DNA from: Pseudorhodoferax aquiterrae
GTDB lineage: Bacteria > Pseudomonadota > Gammaproteobacteria > Burkholderiales > Burkholderiaceae_C
NCBI RefSeq assembly: GCF_014652235.1
Contig: NZ_BMYK01000011.1
Location: forward strand, 23,473 to 87,472
Length of the DNA: 64,000 nt
Direction of reading: 5' to 3'
The notes beneath the pieces were generated by a model. The model ran no database searches. It had not been told where the DNA came from and was given only the letters and a program-made list of their open reading frames with translations. A program made the translations under genes and the position numbers. How positions within the stretch are numbered: the stretch's first letter is position 1; every line of letters begins with the position of its first letter. Shown here one piece after another: positions 1 through 64,000 of this stretch.

Positions 1-6083
<6,083 letters not shown>

Positions 6084-6149
6084 CTCTCCCGCCGAGAGCC
6101 TGCTTTCCTACAGGCGCAGCGGGGCGGCGGCGGGATGATGGGTTCTCGG

Positions 6150-6186
6150 TGCATCCAGACAAGGTGCTTTCTGGGAAGCGGATGCA
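6150..6186 (+). other. stem-loop in the 3' region of the hybrid kinase
   Basis: TGCATCC (6150-6156) pairs with GGATGCA (6180-6186), and an inner CCAGA (6155-6159) can pair with TCTGG (6170-6174). The structure lies just upstream of the terminator at 6193-6217. It may be part of the kinase 3' UTR or the body of a small RNA that uses that terminator. No promoter was identified. Confidence 0.35.
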
Positions 6187-6192
6187 TCGATT

Positions 6193-6217
6193 GGGCTGCC
6201 CTCGGGCAGCCCTTTTT
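6193..6217 (+). terminator. Rho-independent terminator after the kinase pair
   Basis: GGGCTGCC (6193-6200) and its complement (6204-6212) form an 8-9 bp GC stem around the triloop CTC, followed by TTTTT. It lies 110 bp after the hybrid kinase stop and fits termination of the two-kinase operon. Confidence 0.85.
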
Positions 6218-6228
6218 CTTGCCGGTGC

Positions 6229-6297
6229 TCAAGGCACGCGGTGGCAGAAGCAGCAAACGCAAGTGACGATGGCGATGGCCAGCAACGTGCCCAACAT
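6229..6297 (-). CDS. possible 22-residue hydrophobic Cys-rich peptide
   Basis: A short frame of 22 codons starts at ATG 6297, preceded by a strong Shine-Dalgarno sequence GGGAGG five bases upstream, and ends with TGA. The product MLGTLLAIAIVTCVCCFC plus four residues is one short hydrophobic helix with four cysteines in CVCCFC. It lies 113 bp downstream of the Bug protein gene on the same strand. No family is recognised. The support is only the ribosome site and the membrane-like composition, so it could be chance. Confidence 0.35.
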   Translation of the reverse strand: MLGTLLAIAIVTCVCCFCHRVP

Positions 6298-6409
6298 GGG
6301 TGCCTCCCGGGTGGATCGCCGCGCGGGTTGCGCGGTCCCTTCGTCCAGGTTGGTCGGTGGAGCGGTCCGCCGCTGTCGGACAGTGCCGGGATGCGGCGCC
6401 CGCCGAACG
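6298..6409. other. intergenic remainder, no feature seen
   Basis: The gap between the hybrid kinase and the Bug gene (6084-6409) holds the stem-loop, the terminator and the possible short peptide listed above. In this remaining part I see no tRNA, repeat or convincing promoter. Confidence 0.5.
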
Positions 6410-7384
6410 TCAATCCACCTGCGCGCCCGAGGCCTTCACGAGCTTTTGGTACTTGGCCAGTTCGGCCTGCATGAAGGCGCCGAACTGGGCGGAAGTACTG
6501 GGCACGGGCTCGGCCAGCAGGTTGGCGAAGCGCTGGCGCGTCTCCTCCGATTGCAATGCCGCGACGAAAGCGTGGTTCAGCCGTTCCAGCACGTCGGCGG
6601 GCGTGCCGGCCGGCGCGACCAGGCCCCACCAGGTGTCGATGGCGAAGCCCTTGAGCGTGTCGGCCACGGGCGGCACCTCGGGCAGGGCCGGCGAGCGCTG
6701 CGCCGTGGTGACGGCCAGGGCCTTGAGCTTGCCCGAACGGATGCCGGGCGCGGCCGTGGCCAGGTTGTCGAAGTTGAAATCGACCTGGCCCGACAGCAGC
6801 GCCAGCTGGGCCGGGTTGCCGCCGTTGTAGGGAATGTGCAGCGCGAAGATGCCGGCCTGGGCCTTGAACATCTCGCCGGCCAGGTGACCGGCGCTGCCGT
6901 TGCCGCCCGAGCCGTAGTTCAGCTTGGCCGGGTTGGCCTTGGCGTAGGCGATGAGGTCGGCCACGGTGGCGATCTTGAGCCGTTGCGCGGTCTCGGCGTT
7001 CATGACCAGCACGTTGGGCACGCGCACCATCTGCGTGATGGGCGCGAAGTCGCGCGCGGCATCGAACGGCATCCTGCGGTACAGCCAGGGGTTCACGGCG
7101 TGGGTGGCGGTGGCGGCGATGCCGATGGTCAGGCCGTCGTGCGGCGCCTTGGCCACGGCGTCGGCACCGATGTTGCCGCCGGCGCCTGGCTTGTTCTCGA
7201 TGATCACGGTGCCGAGCTGGTCCTTCACGCGCTCGGCCAGCACGCGGGCCGTGACGTCGATGGGGCCGCCGGCGGCGTAGGGCACGATCAGCCGGATGGG
7301 CTTGTTCTGGGCCAGCGCGGGCACGGCGGCCACGGCCAGGGCGGAGAGCAGCACGGCGCGGCGCAGGGCGTTGATGCGGGTCAT
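6410..7384 (-). CDS. Bug-family (tripartite tricarboxylate transporter) solute-binding protein
   Basis: A 324-residue periplasmic binding protein of the Bug/TctC family, which is strongly expanded in Burkholderiales. The N-terminus (MTRINALRRAVLLSALAVAA...ALAQ) is a signal peptide with a probable cleavage site after ALA. The mature start PIRLIVPYAAGGPID is the classic Bug motif, followed by GTVIIENKPGAGGNIG. Members bind carboxylates or aromatic compounds for a TctAB permease or for signalling, but no permease genes are nearby and the ligand cannot be predicted. The start ATG overlaps the stop of the upstream reductase gene (ATGA), so the two are translationally coupled. That suggests the ligand may relate to the reductase substrate. 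Confidence 0.92.
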   Translation of the reverse strand: MTRINALRRAVLLSALAVAAVPALAQNKPIRLIVPYAAGGPIDVTARVLAERVKDQLGTVIIENKPGAGGNIGADAVAKAPHDGLTIGIAATATHAVNPWLYRRMPFDAARDFAPITQMVRVPNVLVMNAETAQRLKIATVADLIAYAKANPAKLNYGSGGNGSAGHLAGEMFKAQAGIFALHIPYNGGNPAQLALLSGQVDFNFDNLATAAPGIRSGKLKALAVTTAQRSPALPEVPPVADTLKGFAIDTWWGLVAPAGTPADVLERLNHAFVAALQSEETRQRFANLLAEPVPSTSAQFGAFMQAELAKYQKLVKASGAQVD

Positions 7385-8466
7385 GCTGGGGCTTTGTCGG
7401 CTTCGGTGGTGAAGGCGTCGGCGAAGAATTCCTCGGGCGGCAGGCCGGCTTCGGCGCTGTAGTCGGCGCGGGCCGAGTCGACCACGATGGGCGCGCCGCA
7501 GGCGTAGACCTGGTGGCCCGAGAGGTCGGGCAGGTCTTCCAGCACGGCGCGGTGCACGAAGCCGGTGCGGCCGGTCCAGTTGTCTTCGGGTAGGGCGTTG
7601 GAGATGACCGGCACATAGCGCAGGTTGGGCATCTCGGCCAGCTTTTGGCGCAGCCAGGCGTCCATGTACAGGTCGGCCGGGCGGCGGCCGCCCCAGTAGA
7701 CCGTGGCGGGGCGCGTGCTGGCCTTGAACTGCAGCTGCTCGATGACGGCCTTGATCGGCGCGAAGCCCGTGCCCGAGGCCAGCAGCACGATGGGCTTGTC
7801 GGAGTCCTCGCGCAGGAAGAAGCTGCCGTAAGGGCCTTCGATGCGCAGGATCTCCTTTTCCTTCATGGCGCCGAACACGTGGTCGGTGAACTTGCCGCCG
7901 GGCATGTGGCGGATGTGCAGCTCCACGCTGGGGCCCACGGGCGGCACGGCACCGGGCTGGCCGCCGGCGGTGTGCGGGGCGTTGGCCATGGAGTAGCTGC
8001 GGCGTGCACCGTCGCGCAGCAGGAACTCCACGTACTGGCCCGCGTGGTAGCGCATGGTGTCGTTGGCGGGCAGCTGCAGCCGGATGACCATCACGTCGTG
8101 CGAGACCTTGGTCAGGCTGGCCACGCGCGCAGGCATGCGCTTGATCGGGAAGGCGCTCTCGTCGGTGACCTGGCGCGATTCGAGCACCACGTCGCTGAGC
8201 GGCACGCCGCAGCAGGTGAGGATCAGGCCGGCGGCCTCTTCCTCGGCCGACAGCGCCTTGCTCTGGTGCGGCCCGTGCTCGACGCGGCCTTCCAGCATCT
8301 TGCACTTGCACGAGCCGCAGGCACCGTCCTTGCAGCCGTAGGGCAGGCCCACGCCCTGGCGGATGCCGGCGGCCAGGATGGCCTCGCCGGCGCTGGCTTC
8401 GAACGAACGGCCGCTGGGCTGCACGGTGATCTTGAAGGGGGGCGCGGCGGCCGGCGTCAGGGTCAT
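7381..8466 (-). CDS. 2Fe-2S/FAD/NAD(P)H oxidoreductase (CDP-6-deoxy-delta-3,4-glucoseen reductase type)
   Basis: A 361-residue single-chain reductase. The N-terminal plant-type ferredoxin domain (about 10-100) holds the cluster motif GCKDGACGSCKCK with a fourth cysteine in LTCCG. The FAD-binding barrel has RSYSMANAP, and the NAD-binding lobe has LLASGTGFAPIKAVIE. The architecture matches the Burkholderiales proteins usually named CDP-6-deoxy-delta-3,4-glucoseen reductase, and also the electron-transfer subunits of aromatic oxygenases. No 3,6-dideoxyhexose genes are nearby, so the sugar role is doubtful and a general electron-transfer role is possible. It precedes and overlaps the Bug gene and is divergent from the epimerase-like gene. 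Confidence 0.9.
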   Translation of the reverse strand: MTLTPAAAPPFKITVQPSGRSFEASAGEAILAAGIRQGVGLPYGCKDGACGSCKCKMLEGRVEHGPHQSKALSAEEEAAGLILTCCGVPLSDVVLESRQVTDESAFPIKRMPARVASLTKVSHDVMVIRLQLPANDTMRYHAGQYVEFLLRDGARRSYSMANAPHTAGGQPGAVPPVGPSVELHIRHMPGGKFTDHVFGAMKEKEILRIEGPYGSFFLREDSDKPIVLLASGTGFAPIKAVIEQLQFKASTRPATVYWGGRRPADLYMDAWLRQKLAEMPNLRYVPVISNALPEDNWTGRTGFVHRAVLEDLPDLSGHQVYACGAPIVVDSARADYSAEAGLPPEEFFADAFTTEADKAPA

Positions 8467-8514
8467 CTTTGGGTATCCTCGTGGGCTTCTCGCCGCTTCA
8501 GTGAACCCAGGATT

Positions 8515-9426
8515 TTGCCTTCAAACCAGTTTCCGCTCGGCGCGCTGCCCGGGCGCTTTCGCCGCACACGCGTGCTGATCGTCGGCTGCGGCGACGTGGG
8601 GCAACGCGTGGCGGCCCGGCTGCCGGCCGGTGTGCGGGTGCTGGCGCTGACCTCGTCGGCCGAGCGCGTGGCTGGACTGCGCGCACAAGGCCTGGTGCCG
8701 CTGCGTGGCGACCTGGACGACGCGCGCTCGTTGCGCCGGCTGGCCGGCCTGGCCGACCGCGTGCTGCACCTGGCGCCGCCGCCGGGCGAGGGCGCGCGCG
8801 ATGGGCGCACGCGCGCGCTGGGCCAGACCCTGCTGCGGCGCACGCGGCCGCGGGCCCTGGTCTACGGCTCCACCAGCGGCGTCTACGGCGACTGCGGCGG
8901 CGACTGGGTGGACGAGACGCGGCGGCCGGCGCCGCGCACGGAGCGCGCCCTGCGCAGGCTCGATGCCGAGGCGGCCGTGCGCTTCCTCGGCCGGGCCGGC
9001 GGCCTGCGCGCCAGCGTGCTGCGCATTCCGGGGATCTACGCGCCCGACCGCGCCGGCGGCACACCGCGCGAGCGGCTGGCCAAGGGCACGCCGGTGCTAC
9101 GGGCCGAGGACGACGTCTACACCAACCACATCCATGCCGACGACCTCGCGCGCGCCTGCATCGCCGCGCTGTGGCGCGGCCGGGCGCAGCGTGTGGTCAA
9201 CGCCAGCGACGACACCGCGCTCAAGATGGGCGACTACTTCGACCTGGCGGCCGATCTGTACGGCATGCCGCGGCCGCCGCGCGTGGCGGCCGAGGAGGCG
9301 CGCGGCCAACTGCCGCTGATGGTGCTGAGCTTCATGTCCGAGTCGCGCCGGCTGCTGAACCAGCGCCTCAAGCGCGAACTGCGGTTGGCGCTGCACTACC
9401 CGACGGTGGCGTCCGGGCTGCGCTGA
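8515..9426 (+). CDS. NAD-dependent epimerase/dehydratase-like (extended SDR) protein
   Basis: About 303 residues with an N-terminal Rossmann motif VLIVGCGDVGQRVA and the downstream segment ALVYGSTSGVYGDCGGDW, as in extended SDRs related to YeeZ. A YxxxK catalytic pair is not obvious, so it may be an atypical or non-catalytic member. The start is uncertain: TTG 8515 and GTG 8572 are both in frame with no ATG between the divergent reductase gene and the fold; GTG 8572 would begin exactly at the first beta strand. The stop is immediately followed by the stop of the convergent protease-like gene. Substrate unknown. Confidence 0.8.
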   Translation: MPSNQFPLGALPGRFRRTRVLIVGCGDVGQRVAARLPAGVRVLALTSSAERVAGLRAQGLVPLRGDLDDARSLRRLAGLADRVLHLAPPPGEGARDGRTRALGQTLLRRTRPRALVYGSTSGVYGDCGGDWVDETRRPAPRTERALRRLDAEAAVRFLGRAGGLRASVLRIPGIYAPDRAGGTPRERLAKGTPVLRAEDDVYTNHIHADDLARACIAALWRGRAQRVVNASDDTALKMGDYFDLAADLYGMPRPPRVAAEEARGQLPLMVLSFMSESRRLLNQRLKRELRLALHYPTVASGLR

Positions 9427-10443
9427 TCAGATGCCCTTTGGCTTGCGCAGGGTGCTCATGCGGTCGACGGGCTTGACGGTCAAGGTCTTCACGTCCGCGC
9501 CCTGCAGCACGGTCAGCTGTACCTCGGCCTGGGCATCGGCGCGGTCCCAGAGCTTCTTGTAGAAGCCTTCCAGCGTGGTCACCTTGGTGCCGTCCACGGC
9601 CAGCACCACGTCGCCGGGCTGCAGGCCGGCCGCCCAGGCCGGGCTGGCCTTGCCCACACGCGCGACCTGCACGCGGCCGGACAGCTCCACCGAGTTGAGG
9701 CCCAGCCAGGGCCGCCTGCTGAGCCGGGTGGTGCCGGTGCTCTGCATCTCCGCGAGGATGGGCTTGAGCAAGTCCACCGGCACGAACATGTTGCCGGGCA
9801 GCCGCTGGCCCGTGCCCAGTGCGTCCATCACGAGCAGGCTGCCGATGCCGACCAGCTCGCCCCGCTGGTTGAACAGCGGCGCGCCGGAGTGGTTGGCGAT
9901 CGGCGGGCTCGTGAACAGGGCGGTGTCGATGAAGTATTCCCAATAGCCCGAGAAGGCGCGCTTGCCGACCAGCTGGGTCATGGCCACGTCGCCGCCGTTG
10001 CCGCCGGTGGCCGTCATCAATGCCATGCCGGGTTCGAGCTCCGGGAGGCTGCCCAGCGGCACGGCCGCCACGCCGCGCAGCGGCAGCAGCGGGCGCAGCA
10101 GGCCGAAGCCGGTCGCCAGGTCGTAGGCCACCGCCTGCGCTGGCAGCCGCCGGCCGTCCTGCGTGACGATCTGGATGTGCTCGGCCTCCAGCATCAGGTA
10201 GCCGATGGTGAGGATCAGGCCGTCCGGGCCGATCACCACGCCAGAGCCCTGGCGCTGGCGCCCCAGGGTTTCGGCCGAGACGGCGTCCTCGTCGGACACG
10301 ACCTGCACGCCGACCACGGCTGCGTGGGCGCGGCTCAGCGCGTCGATGGTCTGCTGGACGGGGGGCGGGGGAGTGGCTGCGAAACCAGGGCCCTGCGCAA
10401 ACGCCAGGGCGAGGACGAGGCAGACACATCGGATGCTGCGCAT
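9427..10443 (-). CDS. S1C (HtrA/DegP-like) protein with degenerate catalytic triad, PDZ domain
   Basis: A 338-residue secreted protein: signal peptide (MRSIRCVCLVLALAFAQG, cleavage near FAA), trypsin-like domain and a C-terminal PDZ domain (GLQPGDVVLAVDG). Where active DegP proteases have TNxHV, this protein has ILTIGYLMLEAE, so the histidine is replaced. The TDLAL aspartate region reads TGFGLL. The serine region reads NHSGAPL, keeping the Ser. It is therefore probably not a conventional protease and may act as a chaperone or binding protein. An upstream in-frame start at 10494 exists, but ATG 10443 gives the proper signal peptide. Name by fold only. Confidence 0.88.
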   Translation of the reverse strand: MRSIRCVCLVLALAFAQGPGFAATPPPPVQQTIDALSRAHAAVVGVQVVSDEDAVSAETLGRQRQGSGVVIGPDGLILTIGYLMLEAEHIQIVTQDGRRLPAQAVAYDLATGFGLLRPLLPLRGVAAVPLGSLPELEPGMALMTATGGNGGDVAMTQLVGKRAFSGYWEYFIDTALFTSPPIANHSGAPLFNQRGELVGIGSLLVMDALGTGQRLPGNMFVPVDLLKPILAEMQSTGTTRLSRRPWLGLNSVELSGRVQVARVGKASPAWAAGLQPGDVVLAVDGTKVTTLEGFYKKLWDRADAQAEVQLTVLQGADVKTLTVKPVDRMSTLRKPKGI

Positions 10444-10536
10444 GGCGAACTCCCGGAACTGGGGGCGATGCGCACAGAATGCACCTGGAAACATGCCACT
10501 GCAAGGCCCATGGGCAAGGGCCTTGCAGGGCGGGCG

Positions 10537-11067
10537 TCAGCCCTTGAGCTGCAGGTACTGGCCGTAGGCGAACACGGAGTTCGGTGCGCGCACGGTGGCC
10601 TGGCGCGGCCGCGGCAGCACGGCAGCGCGGCGGCGGCTGGGCGCGGCCTCGATCTCCACACCCTTGGCGCGCTGTTCGTCGGCGAGCTGGCGCAGCGAGA
10701 TGCCCTGCATGTAGTCGAGCATGCAGGCGGACAGGCTGTCCCAGAGGTCGCCCGCCATCTTGGCGTCCGGATCACCTTGCGCCACGGCGCCTTGCGCATC
10801 CTGCGCGGCCTGGTCGTCCACGGCCAGGATGATGTCCGCCACGCTGATGGCGCTGGCCTTGCGCGCCAGCGTGTAGCCGCCGCCGGGGCCGCGTGCGCTC
10901 TCGACCAGGCCGGAACGGCGCAGCCGGCTGAACATCTGCTCCAGGTACGACAGCGAGATCTTTTGCCGGGCGCCGATGGCCGACAGCGTCACGGGACCCA
11001 GGTGTTCCCGCAGTGCGACGTCGATCATCGCGTTCACGGCGAAACGGCTCTTGGTGGTCAATCGCAT
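10537..11067 (-). CDS. Rrf2/IscR-like transcriptional regulator lacking the cluster cysteines
   Basis: 176 residues. The N-terminal winged helix has MRLTTKSRFAVNAMIDVAL and GPGGGYTLARKASAISVADI, as in IscR. In IscR three cysteines at the start of the dimerisation region bind a 2Fe-2S cluster; here the aligned stretch (AQGAVAQGDPDAK) has alanines and no cysteine. The only Cys is later, in SACMLDYM. The Trp that follows (DLWDSLSACM) keeps the IscR register. It may be a cluster-independent paralogue rather than the housekeeping IscR, and no isc genes are adjacent. It is divergent from nhaR across a 152-bp region relatively rich in A and T. Confidence 0.88.
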   Translation of the reverse strand: MRLTTKSRFAVNAMIDVALREHLGPVTLSAIGARQKISLSYLEQMFSRLRRSGLVESARGPGGGYTLARKASAISVADIILAVDDQAAQDAQGAVAQGDPDAKMAGDLWDSLSACMLDYMQGISLRQLADEQRAKGVEIEAAPSRRRAAVLPRPRQATVRAPNSVFAYGQYLQLKG

Positions 11068-11219
11068 GGCTGGGCTCCTTGTTGTAGCGGACTGTGGGCG
11101 GAAAGAGGCAACTCTAAAGGTTCGGACACTTCGCGTATATTCGTATTTGAGACAAAAACACTTCGAGAAAAGCGATGGAACCTTCTGAACGGTTGACCCA
11201 GCTTTCGGCGGGAGGTTCC
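11068..11219. promoter_or_regulatory. divergent promoter region, Rrf2 regulator / nhaR
   Basis: The region between the two divergent regulator genes is AT-richer than its surroundings, especially 11131-11175. A TATATT at 11136-11141 is a candidate -10 for the rightward gene, but no good -35 is visible. The nhaR ribosome site GGGAGG lies at 11210-11215. Exact promoters are not resolved. Confidence 0.4.
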
Positions 11220-12116
11220 ATGAACTTCAAGCATTTGCGCTATTTCTGGGTGGTGGCCAAGGCCGGTGGCGTGATGCGCGCCGGCGAGCAGTTGCACACC
11301 ACGCCGCAAACGCTGTCGGGCCAGATCAAGCTGTTCGAGGACTGGATCGGGCACAAGCTGTTCCGCAAGGTCGGCCGCCGGCTCGAGCTGACCGAGCAGG
11401 GCCGCGTCGCGCTGGACTACGCCGAGGAGATCTTCGCGCTGGGCGCCGAACTGGAGACCTCGGTACGGCACAGGCGCGGCGAGCGTCGCTCGCTGGACTT
11501 TCGCGTGGGCGTTGCCGATGCGGTGGCCAAGTCGGTGGTCTACCAGCTGCTGGAGCCGGCCCTGGACGGGGCCGAGCCCGTGCGCCTGATCTGCCACGAG
11601 GGCAAGTACGAGGATCTGCTGGCCCAGCTCGCGCTGCACCGGCTGGACTTGCTGATCGCGGACGAACGCGTCTCGCCCAAAGTCAGCGTGCGTGCCTTCA
11701 ACCACCTGCTGGGGCGCAGTCCCATGAGCTTTTTCTGTGCCGAGGGCCTGCGCGAACGGCTGGCCGGGGCCTTTCCGCAATGCCTGGACAACGCACCCAT
11801 GCTGGTGCAGGGGCCGACGGCCTCGGTGCGCCGGCAGCTCGATCCCTGGCTGGTGCGGCACCGGCTGCGGCCGCGCATCGTCGGCGAGTTCGACGACACG
11901 GCGCTCATGAACGCCTTCGGCCGCGAGGGCCGCGGCGTGTTCATGGGACCGACCGTGCTGGAGGCGCAGATCGCCGCGCAATACCGCGTCGGCGTGCTGG
12001 GCCGCAGCGATGAGCTGGTCGAGGAGTTCTTCGCGATCTCGGTGGAGCGGCGCATCAGCCACCCGAGCGTGGCCGCCATCACGCATGCTGCGCGGGCCAA
12101 GCTGTTCCACGTCTGA
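11220..12116 (+). CDS. nhaR: LysR-family regulator, NhaR type
   Basis: 298 residues. The helix-turn-helix starts MNFKHLRYFWVVAKAGGVMR and continues with TPQTLSGQIKLFED and GRRLELTEQGR. This FWxVxxxGxxxxAxxxLxxTPQTxSGQI pattern is typical of NhaR, the activator of the Na+/H+ antiporter gene nhaA, rather than of generic LysR proteins. ATG 11220 is preceded by GGGAGG with 4-base spacing; an in-frame ATG at 11175 is less likely. No antiporter gene is in the window, so the target is not local or not nhaA. In Burkholderiales these genes are often solitary. Confidence 0.85.
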   Translation: MNFKHLRYFWVVAKAGGVMRAGEQLHTTPQTLSGQIKLFEDWIGHKLFRKVGRRLELTEQGRVALDYAEEIFALGAELETSVRHRRGERRSLDFRVGVADAVAKSVVYQLLEPALDGAEPVRLICHEGKYEDLLAQLALHRLDLLIADERVSPKVSVRAFNHLLGRSPMSFFCAEGLRERLAGAFPQCLDNAPMLVQGPTASVRRQLDPWLVRHRLRPRIVGEFDDTALMNAFGREGRGVFMGPTVLEAQIAAQYRVGVLGRSDELVEEFFAISVERRISHPSVAAITHAARAKLFHV

Positions 12117-12242
12117 GAGGATCGGGTGGGGCATGGACACGCAGCCTAAGGACATCGGCCGCCAGGCCGTGTAGGAGCAGGCGGACAAGGCGCTGTCGGC
12201 CCCCATGCCGAGCCCGGCGCCCACCGTCAGGGTTATCCTTGG

Positions 12243-12308
12243 GCGCCCGCTGCAGGGCGGCTCTCTAGAATCTGCTGCAGTGCAACGAGCACCAACCCGA
12301 GGAACGCA
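12243..12308 (+). promoter_or_regulatory. phaR upstream region with TGC-rich inverted motifs
   Basis: Two CTGCAG palindromes and the segment TGCTGCAGTGCA lie between 12250 and 12285, next to a TAGAAT -10-like hexamer at 12266-12271. PhaR proteins are known to repress their own genes, and the Paracoccus protein binds TGC-rich sites, so this may be an autoregulatory operator. No -35 at proper spacing is visible. Confidence 0.35.
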
Positions 12309-12842
12309 GTGCAGACCAAGAAGCCCAGCGCCGAGAAGCCGGCCCAGCGTGTGATCAAGAAGTATCCGAACCGCCGGCTCTACGACACGGACACTTCGAC
12401 CTACATCACGCTGTCGGAGGTCAAGAAGCTGGTGATGGGCAATGAGCCTCTGGTCGTGCGGGACGCCAAGACCGGCGAAGACCTCACGCGTTCCATCCTG
12501 CTGCAGATCATCCTGGAAGAAGAGGCCGGCGGCGCCCCGTTGTTCACCGAGCAGGCGCTGGCGAACATCATCCGCTTCTACGGCAACACCATGCAGAGCT
12601 TCATCGGGCCCTACCTCGAGAAGAACATGCAGGCCTTCGTCGACATGCAGGCCAAACTGACCGAGCAGTCCAAGAGCATGTCGCCCGAGCTGTGGGCGCA
12701 GTTCCTGAGCATGCAGTCGCCCCTCATGCAGGGCATGATGGGCAGCTACGTGGAGCAGTCCAAGAACGTGTTCGTGCAGATGCAGGAGCAGATGCAGAAA
12801 CAGACCGAGCAGTTGCTCGGCACCCTGGGCGTCAAGCGCTGA
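12309..12842 (+). CDS. phaR: polyhydroxyalkanoate synthesis regulator PhaR
   Basis: 177 residues. The N-terminal PHB accumulation regulatory domain is recognisable by [20 protein letters not shown] and [20 protein letters not shown]; the C-terminal half is Met/Gln-rich and amphipathic ([16 protein letters not shown]). PhaR binds PHB granules and DNA and represses phasin (phaP) and its own gene. The start is GTG 12309 with GAGGAA upstream. The gene stands alone, 34 bp before rimO; phaC, phaA and phaB are not in the window. Confidence 0.95.
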
Positions 12843-12876
12843 GATCCGCTGCCCGCATCGCGGCGACAATAGCGCG

Positions 12877-14256
12877 ATGACCGTTGCGCAAGCCCCCACG
12901 AAAGCCCCGAAGATCGGCTTCGTCAGCCTTGGATGCCCCAAGGCCTTGACCGATTCCGAACTCATCCTCACGCAGTTGAGCGCCGAGGGCTACCAGACCA
13001 GCAAGACCTTCGAAGGCGCCGACCTGGTGATCGTCAACACCTGCGGCTTCATCGACGATGCGGTCAAGGAAAGCCTGGACACCATCGGCGAGGCGCTGGC
13101 CGACAATGGCCGCGTGATCGTGACTGGTTGCCTGGGCGCCAAGACCGGGCAGGGCGGTGGCAACATGGTGCGCGAGATGCACCCCAGCGTGCTGGCCGTG
13201 ACCGGACCGCATGCCACGCAGGAAGTCATGGATGCCGTCCATGCCAACCTGCCCAAGCCGCACGACCCCTTCGTGGACCTGGTGCCAGCGCAAGGCATCA
13301 AGCTCACGCCCAAGCACTACGCCTACCTCAAGATCAGCGAGGGCTGCAACCACCGCTGCACCTTCTGCATCATCCCCTCGATGCGCGGCGACCTGGTGTC
13401 ACGGCCCGTGGGCGACGTGCTCAAGGAGGCACGCGCGCTGTTCGAAGGCGGGGTCAAGGAACTGCTGGTCATCAGCCAGGACACCTCGGCCTATGGCGTG
13501 GACCTCAAGTACCGCACCGGTTTCTGGGACGGCAAGCCGGTCAAGACGCGCATGCTCGAGCTCGTGCAGGCGCTCGGCGAGCTGGCCGAGCCGCACGGCG
13601 CCTGGGTGCGCCTGCACTACGTCTATCCCTATCCCAGCGTGGACGACATCCTGCCGCTGATGGCCGCGGGGCGCGTGCTGCCCTACCTGGACGTGCCGCT
13701 GCAGCACAGCCACCCCGACGTGCTGCGTCGCATGAAGCGGCCGGCCAGCGGCGAGAAGAACCTGGAGCGCATCCAGCGCTGGCGCGAGATCTGTCCGGAG
13801 CTCGTGATCCGCAGCACCTTCATCGCCGGCTTCCCTGGCGAGACGGAGGAGGAGTTCGCCCACCTGCTCGACTTCATGCGCGAGGCGCAGATCGACCGCG
13901 CCGGCTGCTTCGCTTACAGCCCGGTCGAAGGCGCGGCTGCCAACACCATCGCGCCGATGCTGCCTTTGGCCCTGCGCGAGGAGCGCCGGGCGCGCTTCAT
14001 GGCGGTGGCTGAAGAAGTGTCGGCTGCGCGCCTGCGCCGGCGCATCGGGGCCAACATGCAGGTCCTCGTGGATTCGGCGCCGGGCCTGGGCCGCAAGGGC
14101 GGCAAGGGCCGCAGCTACGCGGACGCACCCGAGATCGACGGCGTGGTCCACCTGCTGCCGCCGGAGAAGATCAGCAAGACGCTCAAGGTCGGCGAGTTCA
14201 CGCGCGCCCGCATCGTCGGCACGCAGGGCCACGACCTCGTGGCGGTGCCGGTTTGA
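12877..14256 (+). CDS. rimO: ribosomal protein S12 methylthiotransferase RimO
   Basis: 459 residues. The N-terminal UPF0004 domain ([24 protein letters not shown]) supplies three cysteines for the auxiliary cluster. The radical SAM core has [15 protein letters not shown] with the CxxxCxxC motif, and a C-terminal TRAM domain ends the protein. It adds a methylthio group to the conserved Asp of ribosomal protein S12. The SLGCPKA motif separates RimO from MiaB. It is monocistronic and followed by a terminator. Confidence 0.97.
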
Positions 14257-14270
14257 TCTTGGTAGCGGCG

Positions 14271-14297
14271 AAGGCCTCGTCCCGTCGGGGAGGCTTT
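14271..14297 (+). terminator. Rho-independent terminator of rimO
   Basis: GCCTC with CCC and the matching GGGGAGGC form a hairpin ending in TTTT, 15 bp after the rimO stop. Confidence 0.7.
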
Positions 14298-14319
14298 TCG
14301 CTTCCGGGTGGCTCGAAAA

Positions 14320-14346
14320 CAAAAAAGCCGCTGATCGCTCAGCGGC
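14320..14346 (-). terminator. terminator of tRNA-Leu copy 1
   Basis: On the minus strand GCCGCTGA, a short loop, then TCAGCGGC is followed by TTTTTT. It lies 38 bp downstream of the tRNA and faces the rimO terminator. Confidence 0.85.
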
Positions 14347-14383
14347 CTCGTTGCGTTTCTTCTGATGTGTTCCAACCGATGGT

Positions 14384-14468
<85 letters not shown>

Positions 14469-14485
14469 ATCTCAGGAAGCCTACG

Positions 14486-14491
14486 ATTCTA
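14486..14491 (-). promoter_or_regulatory. extended -10 of tRNA-Leu copy 1
   Basis: On the minus strand the sequence TGCTAGAAT is an extended -10 (TGN TAGAAT) ending 17 bp before the tRNA 5' end. No clear -35 is seen. Confidence 0.5.
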
Positions 14492-14667
14492 GCAATGTTT
14501 TTCAGGCCACTCGGCGTTTTGCGCTTCGAAGATCAAAAAAATTCAGATCGGAGAGTGGGGCGGCTGCCCGTGCACGTCATGCGTGGGGTTCTGCCGTTCG
14601 CTGCGTTTGCGTGCTTCGCGTCGTCCGTGGGGCCTGCACGCGCAACGATGGTTGTCGAGCGGGCAAC

Positions 14668-14693
14668 AAAAAAGCCGCTGATGACTCAGCGGC
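14668..14693 (-). terminator. terminator of tRNA-Leu copy 2
   Basis: Minus-strand GCCGCTGA, loop GTCA, then the complementary arm, followed by a T run. It matches the copy 1 terminator except in the loop. Confidence 0.85.
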
Positions 14694-14730
14694 TTCGTTG
14701 TGTTCTTTCCAATGTGTTCCAATCGATGAT

Positions 14731-14815
<85 letters not shown>

Positions 14816-14833
14816 ATTTCAGGAAAGAAAGCG

Positions 14834-14863
14834 ATCATATCATCAAAAATTCCAACTACACAA
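14834..14863 (-). promoter_or_regulatory. sigma-70-like promoter of tRNA-Leu copy 2
   Basis: On the minus strand TTGTGT (14858-14863), an 18-base spacer and TATGAT (14834-14839) end 18 bp before the tRNA. The element sits at the 5' edge of rnr on the other strand. Confidence 0.6.
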
Positions 14864-14880
14864 CAAGCCTTCTCGAAGAA

Positions 14881-17088
14881 GTGGAAGGCACGGTCCAGGG
14901 ACACCGCGATGGCCACGGTTTCGTGCAGCGCGACGATGGACAGTCGGACATCTATCTGCCATCCAACGAGATGCGCGCGGTGCTGCACAAGGACCGCGTC
15001 AAGGCGCGCGTCGTGCGCTACGACCGCAAGGGGCGGCCCGAAGGTCGCGTCGTCGAGATCGTCGAGCGCCCGCCGCAGCCCATCATCGGCCGGCTGTTGC
15101 AGGAGAGCGGCGTCTGGCTCGTCGCGCCCGAGGACAAGCGCTACGGCCAGGACATCCTGATCCCCAAGGGCGCGACCGGCACGGCCAAGCCCGGCCAGGT
15201 CGTCGTCGTCGAACTGACCGAGCCTCCGGCCCTGTACGGCCAGCCGGTCGGCCGCGTGAAGGAGGTGCTGGGCGAGGTCGACGACCCGGGCATGGAAATC
15301 GAGATCGCGGTGCGCAAGTACGACGTGCCGCACGTGTTCTCCGACGCCTGCATCGCGCTGGCGCGCACGCTGCCCGACAAGGTGCGGCCGCAGGACAAGC
15401 GCCAGCGCATCGACCTGACTGACGTGCCGCTGGTCACCATCGACGGTGAGGACGCGCGCGACTTCGACGATGCCGTCTATTGCGAGCCGACCAAGGTCGG
15501 CCGCAGCAAGGGCTGGCGTCTGCTGGTTGCGATTGCCGACGTGAGCCACTACGTGGAGACCGGCTCGGCCATCGACGTGGACGCCTACGAGCGCGCCACC
15601 AGCGTGTACTTCCCGCGCCGCGTGATTCCCATGCTGCCCGAGAAGCTGTCGAACGGTCTGTGCTCGCTGAATCCCGAGGTCGAGCGGCTGTGCATGGTGT
15701 GCGACATGCTCGTCACCTCCAAGGGCGAGGTGCACGCCTACCAGTTCTACCCTGCCGTGATGTTCAGCCATGCCCGCTTCACCTACACCGAGGTGGCGGC
15801 GATCCTGGCCAACACGCGCGGCCCCGAGGCCGTGCGCCGCAAGGCGCTGGTGCCGCAGCTGGAGCATCTGCACGACGTCTACCGCGCGCTTCTGGCCGCG
15901 CGCGGCAAGCGTGGCGCGGTCGACTTCGACACCATGGAGACGCAGATCGTCTGCGACGAGAACGGCCGCATCGAACGCATCGTGCCGCGCACGCGCAACG
16001 ACGCCCACCGGCTCATCGAGGAGGCCATGCTGGCGGCGAACGTCTGCAGCGCCGACTTCATCGCGCAGAACAAGCGTCCGGGCCTGTACCGCGTGCACGA
16101 GGGCCCCACGCCCGAGAAGAAGGAGACGCTGCGCAACTATCTCAAGGCCGTCGGTGTCGGTCTCAGCATCAGCGACGACCCCACGCCCTCGGAGTTCCAG
16201 GCCATCGCCGAGGCGACCAAGGACCGGCCGGACGCGCAGCAGATCCACACCATGCTGTTGCGCTCCATGCAGCAGGCGATCTACACGCCGATCAACAGCG
16301 GCCACTTCGGGCTGGCCTACGAGGCCTACACGCACTTCACGAGCCCGATCCGGCGCTATCCGGACCTGCTGGTCCACCGCGTGATCAAGTCCATCCTCGC
16401 GCACAGCCGCTACCAGTTGCCGGCGCTGCCCACGCCCGGCGAGGCCCATGCCAAGCTGGCCAAGCGGCTGCAGAAGAACCAGGTCGCGCGCCTGGGCGAC
16501 AAGGTGGCCGAGCCCGAACAGCGGCCGCGCAAGACCAACGCCGAGATGCAGGGCTGGGAGGCCGCGGGCCTGCATTGCAGCGCCAACGAGCGCCGCGCCG
16601 ACGAGGCCAGCCGCGATGTCGAGGCCTGGCTCAAGTGCAAGTACATGCGCGAGCACCTGGGCGAGGAGTACAGCGGCGTCGTCACGGCGGCCACGAGCTT
16701 CGGCATCTTCGTCACGCTGGACGCGATGTACGTCGAGGGCCTGGTGCACATCACCGAACTGGGCGGCGAGTACTTCAAGTTCGACGAGGCGCGCCAGGAG
16801 CTGCGCGGCGAGCGCACCGGTATCCGCTATGCCGTGGGCACGCGGGTGCAGGTGCAGGTCAGCCGCGTCGACCTGGATGGGCGCAAGATCGATTTCCGGT
16901 TGATCCGCGAAGGCGACGAACTTGGGCCCCGTACCATCCGGGACAAGGCGGCGGCGCGCGAAGCCGCGGGCGATGCGCGCAGGGACGGCCCCAAGCGGCG
17001 CGAGGACAAGAGCGGCGGCCTGGCCAGGACGCTCAAGACCGCGGGCAAGAAGGCCGCGGCGAAGAACAAGTCACGCAGCCGTCGCTGA
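14881..17088 (+). CDS. rnr: ribonuclease R
   Basis: About 735 residues. An N-terminal cold-shock/OB region starts [14 protein letters not shown], followed by the RNB catalytic domain with [16 protein letters not shown] (metal-binding aspartates), a C-terminal S1 domain ([17 protein letters not shown]) and a Lys/Arg-rich tail typical of RNase R. It is a processive 3'-5' exonuclease for structured RNA. The reading frame stays open back through the tRNA. GTG 14881 is the only standard start between the tRNA and the first domain, but it lacks a good ribosome site; a rare start at the preceding ATC codons would add ~15 residues. The E. coli N-terminal helix-turn-helix is absent. Confidence 0.95.
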
Positions 17089-17131
17089 GCCAGGCATCCA
17101 CAACGATCAATGCAAAAAGAAGGAGATCTCC

Positions 17132-17881
17132 ATGGGTTCGAATGACAAAGTGGCCATCGTGACCGGTGCGGGCACCGGCATCGGCAAGGCCGCGGCGCTG
17201 GCGCTGGCGGCCGGTGGCTGGCGTGTGGTGCTGGCCGGGCGCCGGCCTGAGCCGTTGGAAGAGGTCAAAGCCGCCGCGGGCCAGGGCGCGCTGGTCGTGC
17301 CGACGGACGTGGCCGACGCGGCCTCGGTGGCGGCACTGTTCGACACCGCGGTCAAGGCCCATGGCCGCGTGGATCTGCTGTTCAACAACGCCGGTGTCAA
17401 CGCGCCCGGTGTCCCGCTCGAAGACCTCACGCTGGAGCAGTGGAAGAACGTGGTCGACATCAACCTGACCGGCATGTTCCTGTGCATCCAGCAGGCCTTC
17501 CGCGTCATGAAGTCGCAGACGCCGCGGGGCGGCCGCATCATCAACAACGGCTCGATCTCGGCCACCGCGCCGCGGCCGAATTCGATCGCCTACACCTCGA
17601 CCAAGCATGCCGTCCAGGGCCTGACCAAGTCGGCCTCGCTGGATGGGCGCAAGTACGACATCGCGGTCGGGCAGATCGACGTGGGCAATGCCGCCACCGA
17701 AATGGCCATGCGCATGGCCAAGGGTGTGCCGCAGGCCAATGGCGAGATCGCGGTCGAGCCGCTGATGGACGTCAACATCGTCGGCCAGTCCGTGCTCTAC
17801 ATGGCCAACCTGCCACTGCAGGCCAACGTGCTGTTCCACACCGTCATGGCCACCAAGATGCCGTTCGTCGGCCGCGGCTGA
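17132..17881 (+). CDS. SDR-family oxidoreductase
   Basis: 249 residues of the classical short-chain dehydrogenase fold: cofactor motif [17 protein letters not shown] structural motif ([11 protein letters not shown]), catalytic Ser in NNGSIS and the pair YTSTK. Arg after the second beta strand (AGRRPEP) suggests NADP preference. The start ATG 17132 has AAGGAGAT eight bases upstream, one of the best ribosome sites in the window. It lies 43 bp after rnr and is convergent with nnr with only 3 bp between stops. Substrate cannot be deduced. Confidence 0.93.
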
Positions 17882-17884
17882 GCT

Positions 17885-19318
17885 TCAGGCCGCGGCGCGG
17901 GCCAGCGCCGATGCCGTGAGGGCGCGACCCGCAGGCCAGGTGTCGGCCAGCGCGCCGTGTGCGTAGGCGGCGTGGCAGGCGGCCTCCCAGGCGGTGCTGC
18001 CGGCAGCCAGATGCGCCGCCACGAAACCGGCCAGCACGTCGCCTGTACCGGCGGTGGCGAGCCGGGCATTGCCCGTGGGATTGATGGCCGGTGCACGGCC
18101 GGGCTCCGTGACCACCGTTCCCGATCCCTTGAGCAGCACGACGGCGCCGAAGCGTGCGGCCAGCGCCCGTGCGGCCGCCAGACGATCGGCCTGCACGGCG
18201 GTGGTGCTGCTGCCCAGCAGCCGGGCGGCCTCGAGCGGGTGCGGCGTCAGCACGGTGGGCTGCGCGCGCCAGCGCAAAGCGTCCTGCAGACCCGTGTCGG
18301 CCGCCACTGCATTGAGGGCATCGGCATCGAGCACGAGTTGGGCCGCTTCGGCCAACACCCGTGGCAGCCAGGCCGCGACCTGCGGGCCGCCGCCGCAACC
18401 GCAGGCGACGGCCAGCCGGGCCAGTGCGAGCTCAGGTGGCGCGCGCCACATGAGCTCCGGCGCATCGGCCGCGAGATCGACCGTGCCGGCGTCCAGCGCA
18501 GCGACGTAGACGCGTCCCGCGCCGGCATGCAGCGCGGCGGAGGCGGCCAGCACGGCCGCGCCGCGCATGCCGGGTGCGCCACCCAGCACCGCCACGTCGC
18601 CGTAGCTGCCCTTGTGGCTGGCATGCGCGCGAGCGCGTGCGGGCGGCGGACCGGCCAGCGTCGCATCGGACGGCACGGTGTCGCCGTCCTGCAAGGCGTC
18701 GAACCAGACCTGGCCTGCGAGGTCGCGGCCCATGCCCGTGAACAGGCCGGGCTTGAGCGTCAGCAGGCTCAGCGTGTGCCGCGCCCGCACGGCGGGGCCA
18801 TGGGCTTGGCCCGTGTCCGCGGCCAGGCCGGTCGGCAGGTCGATGGCCAGCACCGGGGCGGCGCTGGCGTTGAGCGCTGCGATGCAGGCGGCCAGATCGC
18901 CGGTCGCCGCGCGCGCGTTGCCCAGACCCAGCAGTGCATCGATGGCGAGGTCCTGGGATTGCAGTTCCGGCATGGCGTCGGTGAACAGCACGCCGGCGGC
19001 GCGAGCACGCGCCAGTGACGCCGCGGCGTCGGGCGCAAGCCGCTGCTCGTCGCCGAGCCAGCGCACGCGCGGCCGCTTGCCCCAGTGCTGCAGATGCATG
19101 GCCGCCTCCAGCCCGTCGCCGCCGTTGTTGCCGGGGCCGCAGGCGATCCAGACCTGCCGCGCATGCGGTGCGAGCGCCAGCGCGAGCCGGGCCGTTGCGA
19201 GGCCGGCGCGCTGCATCAGCACATGGGGTCCGGCTGCCGCGATGGCGCGGGCTTCCAGTTGCCGCGTGGCAGCGCTGCCGTGCAGGGCCCAGGCGCGCTC
19301 GGGGGTGATGGGGTGCAT
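17885..19318 (-). CDS. nnr: bifunctional NAD(P)H-hydrate epimerase / dehydratase
   Basis: 477 residues repairing hydrated NAD(P)H. The N-terminal YjeF_N epimerase domain (about 1-205) carries CGPGNNGGDGLEAA; the C-terminal ribokinase-like dehydratase domain carries LTPHPLEAARLLG and the motif TGTGDVLAGFVAA. The ATG at 19318 gives a start matching the family; the frame extends further upstream without support. The start lies 28 bp after the dadA stop, so the two are probably cotranscribed. Confidence 0.95.
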   Translation of the reverse strand: MHPITPERAWALHGSAATRQLEARAIAAAGPHVLMQRAGLATARLALALAPHARQVWIACGPGNNGGDGLEAAMHLQHWGKRPRVRWLGDEQRLAPDAAASLARARAAGVLFTDAMPELQSQDLAIDALLGLGNARAATGDLAACIAALNASAAPVLAIDLPTGLAADTGQAHGPAVRARHTLSLLTLKPGLFTGMGRDLAGQVWFDALQDGDTVPSDATLAGPPPARARAHASHKGSYGDVAVLGGAPGMRGAAVLAASAALHAGAGRVYVAALDAGTVDLAADAPELMWRAPPELALARLAVACGCGGGPQVAAWLPRVLAEAAQLVLDADALNAVAADTGLQDALRWRAQPTVLTPHPLEAARLLGSSTTAVQADRLAAARALAARFGAVVLLKGSGTVVTEPGRAPAINPTGNARLATAGTGDVLAGFVAAHLAAGSTAWEAACHAAYAHGALADTWPAGRALTASALARAAA

Positions 19319-19346
19319 GGCGCCGATTGTGCGGCGCGCCACGGGT

Positions 19347-20597
19347 TCAGCGGCGCAGGCGTTCGATGCCCAGGCCCTCGGTGTCGACGGCTGGCGTGCG
19401 GCCCGCGATCTGGTCGGCCAGCACGCGCGCGCTGCCGCAACTGAGCGCCCAGCCACTGGAGCCGTGGCCCAGGTTCAGCCAGATACCCGGAACGCCGCTG
19501 TGGCCCAGCACCGGAGGACCGTCCGGCAGCATCGGCCGCGCACCCTTCCAGACCTGCACGCCGGCCTGCATGCTGGCCGCGCCCGGAAACCAGTCGTGCA
19601 GCACCTTGTACAGCGTCTGCACCGAGGCCTCGCGGTGGCGGTCGGGATCACCTCCGATCTCGGCGCTGCCGGCCACGCGCACGCGCAGGCCGAGCCGGGA
19701 GATGGCGACCTTGTAGCGCTCGTCCATGACGGCGCTGCGCGGGGCGTTCAGCGCTTCGCGGATCGTGGCCGTGATCGAGTAGCCATGGACCGCGGCCAGC
19801 GGCAGGCGCAGGCCCAGCGGGCGCAGCAGCTGCGCGGAGTGCAGGCCCGCGCAACAGACCACGGCGTCGAAGCTGCGCGCCGAGCCGTCTGCCAGGCGCA
19901 GCGCGACGGGCGGCCCGGCCTCGATGCGCGCGATGCGGCTGCCGAACTGGAAGTCGACGCCCAGGCCTTGCGCCTCGGTCTTGAGCAGCATGCAGAACTG
20001 CCGGCAGTTGCCGACCTCGTCGTCGGGCAGCTGGATCGCGCCGTGGAAATCCATGTCCGGACTCAGCGCGGGCTCGACCAGGCGCGCCGCGGGCGCATCC
20101 AGCCGCGCGAAGCGCACGCCGGCGTCCTGCAGCACCTGCAGCCCGGGCTCGACCAGGCGGGCATCCTGTTCGGAACGCAGCAGCACCATGTAGCCGTCGC
20201 TGCGGTCGTAGGCCAGGCGCAGGTCCTGGGTCAGCTGGTGCAGCCGTTCGCGGCTGTAGAAGGCCAGCCGCTGCATGCGGGCGCGGTTGGCCAGATAGGT
20301 GTCGAGCCGGCAGGCGCGCAACCAGCGCGCCATCCAGGCCAGATCGCGTACGCCCAGCGGCCAGCCCAGCGTGATCGGTGCATGGCGCTTGAACAGGTAG
20401 CGCAGCACCTTGCCGGGCATGCCGGGGGCGGCCCAGGGTGTCACATAGCCCGGGGCCACCACGCCCGCATTGGCGAAGCTGGTTTCCGCTGCGGCCGCCG
20501 TGTGGCGCTCGAAGACCGTGACCTGGTGGCCGTCCGCGGCCAGCTCGTAGGCCGTGGTGATGCCGACGACGCCGGCACCGATGATGGCAATGTGCAT
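19347..20597 (-). CDS. dadA: D-amino acid dehydrogenase small subunit
   Basis: 416 residues. The FAD dinucleotide-binding motif IIGAGVVGITTAYELAADGH is at the N-terminus, followed by NAGVVAPGYVTPWAAPGMP, a stretch highly conserved in DadA. The C-terminus has PDGPPVLGHSGVPG and NLGHGSSGWALSCGSA. It oxidises D-alanine and other D-amino acids to keto acids, passing electrons to the respiratory chain. No alanine racemase (dadX) is adjacent. It is divergent from rpsB across 207 bp. Confidence 0.95.
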   Translation of the reverse strand: MHIAIIGAGVVGITTAYELAADGHQVTVFERHTAAAAETSFANAGVVAPGYVTPWAAPGMPGKVLRYLFKRHAPITLGWPLGVRDLAWMARWLRACRLDTYLANRARMQRLAFYSRERLHQLTQDLRLAYDRSDGYMVLLRSEQDARLVEPGLQVLQDAGVRFARLDAPAARLVEPALSPDMDFHGAIQLPDDEVGNCRQFCMLLKTEAQGLGVDFQFGSRIARIEAGPPVALRLADGSARSFDAVVCCAGLHSAQLLRPLGLRLPLAAVHGYSITATIREALNAPRSAVMDERYKVAISRLGLRVRVAGSAEIGGDPDRHREASVQTLYKVLHDWFPGAASMQAGVQVWKGARPMLPDGPPVLGHSGVPGIWLNLGHGSSGWALSCGSARVLADQIAGRTPAVDTEGLGIERLRR

Positions 20598-20631
20598 GGG
20601 GAAGGGGCGCCGGTCTGGCTGGCCCGTGATG

Positions 20632-20804
20632 TGCTAGACTCTTTGGGTTTTGCGAAGCGGGCATGGCGCTCCGCTTGATCATCGCAAGACAAATCGCAAA
20701 CCTGCCCACTCAAGGTGTTGCGCCTGATTCAGCCGCCCGTTCAGCACGGGTCAGCATGGCGCAAAACGGGCGGGATTTTAGACCCAACCTTCGGAGTTAC
20801 TTCA
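20632..20804 (+). promoter_or_regulatory. rpsB promoter and structured 5' leader
   Basis: TGCTAGACT (20632-20640) is an extended -10 element. The ~165-base leader after it contains a perfect 9-bp stem, CCGCCCGTT (20733-20741) with AACGGGCGG (20765-20773), and a second possible pairing earlier (GCGAAGCGG with CCGCTTGATCATCGC). In enterobacteria S2 represses rpsB-tsf through the leader, so an autoregulatory role is plausible here. The ribosome site GGAG is at 20793-20796. Confidence 0.55.
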
Positions 20805-21554
20805 ATGTCCGTCACCATGCGCGAAATGCTGGAAGCCGGTGTCCATTTCGGCCACCAGACCCGCTTCTGGAACCCCAAGATGGCCCCGTTCATCTTCGGT
20901 CACCGCAACAAGATCCACATCATCAACCTGGAAAAGTCGCTGCCGATGTTCCAGGAGGCGGCCAAGTTCGCCAAGCAGCTGACCGCCAATGGCGGCACCA
21001 TCCTGATGGTCGCCACCAAGCGCCAGGCCCGCGAGATCGTGGCCGAGGAAGCCCGCCGCGCCGGCGTGCCCTTCGTCGACCAGCGCTGGCTGGGCGGCAT
21101 GCTGACCAACTTCAAGACGGTCAAGACCTCGCTCAAGCGCCTGAAGGACATGAAGGCCCAGCAGGAAGCCGGTCTGGACAGCATGAGCAAGAAGGAGCAG
21201 CTCATGTTCGCCCGCGAGATGGCCAAGCTGGAAAAGGACATCGGCGGCATCCAGGAAATGGGTGCGCTGCCCGACGCGATCTTCGTGATCGACGTGGGCT
21301 TCCACAAGATCGCCGTCGCCGAAGCCCGCAAGCTGGGCATTCCGCTGATCGGTGTGGTCGACTCCAACCACTCGCCCCAGGGCATCGACTACGTGATCCC
21401 CGGCAACGATGACTCGGCCAAGGCCGTGGCGCTGTACGCGCGTGGCATCGCCGATGCGATCATCGAAGGCCGCAACGCTGCCGGCGCCGAAGTCGTCAAG
21501 GCCGTGGCCGGCGAGAGCGACGACGAGTTCGTCGAGGTCAACGAGGCTGCCTGA
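20805..21554 (+). CDS. rpsB: 30S ribosomal protein S2
   Basis: 249 residues. Typical S2 sequence starts [20 protein letters not shown] and has [25 protein letters not shown] and [13 protein letters not shown]2 is needed for late 30S assembly and S1 binding. It begins the large essential cluster running to 35797. The next gene is tsf, separated by a hairpin with a T run that may reduce read-through. Confidence 0.99.
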
Positions 21555-21590
21555 GCCCGACTCACGCGCGACATCCCGCGCGATCAAAGT

Positions 21591-21615
21591 GGGGCTGCAT
21601 GGCCCCCTTTTTTTT
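21591..21615 (+). terminator. terminator/attenuator between rpsB and tsf
   Basis: GGGGC (21591-21595) pairs with GCCCC (21602-21606) across a six-base loop, followed by eight T. It lies between genes normally cotranscribed, so it probably acts as a partial terminator that sets more S2 than EF-Ts message. Confidence 0.75.
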
Positions 21616-21646
21616 AGTTTCTTGAATTCGAGATGGAGATCTGAAC

Positions 21647-22570
21647 ATGGCTGCTATCACCGCAAGCATGGTTGCTGAACTGCGTGGCAAGACCGACGCA
21701 CCGATGATGGAATGCAAGAAGGCGCTGACCGAAGCCGGTGGCGACATGGTCAAGGCCGAAGAACTGCTGCGCGTCAAGCTGGGCAGCAAGGCCGGCAAGG
21801 CCGCCTCGCGCGTCACGGCCGAAGGCGTGGTCGCCAGCGCCCTGAACGGCAATGTCGGTGCCCTGATCGAAGTGAACTGCGAAACCGACTTCGTCACCAA
21901 GAACGACAGCTTCCTGGCGCTGGCCCAGGCGGCCGCCAACCTGATCGTGCAGCACAACCCCGCCGACATCGCGGCCCTGGGCGCGTTGGCCTACGAGCAG
22001 GACGGCTTCGGCCCCACGCTGGAAGATGTGCGCAAGGGCCTGATCGGCAAGATCGGCGAGAACATGAGCTTCCGCCGCTTCAAGCGCTATGCCGATGGCG
22101 GCAAGCTGGCCGGCTACCTGCACGGCACGCGCATCGGCGTGCTGGTCGAGTACGAAGGCAGCGAGACCGCCGCCAAGGACGTCGCCATGCACGTGGCGGC
22201 CATGAAGCCGGTGGCGCTGTCGTCGGCCGAAGTGCCGGCCGAGCTGGTCGAGAAGGAGCGGTCTGTCGCCGCGGCCAAGGCCGAGGAAGACAAGAAGGCC
22301 GCCGAAGCCGCCGGCAAGCCCGTGCAGTCGGCCGACATCGTGGCCAAGCGCATCGAAGGCGGCGTGCAGAAGTTCCTCAAGGAAGTCTCGCTGTACAACC
22401 AGCCTTTCGTGAAGAACGACAAGCAGACCGTCGAGCAGATGCTCAAGGCCGCCGACACGCAGGTCAAGTCGTTCACGCTGTACGTGGTCGGCGAAGGCAT
22501 CGAGAAGAAGGTCGACGACTTCGCGGCCGAAGTGGCCGCCCAGGTCGCTGCTGCCAAGTCCGGCGCCTGA
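21647..22570 (+). CDS. tsf: elongation factor Ts
   Basis: 307 residues. The N-terminal UBA-like module has [19 protein letters not shown], followed by [15 protein letters not shown] and the core with [12 protein letters not shown], the conserved TDFV motif that releases GDP from EF-Tu. The C-terminus has [15 protein letters not shown]. Standard length and position after rpsB. Confidence 0.99.
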
Positions 22571-22654
22571 TCGCGCCATGCGGGTCCGGCGTCTGAACTG
22601 TCGTCGGCCCGCGCTACCATTGCCCCCCATTTGCACCACCTGAAGGAATTGCCC

Positions 22655-23377
22655 ATGCCCGATCTCGCGCCAGCCCACAAGCGCATCTTGTTGAAGCTGT
22701 CGGGAGAGGCCCTCATGGGAGACGATGCCTTCGGCATCAACCGCGCCACCATCGTGCGCATGGTCGAAGAGGTGGCCGAGATCACGCGCCTGGGCGTCCA
22801 GGTGGCCGTGGTCATCGGCGGCGGCAACATCTTCCGCGGCGTGGCGGGTGGCTCGGTCGGCATGGACCGCGCCACGGCCGACTACATGGGCATGCTGGCC
22901 ACGGTCATGAATTCCCTGGCCCTGGCCGACACCATGGACAAGGCCGGCCTGATCGCCCGCGTGATGTCGGCCATCGCCATCGAGCAGGTGGTGGAGCCCT
23001 ACGTGCGCCCCAAGGCCTTGCAGTACCTCGAAGAGGGCAAGGTCGTGATCTTCGCCGCCGGCACCGGCAACCCGTTCTTCACCACCGATACCGCCGCCGC
23101 GCTGCGCGGTGCCGAGATCGGCGCCGAGCTGGTACTCAAGGCCACCAAGGTGGACGGCGTGTACACCGCGGATCCCAAGAAGGATCCCTCGGCCACACGC
23201 TACAGCAGGATTTCATTCGACGAGGCGATCTCGCAGAATCTGGGCATCATGGATGCCACGGCGTTCGCGCTGTGCCGCGACCAGAAACTGCCGATCAAGG
23301 TCTTCTCGATCTTCAAGCACGGCGCCCTCAAGCGCGTGGTGCTGGGTGAAGACGAGGGCACCCTGGTCTACGCCTGA
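22655..23377 (+). CDS. pyrH: uridylate kinase
   Basis: 240 residues of the amino-acid-kinase fold; phosphorylates UMP to UDP. Motifs: [40 protein letters not shown] and [16 protein letters not shown] 22655 has GAAGGA upstream; an in-frame TTG 24 bases earlier is less likely. It is followed by frr at 59 bp. Confidence 0.99.
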
Positions 23378-23436
23378 GAGGCTGGGGCAGCGGCGCCGTT
23401 CGCTGCTGGCCCGACCGACAAGAAGCCGGAGAGAGC

Positions 23437-23997
23437 ATGACGATTGCAGACATCAAGAGCGCGGCGGACAGCCGCATGGACCAGTCCCTGGCCTCGTTGA
23501 AGACCGCCCTGGCGCGCGTGCGCACGGGCCGCGCCAACCCGGCGCTGCTGGACGTGGTGCAGGTCGACTACTACGGCTCCATGGTGCCGATCAGCCAGGT
23601 GGCCAACGTGTCGCTGCTGGACGCCCGCACCATCAGCGTGCAGCCCTGGGAGAAGGGCATGGGTGCCAAGATCGAGAAGGCCATCCGCGAGAGCGACCTG
23701 GGCCTGAACCCTGCGTCCATGGGTGAGTTGATCCGCGTTCCCATGCCCATGATGACCGAGGAGCGCCGCAAGGAGCTGACCAAGGTCGTGCGCAGCGAAG
23801 GCGAGAACGCCAAGGTCGCGATCCGCAACCTGCGCCGCGACGCCAACGAGGCGGTCAAGAAGCTGGTCAAGGACAAGCTGGCCTCCGAGGACGAGCAAAA
23901 GCGTGCCGAGGCCGAGATCCAGAAGGTGACCGACAAGCACATCGCCGAGGTCGACCACATCGTGGCGGCCAAGGAACAGGACCTGCTGGCGGTTTGA
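23437..23997 (+). CDS. frr: ribosome recycling factor
   Basis: 186 residues, the usual length. Motifs [38 protein letters not shown] and [13 protein letters not shown] are typical. It releases ribosomes from mRNA with EF-G after termination. Confidence 0.99.
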
Positions 23998-24034
23998 TGC
24001 GCAAGCTGCCTGGCCGTCAGCGGGAGACGCGCGC

Positions 24035-24745
24035 GTGAGCGGTGTGCCGCACCACATCGCCATCGTCATGGACGGCAACGGCCGCTGGGCGACGCGTCGC
24101 TTCCTGCCGCGCGTGGCCGGCCACCGGCAGGGCGTCGAGGCGCTGCGCCGCTGCGTGCAGGCCTGCCTGGACCGCGACGTGCGCGTGCTGACGGTGTTCG
24201 CGTTCTCGTCCGAGAACTGGGACCGGCCGCAGGATGAGGTCTCCGGCCTGATGTCCTTGATGGTCAGCGTGCTGGCCAAGGAAGTGAAGCCGCTCAAGGC
24301 CAATGGCGTGCAACTGCGCTTCGTCGGCGCGCTGCATGCGCTGTCGGACAAGGTGCGCGCCGGGCTGGAGCAGGCCGAGCGCGAAACCGCCGGCAACCAG
24401 CGCCTGGTGCTCAACATCTGCTTCAACTACGGCGGCCGCTGGGACATCGCCCAGGCCGCGCAACGCCTGGCGGCGGCCGGCGAGGCCATCACCGAAGCCA
24501 GCCTGGGCCGGACCATGGCGCTGGCCCATGTGCCAGACCCGGACCTCGTGATCCGCACGGGTGGCGAGTTCCGCATCAGCAACTTCCTGCTCTGGCAATC
24601 GGCCTACTCGGAGTTCGTGTTCAGCGACAAGCTGTGGCCCGAGTTCGACCCCGCGGCACTGGACGACGCCATCGCGGCCTACGGCCGGCGCGAGCGCCGT
24701 TTCGGGAAGACCTCCGAGCAAGTCGTCGCCAACCAGGCGGCCTGA
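24035..24745 (+). CDS. uppS: undecaprenyl diphosphate synthase
   Basis: 236 residues. The cis-prenyltransferase motif HIAIVMDGNGRWA (catalytic Asp) is close to the N-terminus, with TVFAFSSENWDRP, NICFNYGGRWDI and LVIRTGGEFRISNFLLWQ following. It makes the C55 lipid carrier for peptidoglycan and O-antigen. The start is GTG 24035. The gene lies between frr and cdsA in one operon. Confidence 0.98.
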   Translation: MSGVPHHIAIVMDGNGRWATRRFLPRVAGHRQGVEALRRCVQACLDRDVRVLTVFAFSSENWDRPQDEVSGLMSLMVSVLAKEVKPLKANGVQLRFVGALHALSDKVRAGLEQAERETAGNQRLVLNICFNYGGRWDIAQAAQRLAAAGEAITEASLGRTMALAHVPDPDLVIRTGGEFRISNFLLWQSAYSEFVFSDKLWPEFDPAALDDAIAAYGRRERRFGKTSEQVVANQAA

Positions 24746-24755
24746 GGCCTGCGCC

Positions 24756-25586
24756 ATGCTGCGCACGCGCATCATCACCGCCCTGGTTCTGCTGGCCGTT
24801 CTGCTGCCGGCCCTGTTCTACGCCGATCCCACGCCCTTCGGCATCGTCGCGCTCGTGATGATCGCCGCCGCAGCCTGGGAATGGGGCCGCCTCAACCAGA
24901 TGGGGCAGGTCGGTGCCTGCGCGTTGGCGCTGGTCGCCGCCGCCCTGTGCGCCGCGATGTGGCAGGCGGGCTGGCTGGTGCGGCCGTCGCTCACGCTTTG
25001 GACCCTTGCCGGCGGTGCCTGGGTGCTCGCGGCCGTGCTGCTGATCCGCGGTGGCGTGCCGGGCTGGGCGCCGATTCCACGCCCCTTGCGCGTCGTCGGC
25101 GGCCTGCTGGCGCTGTGCCTGGCCTGGCTGGCCGTGGTGCAGGCACGCGTCATCGGCATCGGTTTCCTGCTCTCCGTGCTGACGCTGGTCTGGATGGCCG
25201 ACATCGGCGCCTACGCCGCGGGCCGCAGCTTTGGACGCCGCAAGCTGGCGCCCGCGATCAGCCCGGGCAAGAGCTGGGAGGGCGTCTATGGCGGTGCCGT
25301 CGGCGTGCTGCTGTTGTCGGCGGGCTGGGTGCTTGTCGACGGCCCGTCGGGCAACAACCTGTTCAGTCGGCTCTGGACCGGCATGCCCTGGCTGATGCCG
25401 CTGGCCGTGCTGTTCCTGTGCGCCATGAGCGTGGTGGGCGACCTGGTCGAGTCGCTGATCAAGCGCAGCGCTGGCGTCAAGGACAGCAGCGCTCTGCTGC
25501 CCGGCCACGGCGGTGTGCTGGACCGCGTCGACGCGCTGCTGCCGACGCTTCCGCTGGCGATGATGTTGTACTGCGTGGTGGCATGA
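24756..25586 (+). CDS. cdsA: phosphatidate cytidylyltransferase
   Basis: 276 residues with about seven or eight hydrophobic segments and the family signature in the C-terminal third (SLIKRSAGVKDS, then LLPGHGGVLDRVD). It forms CDP-diacylglycerol from phosphatidate, the branch point to PE, PG and cardiolipin. It starts 10 bp after uppS and its stop overlaps dxr (ATGA). Confidence 0.97.
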   Translation: MLRTRIITALVLLAVLLPALFYADPTPFGIVALVMIAAAAWEWGRLNQMGQVGACALALVAAALCAAMWQAGWLVRPSLTLWTLAGGAWVLAAVLLIRGGVPGWAPIPRPLRVVGGLLALCLAWLAVVQARVIGIGFLLSVLTLVWMADIGAYAAGRSFGRRKLAPAISPGKSWEGVYGGAVGVLLLSAGWVLVDGPSGNNLFSRLWTGMPWLMPLAVLFLCAMSVVGDLVESLIKRSAGVKDSSALLPGHGGVLDRVDALLPTLPLAMMLYCVVA

Positions 25587-26755
25587 AGCAGCGGCTGAGC
25601 ATTCTGGGCTCCACGGGTTCCGTGGGCGCCAACACGCTGGACGTGGTCGCCCGGCATCCGGAGCGTTTCGAGGTGCTGGCGCTGACGGCGGCGACCCAGG
25701 TCGAGACCATGCTGCAGCAATGCGCGCAGTTCCGGCCGCGTTTCGCCGTCATGGCCGATGCCGATGCGGCGCGCCGGCTGCGCGAGCGCATCCACGCCGA
25801 GGGCTTGCCGGTCGAGGTCATGGCGGGCGCCGAGGCGATTGCCGAGGTCGCCGCGCATCCCGAGGTGCATGCCGTGATGGCCGCGATCGTCGGCGCGGCC
25901 GGCCTGGCGCCCTGCCTGGCGGCGGCGCGCGCCGGCAAGCGCCTGCTGCTGGCCAACAAGGAGGCGCTGGTCGTCGGTGGCCAGGTGTTCCTGGACGCCG
26001 TGCAGGCCGGCGGCGCGCTGCTGCTGCCGATCGACAGCGAGCATTCGGCCGTGTTCCAGTCGCTGCCCGAGGATCCCGCCACCTGGAGCCAACGCATCGA
26101 GAAGATCATGCTGACCTCCTCGGGCGGGCCGTTCCGCACGCGCGACCCGGCCACGCTGCGCGAGGTGACGCCCGAGCAGGCCTGTGCGCATCCGAACTTC
26201 GCCATGGGTCGCAAGATCTCGGTCGACTCGGCCACCATGATGAACAAGGGGCTGGAGGTCATCGAGGCCAAGTACCTGTTCGGCGTGACGCCCGAGCAGA
26301 TCGAGGTCGTGATCCACCCGCAGCAGATCATCCACTCGATGGTGCAGTTCCACGATGCGTCCGTCATGGCCCAGCTGGGCACGCCCGACATGCGCGTGCC
26401 CATCGCCTACGGCCTGTCCTGGCCCGAGCGCATCGAGAGCGGCACGCCGCGGCTGGACTTCTCCCGCATGGCGGCCATGACCTTCGAGCTGCCCGACCTC
26501 GCGCGCTTCCCCTGTCTGGCCCTGGCCTGGGAGGCCCTGCGCGCACCGTCGGGCACCTGCGCGGTGCTGAACGCCGCCAACGAGGTGGCGGTCGCGGCCT
26601 TCCTGGACCGTCGCATCCGCTTCGACCAGATCCACCACCTCAACCATGCAACTTTGGAGGGGCTGGCGCCCTCCAAGCCGGGGTCGCTGGCAGACCTGTT
26701 GGCGCTCGATGCGCTGGCGCGCGAGCACGCGCACGGGCACATCGCCCGGCTTTGA
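25583..26755 (+). CDS. dxr: 1-deoxy-D-xylulose 5-phosphate reductoisomerase
   Basis: 390 residues. NADPH-binding motif ILGSTGSVGANTLDV, LLANKEALVVGGQ, the metal/substrate motif IDSEHSAVFQ, TSSGGPFR, and NKGLEVIEAKYLF are all present. It converts DXP to MEP in isoprenoid synthesis, supplying uppS upstream. It overlaps cdsA by four bases and is 10 bp before rseP. Confidence 0.98.
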   Translation: MKQRLSILGSTGSVGANTLDVVARHPERFEVLALTAATQVETMLQQCAQFRPRFAVMADADAARRLRERIHAEGLPVEVMAGAEAIAEVAAHPEVHAVMAAIVGAAGLAPCLAAARAGKRLLLANKEALVVGGQVFLDAVQAGGALLLPIDSEHSAVFQSLPEDPATWSQRIEKIMLTSSGGPFRTRDPATLREVTPEQACAHPNFAMGRKISVDSATMMNKGLEVIEAKYLFGVTPEQIEVVIHPQQIIHSMVQFHDASVMAQLGTPDMRVPIAYGLSWPERIESGTPRLDFSRMAAMTFELPDLARFPCLALAWEALRAPSGTCAVLNAANEVAVAAFLDRRIRFDQIHHLNHATLEGLAPSKPGSLADLLALDALAREHAHGHIARL

Positions 26756-26765
26756 AAGGATCCCC

Positions 26766-28121
26766 ATGCTGACCGTCGTGGCCTTCATCGTTGCGTTGGG
26801 CCTCTTGATCGCGGTCCACGAGTACGGCCACTACCGTGTGGCGGTCGCCTGCGGCGTCAAGGTCGAGCGCTTTTCCATCGGCTTCGGCAAGGTGCTGTGG
26901 CGCTGGCAGCCCAAGGGCTCGCCCACGGAGTTCGTGATCGGCGCCTTCCCGCTGGGCGGCTACGTCAAGATGCTGGACGAGCGTGAAGGCCCGGTCGATC
27001 CCGCCGAGCGCCACCGCGCCTTCAACACCCAGACCCTGGGCAAGCGCGCGGCCATCGTCGCTGCCGGCCCGGCCGCCAACCTGCTGCTGGCCGTGCTGCT
27101 CTACGCGCTGGTCAACTGGAGCGGCGTGCAGGAACCCCAGGCCGTGCTGGCCAGCCCGGTGCCGGCGTCGATGGCCGAGCAGGCCGGTGTGCGCGGCGGC
27201 GAGCACGTGCTGCGCGGCGCCTGGGACGGCGACACGCTGCAGCCGCTGCGCTCGTTCGAGGAACTGCGCTGGCTGCTGACGCGCGGTGCGCTCGACGGGC
27301 ACGACGTGCGACTCGAACTCGACGCGCAGGGCGCGACGCGCGAGCTCGTGCTGCCGCTGGCGCAGATGGGCGTGCGCGAGGCCGATGCGCAGCTGTTCCG
27401 GCGCATCGGCATCGTCTCGCCCTGGACCCAGCCCGTCATCGGCGACGTTGTTGCCGATGGCGCAGCCGCCAAGGCCGGCCTGCAACCCGGCGACGTGGTG
27501 CTGGCCATCGGCAGCACGCCCATCGTCGACGGGCCGCAACTGCGCGAGACCATCCGCGCCTCAGTGCGCGGCGAGGAGCCACTCACGCAGCGCTGGCGCA
27601 TCGAGCGCGCCGGCCAGCGCCAGGAGATCGAGGTCACGCCGCAGCCCCTGCGCGAGGGCCAGGCCTGGATCGGCCGCATCGGCGCCATGGTCGGCGCGGC
27701 GCCGGCCATGGTCACGGTGCGCCACGGCCCGATCGATGGGCTGTGGAACGGGGTGGTGCGGACCTGGGAGGTGTCGGCCCTCACGCTGCGCATGATGGGC
27801 CGCATGGTCATCGGCGAAGCCTCGCTCAAGAACCTCAGCGGACCGCTCACGATCGCCGACTATGCGGGCAAGTCCGCCAGCCTGGGATTGACGCAATACC
27901 TGGTGTTCCTGGCCCTCATCAGCGTGAGCCTGGGGGTGCTGAACCTGCTGCCGCTCCCGGTCTTGGATGGGGGGCACCTGATGTATTATCTTTGGGAGGC
28001 CGTGACCGGCAAAGGCGTGTCGGATGCATGGATGGAACGCATGCAGCGCACCGGGGTCGCCTTGCTGCTCGTGATGATGTCCATCGCCTTGTTCAACGAC
28101 GTGACACGAATCTTCGGCTGA
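26766..28121 (+). CDS. rseP: site-2 metalloprotease RseP
   Basis: 451 residues. Zinc site HEYGH lies in the first membrane helix at the N-terminus, two tandem PDZ domains occupy the periplasmic middle (about 110-290, the second with KAGLQPGDVVLAIG), and the second metal motif NLLPLPVLDGGHL is near the C-terminus. It performs the intramembrane cleavage of the anti-sigma-E factor and removes signal-peptide remnants. Its position next to bamA fits envelope quality control. Confidence 0.97.
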   Translation: MLTVVAFIVALGLLIAVHEYGHYRVAVACGVKVERFSIGFGKVLWRWQPKGSPTEFVIGAFPLGGYVKMLDEREGPVDPAERHRAFNTQTLGKRAAIVAAGPAANLLLAVLLYALVNWSGVQEPQAVLASPVPASMAEQAGVRGGEHVLRGAWDGDTLQPLRSFEELRWLLTRGALDGHDVRLELDAQGATRELVLPLAQMGVREADAQLFRRIGIVSPWTQPVIGDVVADGAAAKAGLQPGDVVLAIGSTPIVDGPQLRETIRASVRGEEPLTQRWRIERAGQRQEIEVTPQPLREGQAWIGRIGAMVGAAPAMVTVRHGPIDGLWNGVVRTWEVSALTLRMMGRMVIGEASLKNLSGPLTIADYAGKSASLGLTQYLVFLALISVSLGVLNLLPLPVLDGGHLMYYLWEAVTGKGVSDAWMERMQRTGVALLLVMMSIALFNDVTRIFG

Positions 28122-28179
28122 CCCGGCATCGGGCTCGGCCCACCAGCCCGGCCAACGCCGTCGGCCCTCTTTCTAATCC

Positions 28180-30477
28180 ATGAAACATTCCATGCTTCGC
28201 TTTCGCACGCGCGCGCTGACCACGGCCCTGGGGCTGTTGTTGGTGGCCCACCAGGCCTGGGCGGTCGACCCGTTCAAGGTGCGTGACATCCGCATCGAAG
28301 GCCTGCAACGCGTGGAGCCCGGCACCGTGTTCGCATCCCTGCCATTGCGGGTGGGCGACACCTATTCCGACGAGATGGGGGCCTCGGCGATCCGTGCCTT
28401 GTTCGGCCTGGGCCTGTTCACCGATGTGCGCATCGAGGTCAGCGGCGACGTGCTCGTGGTGGTGGTCGAAGAGCGCCCCACGGTCGCCGACGTCACCTTC
28501 GCCGGCACCAAGGAGTTCGAGCAGGACGCGTTGAAGAAGGCGCTGCGCGACATCGGCCTGACCGAAGGCCGCCCCTTCGACAAGGCGCTGGCCGACCGCG
28601 CCGAGCAGGAACTCAAGCGCCAGTACATCAACCGCAGCCTGTACGGTGCCCAGGTCGTCACCACGGTCACGCCGGTCGAGCGCAACCGCGTGAACCTGAC
28701 CTTCACGGTGACCGAGGGCGATCCGGCCAAGATCAAGGAAATCCGCATCGTCGGCAACAAGGCCTTCAGCGAAGGCACGCTGCGTGACCTGTTCGAACTC
28801 GACACGGGCGGCTGGCTGAGCTGGTACACCAAATCCGACCGCTACTCGCGGGCCAAGCTCAACGCCGACATCGAGACGCTGCGCTCGTACTACCTCTCGC
28901 GCGGCTACCTGGAGTTCCAGGTCGAGTCGACCCAGGTGGCGATCTCGCCCGACAAGGAAGACATCGCCATCGTGCTGAACATCACCGAGGGCGAGCGCTA
29001 CGTGGTGTCCAGCGTCAAGCTGGAGGGCAACTACCTGGGCCGTGACGACGAGTTCAAGTCGCTGATCACGATCCGCCCCGGCGAGGCCTACAACGCCGAC
29101 CGCGTGGCCGAGACCACCAAGGCCTTCCGCGACAACTTCGGCAACTACGGCTTCGCGTTCGCGAACGTGGAGGCGCGGCCCGACATCGACCGCAGCAACA
29201 ACAGCGTGGCCCTGTTGCTGACGGCCGAGCCCTCGCGCCGCGCCTACGTGCGCCGCGTCAACGTGGTGGGCAACACGCGCACGCGCGACGAAGTCATCCG
29301 CCGCGAGTTCCGCCAGTTCGAATCGTCCTGGTACGACGGCAACAAGATCCGCCTGTCGCGCGACCGCGTCGACCGCCTGGGCTACTTCACCGAAGTCAAC
29401 ATGGAGACCCTGGAGGTGCCGGGCGTGCCCGACCAGGTCGACCTGCAGGTCACCGTGGCCGAAAAGCCCACCGGCAGCCTGACCATGGGCGCCGGCTTCT
29501 CCAGTGCCGAGAAGCTCGCGCTGTCCTTCGGCATCAAGCAGGAGAACGCGTTCGGATCGGGCAACTACCTGGGCCTGGACATCAACACCAGCAAGTACAA
29601 CCGCGCCATCGTGCTGAACACGGTGGACCCGTACTTCACGACCGACGGCGTGTCGCTGTCGCTGGACCTGTTCCACCGCAACTCGCGGCCTTACAACGAC
29701 CAGGGCGGCAACTACCAGCTGGAGACCACGGGTGCGGGCGTGCGCTTCGGCGTGCCGTTCAGCGAGGTCGACACGGTCTACTTCGGTGGCACGCTGGAAC
29801 GCACGACCATCAAACCCGGCACCAACATCCCGGCCGCCTACCTGGCCTATGCCGACAAGTTCGGCTACACCAGTTACTCGTTCCCGCTGTCGGTCGGCTG
29901 GCAGCGCGACAGCCGCGACAGCACGCTGGTGCCCACCAATGGCACCTTGAACAAGGTCAACGCCGAGATCGGCCTGTTCGGCGACACGCGCTACGTGCGC
30001 AGCAGCTACCAGTACCAGCAGTTCATCCCCTTGAACAAGCAGTACACGCTGGCCTTCAACGGCGAGCTGGGCTACGGCAAGGGCTTGTCGGGCCGGCCGT
30101 TTCCGGTGTTCAAGAACTTCTACTCCGGTGGCCTCGGGTCGGTGCGCGGCTTCGAGCAGGGCACGCTGGGCCCGCGCGACGTGACGGGCTCCGTGATCGG
30201 CGGCACCAAGAAGGTCACGCTGAACGCGGAGATCCTGACGCCGTTCCCGGGCGCCGGCAACGACCGGACGCTGCGCATGTACGGCTTCGTCGACGTCGGC
30301 AACGTCTACGGCGAGGACGACAAGTTCGAGCTCAGCGACATGCGCGCCTCCGTCGGCGTGGGTGTGAGCTGGATTTCCCCTGTCGGTCCGCTGCGCTTGG
30401 CCATCGCCAATCCAGTGCGCAAATTCGCGGGCGATAGAATCCAAAAACTGCAATTCCAGATAGGTACGTCGTTTTGA
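28180..30477 (+). CDS. bamA: outer membrane protein assembly factor BamA
   Basis: 765 residues. Signal peptide (to about residue 28, ...HQAWA), five POTRA repeats starting FKVRDIRIEGLQRVEPGTV, then a C-terminal 16-strand barrel with the conserved GGLGSVRGFEQGTLGP (VRGF motif of loop 6) and a terminal beta signal ending in Phe (QFQIGTSF). It inserts beta-barrel proteins into the outer membrane. ATG 28180 and ATG 28192 are both possible and neither has a clear ribosome site. Confidence 0.98.
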   Translation: MKHSMLRFRTRALTTALGLLLVAHQAWAVDPFKVRDIRIEGLQRVEPGTVFASLPLRVGDTYSDEMGASAIRALFGLGLFTDVRIEVSGDVLVVVVEERPTVADVTFAGTKEFEQDALKKALRDIGLTEGRPFDKALADRAEQELKRQYINRSLYGAQVVTTVTPVERNRVNLTFTVTEGDPAKIKEIRIVGNKAFSEGTLRDLFELDTGGWLSWYTKSDRYSRAKLNADIETLRSYYLSRGYLEFQVESTQVAISPDKEDIAIVLNITEGERYVVSSVKLEGNYLGRDDEFKSLITIRPGEAYNADRVAETTKAFRDNFGNYGFAFANVEARPDIDRSNNSVALLLTAEPSRRAYVRRVNVVGNTRTRDEVIRREFRQFESSWYDGNKIRLSRDRVDRLGYFTEVNMETLEVPGVPDQVDLQVTVAEKPTGSLTMGAGFSSAEKLALSFGIKQENAFGSGNYLGLDINTSKYNRAIVLNTVDPYFTTDGVSLSLDLFHRNSRPYNDQGGNYQLETTGAGVRFGVPFSEVDTVYFGGTLERTTIKPGTNIPAAYLAYADKFGYTSYSFPLSVGWQRDSRDSTLVPTNGTLNKVNAEIGLFGDTRYVRSSYQYQQFIPLNKQYTLAFNGELGYGKGLSGRPFPVFKNFYSGGLGSVRGFEQGTLGPRDVTGSVIGGTKKVTLNAEILTPFPGAGNDRTLRMYGFVDVGNVYGEDDKFELSDMRASVGVGVSWISPVGPLRLAIANPVRKFAGDRIQKLQFQIGTSF

Positions 30478-30998
30478 TGAAGACTTTCATGCGCCCATTC
30501 GCAGCCTCCCTGGTGCTGGGGCTGGCTGCACTGGCAGCCCAAGCGCAGGCTGAAGACTTCCGGATCGGGTTCGTCAACATCGACCGCCTGCTGCGTGAAG
30601 CCAATCCGGCCAAGGTCGGGCAGAGCAAGCTCGAGGCCGAGTTCTCCAAGCGCGAGAAGGATCTGATGGAAGCCGGCAACGTGCTCAAGGCTGCCTCGGA
30701 GAAGTTCGAGCGCGAGGCACCCACCCTGGCGGAAAGCCAGCGCGCGGCGCGCCAACGCCAGCTGACCGAGCAGGACCGCGACTTCCAGCGCAAGCGCCGC
30801 GAGTTCCAGGAAGACCTGAACCTGCGCAAGAACGAAGAGCTGCAGCAGGTCATCGACAAGGCCAACCGCATCATCAAGCAGGTCGCCGAAACCGAGAAGT
30901 ACGACGCCGTCCTGCAGGAGGCCGCGTACATCAACCCCAAGCACGACATCACCGACAAAGTCATCAAGGCTTTGAACGCGGCCAATCCCGTCAAGTGA
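30477..30998 (+). CDS. skp: periplasmic chaperone Skp/OmpH
   Basis: 173 residues: signal peptide ending LAAQAQA, then [18 protein letters not shown], and a long charged coiled-coil (about 50-140) forming the tentacles of the trimeric Skp chaperone that carries unfolded outer-membrane proteins to BamA. The start codon overlaps the bamA stop by one base (TGATG), showing tight coupling. Confidence 0.95.
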
Positions 30999-32017
30999 GC
31001 GGGACGTGCGGACCTGACGTGGCTTTGGACCTTGGCGCAATCGTCGATGCGCTGGGTGGAGAGCTGCACGGCGAGCGCTCCGTGGCCATCGAAGGGCTGG
31101 CGCCTTTGGCCTCGGCCGCTCGGGGGCAGATCACCTTCCTGAGCAATGCCAAGCTGGTGGCGCAACTGGCGCCCAGCCAGGCCGCCTGCGTGATCGTCGG
31201 CCCGGCCTTGCGCGATCAGGCCCAGGCGCGCGGCGCCTGCATCGTGACCGACGATCCCTATCTCTACTACGCCCGGCTGACGCAGCTCTGGAAGCGTACG
31301 CAGATGCCCGCCCGCCCGGCGGGGGTGCATCCCAGTGCCTTCGTCGATCCCGAGGCCGAGGTCGATCCGACGGCCTGGATCGGCCCGCTCTGCGTGGTCG
31401 AGCGCGGTGCGCGCATCGGCGCGGAGACCGTGCTGACCTCGCGCGTGACGGTGGGCGAGCGCTGCAGCATCGGCGCGCGCTGCACGCTCCAGCCCGGTGC
31501 CGTGATCGGTGCCGACGGCTTCGGCTTCGCGCCGAATGCAGGCCGCTGGGAGAAGATCGAGCAGTTGGGCGCGGTGCGCATCGGCGATGACGTGGACATC
31601 GGCGCCAACACCTGCATCGACCGTGGCGCCATGGGCGACACCGTGATCGCGGATGGCGTCAAGCTCGACAACCTGATCCAGATCGCGCACAACGTGCGCA
31701 TCGGCAGGCACTCGGCCATCGCCGGCAGCGCCGCAATTGCGGGCAGCACCACGGTCGGCGAGCACTGCACCATCGGCGGTGCGGCCAAGATCACCGGCCA
31801 CGCCACCATCGCCGACCACGTGCACATCGGCGGTGGCGCCTCGGTCACGGGCAGCATCCGCAAGTCCGGTGCCTATGGCGGGGTCTACCCGCTGGACGAA
31901 TTCGGGAAATGGGAGAAGTCCGCCGCCACGCTGCGCCAATTGCCGGCACTGCGCGAACGGCTGCGCGCGCTGGAGCGCCAGATCGCCCGCGATGGAAAAG
32001 AAGAGACCAAGACATGA
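30995..32017 (+). CDS. lpxD: UDP-3-O-acylglucosamine N-acyltransferase
   Basis: 340 residues. The N-terminal uridine-binding domain (about 1-105) is followed by a left-handed beta helix of hexapeptide repeats (for example [11 protein letters not shown] and [15 protein letters not shown]). Catalytic His is in [11 protein letters not shown]. It adds the second hydroxy-fatty acid in lipid A synthesis. GTG 30995 overlaps the skp stop (GTGA). Confidence 0.97.
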
Positions 32018-32454
32018 TGGACATCCACCAGATCCTCAAGAAGCTGCCGCACCGCTACCCCATCCTGCTCGTGGACCGCGTGCTGGCCATCGAGAAGGAC
32101 GTGCGCATCAAGGCGCTCAAGAACGTCTCGATCAACGAGCCCTATTTCGTCGGCCATTTCCCGAACCGCCCGGTGATGCCGGGTGTGTTGATGCTGGAAG
32201 CCATGGCCCAGGCCGCGGCGCTGCTGTCCTTCGCGAGCAGCGGCCAGGACCTGGACGACAACACGGTCTACTACTTCGCCGGCATCGACGCGGCCCGCTT
32301 CAAGCGGCCGGTGGAGCCCGGCGACCAGCTGGTGCTGGACGTGGAACTGCTGCGCCAGAAGGCCGGCATCTACAAGTTCAAGGGCACGGCCAGCGTGGGC
32401 GAGAACATCGCCTGCGAGGCCGAGCTGATGTGCACCATGCGCAAGGTGGCCTGA
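32014..32454 (+). CDS. fabZ: 3-hydroxyacyl-ACP dehydratase FabZ
   Basis: 146 residues of the hot-dog fold. The catalytic His is in [20 protein letters not shown] and the Glu is in LEAMAQ; the N-terminus has [12 protein letters not shown]. It dehydrates 3-hydroxyacyl-ACP and competes with LpxA/LpxD for the same substrate, which explains its place between them. The first of two adjacent ATGs overlaps the lpxD stop. Confidence 0.98.
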
Positions 32455-32470
32455 GCGGGGAAGCTGCCAC

Positions 32471-33259
32471 ATGGCCCATGTCCACCCCAGTGCCATCGTC
32501 GATCCGGCGGCCGAGCTCGACGACTCGGTGCGCGTGGGTGCGTTCAGCCTGATCGGCCCGCATGTGCGCATCGGCGCCGGCACCGAGGTCGGCCCGCACT
32601 GCGTGATCGAGGGCCACACCACCATCGGGCGCGACAACAGGATCTTCCAGTTCGCCTCGCTGGGCGCCGTGCCGCAGGACAAGAAGTATGCGGGCGAGCC
32701 GACCGAACTCGTGATCGGCGACCGCAACGTGGTCCGCGAGTTCTGCACCTTCAACCTGGGCACCGTGCAGGACGCCGGCGTCACGCGCATCGGCAGCGAC
32801 AACTGGATCATGGCCTACGTGCACATCGCACACGACTGCCAGATCGGCAACCACGCGACCATGGCCAACAACGCTACGCTGGCCGGCCATGTGCAGCTGG
32901 GCGACCACGTCACCGTGGGCGGCCTGACCGGCATCCTGCAGCGCATGCGCATCGGCGACCACGCCATGATCGGCTTCGCGAGCCACGTGAACAAGGACGT
33001 GCCGCCGTTCCTGGTCGTCGATGGCAATCCCCTGCAGGTACGCGGCGTGAACCTCGTCGGCCTGCGCCGGCGCGATTTCTCGGCTGAGCGGCAGACCGCC
33101 GTGCGCGAGATGCACAAGCTGCTCTACCGCCAGGGCAAGACGCTGGACGAGGCCATCGCCGGCATCGAGGCGCTGACCGCCACGCACCCGGAGGCCGCCG
33201 GCGAGGTGGCGGCCATGCTGGGCTTTCTGCGCAGCTCGACCGCCGGCATCGCGCGCTGA
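32471..33259 (+). CDS. lpxA: UDP-N-acetylglucosamine acyltransferase
   Basis: 262 residues. Hexapeptide repeats from the first residues ([15 protein letters not shown]), catalytic His region [29 protein letters not shown] and the C-terminal helical domain ([20 protein letters not shown]). It starts lipid A synthesis by acylating UDP-GlcNAc at O-3. 16 bp after fabZ, 3 bp before lpxB. Confidence 0.98.
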
Positions 33260-33262
33260 GCC

Positions 33263-34423
33263 ATGGCCGGGGCTGCGGCGCGGCGTTGCGCGATGGTGGC
33301 CGGTGAGGCCTCGGGTGATCTGCTCGCCGGGCTGTTGCTGGACGGGCTGCGGGCGCGCTTGCCGGCCCTGCAATCCATGGGCATCGGCGGCCACCAGATG
33401 CAGGCCCGTGGTTTCGACGCCTGGTGGCCCAGCGAGGCCCTGGCCGTGCGCGGTTACCTGGAGGTGCTGCCGCACCTGCGCCGGCTGCTTGCGATCCGGC
33501 GCGAACTGGGTGACCGGCTGTTGCGCGAGCGGCCCGACATCTTCATCGGCATCGACGCCCCCGATTTCAACTTCGGCCTGGAGGCACGGCTGCGCGCCGC
33601 CGGCATCCCGACGGTCCACTTCGTGAGCCCCTCGTTCTGGGCCTGGCGCGCGAAGAAGGTCGAGACGCTCAAGCGCAGCGCCGACCATGTGCTGTGCATC
33701 TTCCCGTTCGAGCCGGACCTGCTGGCCGCACATGGCGTGCCGGCCACCTATGTCGGCCACCCGCTGGCCAGCGTGATTCCGCTGGCGCCGGACCGCCAGG
33801 CCGCGCGCCAGCAACTCGGCTTGGCGTCGGACGCCTGCGTGGTCGCCGTGCTGCCGGGCAGCCGGGGTTCTGAGATCCAGCAGATGGGCGCGCGCTTCTT
33901 CGCCGCGGCGCGCACGCTGCTGCGCAGCCGACCGGCCCTGCAGTTCGTGGTGCCGGCCGTGCCGTCGCAGGAGACTGCAATCTGCCGCCTGGCCGATGCC
34001 GCCGGCCTGGGCGCGCGCCTGCAGGTCGTGCGCGGCCAGTCGCACACCGTGCTGGCGGCCTGCGACGTGGCACTCGTGGCCAGCGGCACGGCCACGCTGG
34101 AGACGGCCTTGTACAAGCGGCCCATGGTCATCGCCTACCACATGAACCGGCTGTCGTACTGGCTCATGCGCGGGCGCAACCTCATGCCCTGGATCGGCCT
34201 GCCCAACATCCTGTGTCGCGACACCGTGGTGCCCGAGCTGATCCAGGATGCCGCCACACCCGAGGCACTGGCCGCGGCATTGGAACGCTGGCTGCACGCG
34301 CGGGAGGCGGCACCGGAGACAATCGCGGCCTTGGAACAACGCTTCACGGCGCTGCATCTGGAACTGCGGCGCGATACGGCACGGTTGGCGAGCGATGCGA
34401 TCGAAAAACTTCTTGCGGGCTGA
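33263..34423 (+). CDS. lpxB: lipid A disaccharide synthase
   Basis: 386 residues of glycosyltransferase family 19. Motifs [50 protein letters not shown] and TYVGHPLAS are diagnostic. It joins UDP-diacylglucosamine with lipid X. Its end overlaps the likely start of rnhB. Confidence 0.98.
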
Positions 34424-35036
34424 GCAGCAGGTGCTGGGCTGGGCCGCACCGGGACTGATGGCGGGCGTGGACGAGGCGGGGCGCGGCCCGCTGGCGGGCC
34501 CCGTGGTGGCCGCGGCCGTGATCCTGGACGAGCGCCAGCCCATCGAGGGCCTGGCCGATTCCAAGACCCTGACGGCGCCGCGCCGCGAGCGCCTGTACGA
34601 CGAGATCCGCGCCAAGGCGCTGTGCTGTGCGATCGGCGAGGCCTCGGTCGAGGAGATCGACCGGCTCAACATCCTCAAGGCCACGCTGTTGGCCATGCAG
34701 CGTGCGGTGCAAGGGCTGCGGCTCAAGCCCGTGCGCGTGCTCGTGGATGGCAACCAGTTGCCGGTGCTCGAGATGCTGGCCGAGGCCGTGGTCAAGGGCG
34801 ATGCGCTGGTGCCCGCCATCTCGGCCGCTTCCATCCTGGCCAAGGTGCACCGTGACCGCTGGTGCCACGAGATCCACGCGCAGTTCCCGCAGTACGGCTT
34901 CGACGCCCACAAGGGCTACGGCACGGCGGCACACCTGGAGGCGCTGCGCCTGCACGGCGCCTGCGCCTGGCACCGCCAGTCCTTCGCGCCCGTGCGCGAG
35001 GCCGGTGCGCGCACCGCGATGGTGGTCGGGCCATGA
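34395..35036 (+). CDS. rnhB: ribonuclease HII
   Basis: 213 residues. The catalytic motif [14 protein letters not shown] supplies the Asp-Glu pair; ADSKTL, VLVDGN and [17 protein letters not shown] follow. It cleaves RNA in RNA-DNA hybrids, including single ribonucleotides. ATG 34395 overlaps lpxB by 29 bp and keeps a short N-terminal region I would expect in homologues; ATG 34458 ([10 protein letters not shown]) is the alternative. Confidence 0.96.
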
Positions 35037-35797
35037 GCGTGCTGGAAATCCGCTCGCGCGAGAACCCGCAGTTCAAGGAACTGCGCCGGCTCGCCCAGGA
35101 GAACGGCGCCTACCGGCGCCAGGGCCGCATCTGGATCGAGGGCGAGCACCTGTGCCGTGCCGCGCTGGCCCGGGGCTGGCAGCCTGCGCAGCTGGTCATG
35201 TCCGAGCAGGGCGAGGCCATGGCTGCCTCATTGGGCCTGGACGCGAACGTGCCGCGCCTGCTGCTGGCCGATGCGCTTTGGAACCAGCTCAGCGCGCTGG
35301 GCTCGCCGGCCGGCTTCGCCTGCGTGCTGGCCCTGCCGCCCGCGCCGGCACTCGACCCGCTGGCCGCCACCGTGGTGCTGGACCGGCTGCAGGACGCCGG
35401 CAACGTCGGCTCCATCCTGCGCAGCGCCGGCGCCTTCGGTTTCGGCCAGGTGCTGGCGCTGGCCGGCACCGCCGCGCTGTGGTCGCCCAAGGTGCTGCGC
35501 GCCGGCATGGGTGCCCATTTCGGCCTGCGCCTGATCGAGGCGGCAGACGACGACGCCGTCGCCGCGCTGCAGGTGCCGCTGGTGGCCACCAGTTCGCACC
35601 AGGGCGAATGGCTGCACGTGGCGGCGCCGCCCTATCCTTGCGCATGGCTGATGGGCCATGAAGGGCAGGGCGTGTCGCCGGCACTGCAGGCACGGGCCCA
35701 GCTGCACATCCGCATCGCCCAGCCGGGCGGCGAGGAGTCGCTGAACGTGGCGGCCGCCGCCGCCATCTGCCTGCACGCGAGCGCGCCGCGGCTCTGA
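35033..35797 (+). CDS. TrmH/SpoU-family RNA methyltransferase
   Basis: 254 residues. An N-terminal substrate-binding region ([20 protein letters not shown]) precedes the SpoU knot domain with [31 protein letters not shown] and [13 protein letters not shown], the trefoil-knot SAM site. Such proteins methylate the 2'-O of rRNA or tRNA ribose; the exact target cannot be told. It overlaps rnhB by 4 bp and ends the supercluster. Confidence 0.93.
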
Positions 35798-35812
35798 AAT
35801 GCGACGGCTGCG

Positions 35813-35842
35813 TGCAAACCTAGGGTAAATCCCAGGTTTGCA
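35813..35842. promoter_or_regulatory. 30-bp inverted repeat upstream of carA
   Basis: TGCAAACCT (35813-35821) and AGGTTTGCA (35834-35842) are perfect complements. Inside them GGG (35823-35825) can pair with CCC (35831-35833) around TAAAT. No T run follows, so it looks like an operator rather than a terminator. It lies 46 bp before a TACAAT -10-like hexamer (35888-35893), in the 223-bp space before carA. Confidence 0.5.
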
Positions 35843-35887
35843 CTCCGGTTCAGGGTCTGCTCCGCCGGGCGAGGCGGCGCCCCGCGC

Positions 35888-35893
35888 TACAAT
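35888..35893 (+). promoter_or_regulatory. candidate carA -10 element
   Basis: TACAAT preceded by GC-rich sequence without a good -35. It leaves a leader of about 120 bases before the carA start. Support is only the hexamer. Confidence 0.4.
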
Positions 35894-36020
35894 CGTGGGC
35901 TTTTTCGCAATCGCGTCGCCGGCCGCATCCACCGCCACATCCCCTTAAAGCAGCAGTCCAGGGAAGCACTCCAAGTGCTTGTCGAGGGCGCCGGGCGACC
36001 GTCACCATCCGGAGAACCCA

Positions 36021-40452
<4,432 letters not shown>

Positions 40453-40470
40453 CCGGGTGAGGGCCGGCCG

Positions 40471-41340
40471 ATGACGTCGCAACTGGTGGAGCTGGACCTG
40501 GCCGACTGGGCCGGGGCCCGCTCCAACGACGACTGGATCGCCGCGCTGGAGGCGGGCAAGGTGCTGTACTTCCCGCGTCTGCGCTTCGAGCTGCTGGCCG
40601 GCGAGGAGCGCCTGCTCGATCCTGCACTGCTGGCCGAAGGCTCGCGCAACATCAGCCTGGACGCCGCGGGCCGGCTCAAGGGTGCGGCCGGCGATGCCGC
40701 CACGCAGCAGGCGACGGCCGCCATGGTGGCGCGCTTTCGCAGCCAGGCCCGCCAGCTCGTGGACGGGCTGCTGCCGGCCTATGGCCCGACCTTGCGCATG
40801 GCGCCCACGAGCTTTCGGCCGGCCCAGGTCGAGACCCGCACGCAATCCTGGCGGGCCGACGACAAGCGCCTGCACGTCGATGCCTTTCCCTCGCGGCCCA
40901 ATTACGGCGAGCGCATCCTGCGCGTCTTCACCAACTTGAACCCGCGTGGCACGCCGCGGGTCTGGCGGGTGGGCGAGCCGTTCGAGGCCGTGGCCGCACG
41001 CTTTCTGCCGCGGCTCAAGCCCTATGTGCGCTGGCAGGCCAAGGCGCTGCGCGCGCTGCGCGTGACCAAATCGCTGCGCAGCGAGTACGACCACCTGATG
41101 CTGCAGCTGCACGACGCCATGAAGTCCGATCTCGACTACCAGCAGAACGCGCCGCAGCAGACCGTGCCGTTCCCGCCGGGCTCGGTATGGGTGTGCTTCT
41201 CCGACCAGACCTCGCACGCCGTGATGTCGGGCCAGTTCATGGCCGAGCAGACGCTGCACCTGCCGGTGGCGAGCCAATACAATCCCGCCGCAAGTCCGCT
41301 GGCGATTCTGAGCCGGTTGACCGGACGAACACTCGTCTGA
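40471..41340 (+). CDS. kdoO: Kdo 3-hydroxylase (KdoO-like Fe(II)/2-oxoglutarate dioxygenase)
   Basis: 289 residues, 18 bp after carB. The HxD metal pair is in [19 protein letters not shown] and the distal His in [12 protein letters not shown], followed by Gln/Arg-rich C-terminal sequence. The protein resembles the Burkholderia/Yersinia KdoO family, which hydroxylates Kdo of lipopolysaccharide at carbon 3 to give Ko. That would change the inner core of the lipid A made by the lpx genes ~6 kb upstream. Assignment rests on overall family memory and the metal motif. Confidence 0.82.
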
Positions 41341-41356
41341 TTCCCGCTCACCCCAC

Positions 41357-41391
41357 ACCGCCGAACGGCAACGCTCGGCGGTTTGTTTTTT
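41357..41391 (+). terminator. terminator/attenuator in the greA leader
   Basis: ACCGCCGA (41357-41364) and TCGGCGGT (41375-41382) form a perfect 8-bp stem followed by TTGTTTTTT. The T run directly abuts the greA ribosome site GGAG (41392-41395). It terminates carAB-kdoO or attenuates greA. Confidence 0.8.
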
Positions 41392-41404
41392 GGAGACCCG
41401 AACA

Positions 41405-41884
41405 ATGTCCTCAACCTTTCCCGTGACCAAGCGTGGTGCCGAAGCGCTCAAGAACGAGCTGCACCGCCTGAAGACCGTGGACCGCCCCTTCATCATCAAC
41501 GCGATCGCCGAGGCGCGCGCCCAGGGCGACCTGTCCGAGAACGCCGACTACGACGCCGCCAAGGACCGCCAGGGCTTCATCGAAGGCCGCATCCAGGAGA
41601 TCGAGGGCAAGCTGTCCGTCGCCCAGGTCATCGACCCGGCCGAGCTCAATGCCGGCGGCAAGGTGGTGTTCGGTGCCACCGTGGACCTCGAAGACGAAGA
41701 CAGCGGCCAGGCCGTGACCTACCAGATCGTCGGCGAGGACGAGGCCGACCTCAAGCTGGGCCGCATCAACATCTCCAGCCCCATCGCGCGCGCGCTGATC
41801 GGCAAGAGCGAGGGCGACAGCGCCGAAGTGCAGACGCCCGGCGGCATCAAGCACTACGAGATCGTCGGCGTCCGCTACATCTGA
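41405..41884 (+). CDS. greA: transcription elongation factor GreA
   Basis: 159 residues. The N-terminal coiled coil has [19 protein letters not shown] and the tip acidic residues [16 protein letters not shown], which reach the polymerase active site; the C-terminal FKBP-like domain has [16 protein letters not shown]. It rescues backtracked RNA polymerase. ATG 41405 has GGAG nine bases upstream. Confidence 0.98.
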
Positions 41885-41896
41885 CGGCGCCGAGCG

Positions 41897-42325
41897 ATGC
41901 GTGCGCGCGTGCCGCTGCTGGCGGCGGCCCTGTGGTGGGGCAGCCTGACGGCGCTGTTCTGGACCGTGCCGCTGCTGTTCGTGCACCTGCCCAGCCCCGC
42001 GCTGGCCGGTGGCGCTGCGGCACGCCTGTTCAGCGCCCAGACCTGGGCCACGCTGGCCTGCTGCCTGCTGCTGCTGATGGCTTCGCGCCCACGCGATGCC
42101 GACCGCATGGCCCACTGGGCCCGGCCCGTGCTGCCCTGGGTGCTGGGCGGGCTGCTGCTGGCCCTGCTGGTCGAGTTCGCGGTCGCGCCACGCATCGTGG
42201 CGCGCGAGAATCTCAAGCTCTGGCACAACCTGGGCAGCGGCATGCTGCTGGTGCAATGGCTCTGTGCGAGCATCACGCTGTGGCAACTGGCGCGCCCTGC
42301 GCCCCCATCCCAACAAGGAGACTGA
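41897..42325 (+). CDS. DUF4149 membrane protein
   Basis: 142 residues with four hydrophobic helices (about 8-30, 48-63, 74-95, 115-133). The opening ALWWGSLTALFWTVPLLFVH and the later WHNLGSGMLLVQW fit the DUF4149 family of small integral membrane proteins often found near greA in betaproteobacteria. Function unknown. It starts 12 bp after greA. Confidence 0.8.
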   Translation: MRARVPLLAAALWWGSLTALFWTVPLLFVHLPSPALAGGAAARLFSAQTWATLACCLLLLMASRPRDADRMAHWARPVLPWVLGGLLLALLVEFAVAPRIVARENLKLWHNLGSGMLLVQWLCASITLWQLARPAPPSQQGD

Positions 42326-42327
42326 CC

Positions 42328-43455
42328 ATGCCCGGACTCTTGCCCGATGTCGACCCGGACGGCCTGCTGGAATTCTCGGTGGTCTACACCGACCGCGCGC
42401 TGAACCACATGTCCAAGCGCTTCACGGGCGTCATGCAGGACATCCTGTCCACGCTCAAGCAGGTCTACCACGCGCACACCGCCGTGCTGGTGCCCGGCAG
42501 CGGCACCTTCGGCATGGAGGCCGTGGCCCGCCAGTTCGCCAACCGCGAGAAGGTCCTGATCGTGCGCAACGGCTGGTTCAGCTACCGCTGGAGCCAGATC
42601 TTCGACGCGGGCGGCCTGGGTGGCGGCGCCGTGGTCTGCAAGGCGCGCCGCGTGGGCGAAGGCCCGCAGGCGCCCTGGCAACCGGCACCGGCCGAAGAGG
42701 TGGCGGCCACGATCCGTGCCGAGAAACCCAAGGTCGTCTTCGCGCCGCACGTGGAAACCGCCAGCGGCATCCTGCTGCCCGACGGTTACCTGCGCACCAT
42801 CGGCGCTGCCGCGCACGAGGTCGGCGCGCTGTTCGTGCTGGACTGCGTGGCGTCCGGCGCGATGTGGGTGGACATGCAGGCGACCGGCGTCGACGTGCTG
42901 ATCTCCGCGCCGCAAAAGGGCTGGAGCAGCTCGCCATGCTGCGCCATGGTGATGCTGAGCGCACGGGCGCGAGAAGCCATCGAGGCCACGACCAGCAGCA
43001 GCTTCTCCTGCGACCTCAAGAAGTGGATGCAGATCGCCGAGGGTTACGAGAAAGGCCAGCACGCCTACCACACGACCATGCCGACCGACGCGCTGGTGCG
43101 CCTGCGCGACGTGATGCTGGAGACGCGTGAGATCGGCTTCGACAAGGTGCGCACCGCGCAGATCGAACTCGGCAGCAAGGTGCGGGCGCTGCTGGAATCG
43201 CGCGGCCTGCCCAGCGTGGCGGCCGAAGGCTTCAAGGCGCCGGGCGTGGTGGTGAGCTACACGACCGACCCGGAAATCCAGAGCGGCAAGAAGTTCCTGG
43301 CCGCCGGCCTGCAGACCGCCTCCGGCGTGCCGCTGCAGTGCGACGAGGGCCCGGACTTCCGCACCTTCCGGATCGGCCTGTTCGGCCTGGAGAAGTGGCA
43401 GAACGTGGACCGCACCGTCGGCCACCTGGCGACGGCGCTGGACAAAGTTCTCTGA
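42328..43455 (+). CDS. class V PLP-dependent aminotransferase
   Basis: 375 residues of fold type I. The PLP lysine is in LISAPQKGWSSSP, and the Asp contacting the pyridine nitrogen is in FVLDCVASGAMWVD. VPGSGTFGMEAVARQ binds the cofactor phosphate. It resembles alanine-glyoxylate/serine-pyruvate aminotransferases; the exact substrates are not clear. It has the ribosome site AAGGAG and follows DUF4149 at 2 bp. Convergent with yhbY (stops adjacent). Confidence 0.9.
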   Translation: MPGLLPDVDPDGLLEFSVVYTDRALNHMSKRFTGVMQDILSTLKQVYHAHTAVLVPGSGTFGMEAVARQFANREKVLIVRNGWFSYRWSQIFDAGGLGGGAVVCKARRVGEGPQAPWQPAPAEEVAATIRAEKPKVVFAPHVETASGILLPDGYLRTIGAAAHEVGALFVLDCVASGAMWVDMQATGVDVLISAPQKGWSSSPCCAMVMLSARAREAIEATTSSSFSCDLKKWMQIAEGYEKGQHAYHTTMPTDALVRLRDVMLETREIGFDKVRTAQIELGSKVRALLESRGLPSVAAEGFKAPGVVVSYTTDPEIQSGKKFLAAGLQTASGVPLQCDEGPDFRTFRIGLFGLEKWQNVDRTVGHLATALDKVL

Positions 43456-43938
43456 TCAGGTCTGGCTGCGCTTCTTGACGCTGGTCGGCGGCTTGGGCTT
43501 GGCCCGCTTGACCTTGCCGCCGGCCGTCAGGCGCTGGTTGCCCAGCACGCGCAGGGTCTTGACCTCGGGCCGCTGCCCGCCGCGCTTGCTGAACTTGAGC
43601 ACCTTGACGTCGCGCGGGCCGGGCATGCGGTCCTCGTCCTCGGCACGCTCGCGCTCGACTTCGGGCTTGGGCCGCCAGAGCACCAGCAGCTTGCCGATGT
43701 GCTGGATCGGCGCGGCGTTGAGCTGGTCGGCCAGTTGCTGGTAGATGGCTTCGCGCCCGGCACGGTCGTCGGACAGCACGCGCACCTTGATCAGGCCGTG
43801 CGCGTTGAGCGCGAGATCGGTCTCGCGCACCACCGCGGGGGTCAGGCCGTCGCCGCCGACCATGACCACGGGGTCCAGATGGTGGGCCTCGGCGCGGTGG
43901 ACCTTGCGTTGCGCGGGGGTGAGTTGAATTTGGGGCAT
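43456..43938 (-). CDS. yhbY: YhbY/CRM-domain RNA-binding protein
   Basis: 160 residues. The CRM fold covers about 1-95 ([20 protein letters not shown], then [11 protein letters not shown] with the GxxG-like loop, [15 protein letters not shown]). A ~60-residue Lys/Arg-rich tail extends beyond the ~97 residues of E. coli YhbY. YhbY associates with pre-50S ribosomes. It is divergent from rlmE with 20 bp between start codons, an arrangement conserved in proteobacteria. Confidence 0.93.
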
Positions 43939-43958
43939 CCCCGTATTATCCCGGTTGC

Positions 43959-44630
43959 ATGAAAGTCAAGACCAAATCGAAAAAGGTCAACAAGGCGTGG
44001 TTGAACGACCATGTCAACGATCCTTACGTCAAGCTCGCCGGCAAGGAGGGCTACCGCGCCCGCGCGGCCTACAAGCTCAAGGAGATCGACGAAAGCCTCA
44101 AGCTGCTGCAGCCCGGCCACCTGGTGGTGGACCTGGGCTCCACGCCCGGGGCCTGGAGCCAGTACGTGCGGCGGCGCCTGTCGCCCCAGGGCGCGGCCGT
44201 GGGTGAGCTCAACGGCGCCATCATCGCGCTGGACATCCTGCCCATGGAGCCCATCGAGGGCGTGCAGTTCCTGCAGGGCGATTTCCGCGAGGCCGAGGTG
44301 CTGGAGCAGCTGCAGGCCGCGATGGGCGGGCGCAAGGCCGACGCCGTGGTGTCCGACATGGCGCCCAACCTGTCGGGCATCGAGTCGGCCGACGCCGCCC
44401 GCATCGCCCATCTGGTCGAACTGGCGGTGGATTTCGCCAAAAGCCATCTCAAGCCCGAGGGCGCGCTGGTCACCAAGGTGTTCCACGGCAGCGGCTACGA
44501 CCAACTGGTCAAGTTGTTCAAGAGCGAGTTCCGGGTCGTCAAGGCGCTCAAGCCCAAGGCCTCGCGCGACAAGTCGTCCGAGACCTTCCTGGTCGGCATC
44601 GGGCTCAAGGCGGTTTCTGCGGCCCAATAG
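43959..44630 (+). CDS. rlmE: 23S rRNA 2'-O-ribose U2552 methyltransferase
   Basis: 223 residues. SAM motif [28 protein letters not shown], catalytic region [14 protein letters not shown] and [14 protein letters not shown], consistent with the K-D-K-E tetrad. The Lys-rich N-terminus binds RNA. It methylates U2552 in the A-loop of the 50S subunit and is next to ftsH as in E. coli. Confidence 0.97.
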
Positions 44631-44659
44631 GCCGCCTAAATCCTTGCGATAGCCATGGC

Positions 44660-44684
44660 TGACACGGGTTAACCACCCGTGTCA
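44660..44684. promoter_or_regulatory. 25-bp inverted repeat upstream of ftsH
   Basis: TGACACGGG (44660-44668) and CCCGTGTCA (44676-44684) are perfect complements around TTAACCA. A TAAAAT -10-like hexamer lies at 44700-44705, so the repeat covers the expected -35. No T run follows. It may be an operator, or a weak rlmE terminator. Confidence 0.5.
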
Positions 44685-44762
44685 AGAACTTGAAACGCCT
44701 AAAATGGTTCGCACGTACGCCCCAACGCCGTTGCATGTCGTACGGCTTACCGGAGTCCCCGC

Positions 44763-46682
<1,920 letters not shown>

Positions 46683-46704
46683 TGCGCTCGGTCTGAACCA
46701 CAAT

Positions 46705-46733
46705 ACGGGGCCCTCGCGGCCCCGTTTGTTTTT
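46705..46733 (+). terminator. Rho-independent terminator of ftsH
   Basis: ACGGGGCC (46705-46712) pairs with GGCCCCGT (46718-46724), followed by TTTGTTTTT. It lies 22 bp after the ftsH stop and ends 12 bp before folP. Confidence 0.88.
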
Positions 46734-46744
46734 CCGCTCGCTCC

Positions 46745-47644
46745 ATGTTCTGGCAGACCTCCCGCCACCTGATCGATCTGCGCCAGCCCCGCGTCATGGG
46801 CATCGTGAACCTGACGCCCGATTCCTTCTCCGATGGCGGCCACCATGCCGGGCCGGGCGCGGCCTTGCGGCATTGCGAGCAGCTGCTGGCCGAGGGTGCC
46901 GGCATCCTCGACCTGGGCGCGGAGTCCTCGCGCCCCGGCGCGGCCGTGCTGCCGGCCGACGAAGAGCTGGCACGCCTGCTGCCGGTGCTGCGCGATGCCG
47001 TGCGGCTGGGCGTGCCCGTCTCCGTCGACACCTACAAGCCGCGCGTGATGCAGGCCGCCCTGGACCTGGGCGCCGATATCGTCAACGACATCTGGGCGCT
47101 GCGCTGGCACGACGCGGCTGCCGGCGAAGCGCCGGCCGCGGCTCAGGCCGTGGTGGCGGCCCATCCGAACTGCGGCGTATGCCTCATGCACATGCATGGC
47201 GAGCCCGCCACCATGCAGCGTCAGCCCATGGACGGCGATGCGCCGGCCCAGGTGCGCAGTTTCCTCGCCGAGGCCACGCTGCAACTGCGCGCGCGCGGCG
47301 TGGCGGCCGAGCGCATCGTGCTCGACCCTGGTGTGGGCTTCGGCAAGACCGTGGCGCAGAACTTCGCGCTGCTGGCGCACCAGGCCGATCTGCTGGCCTT
47401 GGGCCATGCGCTGCTGGTGGGCTGGTCGCGCAAGTCCTCGCTGGCCGCAGTGGCCGGTGGCGCCGACCGCCCGGCCAGCGAACGCCTGGTGCCCAGCGTC
47501 GCGGCGGCCGTGCTGGCGGTCGAGCGCGGTGCGCGCATCGTGCGCGTGCACGACGTGCGCGACACTGTGGCGGCCTTGCGGGTATGGCGCGCCGCCACGC
47601 CCCCCACTTTCGACGACACACCACAAGAAGGAAACACTCCATGA
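46745..47644 (+). CDS. folP: dihydropteroate synthase
   Basis: 299 residues of the TIM-barrel family. [45 protein letters not shown] and [14 protein letters not shown] are diagnostic. It joins pterin diphosphate with para-aminobenzoate; sulfonamides act on it. Its stop overlaps the glmM start (ATGA), a pairing conserved from E. coli. Confidence 0.98.
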
Positions 47645-48996
47645 CCCGTCGCTATTTCGGCACCGATGGCATCCGCGGCACCGTGGGCCAGGCCCCGATC
47701 ACACCCGACTTCGTGCTGCGCCTGGCCCATGCCGTGGGCCGCGTGCTGCGCAAGACCGAGGCCCGGCCGACGGTGCTGATCGGCAAGGACACGCGCATCT
47801 CGGGCTACATGCTGGAAAGCGCACTGGAATCGGGCTTCAACTCCGCCGGTGTCGACGTGGTGCTGTTGGGCCCGCTGCCCACGCCCGGCGTGGCCTACCT
47901 CACGCGTGCCCAGCGCGCGAGCCTGGGCGTGGTCATCAGCGCCAGCCACAATCCCTTCGCCGACAACGGCATCAAGTTCTTCAGCGCCCAGGGCACCAAG
48001 CTGCCCGACGACTGGGAGATCGCGGTCGAGGCCGCCCTCGAGCTGCCGCCGCAGTGGGTGGATTCCGCCAGCCTGGGCAAGACCACGCGGCTCGAAGACG
48101 CGGCCGGCCGCTACATCGAGTTCTGCAAGAGCACCTTCCCGAGCGCGCTCACGCTCAAGGGCTTGCGCATCGTGGTCGACGGTGCCAACGGCGCGGCCTA
48201 CCAGATCGCGCCCATGGTGTTCCATGAGCTCGGCGCGGAAGTCGTCCGCATCGGCTGCACGCCCGACGGCCTCAACATCAACGAGAAGGTTGGCGCCACC
48301 CATCCCGAGGCCATGGTCGAGGCCGTGCGCGCGCACCGGGCCGATTTCGGCGTGGCGCTGGATGGCGACGCCGACCGCCTGCAGATGGTCGACCGCGACG
48401 GCCGCATGTTCAACGGCGACGAGCTGCTCTACATCATGGTCAACGAGCGCCTGTCGCGTGGCGGTGCGCAGCGCAGCAAGCGCGCCGGCGAGGCCGTCGA
48501 GGGTGTGGTCGGCACCTTGATGACCAACAAGGCCGTCGAGGTCGCGCTGCGCGCCAAGGGCGTCGAGCTGGTGCGCGCCAAGGTCGGCGACCGCTACGTG
48601 CTCGAGGAGCTCGACAAGCGCGGCTGGGTGCTGGGCGGCGAGGGCTCCGGCCACCTGCTGGCACTGGACAAGCACACCACGGGCGACGGCCTCATCAGCG
48701 CGCTGCAGGTGCTGCAGATCTGCGTGCGCAACGGCCAGAGTCTGGCCCAGGCACTGGGCGAACTAACGCTGTTCCCGCAGTCCATGGTCAACGTGCGGCT
48801 GGCCGTGGGCCAGGACTGGAAATCGAACCAGGCCATGGCCCAGGCCCAGGCCGAGGTCGAGCGCGAGCTGGGCGACGACGGCCGCGTGCTGATCCGCGCC
48901 AGCGGCACCGAGCCTGTGCTGCGCGTGATGGTCGAGGCGCGCGACGCGGCCCAGGCCCGCCGCTGCGCCGAGCGCATCGCCGCCACGCTGCGCTGA
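47641..48996 (+). CDS. glmM: phosphoglucosamine mutase
   Basis: 451 residues. [11 protein letters not shown] at the N-terminus, phosphoserine loop [13 protein letters not shown], metal loop DGDADRLQM, and sugar-binding GEGSGHLL are all present. It makes glucosamine 1-phosphate for UDP-GlcNAc, feeding peptidoglycan and lipid A. In many Burkholderiales glmM precedes the pst phosphate-uptake operon; here an ornithine-lipid gene follows. Confidence 0.98.
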
Positions 48997-49036
48997 GCGT
49001 CACGAAGCTGCCATCGGCGCGACATGCGCCGGTCAC
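48997..49036 (+). promoter_or_regulatory. tandem PhoB-box-like heptamers upstream of olsB
   Basis: Four heptamers separated by 4 bases, an 11-bp period: GCGTCAC (48997-49003), CTGCCAT (49008-49014), GCGACAT (49019-49025), CGGTCAC (49030-49036). They match the PhoB repeat CTGTCAT at 4, 6, 4 and 5 of 7 positions. The array ends 65 bp before the olsB start, a fitting position for an activator. Confidence 0.6.
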
Positions 49037-49101
49037 GGCGGCTTCGCACACTGGCTCCCGTGCGCTCCCCGGTGGGGCGCCCATGTCGCAGGAGCCAGAC
49101 C

Positions 49102-49905
49102 ATGAGAGAGTTGCCGTCCCCGGCCTACCCGCTGTCGCTGGGGCCGCGTCCTGCGCCGCCGGCATCGTCCGTGGCCGGTGGCCTGCTGGTGCGCTGGGCG
49201 CAACACCAGGACGAGGTGCGTGCCGCCCAGCGCCTGCGCTACACCGTGTTCGCGGGCGAAATGGGTGCGCGCCTGGCCACGCCGCTGGCCGGCCACGACA
49301 TCGACCTGTTCGACGATTATTGCGAGCACCTGCTGGTGGCCGATGCCGCCAGCGGCGAGGTCGTCGGCACCTACCGCGTGCTCACGCCCGTGCAGGCGCG
49401 CCGCATCGGCAGCTTCTACGCCGACACCGAGTTCGACCTGACGCGGCTGCGCCAGCTGCGCCCACGCATGATGGAACTGGGCCGCAGCTGCGTGCACCCG
49501 GGCCACCGCCAGGGCGGGGTGATCATGAGCCTGTGGTCGGCGCTGACCGGCTTCATGCAGCGCAACGGTCTGGACCTTGTGATCGGCAGCGCCAGCGTGC
49601 CGCTGCGCCAGCAGGGCGTGTTCAATCCGGCCGTGGCCGCCAGCCTGTGGCGCCGCTTGCGGATCGACCACCTCGCCCCCATCACCGAGCATGTGCTGCC
49701 GCGCCTGCCTCTGCCGGTGGAGCGGCTGGACGACAGCCTGCAGGTCGAGGCACCGCCTCTGGTCAAGGGCTATCTGCGCCTGGGCGCCAAGCTGCTCGGC
49801 CCGCCGGCCTGGGACCCGGACTTCAACACCGCCGACCTGCCGCTGCTGATGCGCTTGCAGGACATGCCGGCGCGCTACAGCCGCCATTTCGGCGGGAGCC
49901 GTTGA
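49102..49905 (+). CDS. olsB: OlsB-like L-ornithine N-alpha-acyltransferase (GNAT fold)
   Basis: 267 residues of the hemolysin/OlsB GNAT-like family: VRAAQRLRYTVFAGEMGA, FDDYCEHLLV, GTYRVLTP, ELGRSCVHPGHRQGGVIMSLW and VIGSASVPL. OlsB transfers a 3-hydroxyacyl chain from ACP to ornithine, the first step of phosphorus-free ornithine lipids. No OlsA (second acyltransferase) gene is in the window. ATG 49102 has GCAGGAG upstream. The stop overlaps plcP (TGATG). Tandem PhoB-box-like repeats precede it. Confidence 0.82.
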   Translation: MRELPSPAYPLSLGPRPAPPASSVAGGLLVRWAQHQDEVRAAQRLRYTVFAGEMGARLATPLAGHDIDLFDDYCEHLLVADAASGEVVGTYRVLTPVQARRIGSFYADTEFDLTRLRQLRPRMMELGRSCVHPGHRQGGVIMSLWSALTGFMQRNGLDLVIGSASVPLRQQGVFNPAVAASLWRRLRIDHLAPITEHVLPRLPLPVERLDDSLQVEAPPLVKGYLRLGAKLLGPPAWDPDFNTADLPLLMRLQDMPARYSRHFGGSR

Positions 49906-50777
49906 TGCGCGCGGCCTTCGACGCCGCGGGCTTGTGGCAAGGCACGCCGGATGCTGTGGAGCCCTCCGTCCCCCTGGACGCCGAGGACAGCGGCCCACCG
50001 CGCTTCCGCGCCGTCTTCATCTCCGACCTGCACCTGGGCACGCCCGGCTGCCAGGCCGGGCCGCTGCTCGAATTCCTCAAGGCCCACCCGAGCCAGCTCC
50101 TGTACCTGGTCGGCGACATCGTCGACGGCTGGCAGCTGCGCCGGCGCTGGTTCTGGCCGCAGGCCCACAACGACGTGGTGCAAAAGCTGCTGCGCCGCGC
50201 GCGCAAGGGCTGCAAGGTGGTGTTCGTGCCCGGCAACCACGATGAATTCGCGCGCGGCTTCGCCGGCCACCATTTCGGCGGCATCGAGGTGCGCGAGGAG
50301 GCCGTGCACACCACGGCCGACGGCCGGCGCCTGTGGGTCGTGCACGGCGACCACTTCGACGCCGTGATCCAGTGCGCCAAATGGCTGGCCTACCTGGGCG
50401 ACAACGCCTACGAGCTCACGCTGCGGCTGAACCGCCACCTCAACAGCCTGCGCGCGCGCATGGGGCTGCCGTACTGGTCGTTGTCGGCCTACCTCAAGCA
50501 CAAGGTCAAGAAAGCCCTCAACTACGTCACGGCCTTCGAGCAGGCCGTGGCCGCCGAGGCGCGCAAGCGCGGCTACCAGGGCGTGGTCTGCGGCCACATC
50601 CACCGCGCCGAGATGCGCGAGATCGACGGCACGCTGTACTGCAACGACGGCGACTGGGTCGAGAGCCTGAGCGCGCTCGTGGAACACCACGATGGCCGGC
50701 TCGAGCTCGTGCAGTGGCATGGCGCCCACCAGCACCCGGTGCGGACCCCGGCCGCGGCGCAGTCGGCCCCGGTCTGA
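49905..50777 (+). CDS. PlcP-like metallophosphoesterase (often named UDP-diacylglucosamine diphosphatase)
   Basis: 290 residues of the calcineurin-like fold with the five metal motifs: FISDLHLG, LVGDIVDGW, VPGNHDEFARG, VVHGDHFDA and CGHIHRAEM. E. coli LpxH is ~240 residues with GNRDF and a GDLFE-type second motif; this protein instead shows RRRWFWPQAHNDVVQKLLRR and GDWVESLSALVEHHDGR, as in Sinorhizobium PlcP, which releases diacylglycerol from phospholipids during phosphate starvation. Coupling to olsB supports that role. A lipid A role cannot be excluded, and no other LpxH candidate is in the window. Confidence 0.8.
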   Translation: MRAAFDAAGLWQGTPDAVEPSVPLDAEDSGPPRFRAVFISDLHLGTPGCQAGPLLEFLKAHPSQLLYLVGDIVDGWQLRRRWFWPQAHNDVVQKLLRRARKGCKVVFVPGNHDEFARGFAGHHFGGIEVREEAVHTTADGRRLWVVHGDHFDAVIQCAKWLAYLGDNAYELTLRLNRHLNSLRARMGLPYWSLSAYLKHKVKKALNYVTAFEQAVAAEARKRGYQGVVCGHIHRAEMREIDGTLYCNDGDWVESLSALVEHHDGRLELVQWHGAHQHPVRTPAAAQSAPV

Positions 50778-50840
50778 CATCGGCTTCGGCGAAAATACCG
50801 GCCCCGTCCCGTTGCGGCATGGCCGCTTTTCCCGTCCGTT

Positions 50841-51374
50841 TTGACCTGTTCCGCTTCTGTCCGTTCGCGCTGGCATGTGCGCCCCATGTCGGCCGCCGAC
50901 CTGCCCTGTGTGATGGCCATCCAGGCCGAGGCCTACGCCGCCGCCGACTTCGCACCCGAGCAACCCGCCGTCTTTCGTGACCGCATGGCGCTGGCGCCGG
51001 CCCTGTGCCTGGTGGCCTGCGATGCGGCCGGCGCCGTGCTCGGCTATCTGCTGTCCCACCCCTGGCTGGAGGCTGCGCCGCCAGCCCTGCACAGCGCGCT
51101 CGGCCGCTTGCCGGCGGCCGCCAGCTGCTGGTATCTGCACGACTGCGCCGTGGCCGCGCGGGCCCATGGCCAGGGCATGGCGGCCGTGCTGTACGCCCGG
51201 GCCCTGGCGCAGGCGCGCGCCCAGGGCCTGGTCCAGGGTGCCCTGGTGGCCGTGGGCGGCGCGGCAGGCTACTGGCGGCGGCTGGGCTACGCGACGCGCG
51301 ACCTGGGCGCAGGCCAGTCCAAGCTCGCGGCCTACGGCCCCGGCGCGGCTTACATGGTGCGCGCGCTGGACTAA
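50841..51374 (+). CDS. GNAT-family N-acetyltransferase
   Basis: About 177 residues. The first strand [15 protein letters not shown], the core [21 protein letters not shown] with the acetyl-CoA loop ([10 protein letters not shown]), and [11 protein letters not shown] define the fold. TTG 50841, GTG 50877 and ATG 50886 are in frame; the ATG would cut into the first strand, so an upstream start is preferred. Substrate unknown. Its stop overlaps the convergent chemoreceptor stop by two bases. Confidence 0.78.
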
Positions 51375-53008
51375 GCGGGCAGGGCGGCGGCCGCTGGCAG
51401 CGCGGGTGCCTGGCTGCGCCGTGGCGCCGCACTGACCGGCTGCAGGGCCGCCGCGGGCGCACTGGCCTGGAACACGCCGATCGCATCGAGCAGCTGGCGC
51501 GCCTGGGCGCGCAGGCCGCTCGCGGCCTCGCGCGCATGGCCCACCATCGCGGCGTTCTGCTGGGTCATCCGGTCGAGCTCCGTCACCGCCACGTTGACCT
51601 GGTCGATGCCCTGCGACTGCTCGCGGGCCGAGGCGCCGATCTCCTGGATCAGGTCGGCCACCTTGCCCACCTGCTGCACGATGTCCTGCATGGCCGCGCC
51701 CGCATCGCGCACCTGCTGGTTGCCGCTGTCCACCTGCTCGCTGCTGTTGTGGATGAGCTTGCCGACCTCCTTGGCCGCCTGGGCGCTGCGCTGGGCCAGC
51801 GCCCGCACCTCGGCCGCCACCACCGCGAAACCGCGGCCCTGCTCGCCCGCACGTGCCGCCTCCACCGCGGCATTGAGCGCCAGGATGTTGGTCTGGAACG
51901 CGATGCCGTCGATCACGCCGATGATGTCGCGGATCTTGCTGCTGGCCGCCGTGATGGCGTCCATGGTCTGCACCACCTGCCCGATCACGGCGCCGCCCTG
52001 GCGCGCGGCCGCGCTCGCGGTGCCGGCCAGGCCCACGGCCTGCGCCGCGGCGCTGGCGCTGGCCTTCACCGTGGCCGTCATCTGCTCCATCGAGGCCGCG
52101 GTCTGCTGCAGGCTGGAGGCCGCCTGTTCGGTGCGCGCGCTCAGGTCCTGGTTGTCACGCGAGATCCCCTGGCTGGCCTGCTCCACGCCCGCCACCTGCT
52201 GGCCCACGTCGTCCACCAGCGAGCGCAGGTTCAGCCCGGCCTGGTTGACGGCGCGCAGCACCATGCCGATCTCGTCGACGCGGTCCAGGTGCACGTTCTC
52301 GCCCGGGCTGCCGGAGGCCACGCACTGGGCCTGCTGCAGCACGCGCTGCAGCGGCCGGGCGATGCGCGCCTCCAGCCACAGCGTGGCGACGGCGCAGGCC
52401 AGGGCCACGGCTGCCGCGACGGCCTCCGGCGCCATTCCCAGACGGGGCAGCAGCGCGGCGCCGCCCACCGACACCAGCAGCACGAACAGCAAGGCAGCAC
52501 GCAGCCGCCAGCGCACGGGCATGGTCTGCGGCAGCGAGAGCCAGCGCAGCCAGCCGGTGCGCAAGACCAGGCCCTGGTGGAAGGCCCAGCCCCTGGCCTG
52601 GCCTGAACGGAAGCGCGCATACAGCGCCTCGGCCTGGGCCACCTCTTCGCGCCCGGGCTTGGTGCGCACCGACATGTAGCCCGTGGTCTGGCCGTTGCGC
52701 ACCACCGGCGTCACGTTGGCGCGCACCCAGTAGTGGTCGCCGTCCTTGCGCCGGTTCTTGACCAGGGCCGACCAGGAGCGGCCCGACTTGAGCGTGGCCC
52801 AGAGGTCGCCGAAGGCTTGCGGCGGCATGTCCGGATGCCGCACCAGGTTGTGCGGCTGGCCGATCAGCTCGTCCTGGTCGAAGCCGCTGGCCTGCACGAA
52901 CGCGGCATTGGCGTAGGTGACGTAGCTCTGCAGATCCGTGGTGGACAACAGGGTGGCGTCGTCCGGAAAGATGTACTCCTTCTGCGTCACCGGAAGATTG
53001 CTGCGCAT
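51371..53008 (-). CDS. methyl-accepting chemotaxis protein with PAS sensor (Aer-like)
   Basis: 545 residues. An N-terminal PAS domain (about 15-125, [35 protein letters not shown]) resembles the energy sensor Aer. Two hydrophobic helices (about 165-185 and 193-210) with a short turn follow, then HAMP and the signalling hairpin with [20 protein letters not shown]. No NWETF-type tail pentapeptide. The Ala/Pro-rich tail is low complexity. ATG 53008 has CAGGAG upstream. It is alone; no che genes are nearby. Confidence 0.92.
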
Positions 53009-53122
53009 CGATCGCTCCTGTCGTTCGCAAGAGTGCGCAGTATGCAAATCGAAGATCAACGATGGTCGTGTGCTGGTACTCCGTGCGACGAACGCCGTGC
53101 GCAGGCCGACAAGCGGGTGCGG

Positions 53123-54034
53123 TCAGGCAGCTCCGCCGGCCGGCCGCGGCGGCAAGTGCATCAGCGCCTGCCCCATGCGCACGCGCGCCCCACTGGCAAT
53201 GCCGTCGGCCAGCGCGAAGCCTCTGGGTGCGAACACGATGATGGTCGAGCCATGCTCGAACCAGCCCATCTCCTGTCCCTTGGCGAAGTGCTCGGCGCAG
53301 TCCACCGGCTGGCTGCCCAGCGTGCGCAGGTGCAGCAGCGTGTCCATGAAGTGCAGCCGGATGCTGGCCACGAGGATGGCCGCCACGGGCACCAGCGCAA
53401 TCGGATGGCCGCTGGCCAGCCGCATGCGCAGCACGGCGCGCTCGTTGCGGCAGAACAGCCGCTCGATGCGGCGGAGCGCGATGGGGTTGACGTTCCAGGT
53501 GTCGCCCGAGAGGTAGGTCAAGCGCTCCACCGTCCCCTCGTGCGGCGCATGGAAGCGGTGGTACATGGCCGAGGTCAGCCGCAGCGTCACGTACTGGCCG
53601 CCGTGCCAGGGGCGGGCCGCTTCCGCGTCGCCGAACAGCTCGCCGATTTCGTACGGGAAGCCCTTGGCCTGGAACACGCGCGTGCCGTCCACCGTGCCGC
53701 AGGCGCCGACGATGCCGTCGCAGGGGCTGGCCAACACACCGGGGTCCATGGCCACGGGGCGCGCACCGGGCTTCAAGGCGCGCGTGAACATGGCGTGCAG
53801 GCTCTTGAAGCGCTGCTCCTGCGCGTCCGACAGGTCGATCTCGGTGCAGGCGCGCCACACCGCGATCGAGGCGGCGCGGACCAGCGGGTTCTCGATCTGG
53901 CTGAACCAGCCCATGAAGCGCGTGAGCGCGAGCCGCGGCACGCGGTTGGTCAGCAGGAAGTTGAGGTCCTCCTGCAGCAGCAGGCGGTCGCGCAGGCGGG
54001 CGAGGGCGGATGGGGTGGCGGTGGTCTGCGTCAT
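53123..54034 (-). CDS. psd: phosphatidylserine decarboxylase
   Basis: 303 residues. Motifs include ASPCDGIVGACG, KGFPYEIGELFGD, RLTSAMYHRFHAPHEGTVE and the self-cleavage site WFEHGSTIIVFAP, where the Gly-Ser bond gives the pyruvoyl cofactor. The usual LGST is HGST here, which keeps the Gly-Ser pair. It produces phosphatidylethanolamine, the main phospholipid and the substrate PlcP would attack. No pssA is adjacent. Start codons are only 26 bp from the divergent aminotransferase. Confidence 0.9.
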   Translation of the reverse strand: MTQTTATPSALARLRDRLLLQEDLNFLLTNRVPRLALTRFMGWFSQIENPLVRAASIAVWRACTEIDLSDAQEQRFKSLHAMFTRALKPGARPVAMDPGVLASPCDGIVGACGTVDGTRVFQAKGFPYEIGELFGDAEAARPWHGGQYVTLRLTSAMYHRFHAPHEGTVERLTYLSGDTWNVNPIALRRIERLFCRNERAVLRMRLASGHPIALVPVAAILVASIRLHFMDTLLHLRTLGSQPVDCAEHFAKGQEMGWFEHGSTIIVFAPRGFALADGIASGARVRMGQALMHLPPRPAGGAA

Positions 54035-54060
54035 CGTGTTGACAAATGAAGGGGTTACCA

Positions 54061-55731
54061 ATGGGGGATCGCCATTTCCACGACCCCATGAACGAACTCA
54101 CTTTTCTCGGCGGCTTCGGCGCCGCGGCCGTGCTGGCGCTGCTGCCGGCAGCAGGGCAACGCCTGGCCCTGTCGCGCGCCAAACACCGCTCGCTGGCCGG
54201 CCACTCCAAGCTGTCGCGCCGCGTCGCGCGCCGGCTGCCGTTCTACGATTTCGGGCCCGAGCGCTTCTTCGCCTCGGACGGCGCACCGGCCGCCGTCGCC
54301 GCGCAGCGCGAGGCCGGCATGGCGCGGCTCGCGGCCCTGTTCGCCCAGCGCTTTCCGAAGACGCTGGCCATGACCGAGGCCGCGCGCGAAGGCATCGCCG
54401 ACCTGCAGTTCACGAGCCGCTACCGCGTGCCCTTCCAGTACAGCCGCGTGCTGCGCGAGAGCCTCAAGATGGGCGCCTTCGTCCAATCCAGCCAGGGTGT
54501 GCAGATCACCGACCTGGACGGCAACGTCTTCTACGACCTGGCCGGCTCCTACGGCGTGAACCTGTTCGGCCAGGACTTCTACAAGTCCTGCATCGCCGAG
54601 GGCAGCGCGCGCGTGCAGGACCTGGGCCCGGTGCTCGGCAGCTACCACCCGGCCGTGCTGGACAACGTGCGCACGCTGCGCCGCATCTCGGGCAAGGACG
54701 AGGTGTCCTTCCACATGTCCGGCACCGAGGCCGTGATGCAGGCGGTGCGGCTGGCGCGCTACCATACGCGGCGCACGCACATCGTGCGCTTCTGCGGTGC
54801 CTACCACGGCTGGTGGGACGACGTGCAGCCCGGCATCGGCAACCCGGTCCCCGCCGAACGCACCTACACGCTGCGCGACATGGACGCGCGCACGCTGCGC
54901 GTTCTGAAGAGCCGGCGCGACATCGCCTGCGTGCTCGTCAACCCGCTGCAGGCCCTGCACCCGAACGCCAACGCGCCCTCGGACTCGGCCCTGGTTGCCG
55001 CCCGGCCCGCGCCGGCCTTCGACCGTGCGGCCTACACCGCGTGGCTGCAGCAGCTGCGCGAAGTCTGTACCGCGCGCGGCATCGTGCTGATCTTCGACGA
55101 GGTGTTCCTGGGCTTTCGCCTGGCGCCCGGCGGCGCGCAGGAATACTTCGGCGTGCAGGCCGACATGGTCACCTACGGCAAGACCCTGGGCGGCGGCCTG
55201 CCGGTGGGCGTGGTCTGCGGCCCGCACCGGCTCATGCAGCGCTGGCGCGAGGACAAGCCGGCCGACATCTGCTTCGCACGCGGCACCTTCAATGCGCACC
55301 CCTACGTGATGGGCGCCATGCAGGTGTTTCTCGAGCGGCTGCAAGCGCCCGCGGTGCAGGCCCTGTACGAGAACCTGGACGCCACCTGGGAAGGCCGCGC
55401 CGCGCAGCTCAACGGCCTGCTCGAAGACGCGGGTCTGCCGGTGCGCGTGGGCGCCATGTCCACGGTCTGGGCCGTGGGCTTCACGCAGGCCTCGCGCTAC
55501 CACTGGATGCTGCCCTACTACCTGCGTGCGCAGGGCCTGGCGCTGAGCTGGGTCGGCACGGGCCGGTTGATCTTCAGCCTGAACTACGGCGATACCGAGT
55601 TCGCCGAGGTGGCGCGCCGCTTCGTGGCCGGTTGCCAGGCCATGCAGGCCGATGGCTGGTGGTGGCAGGACGCGGGCTTGACGAAGAAGGCGATCCAACG
55701 CCGCATCCTGCGGGAGATGTTGGGGCGCTGA
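54061..55731 (+). CDS. class III PLP aminotransferase with N-terminal hydrophobic segment
   Basis: About 556 residues. After a short lead is a hydrophobic helix (ELTFLGGFGAAAVLALLP), then a basic region and a glutamate-1-semialdehyde-aminotransferase-like domain: FHMSGTEAVMQAVRLARYHT, RFCGAYHGWWDD, LIFDEVFLGFR, and PLP Lys in VTYGKTLGGGLPVG. The helix would tether it to the membrane. ATG 54061 has AAGGGG upstream; ATG 54088 (MNELTFLGG) may be the family start. Divergent pairing with psd suggests an amino-group reaction in lipid or envelope metabolism, but the substrate is unknown. Confidence 0.85.
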   Translation: MGDRHFHDPMNELTFLGGFGAAAVLALLPAAGQRLALSRAKHRSLAGHSKLSRRVARRLPFYDFGPERFFASDGAPAAVAAQREAGMARLAALFAQRFPKTLAMTEAAREGIADLQFTSRYRVPFQYSRVLRESLKMGAFVQSSQGVQITDLDGNVFYDLAGSYGVNLFGQDFYKSCIAEGSARVQDLGPVLGSYHPAVLDNVRTLRRISGKDEVSFHMSGTEAVMQAVRLARYHTRRTHIVRFCGAYHGWWDDVQPGIGNPVPAERTYTLRDMDARTLRVLKSRRDIACVLVNPLQALHPNANAPSDSALVAARPAPAFDRAAYTAWLQQLREVCTARGIVLIFDEVFLGFRLAPGGAQEYFGVQADMVTYGKTLGGGLPVGVVCGPHRLMQRWREDKPADICFARGTFNAHPYVMGAMQVFLERLQAPAVQALYENLDATWEGRAAQLNGLLEDAGLPVRVGAMSTVWAVGFTQASRYHWMLPYYLRAQGLALSWVGTGRLIFSLNYGDTEFAEVARRFVAGCQAMQADGWWWQDAGLTKKAIQRRILREMLGR

Positions 55732-55746
55732 ACTGCGGGGGCCTGC

Positions 55747-56352
55747 TCAGCGGGCCACGTCGTGCATCGGATCGATCAGCTCGCCGCGCATCAGCGCGAA
55801 CGGGCTCTTCCAGTACAGCTTGATGTCGTGGAAGGGGTCGGTCAGGATCTTGGTGGCCCAGGCCAGGCCGGCCACCACGCCTTGCAGGAAGAACAGGTGC
55901 ACGGTGCGCATCAGCACGGCGGCCACGCCCAGCGCCAGCCAGGCCAGGCCGACATGGCGCAGCCAGCCTTCGGTCCCGGCGGCCGGCTCGACCAGTCCGA
56001 ACAGGTCGGGCTGCAGCCAGAGCAGCAGCGGCACGGCCACCCACAGCAGCATCAGCACCACCTTGCGGCGCAGGTTGTAGCCGACCTTGATCTCTTCCTT
56101 GTAGGCGTGCGTGGCCTGGTTCACATGGTCGTAGCCCTTGGGCTCGAAGAAGAAGTGGCCCGCCTGGCGGCTGGTCATGGCCACGGTCCAGGCCAGCAGG
56201 GCGGCCGCGGCCGGGTCGACGAACAGCAGCACGTAGCTGCACACGAAGGTGCAGGCCGACAGCAGGTGCAGGCTCTGGTTGATGCGGCTGTGGTGGTAGT
56301 AGCGGTGGTCGTCGTCGCGCTGGACCTGGACCGTCCGGAAGAAGTCGTGCAT
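55747..56352 (-). CDS. integral membrane protein of unknown function
   Basis: 201 residues. The N-terminus is cytoplasmic and charged (HRYYHHSRINQSLHLLSA), then about four hydrophobic helices (around 35-50, 55-70, 95-112, 135-165). HHSRINQSLH and RQAGHFFFEPKGYD are His-rich and would suit metal binding; the pattern recalls Mpo1-type membrane dioxygenases, but I cannot confirm it. ATG 56352 has GGGGGTG upstream. It converges on the aminotransferase gene and has PhoB-like heptamers upstream. Confidence 0.75.
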   Translation of the reverse strand: MHDFFRTVQVQRDDDHRYYHHSRINQSLHLLSACTFVCSYVLLFVDPAAAALLAWTVAMTSRQAGHFFFEPKGYDHVNQATHAYKEEIKVGYNLRRKVVLMLLWVAVPLLLWLQPDLFGLVEPAAGTEGWLRHVGLAWLALGVAAVLMRTVHLFFLQGVVAGLAWATKILTDPFHDIKLYWKSPFALMRGELIDPMHDVAR

Positions 56353-56394
56353 GGGCACCCCCGTTGTCATGTGGCGCGATCGTGACGACCGCGC

Positions 56395-56412
56395 ATGAAG
56401 CACTGATGACAG
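56395..56412 (-). promoter_or_regulatory. PhoB-box-like heptamers upstream of the membrane protein
   Basis: On the minus strand CTGTCAT (56406-56412), a perfect PhoB heptamer, is followed after 4 bases by GCTTCAT (56395-56401). A third repeat at the right step is poor (GGTCGTC), although TCGTCAC overlaps it out of register. Confidence 0.45.
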
Positions 56413-56422
56413 GGGGCCGCGC

Positions 56423-57016
56423 TCAGCGGCTGCGCGAACGCCGCTCGGCGCTGGCCGCGTCGGCGCAGGCGCCGGCCCACTGCGCGACCTGCTGCGCGCT
56501 GGCCGGGACCATGCCGAACAGCAGGCGGTAGATGATGGGAGCGACGAGCCGGTCCATCACGTCCTCCACCGTGGGCACGGCCTCGCCGCGTGCCGCACCG
56601 CGCTGCACCAGCACCGACACCACGCCGGCCGTGAACTGCGCGCACTGGCAGCTGCCGGCGGCCTCGCCGCGGCCGGCCGAGGCCACCACGTCGCGCAGCA
56701 TGGCCTGCCCGACCTCGGACGACATCTCCTCGTGGAACTGCTCGGCCCATGCCAGCAGGTCACCGCGGAAGCTGCCCGTGTCCGCCGGCTCGCCCTCGGG
56801 GCGCATGCGCGCGACCGAGACGTCGGCCATCAGCTCGGCCAGATCGCCCCAGCGCCGGTAGATGGTGGACGGCGTGACGCCCGCGCGTGCCGCGATCAGC
56901 GGCACGGTCAGCGCCTCGCGACCGTGCTGCTCGATCAGCTCGCGCGTGGCCTGGTGGACGGCGGCCTGCACGCGCGCGCTGCGCCCGCCGGGCCGAAGAG
57001 TGGGGCGTGGAGGCAT
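56423..57016 (-). CDS. TetR/AcrR-family repressor
   Basis: 197 residues. Helix-turn-helix region: VHQATRELIEQHGREALTV, then IAARAGVTPSTIYRRWGDLAELM. The C-terminal ligand domain has a SCQC motif and is typical in length. It is divergent from an MFS transporter gene with 89 bp between starts, the usual layout for a TetR repressor of an efflux pump. Confidence 0.93.
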   Translation of the reverse strand: MPPRPTLRPGGRSARVQAAVHQATRELIEQHGREALTVPLIAARAGVTPSTIYRRWGDLAELMADVSVARMRPEGEPADTGSFRGDLLAWAEQFHEEMSSEVGQAMLRDVVASAGRGEAAGSCQCAQFTAGVVSVLVQRGAARGEAVPTVEDVMDRLVAPIIYRLLFGMVPASAQQVAQWAGACADAASAERRSRSR

Positions 57017-57027
57017 GGAACGATCTT

Positions 57028-57094
57028 AACGCAAAGGGTTTGCTTTATGGGTCGGTCCGGTGCACAATGGCATAAACGCTATTTCTTTGCGTTT
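57028..57094. promoter_or_regulatory. divergent promoter and operator, TetR / MFS
   Basis: TTGCTT (57040-57045), a 17-base spacer and CACAAT (57063-57068) form a rightward promoter. AACGCAAAG (57028-57036) recurs as its complement CTTTGCGTT (57086-57094), and AAACGC (57074-57079) with GCGTTT (57089-57094) is an inverted repeat at the expected start of transcription. These are candidate TetR sites. Confidence 0.55.
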
Positions 57095-57105
57095 GGAAAG
57101 TTCGC

Positions 57106-58314
57106 ATGTCCATCCCGCATCCCGCCACGACGCCATCGCCGCGCCAACCCCTGGCGCCCCGCGCTGCGCTGTGGTGGACGGCCGCGATGATGGTCACCTT
57201 TCTGGCCGCGTCCAGCGCGCCGTCGCCGCTGTACGCGCTGTACCGCGAGGCCTGGGGCTTCTCGGCGTTCGTGCTGACCTGGGTGTTCGGCAGCTACGCG
57301 TTCGCGCTGCTGGCGGCCTTGCTGATGTTCGGCCGGCTGTCGGACCATCTGGGCCGGCGGCGCGTGATCGTCGGCGCACTGGTGCTGGAGTTCCTTTCCG
57401 TCGTGCTGTTCTGGCAGGCCGAGTCGGTGGCCTGGCTGTTGGCGGCCCGCATCCTGCAGGGCGTGGCCACGGGCATCGCCACGAGCGCGCTGAGTTCCAT
57501 GCTGCTCGACCTGAGCCCCCTGCGCGCCTCGGTGATGAACGGTGTCGCGCCGATGGTGGGCATGGCCCTGGGCGCCGTGGGCACGGCGGCGCTGGTGCAG
57601 TTCGCGCCGGCGCCCACGCGGCTGGTCTACGAAGTGCTGCTGGTGATGCTGGCCGTGCAGGTCGCGATGGCGCTGCGCCTGCCCGACACGGTGCCGCGCC
57701 GTGCCGGTGCCTGGGCCTCGCTGCGGCCGCAGATGGCGGTGCCGCCCGCGGCGCGCGGCGCCTTGCAGCGCCTGCTGCCGGCCAACACGGTGGGCTGGGC
57801 GCTGATGGGCTTCTTCCTGTCGCTGGGGCCGACGCTCGCGCGCCAGGTGACCGGCAATGCCGCCCCCCTCACAGGCGGTGCGCTGATCGCGGCCATGGTG
57901 TTGCCGGGAGCGCTGGCCAGCGTGGCCATGCAGCACCGGCCGGCTGCGCTGGCCCTGGCCTTCGGTGCCAACGGACTGACGCTGGGCATGGTGCTGGCGC
58001 TGGCCGGCGTGCACACGCATGCGCCGGTGGCGTTCTTCGCAGGCGCCCTGGTGGCCGGCTTCAGCATGGGCTGTAGCTTCAGCGGCGCGCTGCGCACGCT
58101 GGCGCCGCTGGCATCGCCGCAGCAGCGCGCCGGCCTCATGGCCAGCTTCTTCGTGTGCAGCTACCTCGCGTTCAGCATCCCGGCCCTGCTGGCAGGGCTC
58201 TCGACCGGCTGGTTCGGCCTGCACCAGACCGCGCTGGGCTACGGCGCGGCGCTGCTGGCGCTCGCGCTGGTGGCGGCACTCGGCACGCGTGCCCTGGTGG
58301 CCGCGAAGGCCTAA
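57106..58314 (+). CDS. major facilitator superfamily transporter
   Basis: 402 residues with 12 predicted hydrophobic segments. The loop 2-3 signature is FGRLSDHLGRRRVIVGA. Other cues are RILQGVATGIATSALSSMLL and the internal repeat beginning near LLPANTVGWALMGFFLS. Resembles drug- or metabolite-efflux MFS proteins. Likely repressed by the divergent TetR protein. Substrate unknown. Confidence 0.92.
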   Translation: MSIPHPATTPSPRQPLAPRAALWWTAAMMVTFLAASSAPSPLYALYREAWGFSAFVLTWVFGSYAFALLAALLMFGRLSDHLGRRRVIVGALVLEFLSVVLFWQAESVAWLLAARILQGVATGIATSALSSMLLDLSPLRASVMNGVAPMVGMALGAVGTAALVQFAPAPTRLVYEVLLVMLAVQVAMALRLPDTVPRRAGAWASLRPQMAVPPAARGALQRLLPANTVGWALMGFFLSLGPTLARQVTGNAAPLTGGALIAAMVLPGALASVAMQHRPAALALAFGANGLTLGMVLALAGVHTHAPVAFFAGALVAGFSMGCSFSGALRTLAPLASPQQRAGLMASFFVCSYLAFSIPALLAGLSTGWFGLHQTALGYGAALLALALVAALGTRALVAAKA

Positions 58315-58318
58315 CCCT

Positions 58319-58358
58319 GCGACACCGAACTGCCATGGCAGCGTCACGCCGCTGACTT
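58319..58358 (+). promoter_or_regulatory. tandem PhoB-box-like heptamers upstream of the glycosyltransferase pair
   Basis: Four heptamers at an 11-bp period: GCGACAC (58319-58325), CTGCCAT (58330-58336), GCGTCAC (58341-58347), CTGACTT (58352-58358). CTGCCAT and GCGTCAC are the same words seen upstream of olsB. The array ends 22 bp before the ATG. Confidence 0.6.
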
Positions 58359-58380
58359 GCGCGGCTCGCAGCATGGCGGC

Positions 58381-59625
58381 ATGCCGCACGCCGAGCCCAT
58401 CCCCATCATCGTGGACGAGTTCGCGCCGGCACGGCGTGCGCTGCGTCTGGCCTTCGTCACCGAAACCTACCCGCCCGAGGTCAACGGCGTGGCGGCCACC
58501 ATCGCCTGCGTGGTGCAGGGCCTGCGCGCGCGCGGCCACCAGGTGCAGCTGGTGCGCCCGCGCCAGGATGCCGCCGATGCGGCCGAAGCGCCCAGCGCCG
58601 AGGTGCTGATGCGCGGCCTGCCGATCCCGCGCTACCCGCACCTCAAGATGGGCCTGCCTGCGACGCGCGCACTGCAGCGGCTGTGGACGCTGGCGCGGCC
58701 CGACGTGGTGCACATCGTGACGGAGGGGCCGCTGGGCTGGTCGGCCTTGCAGGCCGCGCGCAAGCTGCGCCTGCCCGTGAGCTCGGACTTCCGCACCAAC
58801 TTCCATGCCTACGGCCAGCACTACGGCCTGGGCTGGCTGCACAAGCCGCTGATGGCCTACCTGCGCAAGTTCCACAACCGCTGCGACCTGACCATGGTGC
58901 CCACCGAGTCGCTGCGCCAGCAGCTCGCGGCCCAGGGCCTGGAGCGCCTGCGCGTGGTGGCGCGCGGCGTGGACGCCCAGCGCTTCGACCCGGCGCGCCG
59001 CAGCACCGCGCTGCGCGCGCAGTGGGGCGCAGGCCCCGACACGCCCGTGGTGCTGCACGTGGGCCGGCTCGCGCCCGAGAAGAACCTCGGCCTGCTGCTG
59101 CAGGCCGTGCAGGCCATGCGCCGCATCGACCCGCGCGTGCGCCTGGTCATGGTGGGCGACGGGCCGCTGCGTGCCGAACTGGAACGCAGCTGCGCGGGCC
59201 AGGGCGTGGTGTTCGCCGGCGCGCGGCGCGACGACGACCTGGCCACGCACTACGCCTCGGGCGACATCTTCCTGTTCCCGAGCGTGACCGAGACCTTCGG
59301 CAACGTGACACCCGAGGCCATGGCCAGCGGCCTGGCGGTGCTGGCCTACGGCTACGCGGCGGCGGCCCAGCTCGTCACCGAGGGCGAGAGCGGCCTGCTG
59401 GCGCCCCTGGAGCAGCCGGCGCAGTTCATCGCCCAGGCCGAGCGGCTGGCGCGCGACCGGGCCCTCGTGCAGCGGCTGCGGCTGCAGGCGCGTGCCGCCG
59501 CCGTGGCGCTGGCCTGGCCGCAGATCGTGGGCGAGCTCGAATCGACCTTCGAGGCCCTGGCGCGCCAGGGCCAGTCCGGCGTGCGCGCGGCGACCGCCGC
59601 GCGTGCCGTGGCCGGCCTGCCATGA
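58381..59625 (+). CDS. GT4-family glycosyltransferase (probable diacylglycerol glycosyltransferase)
   Basis: 414 residues of the GT-B fold. The N-terminal acceptor domain has FVTETYPPEVNGVAATI, and the C-terminal donor domain has VVLHVGRLAPEKNLGLLLQA and the EX7E element in FPSVTETFGNVTPEAMASG. The family includes MgtA/Agt enzymes that put a sugar on lipids. It overlaps the next gene, an MGDG-synthase-like transferase, by 4 bp. A PhoB-box-like array precedes it, which would suit glycolipid synthesis in low phosphate. The sugar donor is not known. TTG 58357 is an alternative start. Confidence 0.85.
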   Translation: MPHAEPIPIIVDEFAPARRALRLAFVTETYPPEVNGVAATIACVVQGLRARGHQVQLVRPRQDAADAAEAPSAEVLMRGLPIPRYPHLKMGLPATRALQRLWTLARPDVVHIVTEGPLGWSALQAARKLRLPVSSDFRTNFHAYGQHYGLGWLHKPLMAYLRKFHNRCDLTMVPTESLRQQLAAQGLERLRVVARGVDAQRFDPARRSTALRAQWGAGPDTPVVLHVGRLAPEKNLGLLLQAVQAMRRIDPRVRLVMVGDGPLRAELERSCAGQGVVFAGARRDDDLATHYASGDIFLFPSVTETFGNVTPEAMASGLAVLAYGYAAAAQLVTEGESGLLAPLEQPAQFIAQAERLARDRALVQRLRLQARAAAVALAWPQIVGELESTFEALARQGQSGVRAATAARAVAGLP

Positions 59626-60776
59626 AGGTCCAGCTGGTCTACTTCAACGCGGGCGGTGGCCACCGCGCGGCTGCGCAGGCGCTCCAGGCCGCCTGCGTGC
59701 AGCAGCAGCGGCCCTGGGATGTGCAAGCCGTCAACCTCGTCGACGTGGTCGATCCGCAGGGCCTGTTCCAGCGCTGCACCGGGATGGCGCCCGAAGACCT
59801 CTACAACGCCCGGCTCGCGCGCGGCTGGACGCTGGGGCTGGCGCAGGAGCTCAAGCTGCTGCAGGGCCTGATCCGCATGGCCCACGGCCAGCTGTGCCAG
59901 CGGCTGGCCGCGCACTGGCGCGCGAGCCGGCCCGACCTGGTGGTCTCGCTGATCCCCAACTTCAACCGCGCGCTGGGCCAGAGCCTGGCCCAGGCCCGGC
60001 CCGGCGTGCCCTTCATGACGGTGATGACCGACATGGCCGACCACCCGCCGCATTTCTGGCGTGCCGACGGCGTGGACCAGCACCTGGTCTGCGGCACGCC
60101 GCACGCGCTGGCCCAGGCCCGTGCGGCCGGCCACGACGCGCGCCGGCTGCACCTGGTCTCGGGCATGCCCGTGCACCCGGACTTCTATGCACCGCTGGCG
60201 CTGGACCGCGCGGCCGAGCGGCGCGCCCTGGGTCTGCCCACCTCGGACACGGGCCCGCCCGTCGGCGTGGTCATGTTCGGCGGCGCCGGCTCCATGGTGA
60301 TGGAGCGCATCGCCCGGCTGCTGCCCGAGACCCCGCTGATCCTGCTGTGCGGCCACCACCGACGGCTGGCCGCGCGGCTGCGTGCGCTGCCGGCGCCGGC
60401 CCCGCGCGTGGTGCAGGGCTTCACGCGCGATGTGCGGCGCTACCTCGCGCTGGCCGATTTCTTCATCGGCAAGCCCGGCCCCGGCAGCCTGAGCGAAGCC
60501 CTGCTGATGGGACTGCCCGTGCTGACCACGCGCAACGCCTTCACCATGCCGCAGGAGCGCTACAACACCCAATGGCTCGAGGAGCAGGGCCTGGGCCTGG
60601 TGCTGCCGGGCTTCGCCGGCGTGGCCCCGGCCGTCCGCGCGCTTTGCGAACGAATGCCCGCTTACCGTGCGCGGGTTGCCCTGTTGCGGAACCGGGCTGT
60701 CTTCGAAGTGCCCGATTTGATGGCGAAATTGGTTCAACATGCACCATCCGCGGGCCATCTGCAACTGGCCGCGTGA
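59622..60776 (+). CDS. MGDG-synthase/MurG-like glycosyltransferase (GT28)
   Basis: 384 residues. The N-terminal motif YFNAGGGHRAAAQAL is the glycine-rich GGGH loop of monogalactosyldiacylglycerol synthases; later FMTVMTDMADHPPHFW, VVMFGGAGSMVMERIA and FFIGKPGPGSLSEALLMGLP form the nucleotide-sugar site. I infer that it acts on diacylglycerol or on the product of the preceding GT4 enzyme. Translational coupling (ATGA) indicates joint action. Confidence 0.85.
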   Translation: MKVQLVYFNAGGGHRAAAQALQAACVQQQRPWDVQAVNLVDVVDPQGLFQRCTGMAPEDLYNARLARGWTLGLAQELKLLQGLIRMAHGQLCQRLAAHWRASRPDLVVSLIPNFNRALGQSLAQARPGVPFMTVMTDMADHPPHFWRADGVDQHLVCGTPHALAQARAAGHDARRLHLVSGMPVHPDFYAPLALDRAAERRALGLPTSDTGPPVGVVMFGGAGSMVMERIARLLPETPLILLCGHHRRLAARLRALPAPAPRVVQGFTRDVRRYLALADFFIGKPGPGSLSEALLMGLPVLTTRNAFTMPQERYNTQWLEEQGLGLVLPGFAGVAPAVRALCERMPAYRARVALLRNRAVFEVPDLMAKLVQHAPSAGHLQLAA

Positions 60777-60781
60777 CAATG

Positions 60782-60810
60782 CCGTCACGAATTGGTCATT
60801 GGATTGACAC
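60782..60810 (+). promoter_or_regulatory. PhoB-box-like heptamers upstream of the 116-residue protein gene
   Basis: CCGTCAC (60782-60788), TGGTCAT (60793-60799) and TTGACAC (60804-60810) repeat at an 11-bp period in an AT-richer stretch. The array ends 66 bp before the TTG start. Confidence 0.5.
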
Positions 60811-60876
60811 AATTTTTGTGGGGTGGGCGGTGTCCAATCAGGGTTTGCGCTAGTCCCAAGCGCCAGGAAGACTCCG

Positions 60877-61227
60877 TTGAACGCCATCAAAGAAGCCAAG
60901 AAACTCATCGCCAAGGACCCTTTCAAACCCTCCGCCAAGACGCTGGCGGACCTGGTCCTTTCTCTCGAATCCCATGAGCCCTTCCAGCTGGAACGGCTGT
61001 ACGCGCTGCAGCTGAGCGACTTCGACCTGGCCGTGCAGATCATCAAGGAATGGCGCCTGGACCGGTACTACGCCGGCAAGGCCAAGCTGTACGACTTCGC
61101 GGTGCAGGCCAGCGCGCTGAACCAGCCCGAGCAACTGGCGGCGGCCGTGCAGCAGCAGGGCGGCGCACCGCATCCGCAGCAGGCCGGCAGCATCGCCGCC
61201 GACGCGCCGACGAACAGCCCGTCCTGA
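60877..61227 (+). CDS. small helical protein of unknown function
   Basis: 116 residues, mainly charged alpha helix: NAIKEAKKLIAKDPFKPSAK, ADLVLSLESHEPFQLERLYA, and AVQIIKEWRLDRYYAGKAK, ending in a Gln/Pro/Ala-rich disordered tail. The N-terminal LIAKDPFKPSAKTLADLVLSL appears ordered. The start is TTG 60877 with AGGAAG seven bases upstream; no ATG suits. No signal peptide or membrane segment. PhoB-box-like repeats precede it. Name by description only. Confidence 0.82.
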   Translation: MNAIKEAKKLIAKDPFKPSAKTLADLVLSLESHEPFQLERLYALQLSDFDLAVQIIKEWRLDRYYAGKAKLYDFAVQASALNQPEQLAAAVQQQGGAPHPQQAGSIAADAPTNSPS

Positions 61228-61228
61228 G

Positions 61229-62761
61229 TCAGTCCTTCTTCTTGCGCCAGAACGGCCGGGCCGCCCCGGCCAGTTCCGCGAGCGCAAGAGCGGCCTGGTG
61301 CGCGCTGTGCGGCGCCCGGGCCTGCAGCCAGCCCACCGCGAACCAGGCGCGCGGCTCCTGCTCCGCCGCCGCGCGGTAGCGCTCCAGTGCCACCACCTCG
61401 TCGTAGTACGCGCCCAGTGCATCCTGGGCGGGCTCCAGCGCGCGCGTGAACTGCGCGGCACGGCGCGGCGCGAAGCAGGCGCCCACGAACTCGGCCAGGT
61501 AACGCAGCCGCTTGAGGCGCTTGCGCAGGCTGTGGCGCGCTTCGGGCGTGAGCTTCTCGAAACCTCCGCCCTCCTTGGCCACGCGGCGGTGCAGCTTGTC
61601 CAGCCGCTTGCGCAGGTGGCGCTCTGTGTCGTGCGGCGCCAGACCCGTGCTCCGCGCTTCGGCGGCAAAGCCGACCAGGCCCACCCAGGCGGCCTGCAGG
61701 GCCGGATCGTGCAGCGCCTGTGCCGGCGTGGGCACGTCGTCGTCCTCGGGCGGCAGCACGATGACCGGGCCGCCCGCGGCCAACAGCCGTGGCTGCATGA
61801 GCGCCTGCAACTGCTGGCGGTCGCGCCGCGCACCGAGCACGCGGAAGGCCTGCACCAGCGGCGCCTCCCAGGCCGGGTCCAGCCCCGGGCCCAGCGCTGC
61901 CAGTTCGCGCAGCGCGGTGCGCAGCCGGCGCAGGCCCACGCGCAGCTGGTGGATCTGTTCGGCATCCTCGCTGCCGGCGGCGATCTCGCTCGCGTTCGGC
62001 AGGATCTGCGCGAGACAGGCGCCGACCACGGCGCGCTGCACCGTGGCGCCGTCCGGGAAGTCCTTGCCGGCCGGCCACTGCGGCGCGCTGGCCTTGACCG
62101 CCGGGCGCGTGGACTGGCCGTGCGCCAGGCGCAGGCCGCGTTCGGACTTGGTCACCGTGCTCAAGGTGAGTCCGTGGCGCGCGACCCATTCGCTGGCCAC
62201 GGCGGTGAGGTCGCGCACATCGCCTTCGAGCAGTTCGAGCTCGAGCTCGCAGACCACGGCACTGCGCGGCAGGCCGCCGTCGGGCGCGGGCGCCAGTACA
62301 CGGCCCTGGTCCAGGGCAAGCTCGATGCGGCTGGCGCCGACCTGCAGCTGCTGCGTCGCGCGCCAGATGTCGGTGCCGTAGACCTCCACCAGCGGCGTGC
62401 CGGCGCGGCACAGCACATGGTCCAGGCGGCGGCCGACGGGCGTGTCGGCGTGCCGGGCGGGATCGGCCTGCAGCGCCTGCTGTGCTTTCGATTTGCGCGC
62501 CGGCCCCAGATCCACGTTGTGCTCCAGCCGTTGCACCGGGCCATCGCCCAGAGCCTTGGCGGTCTGCACCCAGCGCGGGCCTTCCTTGCGCAGGCGCAGG
62601 GCCACGCCGTGCGCGGCCAGGTCGCCCTGCGGGGTGTCGAAGTAGCGCGCCTGCAGGTGCGTGCGCTGGCTGCCGGGGCCGCGCAGCGCGGCCTCCAGCG
62701 CGGGCAGGGCGGCGCGGGGAATGTCGAACTTGAATTCGATCTCGGTCATGGAGGAGGACAT
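61229..62761 (-). CDS. CYTH and CHAD domain protein (triphosphatase/polyphosphate-binding)
   Basis: 510 residues. The N-terminal CYTH triphosphate tunnel domain begins TEIEFKFDIP, the ExExK-like signature here reduced to EIEFKF, with ARYFDTPQGDLAAHGVALRLR. The C-terminal CHAD domain (about 245-505) shows QIHQLRVGLRRLRTALREL and HSLRKRLKRLRYLAEF with its conserved His and basic residues. CYTH proteins hydrolyse inorganic triphosphate, and CHAD binds polyphosphate. It lies 9 bp after the transporter gene, so they form an operon. The stop is adjacent to that of the small protein. Confidence 0.9.
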   Translation of the reverse strand: MSSSMTEIEFKFDIPRAALPALEAALRGPGSQRTHLQARYFDTPQGDLAAHGVALRLRKEGPRWVQTAKALGDGPVQRLEHNVDLGPARKSKAQQALQADPARHADTPVGRRLDHVLCRAGTPLVEVYGTDIWRATQQLQVGASRIELALDQGRVLAPAPDGGLPRSAVVCELELELLEGDVRDLTAVASEWVARHGLTLSTVTKSERGLRLAHGQSTRPAVKASAPQWPAGKDFPDGATVQRAVVGACLAQILPNASEIAAGSEDAEQIHQLRVGLRRLRTALRELAALGPGLDPAWEAPLVQAFRVLGARRDRQQLQALMQPRLLAAGGPVIVLPPEDDDVPTPAQALHDPALQAAWVGLVGFAAEARSTGLAPHDTERHLRKRLDKLHRRVAKEGGGFEKLTPEARHSLRKRLKRLRYLAEFVGACFAPRRAAQFTRALEPAQDALGAYYDEVVALERYRAAAEQEPRAWFAVGWLQARAPHSAHQAALALAELAGAARPFWRKKKD

Positions 62762-62770
62762 GGGGTGATG

Positions 62771-63796
62771 CTAGCGGTCGTCGTGACCGCGAAAGGCCAG
62801 CCAGCCGGCCACCGCGGTGAAGGCCATCACCACGGCCACGAGGATCCAGAAGCCGTGGTCGTTGCCGGCCAGCGGCACGCCGCCCACGTTCATGCCGAAC
62901 AGGCCGGCCAGGATGTTGATGGGCAGCGCCAGCACGGTGACCACGGTCAGCACGAACAGGCTGCGGCTGGTGCGCTCGTTGACGGCTGCGGCGATCTCTT
63001 CCTGCAGCAGCTTGATGCGTTCCTGCAGCGCCGCCATGTCGCGCAGCGCCACCGAGAACTCCTCGGTGGCCTGGCGCAGTTCGTCCACGTCGCGCTCCAC
63101 CATCCAGGCCGGCGGATGCTGCAGCAGCCGGAACAGCGCAGCCGGCTCGGGCGCGAGCAGGCGCTGCAGCCGCACCAGCAGCCGGCGCAGCACGCCCAGC
63201 CGCGTGCGCTTGTGCTGCAGGCGGCCGGCCAGCAGTGCGTCCTCCACCGCGTCGATGCGCCGCGTGACGCCGCGCACCACGTCGACCAGCACGTCGGCCT
63301 GCGCGCGCAGCAGCCACTCCAGCAGCTCGGTGGTCGAGCGCAGCGGCTCGCCGCGCCGGATCGCGGTGCGCAGGCGGTCCACCGAGCGCAGCGGCGACTG
63401 CCGGGCCGTGACCACCAGCCGTCGGTCCACGCCGATCCACAGCGTGGCGATGTCCGAGGATTCGAAGGCGAAGTCGAACTGCACGTCGTTGATGACCGCG
63501 ATCAGCGCGGCCTCGTCGCGTTCCAGCCGCGTGGAGCGGTGGTCGTCGTGCAGCGTCTCGAAGAAGGACTCGGGCAGCTGCGCATGGCGCTGCAGCCAGC
63601 GCTCGGCGCCGGCGTGCGAGAGGTTGAAGTGCAGCCAGACGAAGCCGCTGCCCTCGCCGGGACCGGCCAGCCATTGCGCGGCCTGGTCGGAGCCGATCGG
63701 GCAGGCCGCGGTCGCCGCCTCGAAGCGGTAGCCGCAGACCAATCCATGCGCATCCGCGCCATAGCGGGTGGGTTCGATCAGGAGGTCGCTGTCCAT
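62771..63796 (-). CDS. CorA/ZntB-like metal ion transporter
   Basis: 341 residues. A large N-terminal cytoplasmic domain (WLHFNLSHAGAERWL, DDHRSTRLERDEAALIAVIND) and long helices lead to two C-terminal membrane helices with the pore motif GMNVGGVPLAGN. The GMN plus GGVP form suits ZntB-type zinc transporters as well as CorA. ATG 63796 is chosen over TTG 63808. It is the first gene of an operon with the CYTH-CHAD gene; Mg or Zn supply could serve polyphosphate enzymes. Confidence 0.9.
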   Translation of the reverse strand: MDSDLLIEPTRYGADAHGLVCGYRFEAATAACPIGSDQAAQWLAGPGEGSGFVWLHFNLSHAGAERWLQRHAQLPESFFETLHDDHRSTRLERDEAALIAVINDVQFDFAFESSDIATLWIGVDRRLVVTARQSPLRSVDRLRTAIRRGEPLRSTTELLEWLLRAQADVLVDVVRGVTRRIDAVEDALLAGRLQHKRTRLGVLRRLLVRLQRLLAPEPAALFRLLQHPPAWMVERDVDELRQATEEFSVALRDMAALQERIKLLQEEIAAAVNERTSRSLFVLTVVTVLALPINILAGLFGMNVGGVPLAGNDHGFWILVAVVMAFTAVAGWLAFRGHDDR

Positions 63797-63830
63797 GGCG
63801 TCGGGCAACCGCGCATGCTGCGCCCCGCGT

Positions 63831-63848
63831 ATGTCAGCTGTGTGACGG
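63831..63848 (-). promoter_or_regulatory. two PhoB-like heptamers upstream of the CorA/ZntB-CYTH-CHAD operon
   Basis: On the minus strand CCGTCAC (63842-63848) and CTGACAT (63831-63837) are separated by 4 bases. Only two repeats are present. The element is 34 bp before the transporter start. Confidence 0.4.
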
Positions 63849-63903
63849 TCCGCGGGCGGCCGGAACGCGCTTGCGCCTATGCTCCCGGGCGGAGACCTTC
63901 GCC

Positions 63904-64000
63904 ATGAACCTTGCCGTCCTGCTCGACCAGTCCGCCACCCGCCATCCCGGCCTTCCCGCCGTGTGCCTGGGCCAGCAGACGCTGTGGACCTTCGCGCAGC
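63904..64000 (+). CDS. AMP-dependent (acyl-CoA) synthetase-like protein, N-terminus only
   Basis: 32 codons are visible: MNLAVLLDQSATRHPGLPAV and then a CLGQQTLWTFAQ-like strand. The pattern LLDQSATRHPxxPAV is the usual opening of the AMP-binding family of acyl-CoA ligases. ATG 63904 has GGAG 14 bases upstream, and TATGCT (63875-63880) is a candidate -10. The rest lies beyond the window, so the assignment is tentative. Confidence 0.55.
   Translation, partial: MNLAVLLDQSATRHPGLPAVCLGQQTLWTFAQ

Follow-up and report, generated by a model that had tools for sequence, protein, structure and literature searches.

Described lipid-remodelling systems

Pairs of PlcP and a glycosyltransferase with Pho boxes have already been published (PMC8528852, PMC9239053), as have Pho boxes upstream of the olsB genes of Burkholderia sensu lato (PMC7814305); the comparisons below refer to the available text of these accounts. 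The PlcP-Agt system of Pseudomonas aeruginosa resembles the locus described here in combining PlcP with two glycosyltransferases, promoter Pho boxes and phosphate stress. Its glycosyltransferases are two Agt homologues encoded in separate places, whereas the 64-kb stretch of DNA analysed here (the window) encodes a GT4 enzyme and an MGDG-synthase-like GT28 enzyme, and a psd2/AT3/mpo module is not mentioned in the available text (PMC8528852). In methanotrophs, plcP adjoins a glycosyltransferase gene and OlsB and OlsA occur in some, but no aminotransferase, Psd or Mpo1-like partner is mentioned in the text available (PMC9239053). Burkholderia sensu lato, a related group, has OlsB homologues with predicted Pho boxes; the available text names neither PlcP nor a glycosyltransferase (PMC7814305). 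Agrobacterium tumefaciens has two glycosyltransferases, Agt and Pgt, a PlcP homologue, and Pho boxes before pgt and olsB, but the genes are at separate locus tags, and the part of the account available does not mention the psd2/AT3/mpo module (PMC3972451). We found no description of a module of psd2, AT3, mpo and GT4 in the literature, and it is apparently undescribed.

The window contains a block in which an earlier note on this DNA had placed OlsB-like, PlcP-like, Psd, GT4 and MGDG-synthase-like GT28 proteins, and Pfam and NCBIfam searches recover all five in those places. Judging from sequence comparison, the block is probably a PhoB-controlled membrane-lipid remodelling locus, composed of the known PlcP/OlsB set, a GT4-GT28 set and a psd2/AT3/mpo set.

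The olsB and plcP genes

The OlsB-like N-acyltransferase (49102..49905, forward strand) contains an Acetyltransf_5 domain (PF13444, E 7e-35). Its top NCBIfam models are those of OlsB, with scores of 156.5 of 350 and 147.1 of 320 bits; because these are below the equivalog cut-offs, the protein is named OlsB-like only. In a search for OlsA, one of the five PlsC-type proteins of the genome matched OlsA models best, but only as a 113-aa piece with 109.3 of 300 bits. The start of the next gene (49905..50777, forward strand) overlaps the olsB stop and encodes a metallophosphoesterase that exceeds the cut-offs of PF12850 and PF00149, and that, judged by its genomic context, is a putative PlcP. LpxH was considered as an identity for this protein and rejected, since its scores of 49.5 and 39.9 bits are far under the LpxH equivalog cut-offs of 134 and 190.35. 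A GNAT acetyltransferase gene (50886..51374, forward strand; PF00583) is, among the loci examined, limited to close kin.

PlcP relatives were found at E 1e-40 in 105 of the 150 family genomes. In 43 of these 105 an OlsB-like gene is no more than 500 bp from plcP, and it adjoins plcP in each of the 30 top PlcP loci; 48 of the 105 have an Agt-type GT4 gene at a distance of up to 2 kb. The earlier note had called the combination of PlcP with ornithine-lipid and two-enzyme glycolipid genes in one block directly after glmM unusual. An OlsB-like gene or an Agt-type GT4 beside plcP is in itself common in this family, and pairs of PlcP and a glycosyltransferase with Pho boxes are in the available published text (PMC8528852, PMC9239053).

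The GT4 and GT28 glycosyltransferases

The GT4 gene (58381..59625, forward strand; PF13692, PF13439) is overlapped at its stop by the start of the GT28 gene (59622..60776, forward strand), the product of which scores 25.8 bits with PF06925, a marginal match to the cut-off of 25. The best NCBIfam models for GT4 are lipid glycosyltransferases, and many glycan glycosyltransferase models match too, all below cut-off; a search of structure sequences at 1e-15 gave no match. The glycan models and the empty structure search would suit enzymes that use a polysaccharide or lipopolysaccharide precursor, with the proximity to plcP reflecting shared phosphate control only. Such a role in the envelope glycan is decidedly unlikely, as the two structure matches of GT28 are MGDG synthase MGD1 (4wyi, E 4e-21) and a processive diacylglycerol glucosyltransferase, 18 of the 26 GT28-bearing family genomes have GT28 no more than 3 kb from plcP, and AT3 and its GT4 anticorrelate with the plcP-adjacent Agt.

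The plcP-adjacent Agt accompanies plcP in 5 of 38 PlcP genomes with AT3 vs 43 of 67 without it (Fisher 5e-7, uncorrected for kinship), so that 33 of the 38 AT3-bearing family genomes lack it, and all 38 have an orthologue of the window's GT4. The genome of the window contains no match to the family's plcP-adjacent GT4 at E 1e-60. Its own GT4, different from the Agt type and 7.6 kb from plcP, may work like the plcP-adjacent Agt. Nucleotide-sugar dehydrogenase genes, for which the best models are UDP-glucose dehydrogenases, follow mpo in one related locus (L172) and adjoin GT28 in three others (L050, L060, L110).

The psd2/AT3/mpo module

Psd2 (53123..54034, reverse strand) belongs to the phosphatidylserine decarboxylases (PF02666, E 6e-57; TIGR00163, 161.5 bits vs a cut-off of 111.75), of which the genome has two, the second encoded on C4. 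Psd2 has the catalytic Asp, His and Ser motifs: alignment with 6l06 covers CDG and YHRFH, and HGST is read in the translation.

AT3 (54088..55731, forward strand) is a class III aminotransferase (PF00202) with an N-terminal helix, placed by the model at residues 5–30 with low confidence at 1–10, by which it is probably anchored in the membrane. By both profile and model, its nearest relative is the aminotransferase domain of the mycosubtilin synthase MycA (6kfm, 6kfu), from which AT3 differs in being free-standing and in having the helix; no synthase gene was seen beside AT3 in the window.

The Mpo1-like membrane protein (55747..56352, reverse strand) scores 19.8 bits with PF06127, below the gathering score of 24, as do the homologues in L145 (20.3) and L174 (23.4). 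PF06127 was nevertheless found in all eight Mpo-like members (best E 1.9e-5), and H16, H20, H29 and H66 are invariant across 28 sequences. AT3 and the Mpo1-like gene went unmentioned in the earlier note; together with Psd they are the most conserved partners of the block.

Among the 80 top-ranking named AT3 loci, which range from Burkholderiales to Bradyrhizobium, Psd is near in 80, Mpo in 78 and GT4 in 71. The parts of the block are co-located far beyond Comamonadaceae, the group in which the earlier note had proposed to look for a conserved neighbourhood. On one strand of five loci (L171, L172, L173, L174 and L181) AT3 comes first, then a GT4-type match, then Psd and Mpo; in L174 the series goes on with an OlsF that clears its curated cut-off (816 of 620 bits). 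Among the loci examined, the full block in the same order was confined to the window and a single congener (L065/L067), and adjacency to glmM to the window and two of its close kin. Neither GT4 nor GT28 is present in the 10 kb after AT3 in P. soli (L068), and Leaf274 (L069) lacks olsB and plcP in the 10 kb before it.

Among the 150 family genomes, AT3 is present in 38, all of which have PlcP, vs 105 overall. In 20 of the 38, AT3 is separated from plcP by over 12 kb or is on a different contig, and just 11 of the 38 have an OlsB-like gene no more than 5 kb from plcP. The constant presence of PlcP would also fit a salvage route, in which psd2, AT3 and mpo dismantle aminophospholipids for phosphate and AT3 is, for example, a PLP lyase acting on ethanolamine or serine head groups. 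Phospho-lyases do occur among class III enzymes, and homologues of the lysophospholipid transporter LplT are encoded in 18 of the 111 loci searched, adjoining the module GT4 in 16; both copies tested exceed the family cut-off. Salvage is an unlikely explanation, since AT3 clusters with enzymes of the glutamate-semialdehyde and beta-transaminase kinds, MycA being the nearest, and none of the 32 proteins that its profile matched with an E value of 1e-20 or lower is named a phospho-lyase.

PhoB-like arrays in the window and its relatives

PhoB-like sites were scored with a heptamer matrix that represents the E. coli Pho half-site consensus, using an 11-bp step and a pass mark of 14 bits. The pstS gene of this genome served as a positive control: the matrix places a box of 19.1 bits 83 bp before its start. 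The three strongest arrays of four half-sites in the window, all on the forward strand, are located in the gap between the glmM stop and olsB (48997..49036, 19.0 bits), before ORF115 (60771..60810, 18.8 bits) and upstream of GT4-GT28 (58319..58358, 18.1 bits); the fourth scores 11.4 bits. Among 1000 dinucleotide shuffles, 28 contained at least one array of 18.0 bits or more and none contained three. The three arrays that the earlier note had described, and for which it had proposed a comparison with shuffled sequence, are therefore borne out as four-half-site arrays. The note had also placed them before members of the block, which is the case for olsB-plcP and GT4-GT28; the third faces ORF115, a small protein of 115 aa (60880..61227, forward strand) that is not a recognisable lipid gene product and has no match in Pfam or NCBIfam.

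Two-half-site scoring gave no excess over shuffles (15.8 bits in the window vs shuffle maxima of 13.1–16.9), and the sites at 54028 (forward), 56395 (reverse) and 63831 (reverse) are therefore unsupported by score alone. The box upstream of mpo (56395..56412, reverse strand, 15.5 bits) is inside the shuffle range and is kept in the kin L067 (the same record as L065), L068 and L069. The box that points at AT3 (54028..54045, forward strand) reaches 12.4 bits, and the corresponding site is also sub-threshold in L065, L067, L068 and L069, so that PhoB control of AT3 is no more than tentative in this genus; in other relatives the site is strong.

The 11-bp-step direct repeats of Pho half-sites upstream of olsB-plcP and GT4-GT28 are present in both the window and relatives. 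Arrays equivalent to that at 48997 precede olsB in L067 and L068, and those at 58319 and 60771 have counterparts in L067 and L069. The scan of relatives covered 100 loci and 1.88 Mb, which are not independent because 42 loci are of the Bradyrhizobium/Nitrobacter type and L065 and L067 are the same record. The true matrix and step gave 192 sites in the 4.4% of DNA around the starts of seven block genes vs 52 elsewhere, and ten column-permuted matrices gave 0–23 sites inside the start regions. Steps of 8, 13 and 14 bp were also enriched, with 43, 51 and 55 sites inside vs 32, 27 and 51 outside.

Where a site was found, it is directed toward the gene in 7 of 7 cases for olsB, 14 of 15 for plcP, 6 of 7 for GT28 and 37 of 49 for GT4. 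AT3 has a site in 68 of 87 loci; every one faces AT3 and none faces psd. Outside the Bradyrhizobium/Nitrobacter-type group, 26 of 45 psd/AT3 gaps contain a site, and none was found at the PmtA-like methyltransferase gene of Bradyrhizobium in 41 examined. The arrays could in principle be chance matches in GC-rich DNA, with the lipid genes neighbours that lack joint control; the two-half-site scores of the window would agree with this, as would one of a separate set of 12 shuffles, which contained a 19.5-bit four-site array. The co-occurrence of three such arrays and the conservation of site position and direction in relatives make coincidence highly improbable.

Proposed function of the locus

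From the gene relationships, the co-conservation of the genes, and the positions and directions of the boxes, which are observed, we infer the reactions, the PhoB response and the products of the remodelling locus. When phosphate is exhausted, phospho-PhoB would bind the arrays and switch on the three gene sets. In the first, of a known kind, PlcP would cleave phospholipids into diacylglycerol and release the head group with its phosphate; the OlsB-like enzyme would begin phosphate-free ornithine-type lipids. In the second, GT4, with GT28 as the extending enzyme, would use UDP-sugars to glycosylate the diacylglycerol, probably with glucose or glucuronate; this set would replace Agt, the plcP-adjacent enzyme of many family members. 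The third set, psd2/AT3/mpo, travels with a GT4. AT3 most likely moves an amino group onto a lipid substrate of the beta-keto-acyl type. Psd2 resembles an intact decarboxylase acting on the head group of an amino lipid, and the Mpo1-like protein resembles an oxygenase that depends on a metal. The three proteins probably act together to build or tailor an amino lipid for phosphate starvation.

A more specific scheme, compatible with the sequences but in our view rather doubtful, is that these three proteins and the PmtA-like methyltransferase of Bradyrhizobium form a pathway to an undescribed phosphate-free amino lipid. The Mpo1-like protein would produce a keto group, which AT3 would convert to an amine; decarboxylation of the amino-acid head group by Psd2 and its methylation by the methyltransferase would follow, and the product would substitute for PE or PC in phosphate starvation.

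Phosphate-starvation lipid swapping shapes bacterial life in poor soils and waters. The module, which has PhoB-like boxes and stays together across a range that spans Burkholderiales and Bradyrhizobium, points to a lipid step missing from the published accounts, as far as their available text extends, and the named genes, AT3 above all, are handles for seeking it. The locus also predicts that glycolipids would be present in PlcP-bearing bacteria that have no plcP-adjacent Agt.

Gene content of the lipid-gene block

In the window (C11:23473-87472 of a 7.1 Mb genome), glmM is followed by an olsB-like and a plcP-like gene, a GNAT gene, an MCP gene on the opposite strand, the phosphatidylserine decarboxylase gene psd2 (psd for short; 53123-54034, minus strand), and AT3, which encodes a class III aminotransferase (54088-55731, plus strand). 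Downstream of AT3 are mpo, encoding an Mpo1-like membrane protein (55747-56352, minus strand), a TetR gene on the minus strand, an MFS gene, the glycosyltransferase pair GT4 (58381-59625, plus strand) and GT28 (MGDG-synthase-like, 59622-60776, plus strand), and a 115-aa ORF, ORF115 (60880-61227, plus strand). CYTH-CHAD and ZntB-like genes follow, both on the minus strand; the names TetR, CYTH-CHAD, and ZntB-like were assigned by eye. Stop and start overlap in the olsB-like/plcP-like and GT4/GT28 pairs. The gene of the by-eye CYTH-CHAD protein (61229-62761, minus strand) adjoins the block. CHAD domains are linked to polyphosphate.

Among the matches listed, the closest named relatives of AT3 are from a strain entered under the name Variovorax boronicumulans DE0202 (97% identity), followed by Pseudorhodoferax sp. 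Leaf274 at 94% and P. soli at 93%. The P. soli locus has olsB-plcP, psd, AT3, and mpo in place, with no GT4 or GT28 in the 10 kb downstream of AT3, and the Leaf274 locus has AT3, mpo, GT4, GT28, and ORF115 in place, with no olsB-plcP in the 10 kb before AT3. Since each of these two carries part of the block, DE0202 is the only place beyond the window where the whole block was found. The position next to glmM, mentioned in the earlier note, was rejected as meaningful: it occurs in 2 of the best 80 AT3 loci, both close kin, and among the best 30 PlcP loci in the window and its congener only.

PhoB-like arrays in the window

A heptamer matrix was built on the E. coli Pho half-site consensus and scanned at a step of 11 bp; a GNCAY pattern had been noted by eye at the array positions before the matrix was made. 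The top three four-half-site arrays of the 64 kb are at 48997 (19.0 bits), 60771 (18.8 bits), and 58319 (18.1 bits), and the fourth reaches 11.4 bits. Of 1000 dinucleotide shuffles, 28 contained an array of 18.0 bits or more and not one contained three, and one of 12 separate shuffles held a four-half-site array of 19.5 bits. The three arrays described from the sequence thus exist, and at the four-half-site level the PhoB matrix scores stand apart from shuffled sequence. Single arrays of this strength do arise by chance; the shuffles, together with conservation in relatives, make a chance origin of the three very unlikely. Two-half-site scores inside the window were dropped as evidence because shuffled sequence reaches the same values.

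As a positive control, pstS of the same genome has a 19.1-bit box 83 bp upstream of its start, whereas six metallophosphoesterase loci and the second psd locus, scanned in that genome too, score 11.8 bits at most. The 18.9-bit site of an eighth locus, L008, was not counted as a second, phosphatase control box, as it sits within a long open frame with a tentative gene start. The AT3 site of the window scores 12.4 bits, and those of the window and its kin are all under the 14-bit threshold.

Three further positions were recorded. Within 58319-58381, the array ends 22 bp upstream of the GT4 start, and among 37 relatives whose site is on the strand of GT4, 14 have it ending about 20-30 bp before the extrapolated start; such spacing would leave the transcript little leader. 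The top two-half-site score of the window, 15.8 bits and within the shuffle range, belongs to a box at 63831-63848 (minus strand) upstream of the ZntB-like gene (62771-63808, minus strand), and a site is also present in two of the three relatives carrying that gene; a metal transporter within the phosphate response would be interesting. Near the start of ftsH there is a weak PhoB-like site (window 44679, minus strand, 13.1 bits; congener locus L067 595, minus strand, 15.5 bits).

Position and direction of boxes in relatives

In 100 loci (1.88 Mb), the DNA close to where seven block genes start makes up 4.4% of the total and holds 192 sites, against 52 in the remainder. Ten column-permuted matrices gave 0-23 sites inside and 5-53 outside in the same loci. 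With a step of 9, 10, or 12 bp, 6-10 sites fell inside, but the inside counts rose to 43, 51, and 55 at steps of 8, 13, and 14 bp, respectively.

Counted per gene in loci holding the entire test window, sites of the non-Bradyrhizobium types lie at psd/AT3 in 26 of 45 loci, against 1.8 expected from random windows, GT4 in 28/37, mpo in 31/42, plcP in 15/34, olsB in 7/9, and GT28 in 7/26. The corresponding counts of the Bradyrhizobium types are 42/42 for psd/AT3, 21/41 for GT4, and 20/41 for mpo, and their PmtA-like methyltransferase gene has sites in 0 of 41 loci. These counts are not independent, because psd and AT3 share a gap, mpo and GT4 often share another, the congener loci L065 and L067 are one record, and Bradyrhizobium is heavily sampled. 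At AT3, all 68 sites point toward AT3 and none toward psd. Sites also point toward their gene at olsB (7/7), plcP (14/15), GT28 (6/7), GT4 (37/49), and mpo (25/51).

Five genes were judged bystanders, with no Pho site nearby (MCP in 7 loci, GNAT in 3, TetR in 3, MFS in 3, CYTH-CHAD in 4). Among the loci compared, GNAT, TetR, and MFS occur in kin only, and MCP and CYTH-CHAD have scattered matches outside the kin.

A conserved psd2/AT3/mpo/GT4 module

Twenty larger regions were chosen for GT28 or GT4 near plcP. Seven contain psd, AT3, mpo, and GT4 together, and the other 13 yielded neither psd nor AT3 nor mpo. An AT3 profile scan of the species-genome collection gave at least 591 relatives, the best 80 of which were taken as loci, several ending at contig ends. 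Near AT3 these 80 carry Psd in 80, Mpo in 78 (the two loci lacking it are short contigs), GT4 in 71 (the GT4 counted in Bradyrhizobium loci being ~30-34% identical to that of the window), PlcP in 16, GT28 in 7, and OlsB in 6. The comparison of neighbourhoods thus establishes that psd, AT3, mpo, and GT4 co-occur in relatives. By record titles, the 80 include Burkholderiales, Rhodocyclaceae, Zoogloea, and Sulfuricella types, and 42 are Bradyrhizobium, Nitrobacter, and one record titled Frankia. Of these 42, 41 also have a methyltransferase that is PmtA-like (158.4 of 390 bits); it lies between mpo and a more distant GT4 in both Bradyrhizobium-type loci read out. In locus L134, psd, AT3, mpo, GT4, plcP, olsB, and a ZntB-like gene are consecutive. 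At 1e-120, AT3 is found in 25 of 398 phylum-wide genomes; these represent seven families, of which four belong to classes other than that of the window.

In 150 genomes evenly drawn from the family of the window, relatives were found of PlcP in 105 (1e-40), OlsB-like in 123 (1e-30), GT28 in 26 (1e-30), and an Agt-like GT4 (Agt for short), different from that of the module, in 54 (1e-60). OlsB-like and PlcP lie within 500 bp of each other in 43 of the 105 PlcP genomes and within 5 kb in 46, so the pairing is neither a rarity nor the usual arrangement. The best 30 PlcP loci, which are the closest relatives and include the window and its congener, all have OlsB-like in the 1.5-kb flank, and 22 have a GT4 ~29-35% identical to that of the window. 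Of the 26 genomes with GT28, 18 have it at most 3 kb from plcP and 20 at most 12 kb. Separately, the plcP relative at G076:C15:630989-631762 has two stop codons within the match.

The module GT4 was listed in 39 genomes (46 minus seven whose only matches have at most 50% identity), and weaker second GT4 copies and second Agt places were left out of the counts. All 38 AT3 genomes have PlcP, against 105/150 overall (Fisher 2e-7, kinship ignored), and all 38 have the close GT4, within 4 kb in 36. AT3 and plcP are no more than 12 kb apart in 18 of them, and GT28 is present in 15. In 48 family genomes Agt and PlcP are at most 2 kb apart; the genome of the window has no Agt match at 1e-60. Among PlcP genomes, an Agt adjoins plcP in 5 of the 38 with AT3 versus 43 of the 67 without (5e-7, kinship ignored). 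We read this as the module GT4 taking over the role of Agt.

Distant loci and neighbouring genes

In five distant loci (L171, L172, L173, L174, and L181), AT3, a GT4-type match, Psd, and Mpo follow one another on one strand. L171 (5608-8484), L172 (2344-5025), and L174 (3674-6355) each have, between AT3 and Psd, a large ORF of 893-958 residues, and Pfam places GT4 at its C-terminal end in both copies scanned (L171 and L174). The first half of the large proteins has motifs that by eye resemble those of PHP phosphoesterases, with HxH, NHN, and DDH invariant in the three sequences. There was no Pfam match to a PHP domain and no profile match among structure sequences; NCBIfam PHP-type models matched L174 weakly (best E 2e-5, 24.1 of 80 bits) and L172 not at all. 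A PHP phosphoesterase domain stays a lead suggested by the motifs.

A site of at least 14 bits lies close before a module gene in 6 of the 11 distant loci L171-L181 (L172, L173, L176, L179, L180, and L181); the psd/AT3 site of L179 is on the strand of psd. L174 has a site of opposite direction, and the five best sites of each of L171, L175, L177, and L178 include none near the module.

Downstream of the module, L174 encodes an OlsF over the curated cut-off, with an 87% relative in L173, and L172 a nucleotide-sugar dehydrogenase that passed the subfamily cut-off (best model UDP-glucose dehydrogenase, 656.9 of 757 bits). Similar dehydrogenase genes adjoin GT28 in loci L050, L060, and L110. OlsF and the sugar dehydrogenases fit the formation of glycolipid and ornithine lipid from the same neighbourhood.

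Homologues of the lysophospholipid transporter LplT were present in 18 of 111 loci searched (L073 6411-7604, L085 13758-14966, and 16 others), 16 of them beside the GT4 of the module, and both copies tested passed the family cut-off. One of the 111 loci, L076, has a UTP-glucose-1-phosphate uridylyltransferase (GalU, 13810-14760) over the cut-off after the module GT4.

Relation to described systems

Systems already described include PlcP paired with a glycosyltransferase under Pho boxes (PMC8528852, PMC9239053), olsB preceded by Pho boxes in Burkholderia s.l. (PMC7814305), and that of Agrobacterium (PMC3972451). Titles and abstract beginnings in the open-licence literature gave no description of the psd2/AT3/mpo/GT4 module, and the portion of PMC12226003 consulted, on Variovorax under phosphorus limitation, mentions neither phosphatidylserine, nor glycosyltransferase, nor aminotransferase. 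Because PlcP and olsB systems are published and the module was not found in that literature, the block is a variation on a type already known, and one part of it is apparently undescribed.

The phosphate-starvation lipid block proposed in the earlier note is confirmed as an observation; its interpretation holds in part and is extended by the module. The gene relationships, co-conservation, and the position and direction of the boxes are observed, and we infer each reaction, the phosphate response, and the product of psd2, AT3, and mpo. Our confidence is slightly reduced because the AT3 site is under threshold in the kin of the window as well. The block of the window is probably a PhoB-controlled membrane-lipid remodelling locus.
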